Shown in pieces: positions 1-64,000 of a stretch of DNA of 64,000 bases. A model generated the notes under the pieces. The model did no database searches and had not been told where the DNA came from. It was given only the letters and a program-made list of their open reading frames with translations. Made by a program: the position numbers and the translations under genes. Source of the stretch: Cymbomonas tetramitiformis (taxonomy: Eukaryota > Chlorophyta > Pyramimonadophyceae > Pyramimonadales > Pyramimonadaceae); assembly GCA_001247695.2 (NCBI GenBank), contig LGRX02003641.1, positions 34,311 through 98,310 of the forward strand, written 5' to 3'. Position 1 is the first letter of the stretch. Every line of letters starts with the position of its first letter.

Positions 1-109
1 ATCAGATGTCGCTGCGCTGTCGCTGTCGCTGTCGTGACATCACGGCAGCGGCAGCGGCATATCGAATTGTCGATGTCGATGTCGTCATGGTCATCAGACT
101 CAGGCCCGT

Positions 110-180
110 CCTTAAATCTGGTTTGGAGATTACGGCCGTCGCGTCGCGTCGCGTCGCGTCGCGTCTGACCAGATTTAAGG
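110..180. repeat. 71-bp foldback with GTCGC pentamers
   Basis: Arms CCTTAAATCTGGT (110-122) and ACCAGATTTAAGG (168-180) are perfect inverted repeats around a loop holding about five GTCGC pentamers. Copies sit at 3190-3260 and 6270-6340, and in opposite orientation at 9288-9363 and 10713-10788. A lone arm with different downstream sequence occurs near 8526 and 9508. It may be a miniature foldback element or the terminus of a larger one; no target-site duplication is evident. Confidence 0.7.
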
Positions 181-1035
181 ATGAATAATTCGACACTTCC
201 CGTCATGCTGCCCAACATTTATCGTTTACGTGGCGTCTGGATGGTGTCGTCGTGGCAACGGCAAAACAATTGCACGCAAGCTTAAACGTGAATGCAGTGT
301 TGAAATTGACAGTGCCCCGTAAGTCGCTATCCAGCGGCTGTTGTTTTCGGGATGCTAACGTATACCAAACACAGCATTACTTTGCATATGAATTCTAATA
401 AGTCTTAGGAACAACATGTTTTTTTTGCGCGCAAGATTCGTCCAGGATTCTGGATGCTGGACGACTCTTGTGAGGGGGGGTAATGGGCGTGATTCGAGCC
501 AGCCATCTCGACTCACGCCCAGCAGCGACTCATACTGCACAGCATGAACATATCAGGCATATCATATGAACATACGAAATCAATTCTGAGCACCTGACAG
601 TGCACTGTCACCTTTAGCGGAAACGCGGATGTCAACCGCGTCCACGTTTCCGCCGCGGGGCTCGAAGCGGGTGAACCAAATGACCAAATGAAACACAGAT
701 GCGCACATACAACGTTGAAAATATGTTTCAGTTGTTGCTATTAGTATTTTTTTTAGCTTTCCCTACGGCGGGATACCGAAGGGAATGCCGTTTTGCGGAT
801 GCGGTTTCCCGCTTCCGCAATTCCCGCTTCCGCCACACGAAGCGGAGAATTCGAGATCTGCTTCCAGTCACCGAATATGTGCGGGGATGCTTCCTATCGT
901 TCATGATGCCTTCTAGTAAACATTATTTCCTTCTATTATATCGCGAATACTTCAATTTCTTCACTAATCTACCCTGCTGCACTAGGTTTTCACGGTGCTA
1001 ATGCTCGGTGCTAATTAGGTCAAACGTTTGACCTA

Positions 1036-1644
1036 CAGTTCCCGCTCGTTCATAAGAAACCTTTTTTTAAGAAACCAGCCGCTGGGATTTAGAATAATAA
1101 GAAATTTCCAGCGAATACGAAAAGCGCTGGAATTTGACGATCAGAAATAAGAAAATCCAGCGTACTAGGTGCCGATAATTAAGAAATAGCTGGCGCTAAT
1201 TAGCGACGTGGTTTAATTAGCTATTCGTGTGTAGTTGGAGGCTGTACCAGAACTGCGAGTAGCTTGCTCCTCTCAGAATCATACTCATCACTGTTGATGA
1301 TGTCCCTGTCAAGTAATTCCTTGAGTTTCTTTAGCGCGTCGAAAGCAAAATTTGACATGATGAAGTGATTTAAAAAAATGGAAAGTTTTCAAAAAAAACA
1401 TTGTATTTGAGTTTAAAAAAAACATTGTCAGTGGTCCTTCGCATTCTGGAAATGGCTTCACATCGGATTAAGAAAATCATTGGCTGGGATAAGAAAGTCT
1501 GTCGCTGCGGAAGTCCAAGAGTTAAGAAATTTCTTTTGAGCCCTATTCGCTGGGCGCTGGAAAATCCGGATCGGCGCGATAAGAAAGGGGGCCCGCTGGT
1601 CGCTGGATCGAAATGACCCGTTTCTTATGAACGAGCGGGCACTG
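1036..1644. mobile_element. 609-bp CAGT...ACTG element, copy 1
   Basis: Non-autonomous DNA transposon. Its 25-bp terminal inverted repeats start CAGTTCCCGCTCGTTCATAA at the left and CAGTGCCCGCTCGTTCATAA at the right (read inward), with one mismatch. It is flanked by TA at 1034-1035 and 1645-1646. The inverted relative near 9868 has the same flanks joined through a single TA and lacks the element, a natural empty site. TA duplication with CAGT ends is typical of pogo/Tigger-like Tc1-mariner transposons. The interior has repeated TAAGAAA and CCAGC motifs and no transposase. Confidence 0.88.
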
Positions 1645-4115
1645 TACAAAGTGTCGCATTGCCTACGTGGAGCGTACACTTGCGTCGCATATCCAAGGAG
1701 CGTCCATTTATTTTATCTCCGATTTGATCTGACGAACAGTTTTCTAATTTTGCCCACGTGGAACCAAAAAAGGCGACGCAAGAGCGTCGCGTCGCGTAAA
1801 TGTTGAACAAAACATCTCTGCGTAGCGTGTTACGCAAAAGATGTTTGTCCAAACATCTCCGCGACGCGACGCTCTTGCGTAACCTTTGCGTAGCGTTTTA
1901 CAGTTTTCCAACCAATCAACTCGCTGAGGCCCGTCGTTAGTCCTGGTTTGGGAACTTTGTCGCGATGTCGGCATGTCGTCGTGTCGTGTCGGATGTCGCT
2001 GTCGCGTGACCAGGAACAACGATGGAATTTCTCTGGACTGCATGACGTTCCGTGCGTACGTGGCGTCCAGATTTATATTTTTTTCCCCCCATCGGGTGGC
2101 ACAAATGCCTCGATCATTGAAACGCACGTGCTAGATTCACTATTTCGCTTTTCCCCCACAAAACGCGGTCATGTCTTTTTGCCGACGTGGAACCGAAAAA
2201 CCGACATTCATTACATGCATTACATTAAATGCCTGTGCGCCCTTAAAAAAGTTTTGATCTAACGATAGATTTTAAATTAACACGACATCGGTCGACAAAA
2301 ACGTGACAAAATGGGTTTTGTGCACGGAAACTTCTGTCATATTTTGGGCCCTTTCGGTGTAAACCGGATCTTCCATTGCGACCATGCTATTTTGGCGACG
2401 TGGAAGGGGCGTGTCACCCCAGGAACAGCCTCGAGGCCGGGCCTTTAATTTGCCGAGGGCATGTAGCGAATCTCTGCATGTCCCCTGGTTGCTTCAAACG
2501 ACCGTTGGACCTTACATCTTCGCTGTAGATACCGAGGTTTTCTCAGACATATCCAAAATATAATTTTGTTGTTTGCGAAGAGCGGTATGTCCAACCACTC
2601 TGCTACACTTCGACTAAATAACTCTTCAGGAAAAGAAGGAACGCCATACCAGCAGGCATGCGCTACGACAATGCCTAAAGTGTGATGGTTTCTTGCGCGG
2701 CAATTTATGCTAGGGAAACTGAAGGAGAAGTCTGTATTTTTCATGCAGCCCGACCCTTGACGACCCCTGCTTATGCGAAGACGAAGATACCCAAGCAACG
2801 GGGTCATGCACGATCCACTCTGCAAAAGAAGCACGATAATACATTCCAAGCTTCACTATTATTTGTTTTAACTTGGGGATCCTTTCCAGATATAGCGTAT
2901 GGAATGCATTTTCCACAGATGTTGCGGGGAATTTTCTCACTTCCCGAATGCATTACACGAACATCATCGATTATGTTTTTCGCCCTTCGCCTTCGCAGTC
3001 GCAGTCGAGTGTGACTAGACTCAAGACTGTCTCGTCGCGTCGTCGCGCGTGTCTGTCGTGACATGAGAGAGAGATCTGAGATCAGATGTCGCTGCGCTGT
3101 CGCTGTCGCTGTCGTGACATCACGGCAGCGGCAGCGGCATATCGAATTGTCGATGTCGATGTCGTCATGGTCATCAGACTCAGGCCCGTCCTTAAATCTG
3201 GTTTGGAGATTACGGCCGTCGCGTCGCGTCGCGTCGCGTCGCGTCTGACCAGATTTAAGGATGAATAATTCGACACTTCCCGTCATGCTGCCCAACATTT
3301 ATCGTTTACGTGGCGTCTGGATGGTGTCGTCGTGGCAACGGCAAAACAATTGCACGCAAGCTTAAACGTGAATGCAGTGTTGAAATTGACAGTGCCCCGT
3401 AAGTCGCTATCCAGCGGCTGTTGTTTTCGGGATGCTAACGTATACCAAACACAGCATTACTTTGCATATGAATTCTAATAAGTCTTAGGAACAACATGTT
3501 TTTTTTGCGCGCAAGATTCGTCCAGGATTCTGGATGCTGGACGACTCTTGTGAGGGGGGGTAATGGGCGTGATTCGAGCCAGCCATCTCGACTCACGCCC
3601 AGCAGCGACTCATACTGCACAGCATGAACATATCAGGCATATCATATGAACATACGAAATCAATTCTGAGCACCTGACAGTGCACTGTCACCTTTAGCGG
3701 AAACGCGGATGTCAACCGCGTCCACGTTTCCGCCGCGGGGCTCGAAGCGGGTGAACCAAATGACCAAATGAAACACAGATGCGCACATACAACGTTGAAA
3801 ATATGTTTCAGTTGTTGCTATTAGTATTTTTTTTAGCTTTCCCTACGGCGGGATACCGAAGGGAATGCCGTTTTGCGGATGCGGTTTCCCGCTTCCGCAA
3901 TTCCCGCTTCCGCCACACGAAGCGGAGAATTCGAGATCTGCTTCCAGTCACCGAATATGTGCGGGGATGCTTCCTATCGTTCATGATGCCTTCTAGTAAA
4001 CATTATTTCCTTCTATTATATCGCGAATACTTCAATTTCTTCACTAATCTACCCTGCTGCACTAGGTTTTCACGGTGCTAATGCTCGGTGCTAATTAGGT
4101 CAAACGTTTGACCTA

Positions 4116-4724
4116 CAGTTCCCGCTCGTTCATAAGAAACCTTTTTTTAAGAAACCAGCCGCTGGGATTTAGAATAATAAGAAATTTCCAGCGAATACGA
4201 AAAGCGCTGGAATTTGACGATCAGAAATAAGAAAATCCAGCGTACTAGGTGCCGATAATTAAGAAATAGCTGGCGCTAATTAGCGACGTGGTTTAATTAG
4301 CTATTCGTGTGTAGTTGGAGGCTGTACCAGAACTGCGAGTAGCTTGCTCCTCTCAGAATCATACTCATCACTGTTGATGATGTCCCTGTCAAGTAATTCC
4401 TTGAGTTTCTTTAGCGCGTCGAAAGCAAAATTTGACATGATGAAGTGATTTAAAAAAATGGAAAGTTTTCAAAAAAAACATTGTATTTGAGTTTAAAAAA
4501 AACATTGTCAGTGGTCCTTCGCATTCTGGAAATGGCTTCACATCGGATTAAGAAAATCATTGGCTGGGATAAGAAAGTCTGTCGCTGCGGAAGTCCAAGA
4601 GTTAAGAAATTTCTTTTGAGCCCTATTCGCTGGGCGCTGGAAAATCCGGATCGGCGCGATAAGAAAGGGGGCCCGCTGGTCGCTGGATCGAAATGACCCG
4701 TTTCTTATGAACGAGCGGGCACTG
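4116..4724. mobile_element. 609-bp CAGT...ACTG element, copy 2
   Basis: Second copy of the element at 1036-1644, carried in the second 3,080-bp unit with the same TA flanks. It was copied with the array rather than inserted independently. Confidence 0.88.
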
Positions 4725-7195
4725 TACAAAGTGTCGCATTGCCTACGTGGAGCGTACACTTGCGTCGCATATCCAAGGAGCGTCCATTTATTTTATCTCC
4801 GATTTGATCTGACGAACAGTTTTCTAATTTTGCCCACGTGGAACCAAAAAAGGCGACGCAAGAGCGTCGCGTCGCGTAAATGTTGAACAAAACATCTCTG
4901 CGTAGCGTGTTACGCAAAAGATGTTTGTCCAAACATCTCCGCGACGCGACGCTCTTGCGTAACCTTTGCGTAGCGTTTTACAGTTTTCCAACCAATCAAC
5001 TCGCTGAGGCCCGTCGTTAGTCCTGGTTTGGGAACTTTGTCGCGATGTCGGCATGTCGTCGTGTCGTGTCGGATGTCGCTGTCGCGTGACCAGGAACAAC
5101 GATGGAATTTCTCTGGACTGCATGACGTTCCGTGCGTACGTGGCGTCCAGATTTATATTTCTTTCCCCCCATCGGGTGGCACAAATGCCTCGATCATTGA
5201 AACGCACGTGCTAGATTCACTATTTCGCTTTTCCCCCACAAAACGCGGTCATGTCTTTTTGCCGACGTGGAACCGAAAAACCGACATTCATTACATGCAT
5301 TACATTAAATGCCTGTGCGCCCTTAAAAAAGTTTTGATCTAACGATAGATTTTAAATTAACACGACATCGGTCGACAAAAACGTGACAAAATGGGTTTTG
5401 TGCACGGAAACTTCTGTCATATTTTGGGCCCTTTCGGTGTAAACCGGATCTTCCATTGCGACCATGCTATTTTGGCGACGTGGAAGGGGCGTGTCACCCC
5501 AGGAACAGCCTCGAGGCCGGGCCTTTAATTTGCCGAGGGCATGTAGCGAATCTCTGCATGTCCCCTGGTTGCTTCAAACGACCGTTGGACCTTACATCTT
5601 CGCTGTAGATACCGAGGTTTTCTCAGACATATCCAAAATATAATTTTGTTGTTTGCGAAGAGCGGTATGTCCAACCACTCTGCTACACTTCGACTAAATA
5701 ACTCTTCAGGAAAAGAAGGAACGCCATACCAGCAGGCATGCGCTACGACAATGCCTAAAGTGTGATGGTTTCTTGCGCGGCAATTTATGCTAGGGAAACT
5801 GAAGGAGAAGTCTGTATTTTTCATGCAGCCCGACCCTTGACGACCCCTGCTTATGCGAAGACGAAGATACCCAAGCAACGGGGTCATGCACGATCCACTC
5901 TGCAAAAGAAGCACGATAATACATTCCAAGCTTCACTATTATTTGTTTTAACTTGGGGATCCTTTCCAGATATAGCGTATGGAATGCATTTTCCACAGAT
6001 GTTGCGGGGAATTTTCTCACTTCCCGAATGCATTACACGAACATCATCGATTATGTTTTTCGCCCTTCGCCTTCGCAGTCGCAGTCGAGTGTGACTAGAC
6101 TCAAGACTGTCTCGTCGCGTCGTCGCGCGTGTCTGTCGTGACATGAGAGAGAGATCTGAGATCAGATGTCGCTGCGCTGTCGCTGTCGCTGTCGTGACAT
6201 CACGGCAGCGGCAGCGGCATATCGAATTGTCGATGTCGATGTCGTCATGGTCATCAGACTCAGGCCCGTCCTTAAATCTGGTTTGGAGATTACGGCCGTC
6301 GCGTCGCGTCGCGTCGCGTCGCGTCTGACCAGATTTAAGGATGAATAATTCGACACTTCCCGTCATGCTGCCCAACATTTATCGTTTACGTGGCGTCTGG
6401 ATGGTGTCGTCGTGGCAACGGCAAAACAATTGCACGCAAGCTTAAACGTGAATGCAGTGTTGAAATTGACAGTGCCCCGTAAGTCGCTATCCAGCGGCTG
6501 TTGTTTTCGGGATGCTAACGTATACCAAACACAGCATTACTTTGCATATGAATTCTAATAAGTCTTAGGAACAACATGTTTTTTTTGCGCGCAAGATTCG
6601 TCCAGGATTCTGGATGCTGGACGACTCTTGTGAGGGGGGGTAATGGGCGTGATTCGAGCCAGCCATCTCGACTCACGCCCAGCAGCGACTCATACTGCAC
6701 AGCATGAACATATCAGGCATATCATATGAACATACGAAATCAATTCTGAGCACCTGACAGTGCACTGTCACCTTTAGCGGAAACGCGGATGTCAACCGCG
6801 TCCACGTTTCCGCCGCGGGGCTCGAAGCGGGTGAACCAAATGACCAAATGAAACACAGATGCGCACATACAACGTTGAAAATATGTTTCAGTTGTTGCTA
6901 TTAGTATTTTTTTTAGCTTTCCCTACGGCGGGATACCGAAGGGAATGCCGTTTTGCGGATGCGGTTTCCCGCTTCCGCAATTCCCGCTTCCGCCACACGA
7001 AGCGGAGAATTCGAGATCTGCTTCCAGTCACCGAATATGTGCGGGGATGCTTCCTATCGTTCATGATGCCTTCTAGTAAACATTATTTCCTTCTATTATA
7101 TCGCGAATACTTCAATTTCTTCACTAATCTACCCTGCTGCACTAGGTTTTCACGGTGCTAATGCTCGGTGCTAATTAGGTCAAACGTTTGACCTA

Positions 7196-7804
7196 CAGTT
7201 CCCGCTCGTTCATAAGAAACCTTTTTTTAAGAAACCAGCCGCTGGGATTTAGAATAATAAGAAATTTCCAGCGAATACGAAAAGCGCTGGAATTTGACGA
7301 TCAGAAATAAGAAAATCCAGCGTACTAGGTGCCGATAATTAAGAAATAGCTGGCGCTAATTAGCGACGTGGTTTAATTAGCTATTCGTGTGTAGTTGGAG
7401 GCTGTACCAGAACTGCGAGTAGCTTGCTCCTCTCAGAATCATACTCATCACTGTTGATGATGTCCCTGTCAAGTAATTCCTTGAGTTTCTTTAGCGCGTC
7501 GAAAGCAAAATTTGACATGATGAAGTGATTTAAAAAAATGGAAAGTTTTCAAAAAAAACATTGTATTTGAGTTTAAAAAAAACATTGTCAGTGGTCCTTC
7601 GCATTCTGGAAATGGCTTCACATCGGATTAAGAAAATCATTGGCTGGGATAAGAAAGTCTGTCGCTGCGGAAGTCCAAGAGTTAAGAAATTTCTTTTGAG
7701 CCCTATTCGCTGGGCGCTGGAAAATCCGGATCGGCGCGATAAGAAAGGGGGCCCGCTGGTCGCTGGATCGAAATGACCCGTTTCTTATGAACGAGCGGGC
7801 ACTG
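7196..7804. mobile_element. 609-bp CAGT...ACTG element, copy 3
   Basis: Third copy, in the partial third unit, with the same ends and TA flanks as 1036-1644. Confidence 0.88.
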
Positions 7805-8894
7805 TACAAAGTGTCGCATTGCCTACGTGGAGCGTACACTTGCGTCGCATATCCAAGGAGCGTCCATTTATTTTATCTCCGATTTGATCTGACGAACAGT
7901 TTTCTAATTTTGCCCACGTGGAACCAAAAAAGGCGACGCAAGAGCGTCGCGTCGCGTAAATGTTGAACAAAACATCTCTGCGTAGCGTGTTACGCAAAAG
8001 ATGTTTGTCCAAACATCTCCGCGACGCGACGCTCTTGCGTAACCTTTGCGTAGCGTTTTACAGTTTTCCAACCAATCAACTCGCTGAGGCCCGTCGTTAG
8101 TCCTGGTTTGGGAACTTTGTCGCGATGTCGGCATGTCGTCGTGTCGTGTCGGATGTCGCTGTCGCGTGACCAGGAACAACGATGGAATTTCTCTGGACTG
8201 CATGACGTTCCGTGCGTACGTGGCGTCCAGATTTATATTTTTTTCCCCCCATCGGGTGGCACAAATGCCTCGATCATTGAAACGCACGTGCTAGATTCAC
8301 TATTTCGCTTTTCCCCCACAAAACGCGGTCATGTCTTTTTGCCGACGTGGAACCGAAAAACCGACATTCATTACATGCATTACATTAAATGCCTGTGCGC
8401 CCTTAAAAAAGTTTTGATCTAACGATAGATTTTAAATTAACACGACATCGGTCGACAAAAACGTGACAAAATGGGGTTACGTTATCTTTTTGGGAGCTAC
8501 GATATCTTTCGTTTTCAGTCCCGTCCTTAAATCTGGTTTGGGTAAAATGAAAATTCGTCGCGTCGCGTAACTTTTGATCGCAGCGATTTGATTGGTTGGG
8601 AAACTGTAAAGCGCTACGCAAAAGTTACGCAAGAGCGTCGCGTCGCGGAGATGTTTGGCCAAACATCTTTTGCGTAGCATGCTACGCAGAGATAATTTGT
8701 CCAACATTTACGCGACGCGACGCTCTTGCGTCGCGATTTTTGGTTCCACGTAGGCAAATTTTGAAAACTGTTCGTCAGATCAATTCGGAGATAAAATAAA
8801 TGGACGCTCCTTGGATATGCGACGCATGTGTACGCTCCACGTAGGCAGGTGCGACGCCTTCACAGATCTTTGGATAAAATTCGTCGTATAAAAT

Positions 8895-9160
8895 ACATCT
8901 CCCCCTTTCGCCGTCCCCCCCTTTGCCTTTTTTTCCCCACCGCCCCCATTAAACCCCAATTTTTTTATCCCCCCGCCCACCCCATATACACTCCCTCCCT
9001 CTACCCTTCCCCCCTTTATCAACCCCGATTTCATCCGTCCCGCATCCCCCTTCCCTTCCACCCCCAACCCCCATCCTCCCTTATAACTCCCCACATTTCC
9101 CCCTTTCCCCCTTCCCCCGCTTGTTTCCCCCTTTCTCCCACTTTTTCGACCCAACCCCTT
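8895..9160. repeat. Polypyrimidine tract
   Basis: About 265 bp in which the plus strand is almost entirely C and T, with runs of C alternating with TTT. Long open frames through it are low-complexity artefacts. Mirror-like polypyrimidine tracts can form triplex structures; that is inference here. Confidence 0.75.
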
Positions 9161-9287
9161 TTCGTTTCGGAAAATCGTGTATTTATTTTTATACCCATTC
9201 CAGATATAATAAAACCGCGTAACCACGTCGGACGCCACGTACGCATGGGCCGTCGTGCACACAATCGCAGTACGCCGATTTATTCAT

Positions 9288-9363
9288 CCTTAAATCTGGT
9301 CAGACGCGACGCGACGCGACGCGACGCGACGCGACTCGCGTAATCTCAAAACCAGATTTAAGG
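9288..9363. repeat. GCGAC foldback, inverted copy
   Basis: Arms CCTTAAATCTGGT (9288-9300) and ACCAGATTTAAGG (9351-9363) enclose seven or more GCGAC pentamers. It is the reverse orientation of the foldback at 110-180. Confidence 0.7.
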
Positions 9364-9609
9364 GCGGGCCCCGACATGCAGAGATATCGTAACTCCCAAA
9401 AAGATATCGTAACCCATGTCGCATGTCGGTCTGTCGCGTTTCTGTAATTTTCAACCAATCAAATCGCCGTGATCAAAAACGCGACAGACGACGGGCCTGA
9501 GTCCCGTCCTTAAATCTGGTTTGGGTAAAATGAAATTTCGTCGCGTCGCGTAACTTTTGATCGCAGCGATTTGATTGGTTGGAAAACTGTAAACCGCTAC
9601 GCAAAAGTT

Positions 9610-9740
9610 ACGCAAGAGCGTCGCGTCGCGTAAATGTTGGACAAAACATCTCCGCGTAGATGTTCGGACAAACATCTTTTGCGTAACACGCTACGCGGAG
9701 ATGTTTTGTCCAACATTTACGCGACGCGACGCTCTTGCGT
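9610..9740. repeat. Perfect 50-bp inverted repeat
   Basis: 9610-9659 and 9691-9740 are perfect reverse complements separated by 31 bp. The arms include the GTCGCGTCGCG pentamer run and ACAAAACATCTCCGCGTAG. A less perfect version lies in each direct unit, for example around 1785-1890. A transcript across it would fold into a long hairpin. Confidence 0.85.
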
Positions 9741-10712
9741 CGCGTTTTTTGGTTCCACGTAGGCAAAATTAGAAAACTGTTCGTCATATCAAATCGGAGA
9801 TAAAATAAATGGACGCTCCTTGGATATGCGACGCAAGTGTACGCTCCACGTAGGCAATGCGACACTTTGTAGGTCAAACGTTTGACCTAATTAACACTGT
9901 GAAAACCTAGTGCAGCATGGTAGATTAGTGAAGAAATTGAAGTATTCGCGATATATTAGAAGGAAATAATGTTTACTTGAAGGTATCATGAACGATAGGA
10001 AGCATCCCCGCACATATTCGGTGACTGGATGCAGATCTCGAATTCTCCGCTTCGTGTGGCGGAAGCGGGAATGGCGGAAGCGGGAAACCGCATCCGCAAA
10101 ACGGCATTCCCTTCGGTATCCCGCCGAAGGGAAAGCTAAAAAATACTAATAGCAACAATTGAAACATATTTTCAACGTTGTATGTGCGCATTTGTGTTTC
10201 ATTTGGTCATTTGGCGGTTCACCCGCTTCGAGCCCCGCGGCGGAAACGTGGACGCGGTTGACATCCGCGTTTCCGCTAAAGGTCACAGTGCACTGTCAGA
10301 TGCTCAGAATTGATTTCGTATGTTCATATGATATGCCTGATATGTTCATGTTGTGCAGTATGAGTCGCTGCTGGGCGTGAGTCGAGATGGCTGGCTCGAA
10401 TCACGCCCATTACCCCCCCTCACAAGAGTCGTCTAGCATCCAGAATCCTGGACGAATCTTGCGCGCAAAAAAAACGCGTTGTTCCTAACACTTATTAGAA
10501 TTCATATGCAAAGTGATGTTGTGTTTGGTATACGTTAGCATCCCGAAAACAACAGCCGCTGGATAGCGACTTACGGGGCACTGTCAATTTCAACACTGCA
10601 TTCACGTTTAAGCTTGCGTGCAATTGTTTTGCCGTTGCCACGACGACACCATCCAGACGCCACGTAGACGATAAATGTCGGGCAGCACGATGGGAAGTGT
10701 CGAATTATTCAT

Positions 10713-10788
10713 CCTTAAATCTGGTCAGACGCGACGCGACGCGACGCGACGCGATGCGACGGCCGTAATCTCCAAACCAGATTTAAGG
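10713..10788. repeat. GCGAC foldback, inverted copy
   Basis: Third variant of the foldback, with 13-bp arms matching 110-122 and 168-180 and a loop of GCGAC pentamers. Confidence 0.7.
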
Positions 10789-10799
10789 ACGGGCCTCAG

Positions 10800-10910
10800 A
10801 GGTCACGCGATGCGACGCGACGCGACGCGACGTGACGGGACGGGAGAAGCCGAGGCGAGGCGAGGCGAGGCGCGCCCGGCTGCGCCGGGCGCGAGGGCAA
10901 GCGAAGGGGT
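10800..10910. repeat. Pentamer runs and GC hairpin
   Basis: GCGAC repeats pass into GGCGA repeats, then a perfect 10-bp stem CGCGCCCGGC (10871-10880) pairs with GCCGGGCGCG (10884-10893) across a 3-nt loop. No gene is evident. Confidence 0.6.
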
Positions 10911-10914
10911 ATAT

Positions 10915-11580
10915 GACAAGGGACAGGGTACGGGCGCTTTGAACTTTACAAAGTCACATGCTGAGTGCATATCACGACTGCGTCTATCGCGTGAGAGACA
11001 GCGACACATTACAGTTCTTGCATCATTAAATTCCTCGTTTCAAATTCTGAGGACCGCGAGTCATCGTGAGGGCACGCGCGAGGAGTTCTTGGAACTGTGA
11101 CCGGAAAATTTTCCGGACATAAATCGAGGATTGAGGAGCATCGCCGTTTGCATCTTCTCACGGATGTCCCCGAAATTCGGAGTGATGAAACGCGATCTCG
11201 CCTCACAAATTCTGAACTCGGCAGATATGAATCCACGTTCACTCCACGTGGCTCAAATTTATTCGCTTGCCCAACGCGAGGACTCCACAAAACGAGGAGA
11301 AAAGTTTGAGACACCTCCGGAGTGGCTGAAAATTTGTTCCTCGTTCCTTGTTCTGAAGATCAGTATAAATGACATATAAATTATATAAATGGTCGCTTTT
11401 GAGGATTTAGGAATAAAGATGCAAAGTTCGCGCGCGGGCAAAATCCTCGTCCAGAATGGGATTCTGGACGAGGAAATTAATGATGCAAGAACTGTAGTGA
11501 CCGCAATGAACGTCGCCGGCAGCAGACGGTGAACACATCGACATCGCGGACACCATTGCCGCTGCCGTTCAGGGAACATA
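10915..11580 (+). repeat. Dispersed repeat split by an insertion
   Basis: 10915-11009 and 11497-11580 are the two halves of a sequence present uninterrupted, in reverse complement, at 24178-24345. The 483-bp element at 11012-11494 interrupts it. The uninterrupted copy lacks three bases (TTA) at the join, so the site is near-empty rather than exactly empty. No coding potential is recognisable. Confidence 0.75.
11012..11494. mobile_element. 483-bp CAGT...ACTG element
   Basis: Ends CAGTTCTTGCATCATTAA at the left and the same 18 bases (read inward) at the right, flanked by TA at 11010-11011 and 11495-11496. Inversion symmetry extends to about CCTCG. The interior carries repeated CGAGGA/TCCTCG motifs but no transposase. 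By TA flanks and CAGT ends it is a pogo-like non-autonomous element, of a different sequence family from 1036-1644. Confidence 0.8.
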
Positions 11581-11870
11581 TCAACGCCCTATGGCCGGTC
11601 TGTGGCCGTACGATGAGGGTTGTGGCCGAGGTTTGGCCGAGAGCCGAAATCGGCATTGGCCGTACGGCGTTTGTGGCTTGAGGGGCCCAAAAACTGTGTG
11701 GCCAGGCTGGCCGAAGGTGGGCCGTGACGATTTTCGATCGATAGGCGACTGTGGATATTCGTGGCCGAACGATCCAACGGTTGGTCGAAGCCTGGCCGAA
11801 CAACCGGAGGTCTTAGAGAATATTCCGTTCCTATCGATAGCTACAGTGACACACACGCACTTGCTATACT
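11581..11870. repeat. TGGCCG-rich stretch, no gene seen
   Basis: Imperfect repetition of TGGCCG/CGGCCA words over about 200 bp. Open frames in several phases are compositional. The hAT-related frame that follows is open through the last part, but I place its start downstream at 11872. Confidence 0.45.
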
Positions 11871-11871
11871 A

Positions 11872-13344
11872 ATGAAAACTCAAGCCAACGAAAGTCTTAT
11901 GATCAATCAGTCCGACGTCGGTGCATTCTCACTTTACTGTCGGACGTTCCTTCTAGGACGGAGGATGGAAAACCTAAGCTGGTGTGCGCTGTGCGTATTT
12001 TTATGGTTATTCATCTCCAACGTTTTTCTCTTGGGTGCAGTTGAAATTACTGAAATCAGTCAGGACACTGAACGCTTAGAACGCACCGATGATCATGCAC
12101 AGCAGGGTTCTAGTCGACTCGTCGTGCGTGACGATTGGGAAGCTTCTTGCAACGATTCTGGGGGTGCAGTCCTTATCTCCGATGCACTTGAAAACGTTGT
12201 TCCTCCCTCGCCTTTTATTTACTTTGGATTTCGGCAAGTTCTCGTGCATCCATACCACAGCTTTTCTACTTACGAGCTGGGATACATTTCTTCCTCTGAC
12301 CCTCCACTCACGGTTCGCAATGTTTCTCCACTTACTTGGGGGCGCTCGCCAGTCGAAAGTATTTCAGATGAGATTTCCCTGGATAGTACAGTTCCTATTG
12401 CCTATTTTGGAATGCGACGCGTTTTCCCTCACCCTGACCACAGTTACAGTCGAGAGGAATATGGCCTTATTGTTTCTGACGTTCCTTTTTCCGCAGTGCC
12501 TACTTTTAAGCAAAATGTAGGCGCGCTCGCTTGGGGTAGAAACCCTCATACATCAGCAGGTCCTTTTGAGTTGCAGCCTCAGAGGAATTCTACGACCTCA
12601 GATGCACAGGTTCCACGCGCCAGCTCTTCATTTCTTTCCTGGAAGCCAAATGCACAACCTTTGCCAAGGCGCGCAGTCAAACATAGGAGTAAAGCCGCTG
12701 CGCAAGATACAAGATCGGCCAAACGCCAACGTTCAGTTTCCGTAGTTGCCACTGCAGCCACAATTCCAGAAACCACGATTCCAGAAGCCAGCTGCAACGA
12801 CGTCGGAGCGCTGTCAAACTCTACACCTAGTGCTTGCGCGATGGACGCTGATATGGAAGAGAATAGGCCTGAGAAGGAGGGCAAGAAGCGCAAACGATCC
12901 TCGGAAATCACGAAGCAAGAGACAGATCGCAAATTTTTGCCGCAGTGACAGCACGAGCGCACCTGGTTGGTCTACGACACGGAACAAAACAGTATGTTTT
13001 GCACGTTATGTCAAGATTTGAAAATGGATAACTCTTTCACTCGAGGATGTCAAAGTATTCGCCTCGTTAGAATTCGTCGACATGAGATAGAAAAGAACCA
13101 CGTTTATGCGGTAAGCCAGGCTCAACGAAGTTGCGAACAGTGGGAGATAGCTAAACGAAACGCGTTGCTCCAAACTAAAAGTGGAGTGTTAAACTGTATG
13201 AATATGGCATATCGTCTAGCTAAGGAAGATGTGGCGATGGCCAAGTTCCCTTCGTTTTTGTCAGCAACTGAGTGCCGCTGTATGTCACTGACGACCTGTC
13301 CAAGACTGTCAATATTGGTGTGGAATCTTATAGAAATGAGCTGA
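11872..13344 (+). pseudogene. hAT transposase gene, 5' part (broken)
   Basis: One frame runs from ATG 11872, with a single in-frame TGA at 12946-12948, to 13344. The N-terminal part has a hydrophobic segment (about residues 36-56) and two copies of a roughly 50-residue motif sharing FGxRxV, HPxHSxS and WGRxP. Basic NLS-like stretches follow (KKRKR). Right after the TGA comes a TTF/BED-like zinc-finger region with TWLVYD, MFCTLCQD and FTRGC. The family usually has Trp just before this region, so TGG to TGA is likely. After about 13250 the frame is lost; a ~24-residue remnant is open in another frame to 13384. The motif repeats and hydrophobic segment are unfamiliar to me in hAT proteins and may come from another gene. 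Confidence 0.6.
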
Positions 13345-13522
13345 AGGCACGCTGTCGCGATTATGAACGAGGGGTGGCAATGTAAGGGCTGGCGGGGCGT
13401 TGGGGTATTGCTGGGTGCTGAAATGGCGGTATATCTCTGCTGTGGTTGAGAGTGGGGTGTTGTGAGGGATTTTGGGTTTGAGATGTGGGTGTGGCATTGG
13501 AGGGCAAGTTTTTTAAATATAT

Positions 13523-14054
13523 GTCGCGGGTGTGAATTTATGACACACGCAGCTTCGGGCTATCTCGCCGCTAGGCGCTCAAAGGGGAAAATGCCCTCTG
13601 TGGGAATTCGCGATCGTGTTGTGAATTCGTGAACGTTTTCGGACAGCGGAGGATCTCCAGCGCTGCGGAACTGCGACATGCGTTTCTACTGCTATGCCAC
13701 GTAAAACATGCCAGGCGGCAACGCGCTTCAGCCGTGCCGGCTCGTAGATTCGCAAAACGGGCACGGGACTAGCTTGTACTCGCAGACTGTAGATTCAGGC
13801 TCAGGTAAAAGCATGCAACGCAGAAAGGCAAGCGAGCAACACGGGGGCAATTCACAGACAAAACAAGTACAACGGCACGACTTCGCACATACGTCAGAGC
13901 GGCGTGCCGGCACTCTGTGGATCCGAACCAGGCTCTTACAAACTGCTAGTGACAAAGCTCTCATGTGGATTCGAAGCATATGTATGTATATATCACATTT
14001 AATACTAGGCCACAAGAGGCAAATATCACTATATCGCAGAATGGGTTTTGAATG
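13523..14054 (+). repeat. LTR-like 530-bp direct repeat, left
   Basis: Starts GTCGCGGGTGTGAATTTATG and recurs at 18144-18675 with about 98% identity by eye. The pair encloses 4.1 kb of satellites. No primer-binding site, polypurine tract or coding sequence is visible, so a non-autonomous LTR element is possible but unproven. Confidence 0.7.
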
Positions 14055-14071
14055 GCTACTGCCCCGTGGTT

Positions 14072-14293
14072 CGGTACTATCTCAAGTACCGAAGCTTATC
14101 ATCATGTAGGCCATGCTATCAGGTTATATGGTCTAAATGGCATCGTAGAAAAATCATTTAGGACCCATTTGATGTATTGTTTATGGTGGTTTCAACGACA
14201 ACCGCCACTTTGCATGTGTAAACATGTCATGCTTTCGAGGGGTGCAATGCCTGAAAATTAATTGTTTTGCTCGGTACTATCTCAAGTACCGAA
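14072..14293. repeat. Palindromic 22-bp repeats flanking 180 bp
   Basis: The word CGGTACTATCTCAAGTACCG occurs at about 14072 and about 14272. It has 7-bp inverted arms around a 6-nt loop. The spacing suggests a small insertion bounded by duplicated palindromes. Confidence 0.5.
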
Positions 14294-15013
14294 CACGCGG
14301 AGGCCCATTAGGCTTAGTAGGCGGTCATCCCAAGTCTTATACATCGGCATGTTTCTTCATTGGGACCTAATCTAAATGTTGTTGCACATTATGCCACTAT
14401 AAGGTCAGCATAGCCTCCGCGCCTACGCGTGTTAGCTCCACCCATGGGGAAATTCGAATTTCCACCAAATTTCACGCTTGACTTTTTGGTAAACGGCCGT
14501 ATGCCATCGTGCACAATGATCTGAAATCTCAATATATAGTGCACTTCAAGGTCTCCAAAAATCGATATGTATGTATGCTTGAATATTCTATATGTGGGCA
14601 GCCTATATTCGTATCCTCTTGACCTCGCCGTACGATTCTCGCATCCCCACCGTGGCTTCCTTTAAAAACAAAATACACCCTCCAAGTGCAAACTCGAACC
14701 CAAACTCAAACGCTTGTAACTCCCTCAATTTTGAGAGTTGTCTGAGCTATAATCAAGTAATATATCATGATTATATGTCACACATGACATTTGAAAGATC
14801 ACAGGGCATCTACATGACTCTCGTATGCTTTTTTGGCACGGCATAGCGTTTTCACGACATAATCAGGGTGCCCCCGACAAAAAAAAAAATGAAAAAATTG
14901 AAAATCAGATTGGCACTCACAAATAACGGTAAAAACCCATCATAGGACTCCATTTAGTTCATATGTAACACTCGGCATGCGGAACATGTCCACATAATGC
15001 GAATGTTCGCTAT

Positions 15014-15925
15014 GCGTACGTACCGCAGTACACAGTCAACCAGTCCCTGGCACCCTCCGAACCTCACAGATACACCTAGGACATCGCTCCTGATGCGTGC
15101 AATGCTCGTCGTAGTCTATAATATCATTACGAAACACATCAAAGCGATACACGACGCTAGGTCACCCATAGGGACGATCGCTCGCATACTAGTTGTGTAC
15201 GCGTACTAATGATGTGTCTGCTAGGCCCTGGCACCCTCCGAACCTCAAACATGCACCTAGGACATCGCTTCCCATGCGTTTGATGTTTGTCGTAGTCTAT
15301 GATATCACTATGAAACGCATCAGAACGATACACGACGCTTGGTCACCCATATGGGCGATCGCTCGCATACTAGTTATGTATGCGTACTAATGCTTTGCCT
15401 GCTAGGCTCTGGCGCCCCCCGAACCTCAAACATGCACCTAGGACATCGCTTCTCATGCGTTTGATGTTTGTCGTAGTCTATAATATCATCATGAAACACG
15501 TCAAAGCGATATACGACGCTTGGTCACCCATACGGACGATCGCTCGCATACTAGTTGTGTATGCGTACTAATGCTCTGTTTGCTAGGCTCTGGTACCCTC
15601 CGGACCTCAAACATGAATCTAGGGCATCACTTCCGATGCGTTTGATGTTTGTCGTAGTCTATAATATCATTGTGAAACACGTCAAAGCGATATATGATGT
15701 CAGGTCACCCGTAGGGACGCTCGCTCGCATACTAGTTGTGTACGCGTAGTGTTGATGTTGCTCTGTCTGCTAGGCTCTGACACCCTCCGAACCTCAAACA
15801 TGCACCTAGGACATCGCTTCCGATACGTTTGATGTTTATCGTAGTCTATAATAGCATTACGAAACACGCTAGAGCGATATACGACGCTAGGTCACCCATA
15901 GGGACGATCGCTCGCATACTAGTTA
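15014..15925 (+). repeat. ~181-bp tandem array, 5 copies
   Basis: Landmark (C)ACCCTCCGAACCTCA recurs at about 15051, 15232, 15413, 15594 and 15781, spacing 181, 181, 181 and 187 bp. Units end with CTCGCATACTAGTT. The 60-70-residue open frames repeating with the array are by-products. Confidence 0.9.
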
Positions 15926-15954
15926 GGGACGTCCTAAAAATCAAGCGTCTGAGT

Positions 15955-16800
15955 TGAAACGCACGTTTCAGGCGATGCGCGCATTTCAGGCGACGCGCAT
16001 ATTTCAGGTGCTGTGCACATTTCAGGCGACGCGCACATTTCAGGCGGTGCGCGCATTTCAGGCGATGCGCACATTTCAGGCGATGCGCACATTTTATGCG
16101 GTGCGCGCATTTCGGGCGATGCGCACATTTCATGCGATGCGCACATTCCAGGCGATGCGCACATTTCAGGCGATGCGCGCGTTTCAGGCGATGCGCTTTT
16201 CAGGCAAACGCGCCTATCAACCGGTGTGCGTCGTTCAGGCGGTGCGCGCCATTCAGGCGAGTCGAGCGTTTCGGGTGATACACGTGTTTCAGGCGCCAGG
16301 CGCATTGCAGCGAAGCGAGCATTTCAGGCGACGCGCCAATTTCGTGCGAAGTGCGCCTTTCGGGCGATCATGCCTTTCAGGCGACACGCGCCATCCTGGT
16401 GATGCGCGCCATTCTGATGATGTGCGCCGTCTGGGCGAAACGCGCCTTTCAGCCGGTGTGCGTCGTTCAGGCGAGTCGAGCGTTTCGGGCGACACACGTG
16501 TTTCAGGCGCCAGGCGCATTGCAGCGAATCGAGCATTTCAGGCGATGCGCACATTTCGCGCGAAGCGCTCCTTTCAGGCAAACACGCCTTTCAGCTGGTG
16601 TGCGTCGTTCAGGCGAGTCGAGCGTTTCGGGCGATACGCGTGTTTCAGGCGACAGGCGCGTTGCAGCGAATCGAGCATTTCAGGCGGCACACGCGTTTCA
16701 TCGATATGCGCATTTCAGGCAAACGCGCCTTTCAGGGCGGAACGCGCATTTCAGGGCGAACGGGGTGGAACGCGCCTTTCAGGGCAGAACGCGCCTTTGT
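15955..16800 (+). repeat. 18-bp minisatellite
   Basis: Unit close to ATTTCAGGCGATGCGCAC, regular to about 16330 and degenerate to 16800. Because 18 is a multiple of 3, all frames read hexapeptide repeats such as TFQAMR, giving overlapping long open frames on both strands. I do not count these as genes. Confidence 0.9.
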
Positions 16801-17033
16801 CAGGCCTTTCATGTGAGGGCAGGAGTCAGGAGTCAGGAGTCAGGGAAATGGAGACAGGGGGTATAAGAGTGAGCAGGGAAGAGCGCGCTTGCGGAGTCGG
16901 CGAGTCACTGCTGCCGGTGGACTGCGAGCTTGAGGGTGACGTGCGTTTGCTGTGGGTCGATACCCACCAGTGAAGTTGGTGTTGTGGACCTGCACACCAA
17001 GCCATACAAAGCCTTCAGGTCATGCAGACCTGC

Positions 17034-17166
17034 ACACACACAGACCTGCGCACACACACACACACGCACGCACACACACACACCCACACCCACACACACA
17101 CACGGTCACACGACCGCACACACACACGCACACACACACAGACCTGCACACACACACACAGACCTG
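17034..17166. repeat. CA microsatellite
   Basis: Imperfect (CA)n with interspersed GACCTG and GCAC words. Confidence 0.9.
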
Positions 17167-17599
17167 ACACACCGAGCCATTCAGAGAGAGACTCTGTATG
17201 GCTGGAAGGGCCGAAAGCAGGTGTCGCAGTTGGCATGGCACTTGAAAGGTCGCAGAGCTGCGCAAAGCTGGCGTCTCAGGCGCCATGGCTGCGAAGCACT
17301 GCACCTGTGCTGATGAGTCACAACAGAAGCACACTCAACACAAGTTGCTGACCCAATTTGCTACAAAGTTTGAAAAACCATGTCAGGCGTGCACAAGCTG
17401 GCCTGAAGTGCACTGAGCCTCTGGCTGCCGTGTCACTCCGCGCGCGAGCCTGGTGCCATCACATAGGAGTTCACACACAAGTGAAAACAAAGGAGATCCG
17501 AGAAATATTTCAAAACCAACGAAGAGGTTCGGCGCCCTGTTAGGTGATACCGTTCCAGCAGAACAAAACAACACTTTGCAATTGGGCATTCACTCCAGG

Positions 17600-18060
17600 C
17601 CCGAGCTGGCGCGTCGCCAACCATGAATTCCCACAACCTGTCATACAGGCTCGTCGGGGAATTCACCGCTGCCAACGCCCACAAGGGTCGAATTCGCAAA
17701 TACAAACACAATGAAAACTGAAGGGGGAAACATCCGGCTGCAATGCTGTCGAAAGGTTGCAGTCGGGTGTTTGGACTCGAGCTGGCGCGCCGTAAGCCGT
17801 GAATTCCCACAACCTGTCACACAGGCCCGTTCGGGGAATTCAACGTTGCCACAGCCTGCGCAGGTCGAATTCACAAAGGTTAACATCATACAAACTGAGG
17901 GGAAAACGTGGGTGCGGCTACAACCTCGTCAAACAGCGACAGTCAGGTGTCACGGCTCGGGTTGGCGCGGCTACGGTTGTGCATTCCCAAACGCCGGTCA
18001 TATATGCCGGTTTGAGCATATTCGGCAAGCAAGCCCTGCGAGGTTCGAATTCGCATAGCA
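17600..18060 (+). repeat. ~178-bp tandem array, 3 copies
   Basis: GAGCTGGCGCG-like landmarks at 17603, 17779 and 17959. Units share GAATTCCCACAACCTGTCA and RGGTCGAATTCRCA. The third copy is the most diverged. Confidence 0.8.
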
Positions 18061-18143
18061 AATGGTACAAAATATCGCACAAAAAGGCCGGGCGCATCGT
18101 GCACACGCGTGAATACCGCTGAGAGTGCCTGAGACGGTTCGCC

Positions 18144-18675
18144 GTCGCGGGTGTGAATTTATGACACACGCAGCTTCGGGCTATCTCGCCGCTAGGCGCT
18201 CAAAGGGGAAAATGCCCCTCTGTGGGAATTCGCGATCGTGTTGTGAATTCGTGAACGTTTTCGGACAGCAGAGGATCTCCAGCGCTGCGGAACTGCGACA
18301 TGCGCTTCTACTGCTATGCCACGTAAAACATGCCAGGCGGCAACGCGCTTCAGCCGTGCCGGCTCGTAGATTCGCAAAACGGGCACGGGACTAGCTTGTA
18401 CTCGCAGACTGTAGATTCAGGCTCAGGTAAAAGCATGCAACGCAGAAAGGCAAGCGAGCAACACGGGGGCAATTCACAGACAAAACAAGTACAATGGCAC
18501 GACTTTGCACATACGTCAGAGCGGCGTGCCGGCACTCTGGGGATCCGAACCAGGCTCTTACAAACTGCTAGTGACAAAGCTCTCATGTGGATTCGAAGCA
18601 TATGTATGTATATATCACATTTAATACTAGGCCACAAGAGGCAAATATCACTATATCGCAGAATGGTTTTGAAAG
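18144..18675 (+). repeat. LTR-like 530-bp direct repeat, right
   Basis: Partner of 13523-14054. Differences include an extra C after AAAATGCC and a few substitutions. The flanks of the two copies differ. Confidence 0.7.
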
Positions 18676-19265
18676 GTTCGGATCTAACTTTTCGAAAGCA
18701 GAGCTAGCTAAATACTCAAGCGAGCAGTGAAAGTCCGCGAATGCCATTGTCGTTTCGGATGCCCTGTGACCATTGGTTCCCAGTGACAGCGGCGTTTGGT
18801 GTCAACGCGCGCTTGCGTTTGCCCTGCCATGCATTGCCGAGACGTCATGTGTGGTCGTGTCGTGATGTCACTTCGCGCGATGTCGTGCTTGACGCTCTGC
18901 GGTGCTCTCGGATCGGCACGGGCTGGTCGCGGCGACGTCGATGTAGCGCCTGGCGAGGCGTTGTGCATGATTCAAAATGGGAGGGAGATCTGAGCTGGAG
19001 GGTGAACGTGATATGCTCCGAGCGCTCGAGCGGACAATGAACTGGGGTAGGACCGTGACTGAGGGGGGAATGACAATTACTGAAAAAGGGGGTCATGGTT
19101 GGGGCGTTTGCTGTCGGCTGAGACGGGCGCGATGGGGGCAAATGCGGTGGGGTCTGACATAGGCTGCGGTAGCGTGACTAAATATGGGGGGTGTGACAGG
19201 CCTTTCAGGGGTGCCCGAGGGACCCCTTCTAAGCGTGTTCATGGTTGTGACAACGCGAATTCATT

Positions 19266-21014
19266 ATGTGTTTAGCAGATGTGATCCGCGACTCTATTCT
19301 GGAAGATATTCGTCTATCTCCTGCGTTTGCTATTGGGGTTGACGAGAGTACTGATATTTCTACAGTGGAGGAGATGGTGATGTATTCTTGGTACCTTAAA
19401 AACGGAATTCCTGTGACAACGTTCTTGGGTTTGCATGCTATGCCTAAGGCAGATGCGGAGTCTATCACCCGCACAATAAAGGAAACTGTCCTCAACTATG
19501 ATCTTGAGGAGTCCAAATGTTTTGCTTTTGGTGGTGACGGTGCGTCTGTGATGACTGGTTGTGAATCAGGAGTGGGAGTCCGCCTTCGAAATACCGTCGA
19601 GCCACATATGCTTGCTTTTCACTGCTTAGCACACAAATTGGCAGTGTGCACGAAATCAGCTGCTGATGGCATTGAATTCTTTGAGAACTTTGACACTATT
19701 CTGCACTCAATTTATTCCTATTTTTCTCGATCTGGTGTCCGGAAAAAAAGCTTTTTAGATATTCAGAAGGCACTGGGTTTTGAGTCAGTGATTGGGATAG
19801 CTAAAGACTGCCAGACACGTTGGTTATCCAAGGGATTTTCCGTCGAGTCTGTTTATGACACGCTTCCTGTTCTGGTAGAAGAGTTTCGAAGCTCTGCAGC
19901 GCATAGTGATATTGCGAAAACTTTGCTTTCGCATGTTACCTCTGTCGAGTTTTTGGGAACTCTGTGCTTTTATAAAGATATATTGCACAAGCTGAACCTC
20001 TTAAGCAAGTGTTTCCAAGCTGACAATATTGACTTTGAGGTTGCAGCAGACCTGATACAGGGCACTCGTGTTGGCTTGGAAGCTTATTACATGGCTAGTG
20101 CCAAGCCAGGAGGTACTGCGTTCAAGACGTTTCTGCGAGCTATGGACCGCCAAGAGCAGGGTAAAAACACTTTCGCATACCCGCACCCTGAAGGTGATAT
20201 TGACGTTATTGTGAATACAGACTGTCTGGAGACCCTTTTTATGAATATCAAGTTATTTACTACCACCTTACATTCAGAGTTGGGTGACCGTTTTCCTTCG
20301 CAGCCTTTGATGTCGGCACTTGATATTTTTAGTCCCAAGAAGTTTCCTCGAGAGCAGGCGCATTTATCTAATTATGGGGAGGATACGCTAGAGACCCTTA
20401 TCGAGCATTATTCCGAACAAGTATATGATGGCTTTGAATTTCCTGCGCCGATCTCAAATGCGGACAAAATTCGAGAACAGTGGGACAGCTTGAAAACTGT
20501 GTTGTTCTCTGGGAAATTTTGGGAACAGTCGTATCAGGATTTTTGGACGCCTTACTTGGTTGGTCCCGCAAAAGAATATGAAGATATTATGTTTTTTGTT
20601 TGTATTCGTAGCATTTTGCCATTGAATACAGCATGTTGTGAGCGGGGGTTTTCTCGAATGAAGCTCATCAAAACGTACCTGCGGAACAGAATGCTCGATA
20701 CCACTTTATCTGCTTTGATGTTGATCAGTATTAATGGGCCGGAAACATGTGATAAGGTTGCAGTGCACGATATTTGTTACAGAGCGTATTTGAAATGGGA
20801 AACGGTGAAGAAGCGCTCAGCTCAGAAATCTTGCCACAAGCAGAGACAGAAGCAACACTACAAAGGGAAAGTTATTTCACGGTCCAAAGTAGCTGTCCCA
20901 AGTATAATGCTCAGTGGGTTCCTGGATAATATCGACAGAGAGGCCACATACGATACGGGTGCAGATGGCAGTACTGCTCCCCAGAGTGGTATTTCAGATA
21001 ACATCGAGTCATGA
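19266..21014 (+). CDS. hAT-family transposase, catalytic and dimerisation part
   Basis: An open frame of 582 codons with the features of hAT transposases of the DUF4371/ZNF862-like type: IGVDESTDIS near residue 24, GGDGASVMTG near 90, CLAHKLAV near 118, and the C-terminal dimerisation region with LPLNTACCERGFSRMK near 460. hAT transposases excise and insert DNA with 8-bp target duplications. The N-terminal zinc finger lies 6 kb upstream at 12950-13200, so this is the 3' part of a split gene. The first Met is only the first in frame; a splice acceptor TTTAG lies just inside (about 19277). It ends at TGA and shows no internal damage. Confidence 0.85.
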   Translation: MCLADVIRDSILEDIRLSPAFAIGVDESTDISTVEEMVMYSWYLKNGIPVTTFLGLHAMPKADAESITRTIKETVLNYDLEESKCFAFGGDGASVMTGCESGVGVRLRNTVEPHMLAFHCLAHKLAVCTKSAADGIEFFENFDTILHSIYSYFSRSGVRKKSFLDIQKALGFESVIGIAKDCQTRWLSKGFSVESVYDTLPVLVEEFRSSAAHSDIAKTLLSHVTSVEFLGTLCFYKDILHKLNLLSKCFQADNIDFEVAADLIQGTRVGLEAYYMASAKPGGTAFKTFLRAMDRQEQGKNTFAYPHPEGDIDVIVNTDCLETLFMNIKLFTTTLHSELGDRFPSQPLMSALDIFSPKKFPREQAHLSNYGEDTLETLIEHYSEQVYDGFEFPAPISNADKIREQWDSLKTVLFSGKFWEQSYQDFWTPYLVGPAKEYEDIMFFVCIRSILPLNTACCERGFSRMKLIKTYLRNRMLDTTLSALMLISINGPETCDKVAVHDICYRAYLKWETVKKRSAQKSCHKQRQKQHYKGKVISRSKVAVPSIMLSGFLDNIDREATYDTGADGSTAPQSGISDNIES

Positions 21015-22106
21015 CCGTGTGCACGACCACCACTTTGTTCGGTACATGCGGAAAACGATTATCGAGGACTACTTTGTGGGCCGGGGTTTGGCGAAACCGG
21101 TGTTCTTGCACGAGTGGGTTGATGGTAGTGGGTGCCAAAATAAGTGTGCGGCGGGTTTCGCGGATGTTGGGAAGAGTAAGGCGGAGTGGTACTTGGGTGT
21201 CCCTTGTCAAAGGAACTTTTTTGAGACGGCACACGCAAAAGGGGAACAAGATGCGACGGGTGCACATGTGAAACACGCGGCGGCCACGGCCGTGATATCG
21301 GAGGGGGACGAGTTCTATGCAAACATAAATTGCGCGGGGGATTTGCACCGGTTCTGTGTTGCACGACTTTCCCGTCCGGCACCCACTACTTATATAAAAG
21401 CAAGGTCACTTTCAATGCGCGGCACTTCTATCTTGTACCCGAAAGTCCCCTACACGAGGAGCCCGGGGGAATGCGCGCGGTTGACCGGACGGGTGAAGCG
21501 TATCAGTCGGTTGACGGCACGCTGCGTATGCACAGCGTTCGCGCGGGGGTTGGTGAAGGGCGCCTCCTATTTCGGGACCGCTCTTGCTATTGCGCCCATT
21601 GCTATGCGCAATGCACACACCCGGTGCCGGACTCCTCCCGGTGCTTGGAGAAATCTCATGTCGACTCTTGGAGGGAGGTGGAGTTGCGTCCGGCGTCGGG
21701 AGCGGAAGCGAGACAAGTGCGCATGATGGTGGAGCGGTATGCGACGGAGGTGAGTTTGGAGGTGCGGCGGGGAAGCGTTTTTGCGGTGCGGGTCGAAGGG
21801 GACGCCGCACATTCCTACTACTTGGTCAAGGCCTTGGCCTCAAGCATGCAAGTAGATTGTGAAATGCAAGAGGATGACTATGGTGTCACACACGGTCCTG
21901 GCTCCTGGGTGATCTCCGGTCGATACTTTGAATGGAAGGATGAGGGGGAACGGGACGCATACGTTTTGGACACCTCCAAGAAATGCCTCATTCCATGCGA
22001 GGCGGTGATAGCGACGGAGGTGCCCTTAATTCGGCAGGGTGCTGAATATTTCATATCGGATCGGACCCATCAGCGCCTGTTAGCGTTGGTATAGATATGG
22101 AAGTGA
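21002..22106 (+). pseudogene. DDE-like transposase fragment (second family)
   Basis: Starts immediately at the end of the hAT frame. 21002-21395 reads a fragment with VHDHHFV, WVDGSGCQNK, FFETAHAKGEQDATGAHVK and a Cys-containing end. This resembles the D-G-x-x-x-Q-x-K ... H-x-K-G-x-x-D-x-x-G core of DDE-like proteins common in protist and animal repeats. A frameshift near 21380-21400 moves the C-terminal half to another frame, which runs to TAG at 22092-22094 and then, four codons on, TGA at 22104-22106. The N-terminus is missing. The family name is unknown to me. Confidence 0.55.
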
Positions 22107-22774
22107 TATAGACTAGATGTCCCCCTTATCGTTTGTATTATTGATATGTAGCAATAACCTCGGATTTGATTCCAACAATGTTTTGTATGTGCCTTCATAT
22201 GACATGAATTATTACACTCGCTTTCCCGAGTGCGCATATGCATTCTTGCACCTCTTTATCTCTTCGGGAGATCATAACCCACTCGGTTATTTCCATGTTG
22301 GAGAAATGTATATGATTCTTTGTAGAATGTGCATTATCATATTTGTATGGAATCCATATGCACATATAGTGATTTCATACATCCCCGACGCGGTTCACAT
22401 TCGGAACATTCGGAGAACGTCCCGATACCTTTAGACTACCTCTAATGCTCACCCAAGTGCCCGAAATCTCAAAGTTGAAAAAATAGTCAATTTGGAAATT
22501 AACGTTCTCAATGAGAATAACAAAAACGAATCGGTTTTCATAAATTATTGTCTACTTCACATTTAACGCGCATACGAAAGATTCGGAGAGACGTTTCCAC
22601 CTCGGGTGGGCACCCAACTGCCCGAAATCTCAGAGTTGAAAAAATAGTCAATTTGGAATATGATATTGTCATACGAAATATGAAAAAATAAGTCATTATA
22701 TTTTCTTAAACCCTCTTTAAAAAAATTATGCGCCTCTACATACTTAAGCTTACCAACTAATTTTGCAACCCATC
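22107..22774. other. No gene seen; 45-bp repeat pair
   Basis: AT-richer sequence. A segment containing CCCGAAATCTCARAGTTGAA occurs near 22458 and near 22620. Nothing else is recognisable. Confidence 0.5.
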
Positions 22775-23760
22775 TGTTTGGCATCTTTGGGTTTGGGTTC
22801 GAACTCAAACCCAAACCCAAAATATCCGCCTTAGAAATAAATTGCGCGTTTTGCGCACAAGTAACTTGAAGCCTTGAGCTTCAGTTAACTCAAAGATATG
22901 TATCGTGGCAGTATTTATGCCAAGTATCGTGCTCTAGGACGAACGGGAAGCCCTCGGCTGTTTGGCATCTTTGGGTTTGGGTTCGAACCCAAACCCAGCC
23001 CCAAAACATCTGCCTTAGAAATAAATTGCGCGTTTCGCGCACAAGTAACTTGAAGCCTTGAGCTTCAAGTAACTTAAAGATATGTATCGCTTGGCAGTAT
23101 GTATTCCAAGTTTCGTGCTCTAGGACATACGGGAAGCCCTCGGCTGTTTGGCATCTTTGGGTTTGGGTTCGAACCCAAACCCAAACCCAAAACATCCGCC
23201 TTAAAAATAAGTTGCGCGTTTCGCGCACAAGTAACTTGAAGCCTTGAGCTTCAGGTAACTTAAAGATATGTATCGTGGCAGTATTTATGCCAAGTATCGT
23301 GCTCTAGGACGAACGGGAAGCCCTCGGCTGTTTGGTATCTTTGGGTTTGGGTTCGAACCCAAACCCAAACCCAAAACATCTGCCTTAGAAATAAATTGCG
23401 CGTTTCGCGCACAAGTAACTTGAAGCCTTGAGCTTCAGGTAACTTAAAGATATGTATCTTGGCAGTATGTATGCCAAGTTCCGTGCTCTAGGACATACGG
23501 GAACCCCTCGGCTGTTTGGCATGTTTGGGTTTGGGTTCGAACCCAAACCCAAACCCAAAACATCCGCCTTAGAAATAAGTTGCGCGTTTCGCGCACAAGT
23601 AACTTGAAGCCTTGAGCGTCAGGTAACTTAAAGATATGTATCTTGGCACTATGTGTGCCAAGTTTCGTGCTCTAGGACGCACGGGAAGCCCTCGGCTGTT
23701 TGGCATCTTTGGGTGTGGGGTACGTTCGAACCCAAACCCAAAGGCAAAGGGATAGGACAG
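22775..23760 (+). repeat. 184-bp tandem array with TTTGGG palindromes
   Basis: The landmark TTTGGGTTTGGGTTCGAACC recurs at 22786, 22970, 23156, 23340 and 23524, with a degenerate copy at 23708 (spacing 184-186 bp). Each unit centres on a palindrome in which TTTGGG repeats face CCCAAA repeats across TTCGAA. Confidence 0.9.
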
Positions 23761-24177
23761 TTTCGTGGATTCTGTCCCGATGCCTTTGCAACCTCGCATG
23801 CTAACTCATATTATAATGAACATTCAACATTCAAGCGTTGGATACCCCACGCCAACGGGAAGCGCTCGGCTGATTTGTTATTTGGGTATGCGCACCCAAA
23901 TGACAAAAAAACGCATCTTTGAAACTCGTTAGTTTCAAAGATGCGTGGCCGATGCCTTCGTGCTTATGCGTGTATATTTCATATGAAATATGCCATGGAA
24001 TAAATGTGAGTATCCCGCACAAACGGGAAGAGCTCACAGCAGTCACAGCACCGTTCGCCCCATGAGGCGGAGGAACGTTGACGAAATTGCGTAGCTGTCT
24101 CGGAAGAATTTTACGATGCAATTGCGGATTGGGATGGGTCAACGAAGAACGAGTAAGTAGTCACGCAACGGCAGCGG

Positions 24178-24345
24178 CAATGCCCTTTCAATGGTGTCCG
24201 CGATGTCGATGTGTTCACCGTCTGCTGCCGGCGACGTTCATTGCGGTCACTGTGTCGCTGTCTCTCACGCGATAGACGCAGTCGTGATATGCAGTCAGCA
24301 TGTGACTTTGTAAAGTTCCCAGCGCCCGTACCCTGTCCCGCCAAA
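24178..24345 (-). repeat. Uninterrupted copy of the 10.9-11.6 kb repeat
   Basis: Reverse complement of 10915-11009 joined to 11497-11580. It serves as a near-empty site for the element at 11012-11494. Confidence 0.8.
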
Positions 24346-24376
24346 TGACAAATATGAGATAAGTATATAGTATTTA

Positions 24377-24456
24377 TACCCTCCCGTCTCCGACGGAGGG
24401 CCCATGCGGCGTTTAATACCCTCCCGTCTCCGACGGAGGGCCCATGCGGCGTTTAA
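24377..24456. repeat. 40-bp tandem duplication with hairpin
   Basis: Two copies of a 40-bp unit containing CCCTCCCGTCTCCGACGGAG, which can form a short hairpin (GTC/GAC plus CCTCC/GGAGG). Confidence 0.8.
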
Positions 24457-24475
24457 TGCGTCGTCGTCGTGGACA

Positions 24476-24780
24476 GTTTGTGATCAGGTAGGTGGTCGCC
24501 AGGTTTTACGACATGTGACGCAGTCCGCAAAGCTCCCAGAATGAAAGTTGGTGACAGTGTCATGAGCGTTGGGAATTATACACAGGAGCTCGCAGAGCTC
24601 GAGCTCCCAGAGTGCAAGTTGGTGACAGTCTGAGACAGTGTCACAGGACACGGTGACGATGACGCCCGCAAAGCGTTATCGTTGTCGTCGTCGACACTTT
24701 GTGTTCAAATAGGTGGTCGCCAAGTTTCACGACATGTGACGCAGTCTGCAAAGCTCCCAGAATGCAAGTTGGTGACACAG
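24476..24780. repeat. 85-bp direct repeat pair
   Basis: A segment with AGGTGGTCGCCARGTTTYACG and CGCAAAGCTCCCAGAATG occurs near 24490-24560 and near 24710-24775. No gene is seen. Confidence 0.65.
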
Positions 24781-24783
24781 TCA

Positions 24784-24966
24784 CCAAAAAAAAAAGTGTA
24801 CTTACGGTGGGGGGCGGAGCCCCATCGGGGGAAAAAAGTGTACTTACGGGGTGTGGGGGGCGGCGCCCTCCCACTGGCTGAAAAAAAAGTGTACTTACGG
24901 GGGTGTGGGGGCGGAGCCGCCCACTAGGCTCACCCGGGGACAAAAAGTGTACTTACGGGGGGGTGT
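24784..24966. repeat. G-rich GTGTACTTACGG array, target of the 12.6-kb transposon
   Basis: About four units of AAAAAGTGTACTTACGG followed by G runs and GCGGAGCC. The last unit is cut after GGGTGT by the transposon at 24967-37552 and resumes at 37553 with TGTGGGGG...GGAGCCCCAC. Removing the transposon restores a unit like its neighbours. Confidence 0.8.
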
Positions 24967-25024
24967 CCCTACGGTTCTAGCAAATTGTAGTATGTGTACT
25001 AAAGGTGTCCTAAAGGCATAGTAA
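24967..25024 (+). repeat. Left terminal inverted repeat, 12.6-kb transposon
   Basis: Pairs with 37495-37552. Mismatches fall at about positions 10, 15, 43 and 55. Confidence 0.9.
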
Positions 25025-25480
25025 AGGACAGTTAGTACGTATGGGCGTTAGTATGCCGGTAGTATAATATAATACAGGCATACTAACGCCATATTGGCCT
25101 GTTAAGATGCGCGTACTACAGGCGTCCTAACGGCACTGCGCCTTAAGTATGCGTTGGCCCCAACTGGAGCAGGGGCGGGTGAGTGGTGGGGCACGTGTGG
25201 GTGTGCAGATCACTGAGATGGCGTTTTATGGTGACTAGAAGGCCAGAGGAAGTTTATTCCGCGGAGTATGGTGGGATTCGGGGAAAGTAGTACGCAGGCT
25301 GAGTTTCTCGGAAATGTAGGGACGTTAGGATGGCGTTAGCATGCCTCTAGGATGGCATTAGGAGGTTGGCGTTAGGACGTAGTTAGGATGCTCGTAGGCA
25401 AAGTTAATACGCTAATGGCACTCTAGCGGCACTGCGCCTTATAAAGTATGCGTTAGTTGTACTACTGCAGGGGTCGTTAC
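25025..25480. repeat. Left subterminal repeats
   Basis: Dense degenerate copies of GTTAGTATG, CTAACGGCA, GGTGTCCTAAAGG and related words in both orientations, with the segment GGCACTGCGCCTTA at 25132 and 25430. In CACTA elements such arrays are transposase-binding sites. Confidence 0.75.
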
Positions 25481-25550
25481 CAAGGTCACAATTTGCAACT
25501 ACCTGCATGGCATGTGGTAAGCAAAAAATAAACTAGCAGCGATTCATGTC

Positions 25551-28500
25551 TCATACATCGACCTCGTCGTCGTCCTATGTCCTTGATCCCTCCAAGAAGT
25601 CGGCCGTTGGGTCGAGAATGACCGCGGTCTCCATGCACGGATGTGGTACAATAACAACCTGCTGTTCTACTCTATTGGCTAATTATATGAATGGCTCCAT
25701 GTTGTCAAAGGCCGCGCGGTCTACGTGCGGGTTGAAGGTATAGACCGTCTTGGTCAAGTTATCCGGGCCGAGAATGGAGTGACGTCGACGGTACTCCTTG
25801 ATCTGTTCGTCGGTCGGCTTAGCGAACCAATCGCATTTCAGTAAGATGTAGACCTTTCCTGCAATCTCCACCCGCAATATTCTCGTAATACGGCCGTGCC
25901 TGCATATCACCAAGCCCACGATTGTGTAAACAGCTAAGTTAGTATGTCGTTAGGACATTATGCGCATCCTAATCGAGTCATAACGACATCCTAAAGACAT
26001 GTTAAAGGTAGAATAGTGCGTGCTCCTTTCTCACCTTGCCACGGATTTTGGCTCACCGTGCTCGTCCACTTCCTCACTCGCAAAGAAAGTGCGAAAGTAG
26101 CTGTGTACGGTGCGCTTGTTCCGATCGGTCGTAGCCGTGCGGTAATCAGCGTCGCCGATCTTGACGTGCGTGAAGTTATAGCAAACCGGTGTCGGCCCCG
26201 CCATGAGCAACATCTCGTACTTGGTGAACTGTCGGCCCAACCATTCCGTAGGATCCGCGTACGCTCCAAATGGGGGCTCGCGTATGTGCTCAGGTTTGCC
26301 CTCCCTTGCACACACCGCGTTCCGGTACTTCTTGTTTCGCAGTCGCATCTGTACATTCCAACTATGCACAGCGATACGATACCGTTAGTACTTTAGGCGC
26401 GTCCTAAATATGCAACAACGGCGTCATAAGGGCATAAACAACCGCTCGGGGAATGGGGCCACAAATCACCTGCGCGCGTCTTCCACATACTTCTCCCACT
26501 TCTCCACCAGCTCTCGATAAGCCGGCAATTCAGTCCGCATCCAAACTTTCAAGGCCTTAATGTCGTCATCTCGCAAGACCACACGTTTCCCCCTAGCCGA
26601 TACCTCAACCGCAATTGCCCCGCGGCTCCCCATGGTCACGGCCGCCGGCATCCGGGTGGAGTGGTCTTCCGAAATGAAAGTGATTAACCCACGCACCAAA
26701 TGCAACACCTTCACCCGCTTGATGCAGTTCATTATGGCTGGAACGGGTAGGGAGTTGCTCCTCGCTAGGCTTTTGATGTGACCGTTCAAGGACTCGAAGG
26801 CGTACATCCATACCTCCCGCATGGGACCATACTTCTCAAGTTGTTGGACGAAGTGAGAAAACATGTGAGTGTTAATCACACACCAAGCATACGCTGGCCC
26901 GGTCGCCTCCAACTCCTCGAAAAATGACTTGATTTCTTGTGCGAGTGGCTCCATATCCTGCACGTACGCAGCAATTCGTTAGGGCCCGTATGATGTACGA
27001 AGCATGTTAACGGCATCATAACATCATACTAACTATATCCTAACCGTTTACCTTAGGACGCACTTGTGTCGTCGTGATCTCCCGCACGATCGTGGTCATT
27101 TTACCCACTAGCTTGGCCAATCGATTGGCGGGCTGCCCTTCATCTCGTGGCCAAGCGCAGACTGTCGACAAGATACTGTTTTGCACGAGCTTCAAGCCGT
27201 CGTGAGCCCGAATGTGCTTGGCGGCGTTCTTATCGGCGGTAGTTTGCAACAATCGTTTGTGGCCACGCCCCCATCTTTCCACCGCCCTTATGCTCTTCAA
27301 GAAACTGCGCGCTGTCTCCAAGCTTCGCTTCGTGGTAGACCTTCTGTCAGGGCGGGGTGGAATCGCGAAAGGTCCGTGATTCATCTTGTACATCAATACC
27401 TCCTTACCTGCGTCACATTATTTGAACTGAGTATGCCGTTAGTACCCCTTCGTGACACCGATAACACGTGGTTACAGTAAAGACCGGTATATAAGAAGCC
27501 GGGGAAATTTTGCCAGCGGCTGGCTTCTTAATCGACGGTCATGGATTTGCCTTTGCCAGCGTGGGCACGTTTCTTAATTTGGCAAAATCCTGACCATCGG
27601 AAATCCAAATCCAGCGTGTGCCGCTTCTTAAATCGGCAAAATTTTCTGATTCCAGATTCGCCAACGTGATCCAGCGCTCAGCTTCTAATCTTGGGGGTCC
27701 AACTTCTGACTGTCGACCAGCGTCGAAGTTCTTAATTTCGGCTTTTAAAACCCAGAAACCGACACACAGACTTGTAGACCCAGCGGTGACTTCTTATTTC
27801 AGGTGTATTTCTTGGAGCTCACAGAGCTCTTGTAGGATGGATCCAGCAGTGAAGGCTTCTTTGCAGCAATTGAAGCAGCTGTTAGACCGCGGTGAAATTA
27901 GCAGTTCCGACTTCAAAGCCGAGAAAAGCAAGCTATTGTCACTCGCGGGCGGATTTGTATACGCCCTGACAAACGCGATTCAATCCGAGTTAAAAGAGCT
28001 GGCAGAATTTTTAGCGCTTGAAATATTAGACACCTCTGAGTATGTCGCACAGAAGCGCAACGTTTTGGACGGAACAGTGTCCAAGACACAGGACATTCCA
28101 GCACTCACCAGTGATGCTCAGCAGTCAGAGATTACTTTCGAAGTCGAGACGCATAAGACCGCCCACAACCGATACCATGCCATGATGCATACGTAATGAG
28201 AATACTTATTGTGTACCTTCAGTACTGCATATGCATTGTGCTTGTGATCATCCAAAACTTCTCAAGTGTATTGAACCTTAATAATGGTTGCATTCTTCGA
28301 AGTATAGATATACATATATACATATAGATATATATCGATACGTTGTATACGATTAATTGAGAACGAGTTCACTGGATCGATATTCATGATACGGCTTCTT
28401 AAATCGATCATTTTAATGTAGCCTCTTCTCGAAATTCCAGCGGTATAGCTTCTTAAAATGACATTTTTTCTATCGCCATCCGTTTTTTTCCCAGCGGCTG

Positions 28501-31500
28501 GCTTCTTAGCCGGCTTCTTAATTTTTGGGCAAAAAGCCAGCGGCTGGCTTCTTATAGCCGAGCTTCTTATATACCGGTCTTTACTGTAATACACTATCGG
28601 CACGTTATGCACATCCTAAGACGTGCATATTTGCCTACCTTGAGCATTCTTCACCTTGGTTGTGGCATGCCACGTGGGATGGACACCGTCCGCTTTCGCT
28701 TGCTGGCGGAGGGCGTCGTTGAAGTCGACCCCGAGCAAGGTTGCAGCGATTCTGTTCACCAGGTTCATGATGCCATGCATGCCATCTAGGATGATATCAC
28801 GGTAGATCTTGAAGTAAACCAACCGAGTAAAAACGCTCGAGAACTTGACGCCCGTATTCCGCATGCTCTCCTCCAAGGTCGCTCCCGAAAGTTCGGGGTC
28901 TCCGCTATCTCGCAGATCTTCATGCATTGCGGCATGACGCTTGTACTCGGCGTCCGTGCGCAACGGTGGAGTGCCTAGACCGAAGAGAAAACAAAGTAAT
29001 CAGCAAACACTCATTTACACCACATGCATTATACGGTTAGCACGCCTTTAGGCTTTTAAGTACATTCTAACGCCAACCTAACGACGTGCTACTAGCATAC
29101 CTGGCGGATTTTGCTTGCTGAAGAGGTACAGTAATCACTCACCAATAAGAAAGTCCTAAATTTGGGGTCAGCCAGCGAATTTCGTCAAGTTGTGCCCCTC
29201 CCCCCCCCCGCCAGCGCCAGCGACCTATGAAATTGCTAAGAATAAGAAATCCCGATTTCGTAGCTCAGCCAGCCGATTTCTTATTCTTATTACTTAAGGA
29301 GGAGGCAGCCAGCTATCATGAAATTGGCACTCAGCGACGGCCACAGTAGTAAAATTTTAGTATGGATCCTGCTAGCCGTAACTCACTTTTCGCCGACAAG
29401 CCAGCGTTTGCACCTCCGTTCGAAAAAAATCAATAGTCTGTATGATATTTTTATTGAGATAAATTGAGTACAACCATCAAAATCCTTGTTAAATCGAGTA
29501 AACCCAACAAATAATCCAGCCAAAATTTCTTAAGTAGCTTTCACTATGATTCAAGCCAGCCAGCCCCTCGATTTCTTATTTTGGCCAATTTCTTAAGAAA
29601 TTAAAGCTAGCCAGAAATTTCGTCAAGTTGTGACCCCCCACCCCAAACGCTGACTGGTTTCTTATTGCTATTATTTCTTATTATTGGTGAGTGATTACTG
29701 TACACCATTTTGTGCATTAATGTTGACCATGTCCCCCAAATTTTGCATACTAGGCACGCGGCGTATGCACCGACGTCCATGATTTGTGCGGCTTCAACCG
29801 CTCCCTTGTAGTCCATGAGTATGGCAAAGAGCATGACCTTCAACCGCACGTGCTCGTTGGTGTACGAGTCCCAACACAAAAAACCTTCGTCCCACAACAC
29901 CACGAGCTCGTCCACGAGTTTACCATACAGCAATTGTGAGTTGGCAGGGTGTTGCCCTTCAATGATCCCGTACACCTCCATGTTCGCATACTTCGTGCGA
30001 AGCTCCGGAGGTAGGTTTAAGATTTGGAAGTATATAGGGAACACCCCCATTTTGTTCTGCCACAATGCTGCCCCATCGGCACTCAAGAGTATACTCACGT
30101 TCCTGGCTTCCTTGAAAAACTCGATGTATCGCACGTTCTTCCGCTCCTGCCATTCCTTTCCATCTGATGGAAGATTCCAGCACAGGTGAACGTGTTAGTG
30201 TATGGTTAAGATACAGTTAACACGTCGTTAAGGCACTAACGGCATCCTAACATCGACCTCAATAGAATACTCACCCCAGATTGTGCGCATCGATCCGTCT
30301 TCCGGTGGAACATGCCTCGAGTGGGCGAGCATCATCTCCGCCGTCTATGGATTCGCGTACACACGTCTCAGCAAATCGACAACATTCCACCAAAAGAATG
30401 TTGATCGCGGTTTCTTGCCTTTCCCCGCGTCCACGTCTCCCGTCTCGCCCAATGCCTCCCACCGGGGCTCCTTGCACTTCGGGCACTCGTCGGCGGTGGC
30501 GTAATCTTCCTCGAAGAACACGCACCCCTTCACGCATAAGTCGACCCTATGCCAGGGGGCGTCGAACGCTTCGAACCGTTTCCAGGCGGCTTTGAAGTTC
30601 GTTGGAAAGTTGCCCAATTGATCTCCGAAATGTTCCGTGATAATGGCGAGGAGCTTGTCGAAAGAGTCTCGCGACATCTTGCCTTCGGCGTTCTATTCCA
30701 AGCAGTCGATAAGGAGCTTGAAGGCGTTAATGGGTCGGCGCGGGCCTACCACGGGGAACGCGTCCATCTCCTGCGCGTGGTGGCCACCCTCCGAAACCGC
30801 AATTATAACACGACAATCGGGGTATGTAGTGCGCCCGTAACACATTAACAATAGCCTAATGGTGTGCTAAAGGTATCATAAAGGCTTTATACCGCTCTAC
30901 GTTTAACATATTGCTCACCTGCTGCTGGGCGGCCAATAACTTCATCATCTCTTGGACCAACAACGACGTGGCCGCTTTTGCGTCTCGCATGTCTGGGTCT
31001 TCGTCTGCATCCGTTCCATGGTCGTCGCCTTTCATAGATCCAGCTTCGTCCCACGCTTCGCCACCCGCTTCATCACCCTCCTCGTCGCATGGATCCCCCC
31101 CTCGTCGAAGTTCTCACCTTCGCAAGATGAGTAATCTTGGCTGTAGGAGCGGTCGTCGTCCGATACTCCCGGATCCATCTCCCGCATCGGGTTGGATTTG
31201 CACGTGGTGTAGGAGCGGTCGTCATCCACAAGCTCACAATCGTCCATTTGGGCCTTCGCAGGACTGTTGAACACCTATGATGCCGTTAGCATGTTAAACA
31301 CTGTGTAACGACGTACTAACGACATCTTAACTGCACTCTAACGGCGTTTCCAGTACCGGAGGTTGTTCAGGGTTTTCACTCACCTTGCCGGAATGATGGC
31401 GCGGGTGTTATTCGATTTCACGTAATCGCCCGATGGCACGACATGACGCACATCCGGGTCTGGGACGTCTACCGCATCCGTGTAGGCCTGTCCGCGCCGT

Positions 31501-33865
31501 ATCCTTTTGAACAACCTTCGGTGACGAAAAAGGGTTGCTCGACTAACCCACACGGTCGTGCCATAGCACATGCCACGATCACATAACGCCAAGCCGTTTT
31601 TATAAACCAACCCTCCGTGTTGAACCTCTGCCGCCCGTATTGCGCTTTCATGTGCGTCGTCTCGCATCTTCCACTCCATCTCCAATAGCGTCATCAGCGG
31701 ATGTTGAAGACGCATCTCCGTTGACACCGTGCTGCGAGGATATGAAGCCGTTAGTACACTGTTAGCACTTTATCACAATGGTAACGGCGACCTAGCTCCC
31801 GGCGATAAGAGCTCGGATGGGGGCTCACCTCGCCATGTTCACCTCCCCGTTACCCAAGCTCGCGGGAGACGCGGGAGGGCGTGTGTCGTGGGTGTCGGTG
31901 CCGATGAAGTTGTTCCATTGGACATCTAGCCGCTCCAAGTTCATCTCATCCGTTTCACCAAAGTACCGCACCGGTTCCCCCATGTGGCGGAAAGCACGAT
32001 TCACGGCCTCCCAATCGGCAAATCCGGGAGGGAAAACAGGTAAGGTCTCACCGGCGGCGATGCCCTCATCGTCGTCGAACATGCATATGCAGGAGTACAT
32101 CCGTGCCAACCGGGCATGGGCAGGTACCCCAACTACCAAAGTCGCCGGTAGACCAAGTTGGCGTAATATGTCTTTTACATCCTTAAAGTCTTCGGGGTCG
32201 TCGTCCTCAATGGATTCCACGATGCTTACCACGTCAACGCGGTCCTCTATCAATGACGAGGGACGGGCGTCGTCATCGGTGGGGTCGGCCATCGGCGCGG
32301 GGCGTGGCGAAGGCGAGGCGGGCGGCGGGGAGTCGTGGACGTCTCGTATCAAGGAGGAAGGAGGGGTGGTGTCGTCATCGGTGGGGTCGGCCATCGGCTC
32401 GGGGCGCGGTGAAGGCGAGGCGGGCGGCGGGGAGTCGTGGCCTCGCCTGGAGATAGCACGCCTTTATACCACTGTTAGCACGCTAAAGGCGTGGTAAAGG
32501 CACCCTAGCGCCGACATACAAACCGCCCAAAGGGGGGGCTCACCTCGCCAGGTCCACATCCCCATGACGCGGAAAGTGGTCGGGGAGCTCGGTCGTCTCG
32601 GGGTGTGGCAAAAGCGTGGCGACAGAAGAGTCGCCGTCGTCCTCAATGGATTCCACGATGCTTACCACGTCAACGCGGTTCTCTATCAATGACGAGGGAC
32701 GGGCGTCGTCATCGGTGGGGTCGGCCATCGGCTCGGGGCGTGGTGAAGGCGAGGCGGGCGGCGGGGAGTCGTGGACGTCTCGTATCAAGGAGGAAGGAGG
32801 GGTGGTGTCGTCATCGGTGGGGTCGGCCATCGGCTCGGGGCGCGGTGAAGGCGAGGCGGGCGGCGGGGAGTCGTCGACATCTCGTATCAATATCGAGAGA
32901 GGGGTGGTGTTATCGATGGAGGCTGCGACAATGAGCATGATTGCAGTGGCAATGGACATGAGACAATGTCGCACGCCACGTGTCCGTAATTTTATGGGAA
33001 ATACGCGGTCGGCGTACATTACCTTGCCCGGTTCTTCTTCCAAAATGGACGGGATCGGCAACCATGACGGGTACCGTAGGGTCGTTAGCATGTCTTGGGC
33101 GCAACGATGAAAGTCGCGGGGAGTCATGCAAGTTAGTTCGTCCTTGCGATGGCCACAAGTGTAAATCTGAACCATGCCGACGTTTCTCGACTTACGCGCT
33201 TCCAATCTACAAGCGGTTACGTGACAAAGAGCACGCATCATGTCTTCCGTTTGGCACCTGCCACGTTAGAGTGCAGTTAAGATGTCGCTAGTACGTCGAT
33301 ACATAGTGTTTACCATGCTAACGGCATCATATGTGTGCGACAGTGCTGCGAAGGTCCAAATGGACGATTGTGATTCAAGAGTCCAACTGAAAGTTAGGGC
33401 ACTTTCAAAGGGTCCTTGAAAAAACGAAATCACTCACCTTGCATCATTCACGCACGCCACAGTGGTTTCCGCCCATTGGCTAACTCGAAACTTCTTCGTG
33501 TGCTCCTCGAAATGTTGACCCAACCGGAAACCCTCCAGACAACCAACGGTATCGGCAGCAAGTGGTACCGCCGGAGTTGATGGTGCGGAGGTTGCAATAT
33601 TCACCGGACCACGCGGTGGTGCCAAGGGTACTGGGTGAGGTGCTGGGTGACACATGGCCATTCGGGCTAGTCGTGGCGCACGCGTTTTGGCCACCGGTCG
33701 TTCTTGTCGTTGGAGGGAAAGCCCACGGTGACCCGGGGCCGCACGGGGTGTACTTGCGGACGCCTGCACGAACTGGTCATCGGATGCATCGGGGGGAAGT
33801 TGGCGAGTCCATTGTTCACGTAGCGCGGAGAAATGCTCTCCGGGGCGAAGTGCTTTACGGGGCAT
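25551..33865 (-). CDS. tnp2-type transposase, 12 exons, damaged
   Basis: Exons high to low: 33438-33865, 32544-33257, 31829-32446, 31384-31731, 30919-31270, 30273-~30835, 29703-30173 plus 29101-29128, 28639-28974, 27053-27407, 26470-26957, 26035-26361, 25551-25933. Donors are mostly GTGAGT or GTAAG-like, acceptors CAG or TAG. Recognisable parts: KNGLALCDRGMCYGTTV (N-terminal), FDAPWHRVDLC with the CPKCKEPRW zinc finger, the tnp2 core with SADGAAL, GIIEGQHPANSQLL and GAYAACLVC, a DUF4218-like REVWMYAFESLNGHIK, and a C-terminal domain with ITRILRVEIAGKVYILLKCDW. Damage: in-frame TAG twice in exon 6, TAA and TAG in the last exon, a one-base slip in a G7 run near 31092, and a 572-bp transposon in exon 7. 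Homology continues past the stops and the frame ends at TGA. Exons 2 and 3 are partly duplicates of each other. Confidence 0.8.
27475..28586. mobile_element. 1,112-bp CAGT...ACTG element in a transposase intron
   Basis: Perfect 25-bp terminal inverted repeats starting CAGTAAAGACCGGTATATAA, flanked by TA at 27473-27474 and 28587-28588. It lies in the eighth intron of the transposase; without it the intron would be about 118 bp. The interior repeats CCAGCG...CTTCTTAA motifs near both ends and contains one open frame (27837-28196). No transposase is present. Confidence 0.88.
27837..28196 (+). CDS. Small SHOCT-like protein inside the 1.1-kb element
   Basis: 119 codons from ATG 27837. The N-terminus has LQQLKQLLDRGEISSSDF followed by KAEKSKLL, which closely follows the SHOCT pattern (L-x2-L-x2-L-x-G-x-I-x3-E/D-F-x2-K-x3-LL). 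A second, weaker copy appears as ELAEFLALEILDTSEYVAQK with RNVL. SHOCT motifs are short helical oligomerisation modules. The frame ends TAA immediately followed by TGA. It may be a captured host segment or an element-specific DNA-binding or multimerisation factor. Recognised by pattern only. Confidence 0.5.
   Translation: MDPAVKASLQQLKQLLDRGEISSSDFKAEKSKLLSLAGGFVYALTNAIQSELKELAEFLALEILDTSEYVAQKRNVLDGTVSKTQDIPALTSDAQQSEITFEVETHKTAHNRYHAMMHT
29129..29700. mobile_element. 572-bp CAGT...ACTG element in a transposase exon
   Basis: 20-bp terminal inverted repeats CAGTAATCACTCACCAATAA, flanked by TA at 29127-29128 and 29701-29702. Removing the element and one TA rejoins the transposase reading frame (MHKMVY continuing to LFSKQNPP), in line with the related protein at 61831-62322. 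The interior has TAAGAAA and GCCAGC motifs as in the 609- and 1,112-bp elements. There is no open frame of note. Confidence 0.88.
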
Positions 33866-33884
33866 CGCAGGCCTGTGACCCCCC

Positions 33885-34430
33885 CCCCTCCCCCCGTAGG
33901 CCTGTTAAGACGCGGTTAGTACGTCATAAAGGAGTCCTAATGCCACACGTTAGGGTGTCATTAGGATACCGTTAGGATGGGCGAACTACAGGCATCCTAA
34001 AGGCCTCCTAAAGGTGTCCTAACCAGGGAATCTTTTGAGGAATATTCCTCTAGGCGCGTTAAGATGTGCACCACATAGCACGCCCTTAGGACACCTGTAA
34101 CATGGTGTCGCCGTTAGCATGTAGTTAGCACGCCTTTAGCATGCGTGGCGCTAGCATGTTAGCGGCGTCTAGTCTCACCTAGTACGCCGCTAACGGCGTG
34201 GCGCTAGCATGTTAGCGGCGTCTAGTCTCACGTAGTACGTACCGTAACGGTATCGTAGCGGCATCCTACAGCATACTAACAAAATCGCATGCAAACAAAA
34301 AAAAACAAAAAAAACTGCAAGTCTGGCGTTAGGATACTAAATGACATCATAAGAGCATGCTACCGGCATAATATCCGCGTAATGTACATGGCATGCTAAA
34401 GGGGTACTAACGTCATATGACTTGTATGAC
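33885..34430. repeat. Internal repeat cluster between divergent genes
   Basis: The subterminal words (GTTAGCATG, CTAACGGCGT, CCTTTAG) recur here. A 50-bp segment around GCGCTAGCATGTTAGCGGCG is present twice (34148 and 34201). The stretch lies between the two divergent start codons, so it probably contains their promoters as well as transposase-binding sites. Confidence 0.65.
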
Positions 34431-34727
34431 ATAAGCTATAAGACCCAAAAATAGCGAAAAAAACAAAAAAACAAAAATTTGGCAGGGAAATGGGCAAGTT
34501 GAAGGGAACACACCCCTCCAAGCAAAATGTTGGTTTTGTTTTTTTTGCCATAGATATGAAGCATTTTGTGCGCACGATTTTTTCAAAATGCGCAGGAGCA
34601 AAAAAATAAATATAAACAAAAGAAATAAAATGAAAAGTTCTCACCCCCAATGATTTTGTAGCAATCGGACGGTCGAGGTGACACCCAGAAGAATGGACCG
34701 AACAAAATCGTTTCTTATGTATAACTG

Positions 34728-34806
34728 CCCCCTACAGGGATTCGAACCGAGCACCTTCCGCCTTCAAGAGCGACAACCTACCACTAGACCATTACGACAA
34801 GAGCGA
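34728..34806 (-). other. tRNA-like sequence (degenerate)
   Basis: On the minus strand TGGTCTAGTGG (34781-34791) matches a box A and GGTTCGAATCC (34738-34748) matches box B, at tRNA spacing. The anticodon-like loop would read CTCTTGA. The acceptor stem does not pair and the T stem has two mismatches, so this is a tRNA pseudogene or SINE-like promoter rather than a working tRNA. Confidence 0.5.
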
Positions 34807-35115
34807 TGCACACTGTAGATGCAAGGTGACCAAGTTCAATGACACTGAGTATGACACAAAAGGGCTTGCGTAAAAAGGTCACGAAAAAAAGAAATTGAGC
34901 GCCACAAATTCGAACTGCGTGGTCAATGCGAATGCAAGGTAACGAACCGAAGTTCGAACGGTAACCGGGGAGGAGCGCCGTAGCATGTTAGCCGCCAACT
35001 AAAGGCGTCTTAACGTTTCACTCTGCGTGGTGTCTCATCGATAAAGACGCAACTCACCCGTACCAAACCGTACACACCCGCAGCCAGGCCGAGCCCCTCA
35101 CTCAAACATTCATCG

Positions 35116-36912
35116 ATGAGTCACCCCACAACCGAGGAGCGAGAGGCATACGACGACCTCTGCGATGCTATGGGAGAGGAGAAATCATTGGCGGGCTTGT
35201 TGGAGTACGTGTCGTGGCATAGAAAAAGCGAAGAGGGATTCGCCTCCGCCCCCGCCACCGCAAAAGATGAAGGGCATGCCAAGTGGAGTAAGACCAAGCC
35301 AAGGCCCCCCCCGAAAAAAAATTGGAGCGGTTGGGATACGCAATCGCGGGGTTCTACAACCCCACGAGCGGGCGGTGCGCGCCGCGATCAACAAAGAGAC
35401 GGGTGCGCGCCGCGGTTCGTTGGATTGTCGTTGCTAGGTTGTATTGTTGCTTAATTAACTTTCTTCTTCCTTCACGTTGTGCGAATACTCAGTGTCGATG
35501 AAGGAATGGAATCCCCTCGTCAACGTGGGGGGCCAACAAGAAGCGTACTCCGAGCTCGTGCGCAAAATCGCCAAGGAGAGTGGTCACGACCACTCCGTGG
35601 ACGTCACAATCCTCCCCTATATACAGGGGAAGATAAGAAACGACGTCAACGACTTCCGCTCCGCGTTCCGTTATGGATCGTGGAAGAAGGAGGGCAAAGC
35701 GTGGGTCTTGAGGCCCCACGCAAAGCACCCCTTCGCGAAGGTGGAGGGGGCGGAGGGAATCTCCGTCACGGTCTACAACGACGCGGCAAAGCTTGAGGCC
35801 TTGAAAAAAGCTGGGATTGAGCCTGTGGCTCTTCCCACCACGTACGAGGAGGCCCTCCCTAGCCTGGAGGATACACGTAAGTTGCACGTAATGAGCCCTT
35901 TTGTGATAACATGCATAACTTATTACCTCTCTGGACACTGTGTTTTCTGTTAGTACACCTTTAGTACGGCGTCAACATACTAACTGCATACTAACTGTAT
36001 ACTAACTGCTTTGCAGGCGAGTGTTTACTAGCCTCGTGGTCGAAGAGAGTTGTATCCCTCGGGGACGAAGAGGAGGAGGACGCCGAAGAGGAAGAGCCCC
36101 TCCGAAAGCGACCTGCTGAGTCGGAGGAGGCCCCCGGGGCTTCTCCCTCCAAAAGCACGAGAGCCCAAAAGGCCAAAAAGGGCATGGAGGATCCTCGCGA
36201 CAAGGGCAAGGAGGGGGAGGGGGGGGGACATGGAGGCACCCAGTCGGACGAGGAAGACCACGTCAACCTGGCCTCGAGGTATCCAGTGGGGACCGAGGTC
36301 TACGTCTACGCCCGCCCTACGGCCGATGACGAGGCCATCAAAGCCCCATTGGAGGAGAAGGAATACTTCACCTCCAACGGGGCTTTAAAACAGGAGGTGC
36401 CCCTGTTGGCAGGGAAGGTCACTGTGTGTGACCTCCACCAGTCAGTGGAGCATTGGCACGTATCCGATGAGCTGAAGCTCCCCCCCCTCTTCCTGGGTCT
36501 GGAGGTGAGTTTTGCTGCACTTTTTGCCTTTAGGATGCCTTTAGGACTCCTTTAGTATGTTATTGGCGTCTTAACGGAATTTGCAGCTGTATTCACTTTC
36601 CCCTCTAACTTAAGTTAATCTGGTTTGCCACAGATATCCAAGGCAAACCAACGAACCGGGAACTCAGGTGTCGACGAGTTCGGAGGGAAGGGGGTCACGG
36701 CCATCAACACGATTCTGAAAAAAACCGACCCTTTCCTCAAAAAAGCCCTTGTAAGGGGCAAGGACCTTGAAAAATATTTTTGGGCAGCCTTCCGGGGCAA
36801 AAAGAACGTTGCCATGGCTGCTAGTCCCTTGCCCTTAGTCATAGATGCCGCGTACATCCGGTACGGGGCATTAGAGCACGCCTTCGCGGGCCCCCCCGAG
36901 GAGGATGCGTGA
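35116..36912 (+). CDS. Second gene of the 12.6-kb transposon
   Basis: Divergent to the transposase. Exons: 35116 to about 35400 (end uncertain), about 35493-35876, 36017-36504 and 36634-36912, with GTAAGT/GTGAGT donors and CAG acceptors. Exon 1 probably has a frame slip in the C8/A8 runs near 35310-35325. Exon 2 reads SMKEWNPLVNVGG and FRYGSWKKEGKAWVL; exon 3 has an acidic/basic linker and the globular part GTEVYVYARPTADDEAI; exon 4 ends GPPEEDA then TGA. I recognise no domain. By position it corresponds to the TnpA-like accessory gene of CACTA elements, which binds subterminal repeats; that role is inference. Confidence 0.6.
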
Positions 36913-36939
36913 GGAGGATGCCCCTCACGCGTAAGTACC

Positions 36940-37494
36940 TTATTGGTAACATTTTTGTAATTATGAATTTTTGTACTTGTGCAAATAAATCAAACTTGTT
37001 TCATAGTTTTGTAGCACGTTTGCTTGCATTGTTTCCCAATCTTGTTTTGCTATTGCACACTCCGTCCATAGCAATATCAGTATGCCATTACTATGTCCCA
37101 GATAGCATGTCGTTAGGACGCCTTTAGGGTGTCGGTGTTAGTATGTCCTAACGTCGTCCTATTAACATCATAATGGCATCCTAACGCCAGTTATAGTGCA
37201 TGTGCTAGTATGTCCTAACGTCGTCCTACGAGCATCATAATGGCAACCTAACGCCTGTTAATATGCATATGTTAGTATGTCCTAACGTCGTCCTATGAAC
37301 ATCATAACGGCATCCTAAAATCAGTTAAGATGCATGTGTTAGGGGCGTGTTAACGGCATCATATGCACGTACTAACAGGTCGTTAAGACGTATGGCGTTA
37401 GTATGCCGTTAATATCTAGTCTCACGTAGTACGTACCGTAACGGTATCCTAACCGCATACTAGCGGCATACTAACTTGACTACATATACTTCTG
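36940..37494. repeat. Right subterminal repeats
   Basis: Three tandem copies of about 63 bp around TTAGTATGTCCTAACGTCGT (37138, 37208, 37272), plus degenerate GTTAGTATG/CTAACGGCAT words up to the terminal repeat. Confidence 0.75.
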
Positions 37495-37552
37495 TTAGTA
37501 TGCCTTTAGTACACCTTTAGTACACATACTACAATTTCCTAGGACCGTAGGG
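37495..37552 (-). repeat. Right terminal inverted repeat, 12.6-kb transposon
   Basis: Reverse complement of 24967-25024 with about four mismatches, followed by the TGT duplication. Confidence 0.9.
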
Positions 37553-38930
37553 TGTGGGGGGGGGGAGCCCCACTGGCTCTCGGGGGAAGGTATTTGGGCG
37601 GAGCCCCTGGGCGCAGTCTAAAAAACAGAGGTAGGCGAAAAACAAAAAGGAGTGCAAAAACGGATAGGAATCGCAAAAACGGTCACGTTTCTGCAAAAGC
37701 CGACACTGGCGCGTCAGACGGAAGTGAACGAGTCAGTCAACGATGAAAACAACGACACGATATGACATGGAAACTAATGACGATGATGACGGAATAGCAG
37801 TGCGACGATGAGAGCGTGACATAAAATTCTCGCCCGAGAATTCCAAATTCTCGCCCCACCGGGCGAAGACTTAAAAAGGTAGCACTTCAAATTTGTCGCA
37901 TACCATATCCACTTTTGTCCGGGCCGCGCCGCCGATAGGAGTGGTGAGATGATCTTGAATGACGAGATGCGTAAATAATTGTAAATTCCGCATATCTTCG
38001 GGGTAAAATATGGAATTGTTACCCGTGTCTCTCGTTGTCGGTTACTAACGATCGGCCGAAACAATCCGGGGTAGGACTGCTGATGATGATGTTGAGATCG
38101 GTAAACCTGTTAGAGCAGTTTTGCGACAAATTCATAATTGTAAATTCCGCATATCTTCGGGGTAAAATATGGAATTGTTACCCGTGTCTCTCGTTGTCGG
38201 TTACGAACGATCGGTCGAAAGAATCCGGGGTAGGACTGCTGAGATGCTATCGTATCATGATTGGCCGGTAAAGCGCGAGCGCTCGACACAATCATGGTAG
38301 GACTGCTGACATGGATGAAAAACAGCATATATATCTTCGTGGTATAATTTTGAATTGTTAAACGTTTCTCTCGTTGTCGGTCGAAAGAATCCGGGGTAGG
38401 ACTGCTGATATGCTATCGTATCATGATTGGCCGGTAAAGCGCGAGCGCTCGACACAATCCGGGGTAGGACTGCTGACATGGGCAGAAAATTTTCGAAAAT
38501 TTTCCAACGGCATAATTTTTGAGGGACAGCTCCTGCGGTGTGGCCTGTTGATGTCACTTTTTTCCAGGAAACCTGTTTCGCTCCTTTAAGGGAAACGAAA
38601 TGAAAAACAGCATATTTCTGAAAAAGCTGCGAAGCGTCGTTAATATAAACGAATCTTTTGCGACACGACAAATAAAATACCCCGTGCGACACAAATGAGG
38701 GGCTACCACTTAAAAATTATCCGTAGTAATGGGGGGGTGTGGGGGGGCGGAGGCCCCCCTCCGGGCGAAGACTTAAAATTTATCCGTAGTAATGGGGGGG
38801 TGTGGGGGGGCGGAGCGCCCCACTGGGCGAAGTCTTAAAAATAGCTCGATAAGCAATTCAGCAACCGATACAATCCCCGTATTGGTACAGGAGAGGAGAC
38901 GGGAGGGTCCAAAGCACCGCGCCTTCATAA
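37553..38930. repeat. Intergenic repeats, no gene
   Basis: Begins with the continuation of the G-rich array. 37977-38098, 38134-38250 and 38330-38480 are diverged copies of one unit (AATTGTAAATTCCGCATATC ... TCCGGGGTAGGACTGCTGA). 38725-38840 holds two copies of ATCCGTAGTAATGGGGGGGT followed by a G-rich GCGGAG motif like that at 24800-24960. Nothing coding is evident. Confidence 0.7.
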
Positions 38931-39132
38931 TATTACAGTAACGCTATCAGTGATCTGCATCTTACCCAGGAAGAATGCATTTCTATAATTACCAATAACA
39001 ACAGTAACGCTATCAGTGCAAATCACTGTAGGACCTTGTCGCTGGCTCGTCATCGACAACCAATGGTGATTTGCCATTTGTGCACTTACAAAAGTCGTAT
39101 TGCAATGGCATCTTTGAGCTGGCATGTTCTGA

Positions 39133-40154
39133 TTGGCTTTTGTGCCAGGGAACAATAGCCTTGCCAAGCCATTCGATTGGCATATTGTATTTATGCGTAC
39201 TGGGGCAGTGAAATGGCAATGGGCTAGGAAGGGGACTCCTGAGCCATTGACTTCGTACTATGGGGAGCAAAAGCCTGGACTTGATTATAGCTGGCAGCAT
39301 ATTATCGTCCACCCTTCTGGTGCGCTACGCCGCTGGGAGCGTAATAGGGGCGGCGGCTGGTTTCTGGAAGACGCCACTCAATTGAAGGCGCCGGTAGCGC
39401 CATTCTCATTACCGATCAGCAGCATTGGGCACGGGAACCCGACGATTGTGATTGACGATGACGAATATCGTGGAATTCCATACACGGGGCGTAAGCCTGC
39501 ACACTCAGCGCCTACGGACAGTGACGATTCGGGTACGCAGGCGCTGTGTCCTGGAGTAAGGAGAAGTTGCCAGATTCTGATGACAATGATGACGCGGGTG
39601 TCACTGACAGTAAGGAGAAGCTACCAGGTTCGGATGACAACGATGACGCGGGGTTCACATACAGTAAGCATGACATGGACACTGCCAGTCCGAAATGGGA
39701 GCCCGCCTCGCCCGAATATGATGACACCGAGGATGACGTCAGCGAGTTCGATGACTTGGTAGCTGACGATGCTGAAGAACAAGCTGAAGCTCGAAAGTTG
39801 AAGAGAATGGGACTGCAATTGATCATGGATGAGAAGGGTGAAATTATCTGGGTGCCAAAGGGCACCTCCCCGACCTCACCTGTTCAGCCAGAGGATCAGC
39901 CTATCACCGAGCAGGAGTCTGAGGCCATATCTGAGAAGAAACCATCTGGGTCAGATACTGGATTGACTTCAATGGGTGAGAATAAGGCTGGGGTGTCTGA
40001 AGAGACGAAGAGGCAACCCATGAAATATCCGAGATGTTGGACACATGAGTATGTAACTCATTTGAAATGCACCTTAAGCAGTGACAGTGATGACGAAGAA
40101 GTGCTTGACGTGGCTCCTCGTAGGAAGAAGGCAAAGACCAGCAAGGGACAATGA
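39133..40154 (+). pseudogene. Acidic protein frame upstream of gag
   Basis: Two frames join with a shift near 39535-39545. The first has a Trp/Tyr-rich globular part (WHIVFMRT, KWQWARKGT, YSWQHIIVHPSGALRRWE). The second has two 17-residue SKEKLPxSDDNDDAG repeats, an acidic stretch and a basic tail (RRKKAKTSKGQ), ending at TGA. The frame begins inside the 60-bp repeat shared with 57422-57481, so it appears to lie in the leader of the retrotransposon, like an ORF0. I recognise no family. Confidence 0.5.
39141..39200 (+). repeat. Candidate 5' LTR start
   Basis: Begins TGTGCCAGGGAACA. It differs from 57422-57481 at 5 of 60 positions, and both copies lose similarity after GCGTAC. Either the LTRs are very short or one was altered after this point. 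Confidence 0.5.
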
Positions 40155-41283
40155 AATCAACTGTCTTGATTAGGATTGTCCAAATGCAGATTCTCTGATT
40201 AGGATTTGCATAGGTGGCAGATGATGATATGCCAGCCGACATGGGACAGATCGATTAGAGATATGAAATGCGCGCCTTGAAAGTATAAGACCTGAATTCT
40301 GCCCATTTGGAGGCTGTTCTAACTTGAAGTAACTATTTGGAGGAGCTGTTGCTCAACCTGTTAAATTACTGGTCAATCTTTCCTGCCATAAAGATATTGC
40401 AATTGCTTGAATTGTAGCCTTGTTCAACTGTTTATCTAGAACATTGCAATTTTGTACACTGCAAAATTGCCGAAAAACGGACCTGTGCCCCAAGATTTGA
40501 AGCAGATTAACCTCTGACTGACCCTTGAGCTCCAGCTCGGATACACTCACGTGCTCAAGAAGTCTTCACTTGGAAGTGGTATAGTTCTGCGCCTTTTTGC
40601 CCCCTGACTTTCACCCTGCATGCAGACAGGCGACTTTCCAAAACTGTTATGCTGCAAAATGGTCAGAAAGTGGGAAAAGAAGCCGCCAGCAACTCAAATT
40701 CACCGGGATTAACAGCCAGATTGACCCGAACGGAGAGTGAAAAGTGGACCAGTGGTCAGATTGAGAAAAGAGGACCTCGGAGACAGTTTTAACGTAGACA
40801 CAAAAATTCCAGACGTTTCTTGATAGTTTTTTGTCGTTTGGAACCTGGCCCCGACACCTGGGTCCTCATAGATCGCTACATTTTAAATTGGGATAGCCAA
40901 CCGGCACGACAGAGCAAAATTAGACAAATTTGAGCCGATCAGACTACATAGGAGGAAACTGGAGCCCAGAAGGATAGTTTTCTTTTTTTATATATATTCT
41001 TTGAAGGAAAAAAATAGTCTCCAACACTGGGACCTGGCCAATTAGTCTGGATTGCTCCGGGATGGCCGCCAAGAAATTAGCCAAACTGCCGATCAACACT
41101 CAATTTTTGAAATTTGACCACCAAAAACCGCATTGCACTCTGGAAAGCATATTTCTTTGTTCACCACGCCTTCCACTGCTACGATGAAATGTTTTTCTGA
41201 GTGTTCTGGGGGAATTTGCCCAAATTGGACAGATTTGACTTCCTCAACGGTCAGATTTCCACTTTTCAACACTTAATTTCAAC
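40155..41283. other. 1.1-kb leader before gag, no gene
   Basis: No open frame of note and no clear repeats. It is probably the untranslated leader of the retrotransposon; a primer-binding site was not recognised. Confidence 0.4.
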
Positions 41284-42761
41284 ATGATGCAAAACGCCAA
41301 CACTGGACGCTCACCTCCAACGTCGCCTACGTCGACTCCCAGGCGTACAAGGGGACGACAGGCCAGGCAGCGCAGCACGAGAGGTGCTGCAGCCACTGGA
41401 ACCACTGGCAAGGGGGCGAAGGGCACCTACAAGGCGCCCTCTCCGGGTCAGCCGCCGCAGGCTGCGACAGCAGCAGGTGCGCCAAGCTTCCAGATACCTA
41501 AGAAGACGTCGACCTTGTCAGCTGCTGCTCCTGAGTTTAACAGCATGTCTCCTCTGGCTCTGGATTCTGGAACAGCTTGTGTGACACCTCCCCTGGAGGA
41601 GGCTGTAACGGTACTTAAACCGCGCCCTACTCCGCCCCTGCGTCATGCAAGAGCGTCGTCACCACGGGTGCTGACTGTTGACACCCCTGGTGCAGGGCGA
41701 AACATGAGGGCGACTCCCCAGCGGTATGTCAACTTGACCACCCCTTCCCCTGGCATTCTGCGACTGCCCGGAAGCCGCGACCTGAGCCCTCCAGCTCCGC
41801 GCCAGCGAAGCCCGCCTCGGACTCGAGACAGGACCCCGCCACCGCCGCGCTGCAGGAGCCCACCGCGGACGCGCGACATGAGTCCTCCAGCTCCAAGACC
41901 GCGAAGCCCTTTGACATCCTACCGGACTCCACACACTTGGTCTGGAGCTACGGTGATGACCGCTTCGCACGGCCAGCTGCCCACGCCATTCAGCGAGAAC
42001 GCGCTTCAGGCTGAGTCCGCGGGAGCAGCCTCTGCGGAACAACCTCTACCTGCTGGCCGACCACTCGTCTGGTATCCTGGCACGAGGTAGTGCAGTTATT
42101 GGCAGACGCCATGCCCAACTGCCACGCCATCAGCCAGCAGCAGCTATTGTATCAGTTCTGGTCTGGACTGCGACTGAAGCAAGCTGTGATGGATCGCCTC
42201 ATTGAGGATCGGTTGGATCTGCAAAGTCCAACGAATTGGGAGAGCAATCATCCCGGATCCACCGCGCTGCAGCATATCATCACTGTGGCCACCAAATTGG
42301 AGCGCAGTGAAGCTCTGACCGCAGCGCGAACCTCTCCCGCCTCGGCACCTGCGAACCGAAGTCCTGCCTGGAGGAATGGTCGCTCGTCCTCCAGACTTAA
42401 CGCCGTGCAGGACGCTGGGGAGGAAGACACTACTGACCTCGACCCCGCCGACCTCAGGGTGCAGCATGCCGTGCCGCCCAGCCCGGCGGGATTGACCAGG
42501 CCGCCACGCCGATGCTACGTCTGCAACTCTGACTCCCATTTATGGGCTAACTGCCCCGACGAGGCCAAGAAACGAGCCTGGATTGCTGACGCCCCAGCTC
42601 GTTTGGCACGCCGCCGCGCTGCAAATGAATCTCATATCGCAGCGCTGGAGACAGAATGGGAGGATTTGGAAGATGAAGCGGAAGCGCTGGAGTATTTTCA
42701 GAACGAGGAATCGGCCGCAGCGTCCTCCTCGGGTCAGCAATCTGCGGAGGAGGAGGACTGA
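41284..42761 (+). pseudogene. gag (capsid/nucleocapsid), frameshifted
   Basis: The first part is a Pro/Arg/Ser-rich N-terminus with repeated SPPAPRxRSPPRTRD motifs. Capsid-like text moves between frames around 41880-42100 (for example PFDILPDSTHLVWSYGDDRF in one, YLLADHSSGILARG in another). From about 42090 one frame reads QQLLYQFWSGLRLKQAV and a CCHC knuckle CYVCNSDSHLWANC (about 42519-42560), then an acidic C-terminus and TGA. Gag packages the RNA into particles. At least two indels break it. Confidence 0.7.
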
Positions 42762-42799
42762 GTGTCCTCCCGCCGGCGGGACGCCGGCGACAGGGCGGT

Positions 42800-45700
42800 A
42801 TGGGTAACCGCCCCTGGGCAAGGAGTACAGCCTTCGCCCACAACCGAGGGAATATCCAGCAGGATCCTCCGCCACCCCCCAACCCTCTGGCCGCTCGAGG
42901 ATATGGATTCACCTGGTCTGCCGATCAGAGGCGACAACGCCATCTCGACAGAACCAGAACCCTACGGGATGAACCCTCGTTGTCCAGTACCGCTGTTTAC
43001 ACAGCAAACCTTTCCACTGAGCAGAGCCGGCGAGAACATCACTTGGTTTCCCGGCGCCATCAGCGGTCGCCACGAAGGTCACCCACTTCGTCGCCTGAGC
43101 GCTCCAAGCCTCCCGTTATGTTCAGTGTAGATCGCTCCCTTGGAACTGGTGATCGCTGTCCGGCTCCACGACGCGAGCGTGGCGAAACGCCCCGCGTTGA
43201 CCCCACAGACCTTGGGGATGACCCTAACCCTAACCCTAACCCTAACCCTAACCCTGAGACATCAGTACTGGCAGCACTGGATGAGGATGATGGTCAGGAG
43301 GAGGAGACCCAGTGGACCTTCAACCCACTCAACACCCCCTGGCGGCAAACTCCTCGGCAGCGAGTACCGAGGAAAGCTCCGGTGGAGAGGATGCGAGCCT
43401 TGAGGCAGCGGATCCAGGATGTAACGCTACCCGCTGTTTCACACCCTCTGGACGACAGTGGGGAGGAAGGGGGTGGAACTTCAAAAACTGGCCCAGCTTC
43501 CGAACCCCCACCTTTTAAACTTCGACCTGAGGTGTTTCCTTCGACGTCTCGACCAGCAGCGTGTCCAACCTGGGCAGAGAGGGCGTCAACCCCAAGCGCA
43601 GAGCGCCCTACGAGCGCAGCGCGCAAGCGCACTGGAAAACCTCGCAGCAGAACTCCGAAGACTGTACGAGACCGACTGCAGCATGAGGCAGAGGTTACGA
43701 GGTTGGGAGATGAACCCCCAGGACTTCGAGCGGAGTCACTGGCGGATCGCACGCGCGCTTGGAGAGAGATAACGCACCCGGAGCACATGGCCTCGGCAGC
43801 GCTGGTAAAGGAGAATGAGAAATGGAGAGATGCATGGGTACCCGAAGGGTGGCGCAGATATCGCCGCCGCTGGTACAGATGGCATGGGAAGGTCACCCCT
43901 GACCTGACGATAACCGAAGGAGCAGTTCAGCTATCTCTGGAGACCGAGTGCGGTACTATCCCAGGTTCTGGTGGAGATGTAGGAATTCCAGACGCCTGGT
44001 GCAGTCTATACCGGGTGCACCAATGGAACCAGCGAGAAAGGGAAGCTGCGGAAGAGGCGGCTCACCTGGCCCTACCATCAACAGCAAGTGATTCATTCTC
44101 CCTGGACTCAGCGGAACCATCAGAGGCGAATCCAGCGACAACTCTGGATTTGACCTTATCTCCATCCAGTTCTCAGCCCGCAACTTCTGGGGACATTTCA
44201 GACCTCGAGGACTCCCAGCGGTCGCTCAACTTCACGCAGCAGTTGATGGAGCGACAGCTGGCCATCGCCAGATCGGAGAACAATCCAAGTGTGCTGACAA
44301 CGGTGACAGAAGGAGTGGAGCCGACTCCCCTGAAAACCATCCAGGAGGAAACCCACCTGGAACTGCTACTAACCATTCAGAAACAGCAACGCCATCGTCT
44401 GCGGCCGATCCTGGAAGGTAATGAAGCAGTGGCAGCACCAGCGAACGTCACCGACGCTCAGGCGGCACCGCGGGAAGAAGAAACCCCCTCTTTCACTCCA
44501 AAGTCCGAACCAGAAGATAGCTCTGGGGAGGAAGAGGAGGAAGAGATTTCCATCCAACCTCTTCGCTCTTACCCTCTGGAAAGCCGCACGCAGAGCCGCG
44601 CCAGACGACGCGCTCAAGGACAGGAGCGACGCGCTAAGGAGCGGCAGCTACAAGCAGATCGCGACCTGGAAGGTGGATGGTACTTTGGTCCAGATCCTCG
44701 TTCGCAGCCTGCACCACCGCGCACAAGACCTATCCGGTCTAAGCAGCGCGTACCTTTGCATCACCCAGTGCGAGCAGCCATCTGTGCACATCTGCGACGC
44801 GATGGTCAAGTAATGTGGAACCAGGACAGTCAGCTGACTGCGATTCGGGACAAAGAGGGAACGCTGCTATTGGTGTTCTGGGCCTTGCTGAAGGGACAGC
44901 GAGTGCGCGTGCTGGTGGATTCGGGGGCCTCGGATGAATTCATCTCCAGTGAGTGCGTCAAGAGATTGAACCTCACAGTTCGCGCTAATGGAATGCCGCT
45001 GAACGTTACCCTCGCGGATGGGTCAGTGCAGACCTCTGCGCAAGTCGCTTACGGCAAGCTGACCGCCGAGACTTCAGAGGGGACTTACTCCGAGGTCATC
45101 AAGATGCGAGTACTTCCTCTGGGCATCAAGGCGGACATTGTACTCGGAGGAAGGTGGTTGAGACACCTCTCGCCGGTCACGCTGGACTATGATGGGTGGG
45201 GATCAGTCAAGTTTCGCCATCATGGCAAATCCGTGCGGATACGGGGATGTTCGCCGGGGCGTAGCTCCACACGCAAAGGCGAGAGAACCGCGATGGCTCT
45301 GGAACCGATGGTAATGTTATCAGCGGCCCAAGCGACCAAGGAGATCAAAGCCTATCGGCGCAGATATGCGGGAATGGACAGTGCCGCGACACCCCACGAC
45401 ATCTTAGTGGCCTATGCGACACCTTTGGTAGGGACTTCGATGTTATCAGCGATGGCCACCAGCAAGAATTTGGAGGACCCTTCAATCTCCCCCGAGTGGA
45501 GAAAGAAGTTTCAAAAGCTGATCGAGTCCTTTTCACCTCGAGTAATTCGCGAAGCGCTGCCCAACTTTGACGCCCTGCGAAAAGATGAAGTGGCCCATGT
45601 GAGACTGCAAGAGGGATGGAATGGTATCGCGCCCGCTAAGAGGCCCTATAAGATGTCCATGGTGGAGCTGACTCAACTGCGAGAACGCCTGGATGAACTC

Positions 45701-47716
45701 CTGAGCAAGGGCTACATCAGGCCTTCCTCAAGTCCGTTCGCTGCACCAGTGCTGATGGTTCCCAAGCCTGGGAAACCTGAAGTACTCAGAATGGTCTGCG
45801 ACTTCCGAGCCATCAACAGCCTGACCGTCAAGGACAAATATCCACTTCCCGACATTCAGCAGTTGTTCGACTCCATGCATGGGGCCAAGTACTTCTCCTC
45901 CTTCGATGCAGTAGATGGGTTCTGGCAGATGGCTATGGCGTCTGAGGATGTGGAAAAGACGGCGTTCACTTCTCCCTATGGCTCGTATGAGTGGTTGGTG
46001 ATGCCCATGGGGTTGACCAACAGTCCTTCTTGCTATCAGAGACGCATGCAGCGAGCTCTGGGACATCTTCCTTTTGTAAGAATATTCCTGGACGACTGTA
46101 TCCTCTTCAGCAACACCTTGGAGGAGCATCTTTCCCATCTCCAGCAATTTCTCGAAGTCTGTGAGAACCAGGGCATCTACCTCAAGGAGTCTAAGTGTCA
46201 ACTACTGCAGACCCAGATACGCTTTCTGGGGCACGTTATCTCACGGGAAGGAAGTCAACCTCAACATGACAAGTTGGCCGCCATCAGGGACTGGCCCGCT
46301 CTGGAAAACGCCACGCATGTGCGCCAATTTTGGGGTTGGCTGGGTACTACCGGCGGTACATGCTGGGCTTCTCTGAAGTAGCACAACCCTTGACTCAGCT
46401 CACCAAAGGGGATGTCGCTTGGCTATGGGGACCCATGCAGCGTTGGGCCTTCGAGGAGATTAAGAAGGCGCTATGTTCTTCACCCACTCTGGCGCTACCC
46501 GATATGAAAGCGGCGGCCGAAGGACGGCATCCTTTCGTGGTACAAACTGACGCCAGTGGAGTGGCGCTGGGGGGAGTACTGATGCAAGACGTAGGAAATG
46601 GATTGCAACCTATCGCCTTTGAGAGCAGACAGTTTAATGGAGCCGAGCAGAACTACCATGCTGGCGAAAGAGAACTCTGCGCTCTCCATCACTGCACTAC
46701 ACAAACTTGGCGACACTACCTCATCTGGACCGAGTTCCAATTGCAGGGTGACCATAAGCCCCTAGTCTGGTTAATGGCACCCGGACAACCTCTCAGCCGA
46801 CGCCAAGCCCGATGGTACATGGATCTAGTGGAGGTAGGGGTACCCGAGATGGAGTACATTCCTGGGGCGCTACTCTGGGTTCCAGACGCTCTGTCCAGGC
46901 GACCCGACTACAAGGAAATTTCCGCGAGAGAAGGACTGGTAGAAGCTGGCTTTGTGCACCCGGTTACTGGGAAACCGCAGCGACCTCCTTCAGCCGCAGA
47001 CACTGCCAACAAGTTTCGACCTGCCGCTGGTAAAGAGTCTCGCCAAGGACGTGCGCCCAGCTGGGAGTGGTAGATCCCAACAAGTTGAAGGAGCGCAAGT
47101 CCAACAGCGCCAAGACCAAAGATCCGGAACCAGTTCTCGCGTACAGTGGGACTCTCACCTGGATGGACTCCCCTCAACTCTGGATGGACGCCTTACATAC
47201 CCTGCAGCTGGCCGAAACTGGGTACGAGGAAGCAACCCTGGCAGTTCAGACGCGCTCTGGCAAACTGACAGCATCCTCGCCTCCTTCTCCCAGGAAGAAC
47301 CCTGTTGATTACTCAGCAACGCCGAAGTGCAGCGAGGCCTCAACCAGACTCCTGGAGCCCAGCGACCGACAGGACTGGAAGTTCCGTGCGGACATGTTCG
47401 ACTTCTTGAGTCAAGAATATGGACCTTTCGAGGTGGACGCCTGTTGCGACTTGGGAGGAAAGAATCGTCAGGTCAACCGCTACTGGACGGACTGCTTGAA
47501 GGAAAACTGGCGAGGGTTGAACGTCTGGTGCAATCCTCCCTTCTCCTCCAACCATTTGACCATCGAGGCCGTACTGAGGAGATATGTGGAAGAATGGTGT
47601 CTGGACCCTGAGAATACTTCAGCTCTCTTTGTCCTTCCTGACTTTCAGTCTCGCATGCCACAGTGGCGGCAGTTGTTCAGATCTGCGGGAATGAGAGTGG
47701 AGTACATTATTCATAC
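42800..47716 (+). CDS. pol, 5' part: protease, RT, RNase H, Dam-like domain
   Basis: 42800-46381 is open for 1,193 codons: a long Pro/Glu-rich linker, aspartic protease VLVDSGASDEFIS (about 44911), then RT with FRAINSLTVKDKYPLPDIQQ, FDAVDGFWQ, PMGLTNSPSCYQ and the active site FLDD (about 46087). A missing T in a T run near 46330 shifts the frame; RNase H follows (QTDASGVALGG, GERELCALHH, DHKPLVW, PDALSRRPD). Two more slips occur near 46990 and 47055. The last part (about 47360-47716) reads DWKFRADMFDFLSQEYGPFE, VDACCDLGG, VWCNPPFSSNH and FVLPDF, matching phage-type N6-adenine (Dam) methyltransferases including the catalytic NPPF. The element at 47717 interrupts this domain near its end; the frame resumes at 54695. 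Confidence 0.85.
43221..43255. repeat. Telomere-like CCCTAA repeat inside pol
   Basis: About 5.7 tandem CCCTAA units (TTAGGG on the other strand), read in frame as Asn-Pro repeats in the linker upstream of the protease. Confidence 0.9.
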
Positions 47717-47739
47717 CCCTACAAATTAGTGGCCTTTTC

Positions 47740-48050
47740 GCACGCGTGGAAAACCGTCCGTCCGACGCGTGGACAGCGTACGGACACCCTATGGACGCTT
47801 TTTTTGCTAAATCCACACGTGTGAAATTGTCTAATTTGTAAAAGTGATGTTCATACGGTGTCCATACGATAAATCCACACGTCGTCCATACGTGCGCCTC
47901 CGTGTGGACGACGTATGCTAGTTTACCTGATTTTATTACGCGTGTGGACGCTCCGTACACTGCCCGACCGTATGGACAGGTGCCGTCCATACGCATGAAC
48001 CACTGGAAATTGTTGTCCACACGTGCGGACTGCGAGAAATGCCGCTTCTA
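47740..48050. repeat. Left subterminal palindromic repeats
   Basis: Variants of GTCCATACG, GTCCGTACG and CGTGTGGAC in both orientations. The consensus approaches the palindrome GTCCATACGTATGGAC. Confidence 0.7.
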
Positions 48051-48835
48051 CCCCTCCTCAGCCATATGGACAGCGTGGGGACGTGTCCCTGGACCGTACC
48101 GACGCGTACGGACGACGTGTGGACGGGCGTATGGACAGTGTGAGGCCCGTGCCGTGCCACTCTTTTGCGCTTGTCCGCACGTGTGGACACCCATTGCAAC
48201 CGGGCCAGGGTGTACCCGAGCACTGCTTGCCCCCTCCTCAGCCATGTGGACACCATGTGGACGTGTCCCTGGACGTACCAATGCGTACGGACGACGTGTG
48301 GACGGGCGTATGGACAGTGTGAGGCCCGTGCCGTGCCACTCTTTTGTGCTTGTCCGCACGTGTGGACACCCATTGCACCCGGGCCTGGGTGTACCCGAGC
48401 ATTTCCTGCCCCTTCATCAGCCACATGGACACCATGGGGGCGTGTCCCTGGGTCGTACCGACGCGTACGGACGACGTGTGGACGGGCGTATGGACAGTGT
48501 GAGGCCCGTGCCGTGCCACTCGTTTGCGCTTGTCCGCACGTGTGGACACCCATTGCACCCGGGCCTGGGTTTACCCGAGCATTTCCTGCCCCTTCATCAG
48601 CCACATGGACACCATGGGGGCGTGTCCCTGGGTCGTACCGACGCGTACGGACGACGTGTGGACGGGCGTATGGACAGTGTGAGGCCCGTGCTGCGCCACT
48701 CGTTTGCGCTTGTCCGCACGTGTGTACAGCCATTGCACCCGGGCCTGGGTGTGCCCGAGCGTTACTTGCCCCTTCATCAGCCATATATGGGCACCATACG
48801 TAGGGGCGTGTCGCCGAACGAACCCATGCGTACGG
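48051..48835 (+). repeat. 180-bp tandem array with subterminal motifs
   Basis: CTCAGCCAT/CATCAGCCA landmarks at 48051, 48231, 48411, 48591 and 48771, exactly 180 bp apart. Each unit contains several GTRYGGAC motifs. One partial unit is present at 58618-58735 in the second copy of the family. Long open frames on both strands are by-products. Confidence 0.9.
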
Positions 48836-49235
48836 ACGACGTGTGGACAGACGTATGGGAGATCGGAATTCGCCAATCCTTACGTATGGACGTCGAAATT
48901 GGAGCGAGTTCATTGAATGAAACACGCGTGTGGACACATGCATTCGCACGTGTGAATGAGGGTTTGCCGCATGAATGAGCGGAATCAGGCGTGTGAATAC
49001 AGGTGTCCGTACACACGGTTTATTTACATATATAATACATCGTGTATCATCCGCAATCATCTGAATCAGAACTACTACGGTCATCCTCGCTACTACTGTT
49101 ACCATCGAGTTCACGGAAGAAATCTGCCTTGCGATCCAACTACACAACTTGCAAGCAATAAGTTCGTCGTCGAATGGCCAAAGGGGCAGCATTTTCTTTG
49201 TACCGGGCAAGCCAAGCCGGCATGAAAGGAACATC
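48836..49235 (-). pseudogene. Transposase C-terminal remnant
   Basis: Close match to 58738-59154, the terminal part of the last exon and 3' flank of the transposase at 58952-63605. It stops where the internal deletion begins. Confidence 0.7.
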
Positions 49236-49638
49236 CTGAATTACCTTCCGCACCTTGTTCGAGTTCTTGTACTTTTGCTACAGAAGTTTCTTCGCTAGCG
49301 GTCCCATATTAGTCGCGAGCGCTTCAGACCCCGTACCCACTTGATTGCACCGGTCTTTGCGTTGAGTGGCAGTCTTCATGGTGATGGTTTGTCTGCAAAG
49401 AATTCCCATTGTAAGGCATACACTGGATGGATGGTCCATAATAGGCCGTCCATTCGGTGTCCGTGCGCCGTCCGTCTGGACGGAACAAGGTGTTCACCCG
49501 TATGGAACAACAGAAACTCGCAAACGACCTACAATCTTACCCGCGAGACGCATCGCAGCAGATCTTCGATCGTTTGCATTTCTGGCTGGGGGTGCGATAA
49601 CCCACGATCGATGGACCTTCATCTTTCGCGCATAGTTG
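49236..49638 (-). pseudogene. Transposase middle-exon remnants
   Basis: Similar to 60929-61319: the exon with the FLARGP-like complement around 49260-49330, an intron with GTCCG motifs, and the start of the next exon. The rest of that exon continues at 50714-50790 after the hAT-type insertion. Confidence 0.65.
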
Positions 49639-50713
49639 GCTACTACCCAAATTCATGGTCCTACCACAAGGACCGATGGGCAATTGCGGTTTCGATCACT
49701 AAATCGACTACTTGAGGCACAGGCAACATTTGCACATGATATTTATGAGTTAAATGAATTTTATTTATTATAGTGGCGGCCCCCATGAGACTTTAGGTAT
49801 GTGGTTGAACGACACGCTTTAGGGGTGTAATTTCACCAAAAGCTTGAAGAAAATGGTGGTCCTACCACAAGGACCACCGTTATTTTGAGTATTAGGAGTC
49901 ACATGAGGGGCTCACGGTGATGCTCATGGTTATACATCTTGAGTTTATGACCAAATAAGATAACTGAATCGGTTACTTCGCACCCTCATCATCATTTCCG
50001 CTCTATTTCAGCATGGCGCATGTTCAACACAATGCAAATTCCGACTTTAGTGAATTTCGGACTTTAGAAATTGGCATTCATCCATTCTAAAGTGTACACG
50101 CCAGTCGAAAAATAAGATATTTGGATGATGTTAGACTTTCAGAAATTCGCAATACATATATACTTGAAGATTTGATGTGCCGCACACACCAACCTTGCGA
50201 TATATGCCCTCTAGCAAGCAATTATGATGGCTGGATGGTCAGCTCGCGTGACCACTGTTTTAGGGGGGAAACCAACGAGCCAATATATTAGAGGGGAAGC
50301 CACGAGCCAACGAGCCAATATATGCATTCCAACCGGGCCTACCGCCCAAATATGATTGGGACATATGTATAGGTTCAATTTGATGGTATCCGCGCAGGTG
50401 TAGTGTTGATATATGATTGGTAAAAAATTATTGAAGATGAGTCACTAATTTGCCACATTTTGAATGTTCCAAAAAATCTGTTTTGAAAAATTTGAGCGTA
50501 GAGGTTTGAAATGCGTTCGCCATGGATATATGGGATGGATATAGGCCAAACCAGCGTTCGAATAAATTAATATAGGACCTATATATACCACCTTTCATTG
50601 GTTAGACACCACAAATCACGGGAGATGGCCAATTAAATTATCGGAACAATCGTCCTCGTGGTAGGACCAAATCGTCGATTTCGTCCTACCGACAAGGACT
50701 GCGGGGCAGTAGC
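49639..50713. mobile_element. 1,075-bp hAT-type non-autonomous element
   Basis: Flanked by an 8-bp duplication CATAGTTG (49631-49638 and 50714-50721). The ends are GCTACTACCC and (inverted) GCTACTGCCC. The related sequence at 61307-61325 has CATAGTTG once without the element, a clean empty site. Subterminal palindromes GGTCCTACCACAAGGACC recur at both ends. No open frame of note. An 8-bp duplication indicates hAT. Confidence 0.8.
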
Positions 50714-50879
50714 CATAGTTGCGTGTGGTCGGTCCCCAACCATCACCAAAAATCACGCAGTGAACCCCGTGAATCAGGTTGTACAAGATATGCATGGGTT
50801 GACAGATTTTTAAGGTCCTAATTTGCACTATTGGGTCATAAACATGATATGTTTAATTGCTAGATGCATTTGGAAGCCA

Positions 50880-51150
50880 TCTAGTAGGTGTACGCGGCTT
50901 CGGGCACTCCGGTCCTTGTGAAAGGACCGGCATTTTTATTTAATTTTCGTCGGTACTACCCCCGCGTTTCATTCCTCTCAAGCACAATCATGCCCATATC
51001 GAGTATAGCACCCAAAAGAGGTTCGGAATAAATTCTTGGACACCCAAATATGGTGTCAAAACACTCAAATATCAACTATATCGAAAAAACGCGGCAGATA
51101 GCCCCAAATCACTTCGGTCCTTGTGACAGGACCGTGATTTTGGGCAGTAG
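50880..51150. repeat. Second GGTCCTTGTG palindrome pair
   Basis: CGGTCCTTGTGAAAGGACCG at 50908 and CGGTCCTTGTGACAGGACCG at about 51115, followed by TTTTGGGCAGTAGCC like the right end of 49639-50713. It may be a relative of that element, but I found no duplication. Confidence 0.4.
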
Positions 51151-51195
51151 CCATATATCGATACAATTATCACATATCCGAGATATGGATATACC

Positions 51196-51265
51196 GCGCC
51201 TTGTTTCGTTGTGAAGAGAATTTACTTTTCAGGAGGTCGATGTATAATGAGAAGCTCGGCCACTT
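51196..51265 (-). pseudogene. Displaced transposase exon fragment
   Basis: Resembles 60248-60315 of the intact gene (GGAGGTCGAT, then AGCTCGRCCACTTCGA) but lies out of order, so the element is rearranged as well as deleted. Confidence 0.5.
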
Positions 51266-51270
51266 CGACC

Positions 51271-51590
51271 GCGCCAGCGTACCCGCCAGCGTACCGCGCC
51301 AGCGTACCGCGCCAGCGTACCGCGCCAGCGTACCGCGCCAGCGTACCGCGCCAGCGTACCGCGCCAGCGTACCGCGCCAGCGTACCGCGCCAGCGTACCG
51401 CGCCAGCGTACCGCGCCAGCGTACCGCGCCAGCGTAGCGTACCGCGCCAGCGTACCGCGCCAGCGTACCGCGCCAGCGTACCGCGCCAGCGTACCGCGCC
51501 AGCGTACCGCGCCAGCGTACCGCGCCAGCGTACCGCGCCAGCGTACCGCGCCAGCGTACCGCGCCAGCGTACCGCGCCAGCGTACTGCGC
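51271..51590. repeat. 13-bp minisatellite, ~24 copies
   Basis: Unit GTACCGCGCCAGC with one short variant near 51428. As 13 is not a multiple of 3, every frame cycles through the same 13-residue repeat and stays open on both strands. No gene is inferred. Confidence 0.95.
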
Positions 51591-51599
51591 AAAATGACA

Positions 51600-52300
51600 T
51601 TTTGGAGTTCGTACGTTATCCGTACGGCGTCCGTACGGCGTCCGTACGGCGTTCGTACGCTCGGCTTAGGTTTCTAGCGTATGGACAACGATGTTCATAC
51701 GTTCCATGTCACATCTGCGCGCATGCACCGACACTTACGTCAAGGTTGTAAACTCGTCGTACACACGTTAGATTATGGATGGACGCTATGTGTTGTCCGT
51801 GTGGATTCCGCAAGCATTCTAGTCCATACGGTTCCATGAGAGCGGTTGTCCACACGCGTGGAAACGTCAGTTAGCTGTCCATGTGGGTTTTGTACGAATT
51901 TTCGTATGAAATGGCACATTTTCGTACGTCTGCATGTCCCATGGACGGTCTGTCCATGTGGTTGGAAATAACCACACATTTTGAGCAGTCCGCATGGATG
52001 GATAGCAAAAGCACACGGTGAATTACGTGTTTTCGTACGACTCTATAGTGTTTGTACGTTTTTTGTTGAAAACTGTCCACACGCGTGGAAACGTCAGTTA
52101 GCAGTCCATACGCTGTCCATTCGAGTTAGCCTTGACTGTCCGTATGATTCATGTCCCATGGACGGTTTTTTTACACGCACGGACGCAAAAAAAAGCTGAC
52201 CTCATGGAAAATAAAAACATAAAAACCGTATGGACAGCGTACGGTTTCCCGTACGGACAGCACATGGAATTGAAATTCGATCGGGAATACCGTATCGAAA
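51600..52300. repeat. Segment shared with the other family member
   Basis: 51650-52030 matches 63645-64000 almost base for base, then continues with GTCCATACG-type repeats. This confirms that 47717-54691 and 58618-64000 belong to one family. Confidence 0.8.
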
Positions 52301-52309
52301 AATACGATT

Positions 52310-53590
52310 AAAAAATCGCGAACGCGTGACACATGCGATGCGATGGGCAGTATTAGTGACACCCGCACCCCCCGACTGTGTCACCCGTGTCACATAGCGA
52401 AACAGAGTGACACTTAAAGAGTGACAATTAAAATAAACAGAGTATCCAGTAATCGTCGAAGGATCTTAAATCGATCTGCGATTTCTCCCGTCCGTTGACG
52501 ATTTCTCCGTTCGGTTGACCACTTCAAATAAGTTACCGATACAGTAAGGCTCTGAGGCAAAAAGCAATTTTGGAACTGAAGCAACCCCGCCACGGCAGCA
52601 CACGTATGCCTTTTTGCTGTGCTTTTTTGTTTTTGGCATATTTTATTTGCTTTCATTTATCACAGCGAGCACCCTGTGTTGAGGTGAGCAGTCTCGTGTG
52701 AGCGCCATTGCGCGGTGCTCCCAGCTCGATAGCATCCTTAATACTAGCTCGGCGTGAGGGGGTGGATTCCGCGAGTTCCGTTATCAACGGACTAACGCGT
52801 GTTGGTTCGAATCCAACCTACTCCGCAGTGACAGTTATCGACTTTTATTGAAGTGCTCTTTTGCTGAATGGGGTTGTTGATATTTGGCTGATTCGAATAC
52901 AATGTATTCCGCAGTGCGTGACTTGTTAATTCCTTATGTGCTCAATCACTGAATGGGCTTGGTGGTGTTTGGTTGTATGTGCGCAGCAGCCAAGCCGACG
53001 CGCGGTGCCATCGTAGGTCTCCAGCACTATTAAGAACAGGATAGTTGTCCGGTACGATAATGTGGTTTTCGCAACCTCTGTTACTGCATATCAGATTTCG
53101 TGTTTACTCACGTTTGTGAGACGGGCATCTATTGACGTGGGTTGTGCACACTGCAGGTACCATTGGAGCCCGGATCGCGCCATCCCACACCCGCACATGC
53201 GCTCTTTTTCGCAGGCCAGGCAGGCCAAGCGATATCATAGATACATGCGCACGCAGGATTTGCGGAGCCCCCAAGGAAGCGATCTGTAGAGCCCTTAAGT
53301 AATAGTTCTGTAGAGCCCTTAAGTAATAGATCTGTATATGTGTATGTAGAGTACTTAGTTTATTTAGGAAAGTAAACATAGTTTAATGTAAACGTGTTTT
53401 TGCTATATGTGTTTGCTTTTAAAAAATGTACTGCTTTCGAACATGTTAGTTTGCCTGCTCGCATACCCGCACTTCACTCCGTCACAAAGCATTTAATATT
53501 CATTTAACTGGCAGTAGCATCCGCATATACACAGCATTGCCTGCGTTGTGAAATAGAATAGAAAGGTGCACAGGCACAAACCCTGAAACA
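52310..53590. other. Unassigned stretch within the 7-kb element
   Basis: Lacks the GTCC palindromes found on both sides, so it may be a further insertion. It has clustered GTGACAC words at 52325-52430, a tRNA-like structure at 52759-52825 and a 30-bp duplication near 53280-53330. No ends were identified. Confidence 0.4.
52759..52825 (+). other. tRNA-like structure without a D arm
   Basis: GGGGTGG (52759-52765) pairs over 7 positions (two G-U) with CTACTCC (52818-52824). A perfect 5-bp T stem GTTGG/CCAAC encloses the loop TTCGAAT. An anticodon-like arm TTCCG-TTATCAA-CGGAC lies between. There is no D arm. A weaker relative of the T arm follows at about 52891-52913. It could be a degenerate tRNA, an organelle-derived tRNA copy or a SINE head. 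Confidence 0.35.
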
Positions 53591-54690
53591 CACACGTACT
53601 GTATGCCGTAAGACTCCTTGTCCAACCGTATGGACCACTCGGTCCATACGGGTGGAGTGAGCGAAGTGAGCCCAATCGTATGTAGTCCATACGGGTGCAA
53701 TATTCAAACAATATTTCAATATATCCGCACGTGTGGACTTGGTAAAGTGCAAGTCCATACGTGTGGTCACCTTCGTCCACGCGCACGGATATCGCCGTTC
53801 GTGCGGGTTGACTGGTTGAAATTGCTGTTCATACGTATGGACGGTATCGTCCATATGCATGGAATTGTATTATTATAAGCTATCCACGCGTACGGACACC
53901 GACGTCCATACGCGTGGATCGGTAAAATATGTTGATAAAACCATCGTCCACGCGTGCGGACACCTACGTCCATCCGGACGAATCACTGTCCGCACGTATG
54001 GACGCACATAATCACGCGTGTGGATATATTTACTATTCGTATCCTTAAGCTCTTTTAGCAATGTCTTTGTCCAAACGTGCGGACACCTACGTCCATACGG
54101 ATGAAAGACCGTCCACACGTACGGACGTAGGTGTCCATACGCTTGGATATGTTGATTGTTCGTATCCGCATGTTCATATGTACATGCTTATGTCCATACG
54201 TACGGACGGCTACGTCCATACGTGTGAACATGCCGATCCATACGGGTAATAGGCCCCTCCATACGTATGGATGCCTTCGTCCATACGTGCGGAATAGAGA
54301 ATTCTGATCGTCTATACGACTGTCCATACGGTGTCCATCCGGTGTCCATCCGGGTGTCCATACGGTGTCCATGCGGTCTTCCATACGGTGACCGTGCGGT
54401 TGAATAGTGCCTCTGTCCATGCGTATGGACACCATGTGGACATGTGTTCTGTCCATACGGTGTCCATACGATATCCGTACGGTGTCCATACGAAATCCTT
54501 ACGGTGTCCATGGGACATTTTGGGTCACTTTCGTATGGACACCGTCGTCCGTATGGTTCTTACATATGCATCAAGGTTTCGCCAGAAATCTGTTCAGACC
54601 GTCCATACGCTTGTCCATATGGGTCCTTACGATGTCCATACGCTGTCCATATGCAAATCCACACGGATGAATGGGGCAATAATTGGTAGG
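53590..54690. repeat. Right subterminal palindromic repeats
   Basis: Over 1 kb of GTCCATACG/CGTATGGAC variants, such as GTCCACACGTACGGAC at 54111 and TCCATACGTATGGA at 54257. The many short open frames read VHTYG-like text in all phases and are not genes. Confidence 0.8.
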
Positions 54691-54694
54691 GTAC

Positions 54695-57341
54695 CCATGA
54701 CGCTCAAGGAGAACCTGTGCAGATGTTCGCTGCCCCGGATGGAGTCCTTCTGGATCTCCCTTGGCCCCTGCTAGTGGTGTACGCTCCGCCAGCTCGACAG
54801 CGTGTCAAGCGGGAAAGGAAGACGAGTTCCCCTCCTCCTATCGTGCGTACTGGAGAAGCGGCCAGCGTTCGAGACCTGCATCAGCAGATATCAGGAGGTC
54901 AGTTTCTCAAAGCGCTGTAAGCGGAATATGGGCGACCTGGCCCCCTACAGACTTTAAGGAAAGAAATCCAAGAAGCTCCGCATCAACGCACTCGTGACTT
55001 CTGCGTGGTGGGAAATGTGTTGTGGAGGGTGAGCGCTGGACGCTATCAGTTGGTACTGGGAGAAGATTCACCACTCCGTGAGGTAGTGCTGCAAGAGGCG
55101 CACGCCTCTGTTTCAGCTGGACACGCGGGCAGGGACAAAACTCTGGAACGAGTCCTGCGACGCTTCTGGTGGAAAGGGGCAGCAGAAGATGTGGGACGCT
55201 GGGTTTCATCTTGCGCTATCTGTCAAGCGGTGCGACCGAGAAATTCTTACCCGGATGGATTGCTGAACCCACACACTATTCCTACGCGACTATGGCAAGT
55301 GGTCAGTGTGGACTTTGTTACTGGACTGCCAGTCACGGCGCGGAATCACGATGCCTTTGCTACTTTCACGTGTAAGCTCAGCAAAATGGTTCACATCATC
55401 CCGTTGAACTTCCAGGACAGCTCCGCTGAGGTTATAGCTCGAATCTACTTCGACCACATCTGGAAACTACATGGCACCCCTATGAAGATTGTCTCTGACC
55501 GCGACCCTCGTTTTCAGGATGCTATGTGGAAGGAATTGATGAGACTTATGGGAACCAAAGTGGCCTCCACTACGCCTTATAACCCTCGTTCGGACGGACA
55601 AGCTGAACATACCAACCGCGTGGTAGAAGACATGCTGAGGTCCTTCGTAGGCAGCAATCCAGAGGACTGGGATTTGTGGTGTGCCAACGTGGAGTTCGCC
55701 ATAAACGATACGCGGAGCGATGTAACCGGCTTTACCCCTTTTGAGTTGGTCTTGGGGCACTCGTCTATGTCGCAACTGGACTTGTTCCTGCAAGCCGCTG
55801 CTGGACAACACTCCAGGCGCAAGGGTGGAGAAGGTACTGCCCACGAGATGGCTAGTAAATTCGCGGCTCAACTAGAGGACGCCCGCACTAAGCTAGAACT
55901 GGCACAGCAACGCCAGCGACATCAGTTTGACCAGCGTCACACCGCCAAATCCTTTCAGTTGGGAGACTTGGTCTGGGTAGATGCCAAGCATCTCACGGAA
56001 AATATCATGAACCGCGAATCCTTCAGGAAGCTGGGACCTCGCTGGCACGGGCCCTTATCCATCACCGAGAGGTTCTTCAGTAACCAGCAGCGAGAGCTAC
56101 CCGAAATTGACAGAGGTGCTCCGGTGGCTTATCGGCTCAAGTTACCCCCTAAATGGCGTATCCACGATGTTTTTGCGCAGCATCGCCTCAAGGAATACCG
56201 CACTGCAGATGAAGCTTTTGCGCTGCGTCAGCAAACCCCTACTCCTGCCAAGGTTCTCGTGGATGGACAATCCCAGACACATGTGTCTAAGATTTTGGCT
56301 CGAAGAGTGAAACCTGCGAGAGGAGGTAAGGAAGTAGAAGAATTTCTGGTTCGCTGGACTGGGTACTCTAATGCTCATGACTCCTGGAAGACTCGCGAGT
56401 CGTTGAACTACGGGGGTGAACTCGAACAGCTCACAGAGTTTGAACAACTGAGACTATCCCGAGAAGGACAAGCCCGCGAAAAAGCCTTACAGGAGGTCAG
56501 AATGCAGCGGAAGCAAAGGCGGGAACGCGCCAGAGCTCTAACCTTCCTGGACACCGCTGATGAAGGGGAACCTCTTTCTCTGGACAACTGCCTACCTTGG
56601 GAACAATACTGTCGCTCCTCTGACGCCTTTGTGACGCATCTGGCTCTTATGGACTCTGTGGTCTCGACACGCGAGTTGCGACTACTAGTACTTTTCAGTG
56701 GTACATGTAGTGTGGAGAGAAGTTTCCTGTCATGTTATCCGAAGAGTACCGTGGTCACCGTAGATCATGATCCTCGCTGGCAACCTACCTACGCTGAGAA
56801 GGTTCAGGACTGGGACTTCAAGCGTTACGCGCCTGGTTACTTTGACGTCATCTGGGCTAGCCCACCGTGCACTGAATACAGTCAGGCTAAGACCACAGGG
56901 GTGCGACAACTGCGACAGGCTGATGCCTGTGTACGCCGTACGCTCCAAATCTTCGACTTCCTCAAACCCAAGCATTGGTTTATGGAAAATCCGATGGGCA
57001 GGTTTCCCTTTGCGCTGCGATTTCGACCTGTAGTTCGTCGGTTACCCACTCCGTTGTATTGCTCTTACTGTATGTATGGCACTGGCTACCGCAAGCCTAC
57101 TTGCATCTGGACACAGTCGCCTCCTCCAGTGGACCTGCGGTACTGTACGATGGATACTCCTTGCCTTCACCAACAGACGCTGGGATCACATCCGGAAACT
57201 GCTCAACTTGGGCCTCATCCTGGGCAACAAGGAGCGGGAGTCTCCGCTGCTGTATACCCTCTGCCCTCTGGATTGCTTCGCCAACTCTTCGAGCACCTGT
57301 TCGATCAGAAAAGCATATCACGCATCCATAAGCATGGCTGA
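54695..57341 (+). CDS. pol, 3' part: integrase, chromodomain, C5-methyltransferase-like domain
   Basis: Continues the pol frame after the insertion. The first part completes the Dam-like domain (MFAAPDG, DLPWPLLVVY); an in-frame TAA lies at 54918-54920, after which the frame is open to TGA at 57341. Integrase: zinc-binding H-H-C-C (HASVSAGH ... CAIC) and the D, D, E residues in VDFV, SDRDPRF and DGQAEHTN. Then GPRWHGP and a chromodomain (HVSKILARR, EFLVRWTGYSNAHDSW, about 56275-56420), which usually directs integration to modified chromatin. The C-terminal domain (about 56674-57150) has LFSGTCSVERSF, TVDHD, ASPPCTEYS and WFMENP. These match C5-methyltransferase motifs I, II, IV and VI, with ENP in place of ENV. 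No target-recognition domain is obvious. Confidence 0.85.
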
Positions 57342-57407
57342 TCTGTGTCTGGATCTTAGCTGCTGTACAAATGACTCTGAGTTATCATCTCTTTGTACTA
57401 ACAAGCT

Positions 57408-57420
57408 AAGAGGGGAGGAG
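57408..57420 (+). other. Polypurine tract
   Basis: AAGAGGGGAGGAG directly before the repeat at 57422, as expected for second-strand priming next to a 3' LTR. Confidence 0.55.
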
Positions 57421-57421
57421 T

Positions 57422-57481
57422 TGTGCCAGGGAACACTAGCCATGCCAAACTATTCGATTGGCATATTGTATTTACGCGTAC
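57422..57481 (+). repeat. Candidate 3' LTR start
   Basis: Begins TGTGCCAGGGAACA and is about 92% identical to 39141-39200. The sequence after 57481 is unrelated to the 5' copy. Confidence 0.5.
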
Positions 57482-57874
57482 AATGTTACGCAAAGCCTTG
57501 AAGCAAGCTTTAGTTCGTACTCCGTGGGTGACGAAAATAGTGAAAGTGTGCTGAATGGGAAATCAACTAAGGTCGGTAAAGAGCGAGCAGTTTACACATC
57601 AACAAAAAGAAAACCCAAAGAAAAGAGTCAAATAACAATCAAAGAACGAAACCTTTCACAGTCCGACATAGAAAGTATTGCAACTTATCGGTGCAAGTGC
57701 AAATCGTTTTGCTCATTGATGTTTCACACATCAGCTTTAGCAGCTCAACGCAAAATGTTTTGGGACTTGTCTCAAAAAGATCGTAAAGAATGGATGATAA
57801 GAGATCTTATGAAGAGCGGAACCAGAACTTGTGACTCAAGATTCATATTTATGTTCTTCATATGTGACAGACCG
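57482..57874 (+). pseudogene. Exon of an unidentified transposon-like protein
   Basis: One frame reads a Lys-rich region, then YRCKCKSFCSLMF, MFWDLSQKDRKEWMIRDL and RFIFMFFICDRPV up to a good donor G|GTAAGT at 57874-57880. The Cys-rich start with a predicted helical region resembles the N-terminal domain of several protist and animal DDE transposon proteins, but I cannot name it. No later exon is present; the intron leads into the 93-bp array. Confidence 0.45.
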
Positions 57875-58617
57875 GTAAGTTTGCCAAAACTGCTCATTAG
57901 CTTAATGAGCGGTTTTCCTTCTTTTTTATAGAATCCCCTTTAAGAATAACTTTTTTGTGCATATTCCTGAAACTTTGCCAAAACTGCTCATTAAGCTAAT
58001 GAGCAGGTTTTCTTCTTTTTATTAGAATTCCCTTGAAATATAAATGTTTGTGCATATTCCTGAAACTTTGCCAAAACTGCTCATTAAGCTAATGAGCAGG
58101 TTTTCTTCTTTTTATTAGAATTCCCTTGAAATATAAATGTTTGTGCATATTCCTGAAACTTTGCCAAAACTGCTCATTAAGCTAATGAGCAGGTTTTCTT
58201 CTTTTTATTAGAATTCCCTTGAAATATAAATGTTTGTGCATATTCCTGAAACTTTGCCAAAACTGCTCATTAAGCTAATGAGCAGGTTTTCTTCTTTTTA
58301 TTAGAATTCCCTTGAAATATAAATGTTTGTGCATATTCCTGAAACTTTGCCAAAACTGCTCATTAAGCTAATGAGCAGGTTTTCTTCTTTTTATTAGAAT
58401 TCCCTTGAAATATAAATGTTTGTGCATATTCCTGAAACTTTGCCAAAACTGCTCATTAAGCTAATGAGCAGGTTTTCTTCTTTTTATTAGAATTCCCTTG
58501 AAATATAAATGTTTGTGCATATTCCTGAAACTTTGCCAAAACTGCTCATTAAGCTAATGAGCAGGTTTTCTTCTTTCTTTTAGAATTCCCTTGAAACATA
58601 AATGTTTGTGCATATTC
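57875..58617 (+). repeat. 93-bp tandem array derived from an intron
   Basis: After a diverged first unit, GAAACTTTGCCAAAACTGCT recurs at 57969 and then every 93 bp seven times in all, to 58617. The first unit is a plausible 57-nt intron (GTAAGT ... TTTTTTATAG); later units keep the pyrimidine tract and TTATTAG acceptor but have lost the GT donor (GAAACT). Each unit contains the palindrome TGCTCATTAAGCTAATGAGC(A). Confidence 0.9.
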
Positions 58618-58951
58618 CTGCGCTTGTCCGCACGTGTGGACAGCCATTGCACCCGGGCCTGGGTGTGCCCGAGCGTTGCTTGCCCCTTCATCAGCCATAT
58701 ATGGGCACCATGGGGGCGTGTCAACGAACGAAATCATGCGTACGGACGACGTGTGGACAGACGTATGGACGATCGGAATTCGCCAATCCATACGTATGGA
58801 CGTCAAAATTGAAGTTTGTTGAAACACGCGTGTGGACACATACATCCGCGCGTGTGGATAAGGGTTTACCCGTATGGATTAGCGGAATCATGCGTGTGAA
58901 TACAGGTGTCCGCGCACATACGGTTTATTTACATATATAATACATCGTGTA

Positions 58952-61900
58952 TCATGCGCAATCATCTGAATCAGATGAACTACTACGGTCATCCTCGCTA
59001 CTACTGTTATCATCGATTTCACGGAAGAAATCCGCCTTGCGATCCAACACAACTTGCAAGCAATCAGTTCGTCGTCGAATGGCCAAAGGGACAACATTTC
59101 CTTTGTACCGGGCAAGCCAAGCCGGCATGAAAGGAACATCCTGAATTACCACTTGATTCTCAATGCTGTTTGCGCGAACGAATGGCTGAGACACGTCCCA
59201 AGGCATGTCTTTGCGCAGGTAAATGTTCTTGCTGATATCGTCCGCAAGCGCAGCCGCCTTTGGGTACCAACGGGCCTTCAACAGAAAGATCTCGTGACCG
59301 GGAAGATCAAGCTTGACGATCTTCATGATTTCCCCATACCTATCTTCAACGTCATCGTCCGGTATCTCGCCTGTAAGAAGTTGAGCTGGAGTTGGCACTC
59401 CCGGACTTCGAAAGATGCTCTTGAAATACCGTTGACAACTCTTCAAACCAATGTCGCTGTCGTGCACTCGAAAATCTTCACGCCCAATCTTGATGCTAGG
59501 ATACTCCGTCCACGGGGCGATCCCGGCCAAGGCGAAGGTCTGCTCCTCCTCGATGAAAGGCTGAATCTGCAAAGTTCTTGGGCACCTTCTCCACGTGTCT
59601 GGTTGTAGAAACACCGGAACCACGTCATTCGTCATCGGCCTTCGACGACCCGCCCGTCGGTTGCGACGATTCCGTTGTCCAACGTTCCTGCATTCGCAAG
59701 TACACACGGGTGGACTCAATGTTCCGTACGTTGTCATACGGTGGCCGTACGCCGTCCGTACGCCGTCCACGTGGCGTTCGCACAATTTACAGACATGCAC
59801 ATAAGTTGGTACCTGTTGAATGAGTCGAGTGTGTCGTCGAACTTTTTGCACAGAGTGTCGTACTCGGGGAACTCGGTACGAAGGTAGACTTGAATCTTTT
59901 CTCTGTCATCTGTTGCGATTGACGCCGCGCAAGCGAATTAGTTGTCTCATAAGAAGACTGAAGAGAAAAAAAACGGACAATAGTGAAAACCCATCCGTAC
60001 GTACGGACAGGTATTCCACACGTGTGGACGACGTCGTCCGCACGGTGGGCTCTTCGTCCACGCGCCTGGACAGGTGGTATTGACCAAACGGACAATAGTA
60101 AAGTACCGTCCGTGCGTATGGATCGCTGGCCACACGTGTTAACGACTTCGTGCACACGTACTTAAAAAGTATCCACACGCATGGAAAGACTAACATGCAT
60201 GGCGCACATGATACTTAGGGATGTGCTCACCAGCGGTTGGCCGCACAGTGCTTGATTTCGTTGTAAAGATGTTCTGCTTTGCAGGAGGTCGATACTGGGG
60301 AGCTCGACCACTTCGATGCATTCGCTTGATGCCAGCAACCATGGAAACCGTTCGCCGCAACTCCAGTCCTTTCATCATGCTGGCGACGGGTTGTGAGCGG
60401 GTCTTGATGGACAGCTTCAACAACCCGAAATAGTCTTCGAAGACATACATCCAGATTTCCCGTGCAGGGCCGTTGTCCTTCAGCTGGTCGACATTGTGCA
60501 CGAGAAGATGCGACATAATCACCAACGCCTCAGGGGAGTTGTTCCGCTCCATCTCATCTCTCAACTGCATGACTCGGCTCTGCAGCTTGTTCATTTCCTG
60601 AAAGGCAAAATGAGAGGCAACCTTAATCTCGAACCGGGACATGCCAGGTGTGAATGGTGGAGGAACAACCGGATGGACAACGGCTTCATACGCCGTCCGT
60701 GCGGCGTCCGTACGGTGTCCGAGAACAACCACACGGAAGCACACGGGTTGATTAGGCTTAACGTACCTCTGGATGAATTGAGGGGGCGGTTAATTCTCGA
60801 ACCACCACCGAAAATTCACCAACGAACCTCGCGTATTGTGGTCGGAGAACTTGCCCGTCAGCATTTTGCCAGGATGCAATAACACCCAGTATCCCAGAAG
60901 TGAGGGATACCACCAGCTCCGCGGCCTTCATCTTCCGCACCTTTTTCGGGTTCTTGTACTTTTCCTGCAGAAGTTTCTTAGCTAGAGGTCCCATATTTGT
61001 CGCGAGCTTCAGACCTCGTACCCACTTGATTGCACCAGTCTTTGCGATCGGTGACAGTCCCCACGGTGATGGTTTGTCTGCAAAGACTTTACATTGTTAG
61101 TAGGCATACAGTGGATGGTCCATACGTCGTCCGTACGGTTACATGCGCCGTCCGTCCGGCGGCAACACGGTGTTCACCCGTGTGGAACAGCAGAAACTCG
61201 CAAACGACCTACAAGCTTACCTGCCAGTCGCTTCGCAGCAGATCTTCGATCGTTTACATTTCTGGGTGGGGGTGCGATAACCCACGATCGATGGACCTTC
61301 ATCTTCCGCGCATAGTTGCGTGTGTTCGGTCCCCAACCATCACCAAAAATCACGCAGTGGACGCCGTGAATCAGGTTGTACAAGATGTGCATCAGGTCGA
61401 GAAGGTAGTCCCGTACAACGTCAAAATCAGGAATGATTGACATCGGGCATGGTTCCTTAACCCCGCTCTGCTTCATGAATTCCTCGACTATTTGTTTAGG
61501 CACTCGTCCCTCTCTGATCATCTTGGCGTGGAGCTGTTGGGTTTCACGGACTTCGCTGTTGGTGCGAAAAGGGATTGGTTCACCTGCTCAATGACGGCGA
61601 AAATCAACACGACACGCTTAGACGGTGAATCACGCGTACGGAACACATCGGACTCCAGGCGTCCACGCGTGCGGACGCCGGTATCCACAAGCCCGGACAG
61701 GGTGTTCTTTAACACATAATTTAAGCTAAAATCCACGAGCTGTCCGTGGGGTGTCCACACGGTGGGCACACATACTCCGTACGTACGGCCGAAGAAGGAA
61801 AGGGGACAAGCGACGGGGTCATGCGTTTACCTGGTTGCAGTCCTTGGTGTAGTGAGGAATATATGATTTTCGTTAGACCAGTTGTAGATTTCTCGGTACC

Positions 61901-63605
61901 CCGGATCCAGCATTTCAGACAAGCGTAGTACGAATTAGCTCCGAATCGTCTCGCCGCGTCGCTCAAGCCAACGTAATCTTCGAGCATTTTGTACAGCACG
62001 AGCTTGAACGTGAAAACCGTGTTGGTAATCACATCGAACATGCGTACGCCGTTAGTCAGTCTGTTAACCTCCAAGGTGAACATGTTGTAGAACTTGCTGC
62101 TGACTTTCGGTTTTCCATCCCAGATTCCCCAAGTCATCACGTATTCTCGTTTGCAGCGAATTTCTCCCGGGAAGTTGACAATCGTAAAACACAGTTGAGT
62201 CACCGTGCGAATGCCGTCGTTGAAGGATTGGACGCCATCTGCACACGCCATAATGGCAATGTTCCTCGGGTCTTTAAATATGTCCCACTTGTTGCGAACC
62301 AAGTTGAGAAATCCTGGCGAGTCTGCACGAGCATTGGGAAACGATACATAAGAATTCCTTACACTCACTGTCCACACGGGTGGATAACTACTACACGCGT
62401 ACGGACGACGGACGAACGAATTGTCCATGCGGTGTTCACAGTCATGGACAGGTTTGCACGAGCTCTGGGAAATGAGGCCTAAGATTTCCGCAATTAAACT
62501 GTTCACATGGGTGGATAACATTGTCCGTGCGGACGGACGGCGTACGTGCATACCATCCATATGGTGTTCACCTACATGGACGAGCTTGCACGAGCAGTGG
62601 GAAATACGACATACGAATTCCGCACTTGCTTTGTCCACACGGGCGGACGATGCCAATCGTACCTACGGACGACGTACAGCCCTTACGTCCATGCGGTGTA
62701 CACAGTCATGGATTGAAATTTCGGAGTAAACTCACCGAGTATAGTACCATGTATTTCCGCTCGGGGGTCTTTGTCCAACATGCCTTCTTTCCACCACGTA
62801 CGCGCTAGCATGGCTAACTCCGGCGTCAGGAAGAATACGGTGAACAGCGTTTCGAGCGGCCACCATCGAAAAATACAGCGAGCTCGACCTGGAATGTATA
62901 CCCCGTTCACCGTCTTTCCGTCCTCGTATCTCGGTTCCAGGCATTTCGGACACTTGTTGCAGTTGGCGTGCTCGTCCTGAAAGAATTCGGAGCACTCGGG
63001 GCAAACGTCCACTTCGTTGTATCCCTTGAACATCTCCTTCCACTTCTGCATCACTTGTGCATATGTAGATGGAACCTCTGCGACGAGAGTATGTGCACTA
63101 TCGGCTACATTGTCGATGTAGTGAACACGCAGAATGTTCAGAATCGCATCGAAGTAGGCCTGCGAGCTGTTGTGGTGGTTGTGGGAGACGAGAAGATCCA
63201 ACACGAAATTGTTCGCCACGATGTTAGCGGACGCTTGGACGTTTTCTACACTTTCCTGCTCACACACACACACACACACACATCCTCAAAGAACACATGA
63301 ATGTGATGAATGCCGAATTGCTGACTTAGCTGATAAGGAGGACCTACCTCTGCGCTTGGGTCCTCTTGAGGTCCCAAGAAGAGCCGATTGATTTTTTCGA
63401 TCGTCGCATTTGCTGCCTCGTGGATGGCAACATCTTCTGGGAATTCCTCCTCATCACTGTGTTCTTGTGTCTCCTCCGCATCTTGTTGTCGCTCTGGTGA
63501 CGGCGATCGATCACCATGAAGTCCATTGGCACGCACGTGCCGGAGAGTTTGCTTACTGGATAACGACCTTTCACCATTGCATTCAACGCAGGGACAAAAT
63601 GGCAT
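58952..63605 (-). CDS. tnp2-type transposase, 8 exons, apparently intact
   Basis: Exons high to low: 63348-63605, 62736-63255, 61831-62322, 61221-61583, 60767-61077, 60231-~60640, 59813-59909, 58952-59566; about 1,000 residues with no in-frame stop seen. Exon 1 starts MPFCPCVECNGERSLSSKQT, a zinc-binding start common in tnp2 proteins, with an acidic region after it. Exon 2 has VDVCPECSEFF and CNKCPKCLEPRYEDG. Exon 3 holds the tnp2 core (MACADGVQSFND, SYYACLKC). Exon 4 has DYLLDLMHILYNLIHG; exon 6 AREIWMYVFEDYFGLLK (DUF4218-like); exon 8 IMKIVKLDLPGHEIFLLKAR and a Ser/Asp-rich tail ending at TGA. It matches the protein at 25551-33865 exon by exon in the C-terminal half. The exon 6 acceptor is uncertain. 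It could mobilise the derivative at 47717-54691. Confidence 0.85.
62345..62735. repeat. Intron with triplicated 3' end
   Basis: Within the second intron of the 58952-63605 gene, a roughly 120-bp segment occurs three times. Each copy includes GTTCACnnnCATGGA and, on the minus strand, TTTCCCA...GCTCGTGCA(A/G), the sequence of the used acceptor at 62323. GTCCRTRCGG motifs lie between them. Confidence 0.65.
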
Positions 63606-64000
63606 ATTTGGTCGTCCGTGCGTCGTCCGTACGGTGTCCGTACGCCCGGCTTAGGTTTCCAGCGTATGGACAACGATGTTCATACGTTCCATGTCACATC
63701 TGCGCGCATGCACCAACACTTACGTCAAGGTTGTAAACTCGTCGTCCACACGTTAGATTATGGATGGACGCTATGTGTTGTCCGTGTGGATGCCGCAAGC
63801 ATTCTAGTCCATACGGTTCCATGATAACGGTTGTCCACACGCGTGGAAACGTCAGTTAGCTGTCCATGTGGGTTTTGTACGAATTTTCGTATGAAATGGC
63901 ACATTTTCGTACGTCATTATGTCCCATGGACGGTCTGTCCATGTGGTTGGAAATAACCACACATTTTGAGAAGTCCGCATGGATGGATAGCAAAAGCACA
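63606..64000. repeat. 5' flank and subterminal repeats of the larger copy
   Basis: GTCCGTACGG motifs at 63615-63650, then the block shared with 51650-52030. It presumably holds the transposase promoter; no TATA-like element was singled out. Confidence 0.55.

Follow-up and report, generated by a model that had tools for sequence, protein, structure and literature searches.

The window, the whole stretch of 64,000 nucleotides from Cymbomonas tetramitiformis that was analysed, contains a chromodomain-bearing LTR retrotransposon of Ty3 type, with two methyltransferase domains added to its Pol polyprotein. Near-identical proteins also identify this green alga as the host. The order of domains in pol is protease (PR), reverse transcriptase (RT), RNase H (RH), a Dam-like N6 domain, integrase (INT), SH3/chromodomain and a compact C5 domain. 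The initial annotation had described a Ty3 chromodomain element with both methyltransferase-like domains, with which Pfam, PHROGs and single-frame genome copies agree, but the extent that it gave (47360..57150) was too short: the element begins at about 39140 and reaches at least 57481. Its features are as follows.

39140..39200, + strand: start of the 5' LTR (61 bp, 91.8% identity in direct orientation to 57421-57481; remainder of the LTR not delimited)
41284..42761, + strand: gag-like region, two ORFs in different frames (41284-42090 and 42090-42761)
44888..45163, + strand: aspartic protease (Asp_protease_2, E 1.6e-8; gag-asp_proteas, E 1.7e-8; residues 697-788 of ORF 42800-46381)
45758..46240, + strand: reverse transcriptase (RVT_1, E 3e-32)
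46426..46830, + strand: RNase H, its frame differing from that of RT in the window copy (RT_RNaseH, E 8.4e-29)
47358..47717, + strand: Dam-like N6-methyltransferase domain, first part, columns 3-122 of 150 (PF05869, phrog_111, family profile)
47717..54691, no strand assigned: nested transposon-like insert of 6,975 bp splitting the Dam domain (TSD TAC, imperfect terminal inverted repeats)
54693..54779, + strand: Dam-like domain, last part, columns 122-150 of 150 (family profile, E 2.4e-7; match to the uninterrupted paralogue P0047)
55005..56015, + strand: integrase with H2C2 zinc finger and DDE-type core (Integrase_H2C2, E 5.5e-19; rve, E 1.7e-5, under its cut-off)
56085..56486, + strand: SH3 (Tf2-1-like) and chromodomain (SH3_Tf2-1, E 1.7e-9; Chromo, E 3.8e-7 at 56280-56414; family profile)
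56670..57296, + strand: compact C5-cytosine-methyltransferase domain with SPPC, ENP and YRKPT (phrog_757, family profile, AlphaFold model with Foldseek)
57421..57481, + strand: start of the 3' LTR, with a purine-rich tract just before it (repeat match stops at 57481)

The Ty3-type order of protease, RT, RNase H and integrase is present by Pfam, by the family profiles and in the genome copies, and the integrase region matches the Ty3 Gag-Pol of 7q5b with E 1.4e-33. Since a retroviral-type integrase is found instead of a tyrosine recombinase, membership of DIRS is ruled out. The chromodomain lies after the integrase and scores 30.4 bits (PF00385) against a cut-off of 25.1. In the second gag-like ORF, a zinc-knuckle-like motif was matched weakly and under the cut-off (PF21890, E 0.0013). 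The LTR evidence in the window is limited to the 61-bp LTR start found twice, at the end of which the repeat match stops, and no tRNA primer binding site was located in the window.

The window copy is decayed, with two frame changes in pol, gag in two frames and the insert in the Dam domain. The insert is bounded by a 3-bp TSD, and its terminal inverted repeats agree at 15 of the first 20 bases. Its flanks join in frame, reading ...VEYIIHTHDAQGEPVQMFAAPDG... compared with ...VEYIIPTHDAQGEPVQMFAAPDG... in P0047, and the two Dam halves had thus been rightly joined across it. Motif I of the C5 domain is GTC in this copy, while it is GTG in all 15 copies compared.

Other copies in the Cymbomonas genome

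Both methyltransferase domains belong to one element. Twenty further copies were fetched from the Cymbomonas genome, with a choice that leaned to long open frames. It was found that a single open frame covers Dam, integrase, chromodomain and C5 in 15 of the 20, and all six domains, protease/RT and RNase H included, in 13. Among the 15 single-frame copies, GTG, SPPC and ENP occur in every one and NPPF in 14, the pattern not being found in the remaining copy. P0035 (2077 aa) and P0041 (1846 aa), each a single ORF, also encode the complete series PR-RT-RH-Dam-INT-SH3/chromo-C5, and in 14 of 56 proteins compared, Dam and C5 each cover 100 profile columns or more. The genome search with C5 gave 150 scored matches, including the window, from 8151 first-look candidates, all of them 98-100% identical and with 0 stops; that with Dam gave 150 scored matches from 9110 candidates, 149 of which are stop-free.

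A nested insertion and frame changes do exist in the window, and nesting or misassembly that places separate elements side by side could in principle mimic the two-domain combination. Such an artefact is ruled out by the single-frame copies at 15 places of the genome, by the database proteins and by a marine contig with the same order. The domains are therefore not drawn from separate elements, the case that the initial annotation had named as its own refutation.

The two methyltransferase domains

The motifs lie where they were first reported, NPPF at 47532-47543 and SPPC at 56859-56870. For each domain, a family profile was made from 29 relatives, with the window and its near-identical copy P0047 excluded, and the six-frame window was scanned over open stretches of at least 30 aa with E up to 10. 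The Dam profile matched at 47358-47717 (columns 3-122, E 3.6e-63) and 54693-54779 (columns 122-150, E 2.4e-7), and the C5 profile at 56670-57296 (columns 2-210, E 1.6e-104). Neither matched elsewhere in the window, and the reversed window gave 0 matches for either.

The Pfam search proposed for the Dam region gave a clear match above the curated cut-off (PF05869, E 2.2e-10, 40.9 bits against 28.1), which spans 72 of 169 columns, as the insert interrupts the domain in the window. The narrower equivalog cut-off of TIGR01712 was not reached by this region (29.4 against 97.05). In PHROGs, the region matched phrog_111, 'DNA methyltransferase', with E 5.9e-12. NPP[FY] is present in 27 of the 33 family Dam domains with at least 100 profile columns, and the other 6 retain much of the remaining domain. 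On the integrase tree, the 3 rows without NPP[FY] that are present require at least 3 separate changes, and N6 catalysis can therefore not be indispensable in all lineages.

Structure prediction, which had also been suggested, gave a Dam model (pLDDT 84.8, pTM 0.81) that matches adenosine methyltransferases. The human cap-specific adenosine methyltransferase, which methylates N6, takes Foldseek ranks 1 (E 1.2e-4, TMq 0.63) and 2 (E 2.3e-4, TMq 0.58); the zebrafish enzyme is at rank 5, the best place of the 23S rRNA enzyme RlmJ is rank 11, and the DNA enzyme CcrM is at rank 27 (E 0.01). Only 3 chains reach E 0.001. It is possible that the Dam-like domain acts on RNA, placing N6-methyl on the transcript of the element or on its cap, which would help translation or packaging or let the RNA escape decay, and leaving the DNA to C5 alone. 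The cap enzyme heads the Foldseek list with CcrM far below it, and the protein, in which the domain comes after RNase H, is one that encounters the element RNA. However, the sequence places the domain with the phage Dam families (PF05869, phrog_111), and fold neighbours do not tell the substrate. When the Dam profile was compared with PDB sequences, 7 chains were found at E up to 1, the best at 0.38 and none named methyltransferase, and so the right comparison may be missing. We consider this RNA-directed role unlikely.

For the C5 domain, C5-methyltransferases are recognized by motifs I (FxGxG), IV (PPC) and VI (ENV/ENP), and SPPC is present in 33 of 33 family C5 domains with at least 100 profile columns. 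The proposed PF00145 search was weak in the window copy (E 0.0018, 18.2 bits, under the cut-off of 22), but the identity of the domain is clear from PHROGs (phrog_757, 'DNA methyltransferase', E 1.8e-15 over 171 residues) and from the fold. The same cut-off is also missed by the C5 domains of P0041 and P0035 and exceeded by that of the related P0027. The AlphaFold model (pLDDT 84.8, pTM 0.83) has the C5-methyltransferase fold, with Foldseek matches to DNMT3B (E 3.6e-8, TMq 0.52), M.HaeIII (E 7.7e-8, TMq 0.48) and DNMT1.

At the sequence level, the domain resembles small phage-type enzymes. In the profile search of PDB, the best chains are DNMT2, chains named DNMT1 also occur, and no chain named DNMT3 was found at E up to 1. 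On this profile search and on the phage-type relatives, the domain would not belong to the DNMT3 class. The fold comparison alone ranks DNMT3 first for the C5 model, an order that does not decide the class.

Conservation and a marine relative

Between P0041 and P0035, the conservation values are 0.67 for Dam and 0.66 for C5, compared with 0.79 for RH, 0.72 for INT, 0.60 for the chromodomain, 0.55 for PR_RT and 0.39, 0.45 and 0.15 for the linkers. Dam and C5 are about as conserved as integrase and RT, and appear to be kept by natural selection. Among the 15 copies, pN/pS is 0.12 for RH, 0.22 for Dam, 0.14 for INT, 0.13 for the chromodomain and 0.05 for C5, the last being biased as copies had been ranked by C5 protein similarity. 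The Dam value does not fall below the 0.19 measured in 14 copies for the RH-Dam linker, and between Dam and INT the linker shows 0 nonsynonymous differences among copies; therefore, the within-copy values alone do not single out the Dam domain. Between two subfamilies, the Dam domain has pN 0.103 at a saturated pS of 0.87 (126 pairs). The methyltransferase domains appear to be co-inherited with the integrase, with distance correlations of r 0.72 for Dam-INT (17 rows), 0.88 for C5-INT (20) and 0.77 for Dam-C5 (14); the permutation test gave 0 of 2000 for each.

A diverged relative, L007, comes from a marine contig of a different source, where a single frame holds RH-Dam(NPPY)-INT-chromo-C5 in the same order. 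Its identity to P0041 is 39% in Dam, 38% in INT, 36% in SH3/chromo and 48% in C5, compared with 15-21% in the linkers. Its Dam domain scores 27.5 bits against PF05869, just under the cut-off of 28.1. Between pol and gag, at about 4029, it has TGGTATCAGA, which we take to be the complement of the initiator tRNA end. From this relative, the two-methyltransferase architecture appears to be old.

L007 retains both catalytic motifs, which argues against both domains being kept as nucleic-acid or SAM-binding modules (a cDNA chaperone or target recognition) and not as enzymes. The Dam domains that keep their body without NPP[FY] and the altered motif I of the window's own C5 would fit such modules; the invariant SPPC, with GTG in 15/15 and NPPF in 14/15 of the fetched copies, would not, and we regard this account as improbable.

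Possible roles and known elements

It is plausible that the element writes and reads chromatin marks at its own copies, as the initial annotation suggested. The reading that we prefer, with a probability of about one half, is that C5 is active as an enzyme and methylates the cDNA of the element itself or its freshly inserted copy, while the N6 domain most likely adds a second mark to that nucleic acid. Being fused to integrase and chromodomain, C5 would act in cis, at the integration complex as well as at the chromatin that the chromodomain selects. A likely advantage is that new copies would receive the host chromatin state at once, being tolerated and hard to counter-select; alternatively, the cDNA may be shielded from base-sensitive nucleases. 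N6 would be the more dispensable of the two activities because several lineages lost NPP[FY] yet retained the domain. More doubtful is an extended form, in which a self-contained writer-reader would put two base marks on hundreds or thousands of its own copies and shape much of the host methylome.

The domains might also defend the host cell against DNA viruses, a role that the available part of PMC6338049 proposes in a general way for accessory domains of retrotransposons; Dam- or Dcm-type enzymes in prokaryotic defence modules are described there as well. Giant-virus and polinton-like insertions are reported in the host genome (PMC10675990, in part). We consider defence very unlikely, as the fusion to integrase and the inheritance with the replication core point to a role for the element.

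Why an element carries an enzyme type usually used to silence it is an unsettled question. With at least 150 matches of near-identical C5 in the host alga and 13 of 20 fetched copies open from protease to C5, self-marking of copies by a mobile element becomes directly testable in Cymbomonas, and the natural variants without NPP[FY] offer a built-in comparison.

Retroelements with one or other methyltransferase were known before; here both types adjoin a chromodomain in one polyprotein. The initial annotation knew of no such element, and none was found among the matches listed in the full-text literature, which covers few subscription papers or preprints. The following comparisons hold for the portions of the cited papers available to us. 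KnitGypsy-Dnmt3 of Klebsormidium nitens (de Mendoza et al. 2018, PMC5890265) likewise has a Gypsy-type pol with a fused C5 domain in multiple copies, with Ka/Ks < 0.2, but its C5 is DNMT3 whereas ours belongs with the small phage-type enzymes (phrog_757); section 9 describes no N6 domain for it, and the word chromodomain is absent from the main text. SymbioDIRS-Dnmt3 and SymbioLINE-Dnmt of Symbiodinium (PMC5890265) also encode C5-methyltransferases, but they are tyrosine-recombinase DIRS or LINE and not integrase LTR elements. DIRS with Dam-like domains (PMC5890265, PMC6338049) share the N6 domain in the polyprotein but have a tyrosine recombinase, with no C5 or chromodomain reported alongside in those portions. 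Sola1-1_Ec32 of Ectocarpus (PMC12477816) is likewise an algal transposon that carries a gene for a methyltransferase (N4C or N6A); unlike our element, it is a DNA transposon with the methyltransferase as a separate gene and a ParB-like domain.

In the same host, the 'Chlamyvir'-type chromoviruses (PMC10675990) share the Ty3 pol and chromodomain and are possibly the same elements, although 'methyl' occurs 0 times in the main text. Burns et al. 2015 (PMC5741210) reported coding regions for chromodomain, RNase H and cytosine DNA methyltransferase on three Cymbomonas scaffolds of >10,000x coverage. In the part available, these are not described as one element and an N6 domain is unmentioned; they are very likely pieces of the two-methyltransferase family.

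Organization of the retrotransposon in the window

A Ty3-type LTR retrotransposon spans approximately 39140-57481 of the window, and its domain order from 5' to 3' is LTR start, gag, protease (PR), RT, RNase H (RH), Dam-like domain, integrase (INT), SH3/chromodomain and C5-methyltransferase. The gag is represented by a weak zinc-knuckle match. This copy is decayed: pol contains two frame changes, gag lies in two frames, and the Dam domain is split by an insert.

39140-39200: LTR start, repeated at 57421-57481 (91.8% identity over 61 bp)
47717-54691: nested insert of 6,975 bp splitting the Dam domain, bounded by imperfect inverted repeats and a TAC TSD

The initial annotation joined the two Dam halves across this insert, and the join was found to be correct. 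The flanks are in frame across the site and match P0047 (CYMTET_53375), a near-identical Cymbomonas paralogue without the insert, which is 97.7% identical to the window over 217 residues of the left, Dam-bearing piece; its identity to the RT-side piece and to RNase H is 95.4% and 99.6%, respectively. The methyltransferase-like regions were also recovered where the annotation had placed them (both Dam halves and the C5 domain) by profiles that excluded the window and P0047, while the same profiles gave no match in the reversed window.

Some minor features were observed as well. Telomere-like CCCTAA repeats at 43222-43255 lie within the open pol reading and are translated as an NPNPNP run. A pair of overlapping ORFs (209 and 202 aa) occupies 39133-40154, between the LTR start and gag, and a Pfam scan of one of them (39546-40151) found nothing at E up to 0.01. 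Rfam at the gathering threshold found nothing in the window.

Both methyltransferase domains in one element: copies and conservation

The assignment of Dam and C5 to a single element is confirmed by database proteins and by genome copies. P0035 (2077 aa) and P0041 (1846 aa), two relatives from the database searches, are each a single open frame encoding PR-RT-RH-Dam-INT-SH3/chromo-C5. The first two protein searches gave 56 proteins; 14 of them cover both Dam and C5 over 100 or more profile columns each, and others are shortened on one side or the other. The Cymbomonas genome (851.7 Mb, 25,745 contigs) was also searched for copies. For C5, 150 of 8151 first-look candidates were scored, including the window's own, and every one shows 98-100% identity to the window and lacks stops. 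For Dam, 150 of 9110 were scored, with 81-99% identity to P0041 and 149 without a stop. Twenty copies were then taken from the C5-search places, leaning to long open frames. Open copies with both domains do exist in the host genome: Dam, INT, SH3/chromodomain and C5 share one open frame in 15 of the 20, and all six domains do so in 13, while the other five are truncated, frame-split or have no Dam within the stretch fetched. Separate elements or chance motifs are therefore ruled out by the single-frame copies, together with the window-free profile matches and the same domain order in L007, a diverged marine relative. According to passages of a 2015 paper (PMC5741210), coding regions for a chromodomain, RNase H and a cytosine methyltransferase lie on three Cymbomonas scaffolds covered more than 10,000x, and a figure of 21x is also given there for scaffold coverage; such depth would fit a family numbering at least several hundred copies.

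Both domains are conserved. Between P0041 and P0035, the identities of Dam (0.67) and C5 (0.66) are near those of INT (0.72) and the chromodomain (0.60), with RNase H above them (0.79) and PR_RT (0.55) and the linkers (0.39, 0.45 and 0.15) below. Among the 15 copies, pN/pS, which rests on few differences (1 to 5 synonymous per pair), is 0.12 for RH, 0.22 for Dam, 0.14 for INT, 0.13 for the chromodomain and 0.05 for C5, the last being biased because C5 similarity was used to rank the copies. The linker values are 0.19 for RH-Dam (14 copies), 0 for Dam-INT and 0.40 for chromo-C5, and so Dam is not lower than its adjoining linkers among copies. Two further pN/pS values, 0.003 (30 top C5 loci) and 0.041 (within P0041-like Dam copies), were set aside as evidence, since protein identity had been the ranking criterion for these loci. 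In a comparison of two subfamilies, the Dam pN is 0.103 over 126 pairs, and no dN/dS value is given because pS (0.87) is saturated; this comparison used 9 of 10 Dam-search loci, with at least 95% of columns, and omitted one of the 15 window-like copies owing to its other length. The corresponding figure for RNase H came from a single pair and was discarded. The deeper comparison is the stronger sequence evidence for constraint on Dam, namely this low pN and the 39% identity of Dam in L007 against 15-21% in the linkers.

The domains are also inherited together. The Dam, C5 and INT distances correlate across proteins (r 0.72-0.88; 0 of 2000 permutations), as expected if they travelled together. 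Counting domains that span 100 columns or more, those of the window among them, SPPC (C5 motif IV) is kept in all 33 C5 domains and NPP[FY] (the N6 catalytic motif) in 27 of 33 Dam domains. P0011, P0039, P0043, P0045, P0048 and P0049 lack NPP[FY] with much of the Dam domain kept; of these, P0011 and P0049 retain a complete C5 domain. On the INT tree (20 labelled rows), the three rows without NPP[FY] need three changes. Due to this repeated loss beside an invariant SPPC, the predicted C5 activity looks indispensable and the predicted N6 activity optional in some lineages. Abandonment of Dam after C5 capture is possible in some of them; as a general rule it is ruled out by the retention of NPP[FY] in most domains and the low subfamily pN.

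A marine relative and the kinship of the two domains

When prokaryotic genome contigs were scanned with the C5 alignment, one locus (L007) was confirmed among 14 candidate stretches. Its contig is filed under a Verrucomicrobiaceae marine MAG, and since L007 is a Ty3-like element, we read the contig as misbinned eukaryotic DNA. An open frame of 1259 residues holds RNase H (part), Dam, INT, chromodomain and C5 in the Cymbomonas order. The Dam domain has NPPY and matches PF05869 just below the cut-off (E 2.9e-6; 27.5 bits against 28.1), the chromodomain matches PF00385 above it (E 9.3e-6), and C5 matches phrog_757 (E 2e-17). The identities to P0041 are 0.55 for RNase H, 0.39 for Dam, 0.38 for INT, 0.36 for the chromodomain and 0.48 for C5, compared to 0.15-0.21 for the linkers. 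Protease and RT matches lie at the other end of the 13.45-kb contig (G001:C81, loci L013/L014), and its two ends share 106 bp at 98% identity. Between pol and gag there are a single LTR-like stretch and a TGGTATCAGA site, the candidate primer binding site. Either two near-identical LTRs were collapsed in assembly or the contig is a one-LTR circle, and both readings would favour a recent copy. In the gag-side ORF (4109-6667), PF10275 gives a weak otubain-like hit under its cut-off (E 0.0047), which may point to a retroelement with an OTU-type protease.

Sequence comparison places the Dam-like domain with the phage Dam group (PF05869, phrog_111), and the C5 domain with a group of small proteins of phage type (phrog_757). 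Against phage genomes, C5 shows 26-33% identity to 12 records (e.g. Bacillus phage BM15 and Haloferax tailed virus 1), and the Dam piece shows 38% over half its length to 3 Gordonia phage records. Scans of viral contigs for DNA relatives yielded one locus in one scan, five loci at 30-40% identity in another, and none in two more. In the PDB, the C5 profile matched DNMT2 and chains labelled DNMT1, and no chain named DNMT3 at E up to 1. With the phrog_757 kinship, this leaves a DNMT3 capture as in Klebsormidium unsupported by sequence. The C5 model (pLDDT 84.8, pTM 0.83) matches the folds of DNMT3B, M.HaeIII and DNMT1 (E about 1e-7 to 1e-8, TMq about 0.5). For the Dam model (pLDDT 84.8, pTM 0.81), the best fold match is a cap-specific adenosine methyltransferase (E 1.2e-4, TMq 0.63), with RlmJ and CcrM weaker; given this nearest fold, the domain may possibly act on RNA.

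A quick C5 tree, built from 140 rows without bootstrap and without an inferred root, gathers all 17 Ty3 domains of the Cymbomonas kind in one 29-row set (SH-aLRT 95), among free-standing small C5 proteins, small here meaning that they showed no further domain. The C5 domains of four other retroelement proteins (P0022, P0024, P0027 and P0028) are placed elsewhere. From this scatter, retroelements have probably acquired this C5 type more than once.

Known elements, other arrangements and neighbouring repeats

From this anatomy, a C5 enzyme fused to integrase and chromodomain would modify the DNA of its own element around integration; the N6 domain would act on the same nucleic acid or on the element's RNA. 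Tolerated silencing, cDNA protection and use of host readers are candidate gains for the element. Passages in PMC5890265 and PMC6338049 describe DIRS retroelements with Dam-like domains and C5-bearing retroelements (Symbiodinium LINE and DIRS, Klebsormidium Gypsy); a 2025 paper (PMC12344493) mentions DNMT3 for LTR elements of the Copia type and for DIRS elements, and a chromodomain Ty3 element in Cymbomonas is noted in a passage of PMC10675990. Among the matches listed from open-access full-text literature, there was no element with both methyltransferase types and a chromodomain.

Other arrangements were seen in metagenome proteins. P0028 (1110 aa, 19 members) has the pol order Dam-like, protease (weak), C5, RT. 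Its Dam-like match is weak (phrog_111 E 3e-5, WANPPF; no match to PF05869) and its C5 matches phrog_757 (E 1.5e-8); it may represent a second pairing of N6-type with C5-type domains that arose independently. P0056 (1083 aa) carries a Dam-like domain (PF05869 E 1.5e-8) ahead of PR, RT, RNase H and an integrase zinc finger, whereas in the Cymbomonas family it lies between RNase H and integrase. An SH3/chromodomain followed by the same C5 type was found among the 120 matches listed in Cymbomonas P0062 and in 10 metagenome fragments (P0068, P0069, P0087, P0088, P0094, P0098, P0103, P0104, P0122 and P0124), and on the C5 tree these 10 do not group with the Cymbomonas set.

Other repeats also occur in the window. 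The insert at 47717-54691 and the region 58619-64000 have several stretches in common (about 77-96% identity, up to 547 bp), and the latter contains a Transposase_21 (tnp2) match at 61724-62656 on the minus strand (E 1.5e-8). With this match and the 3-bp TSD, both resemble CACTA/CMC-type transposons, one of them perhaps non-autonomous. Positions 1-9240 hold a repeat with 3,080-bp spacing, whose three copies are 100% identical across the 300 bp shown; near 8.5-10.8 kb it recurs as partial copies in inverted orientation.
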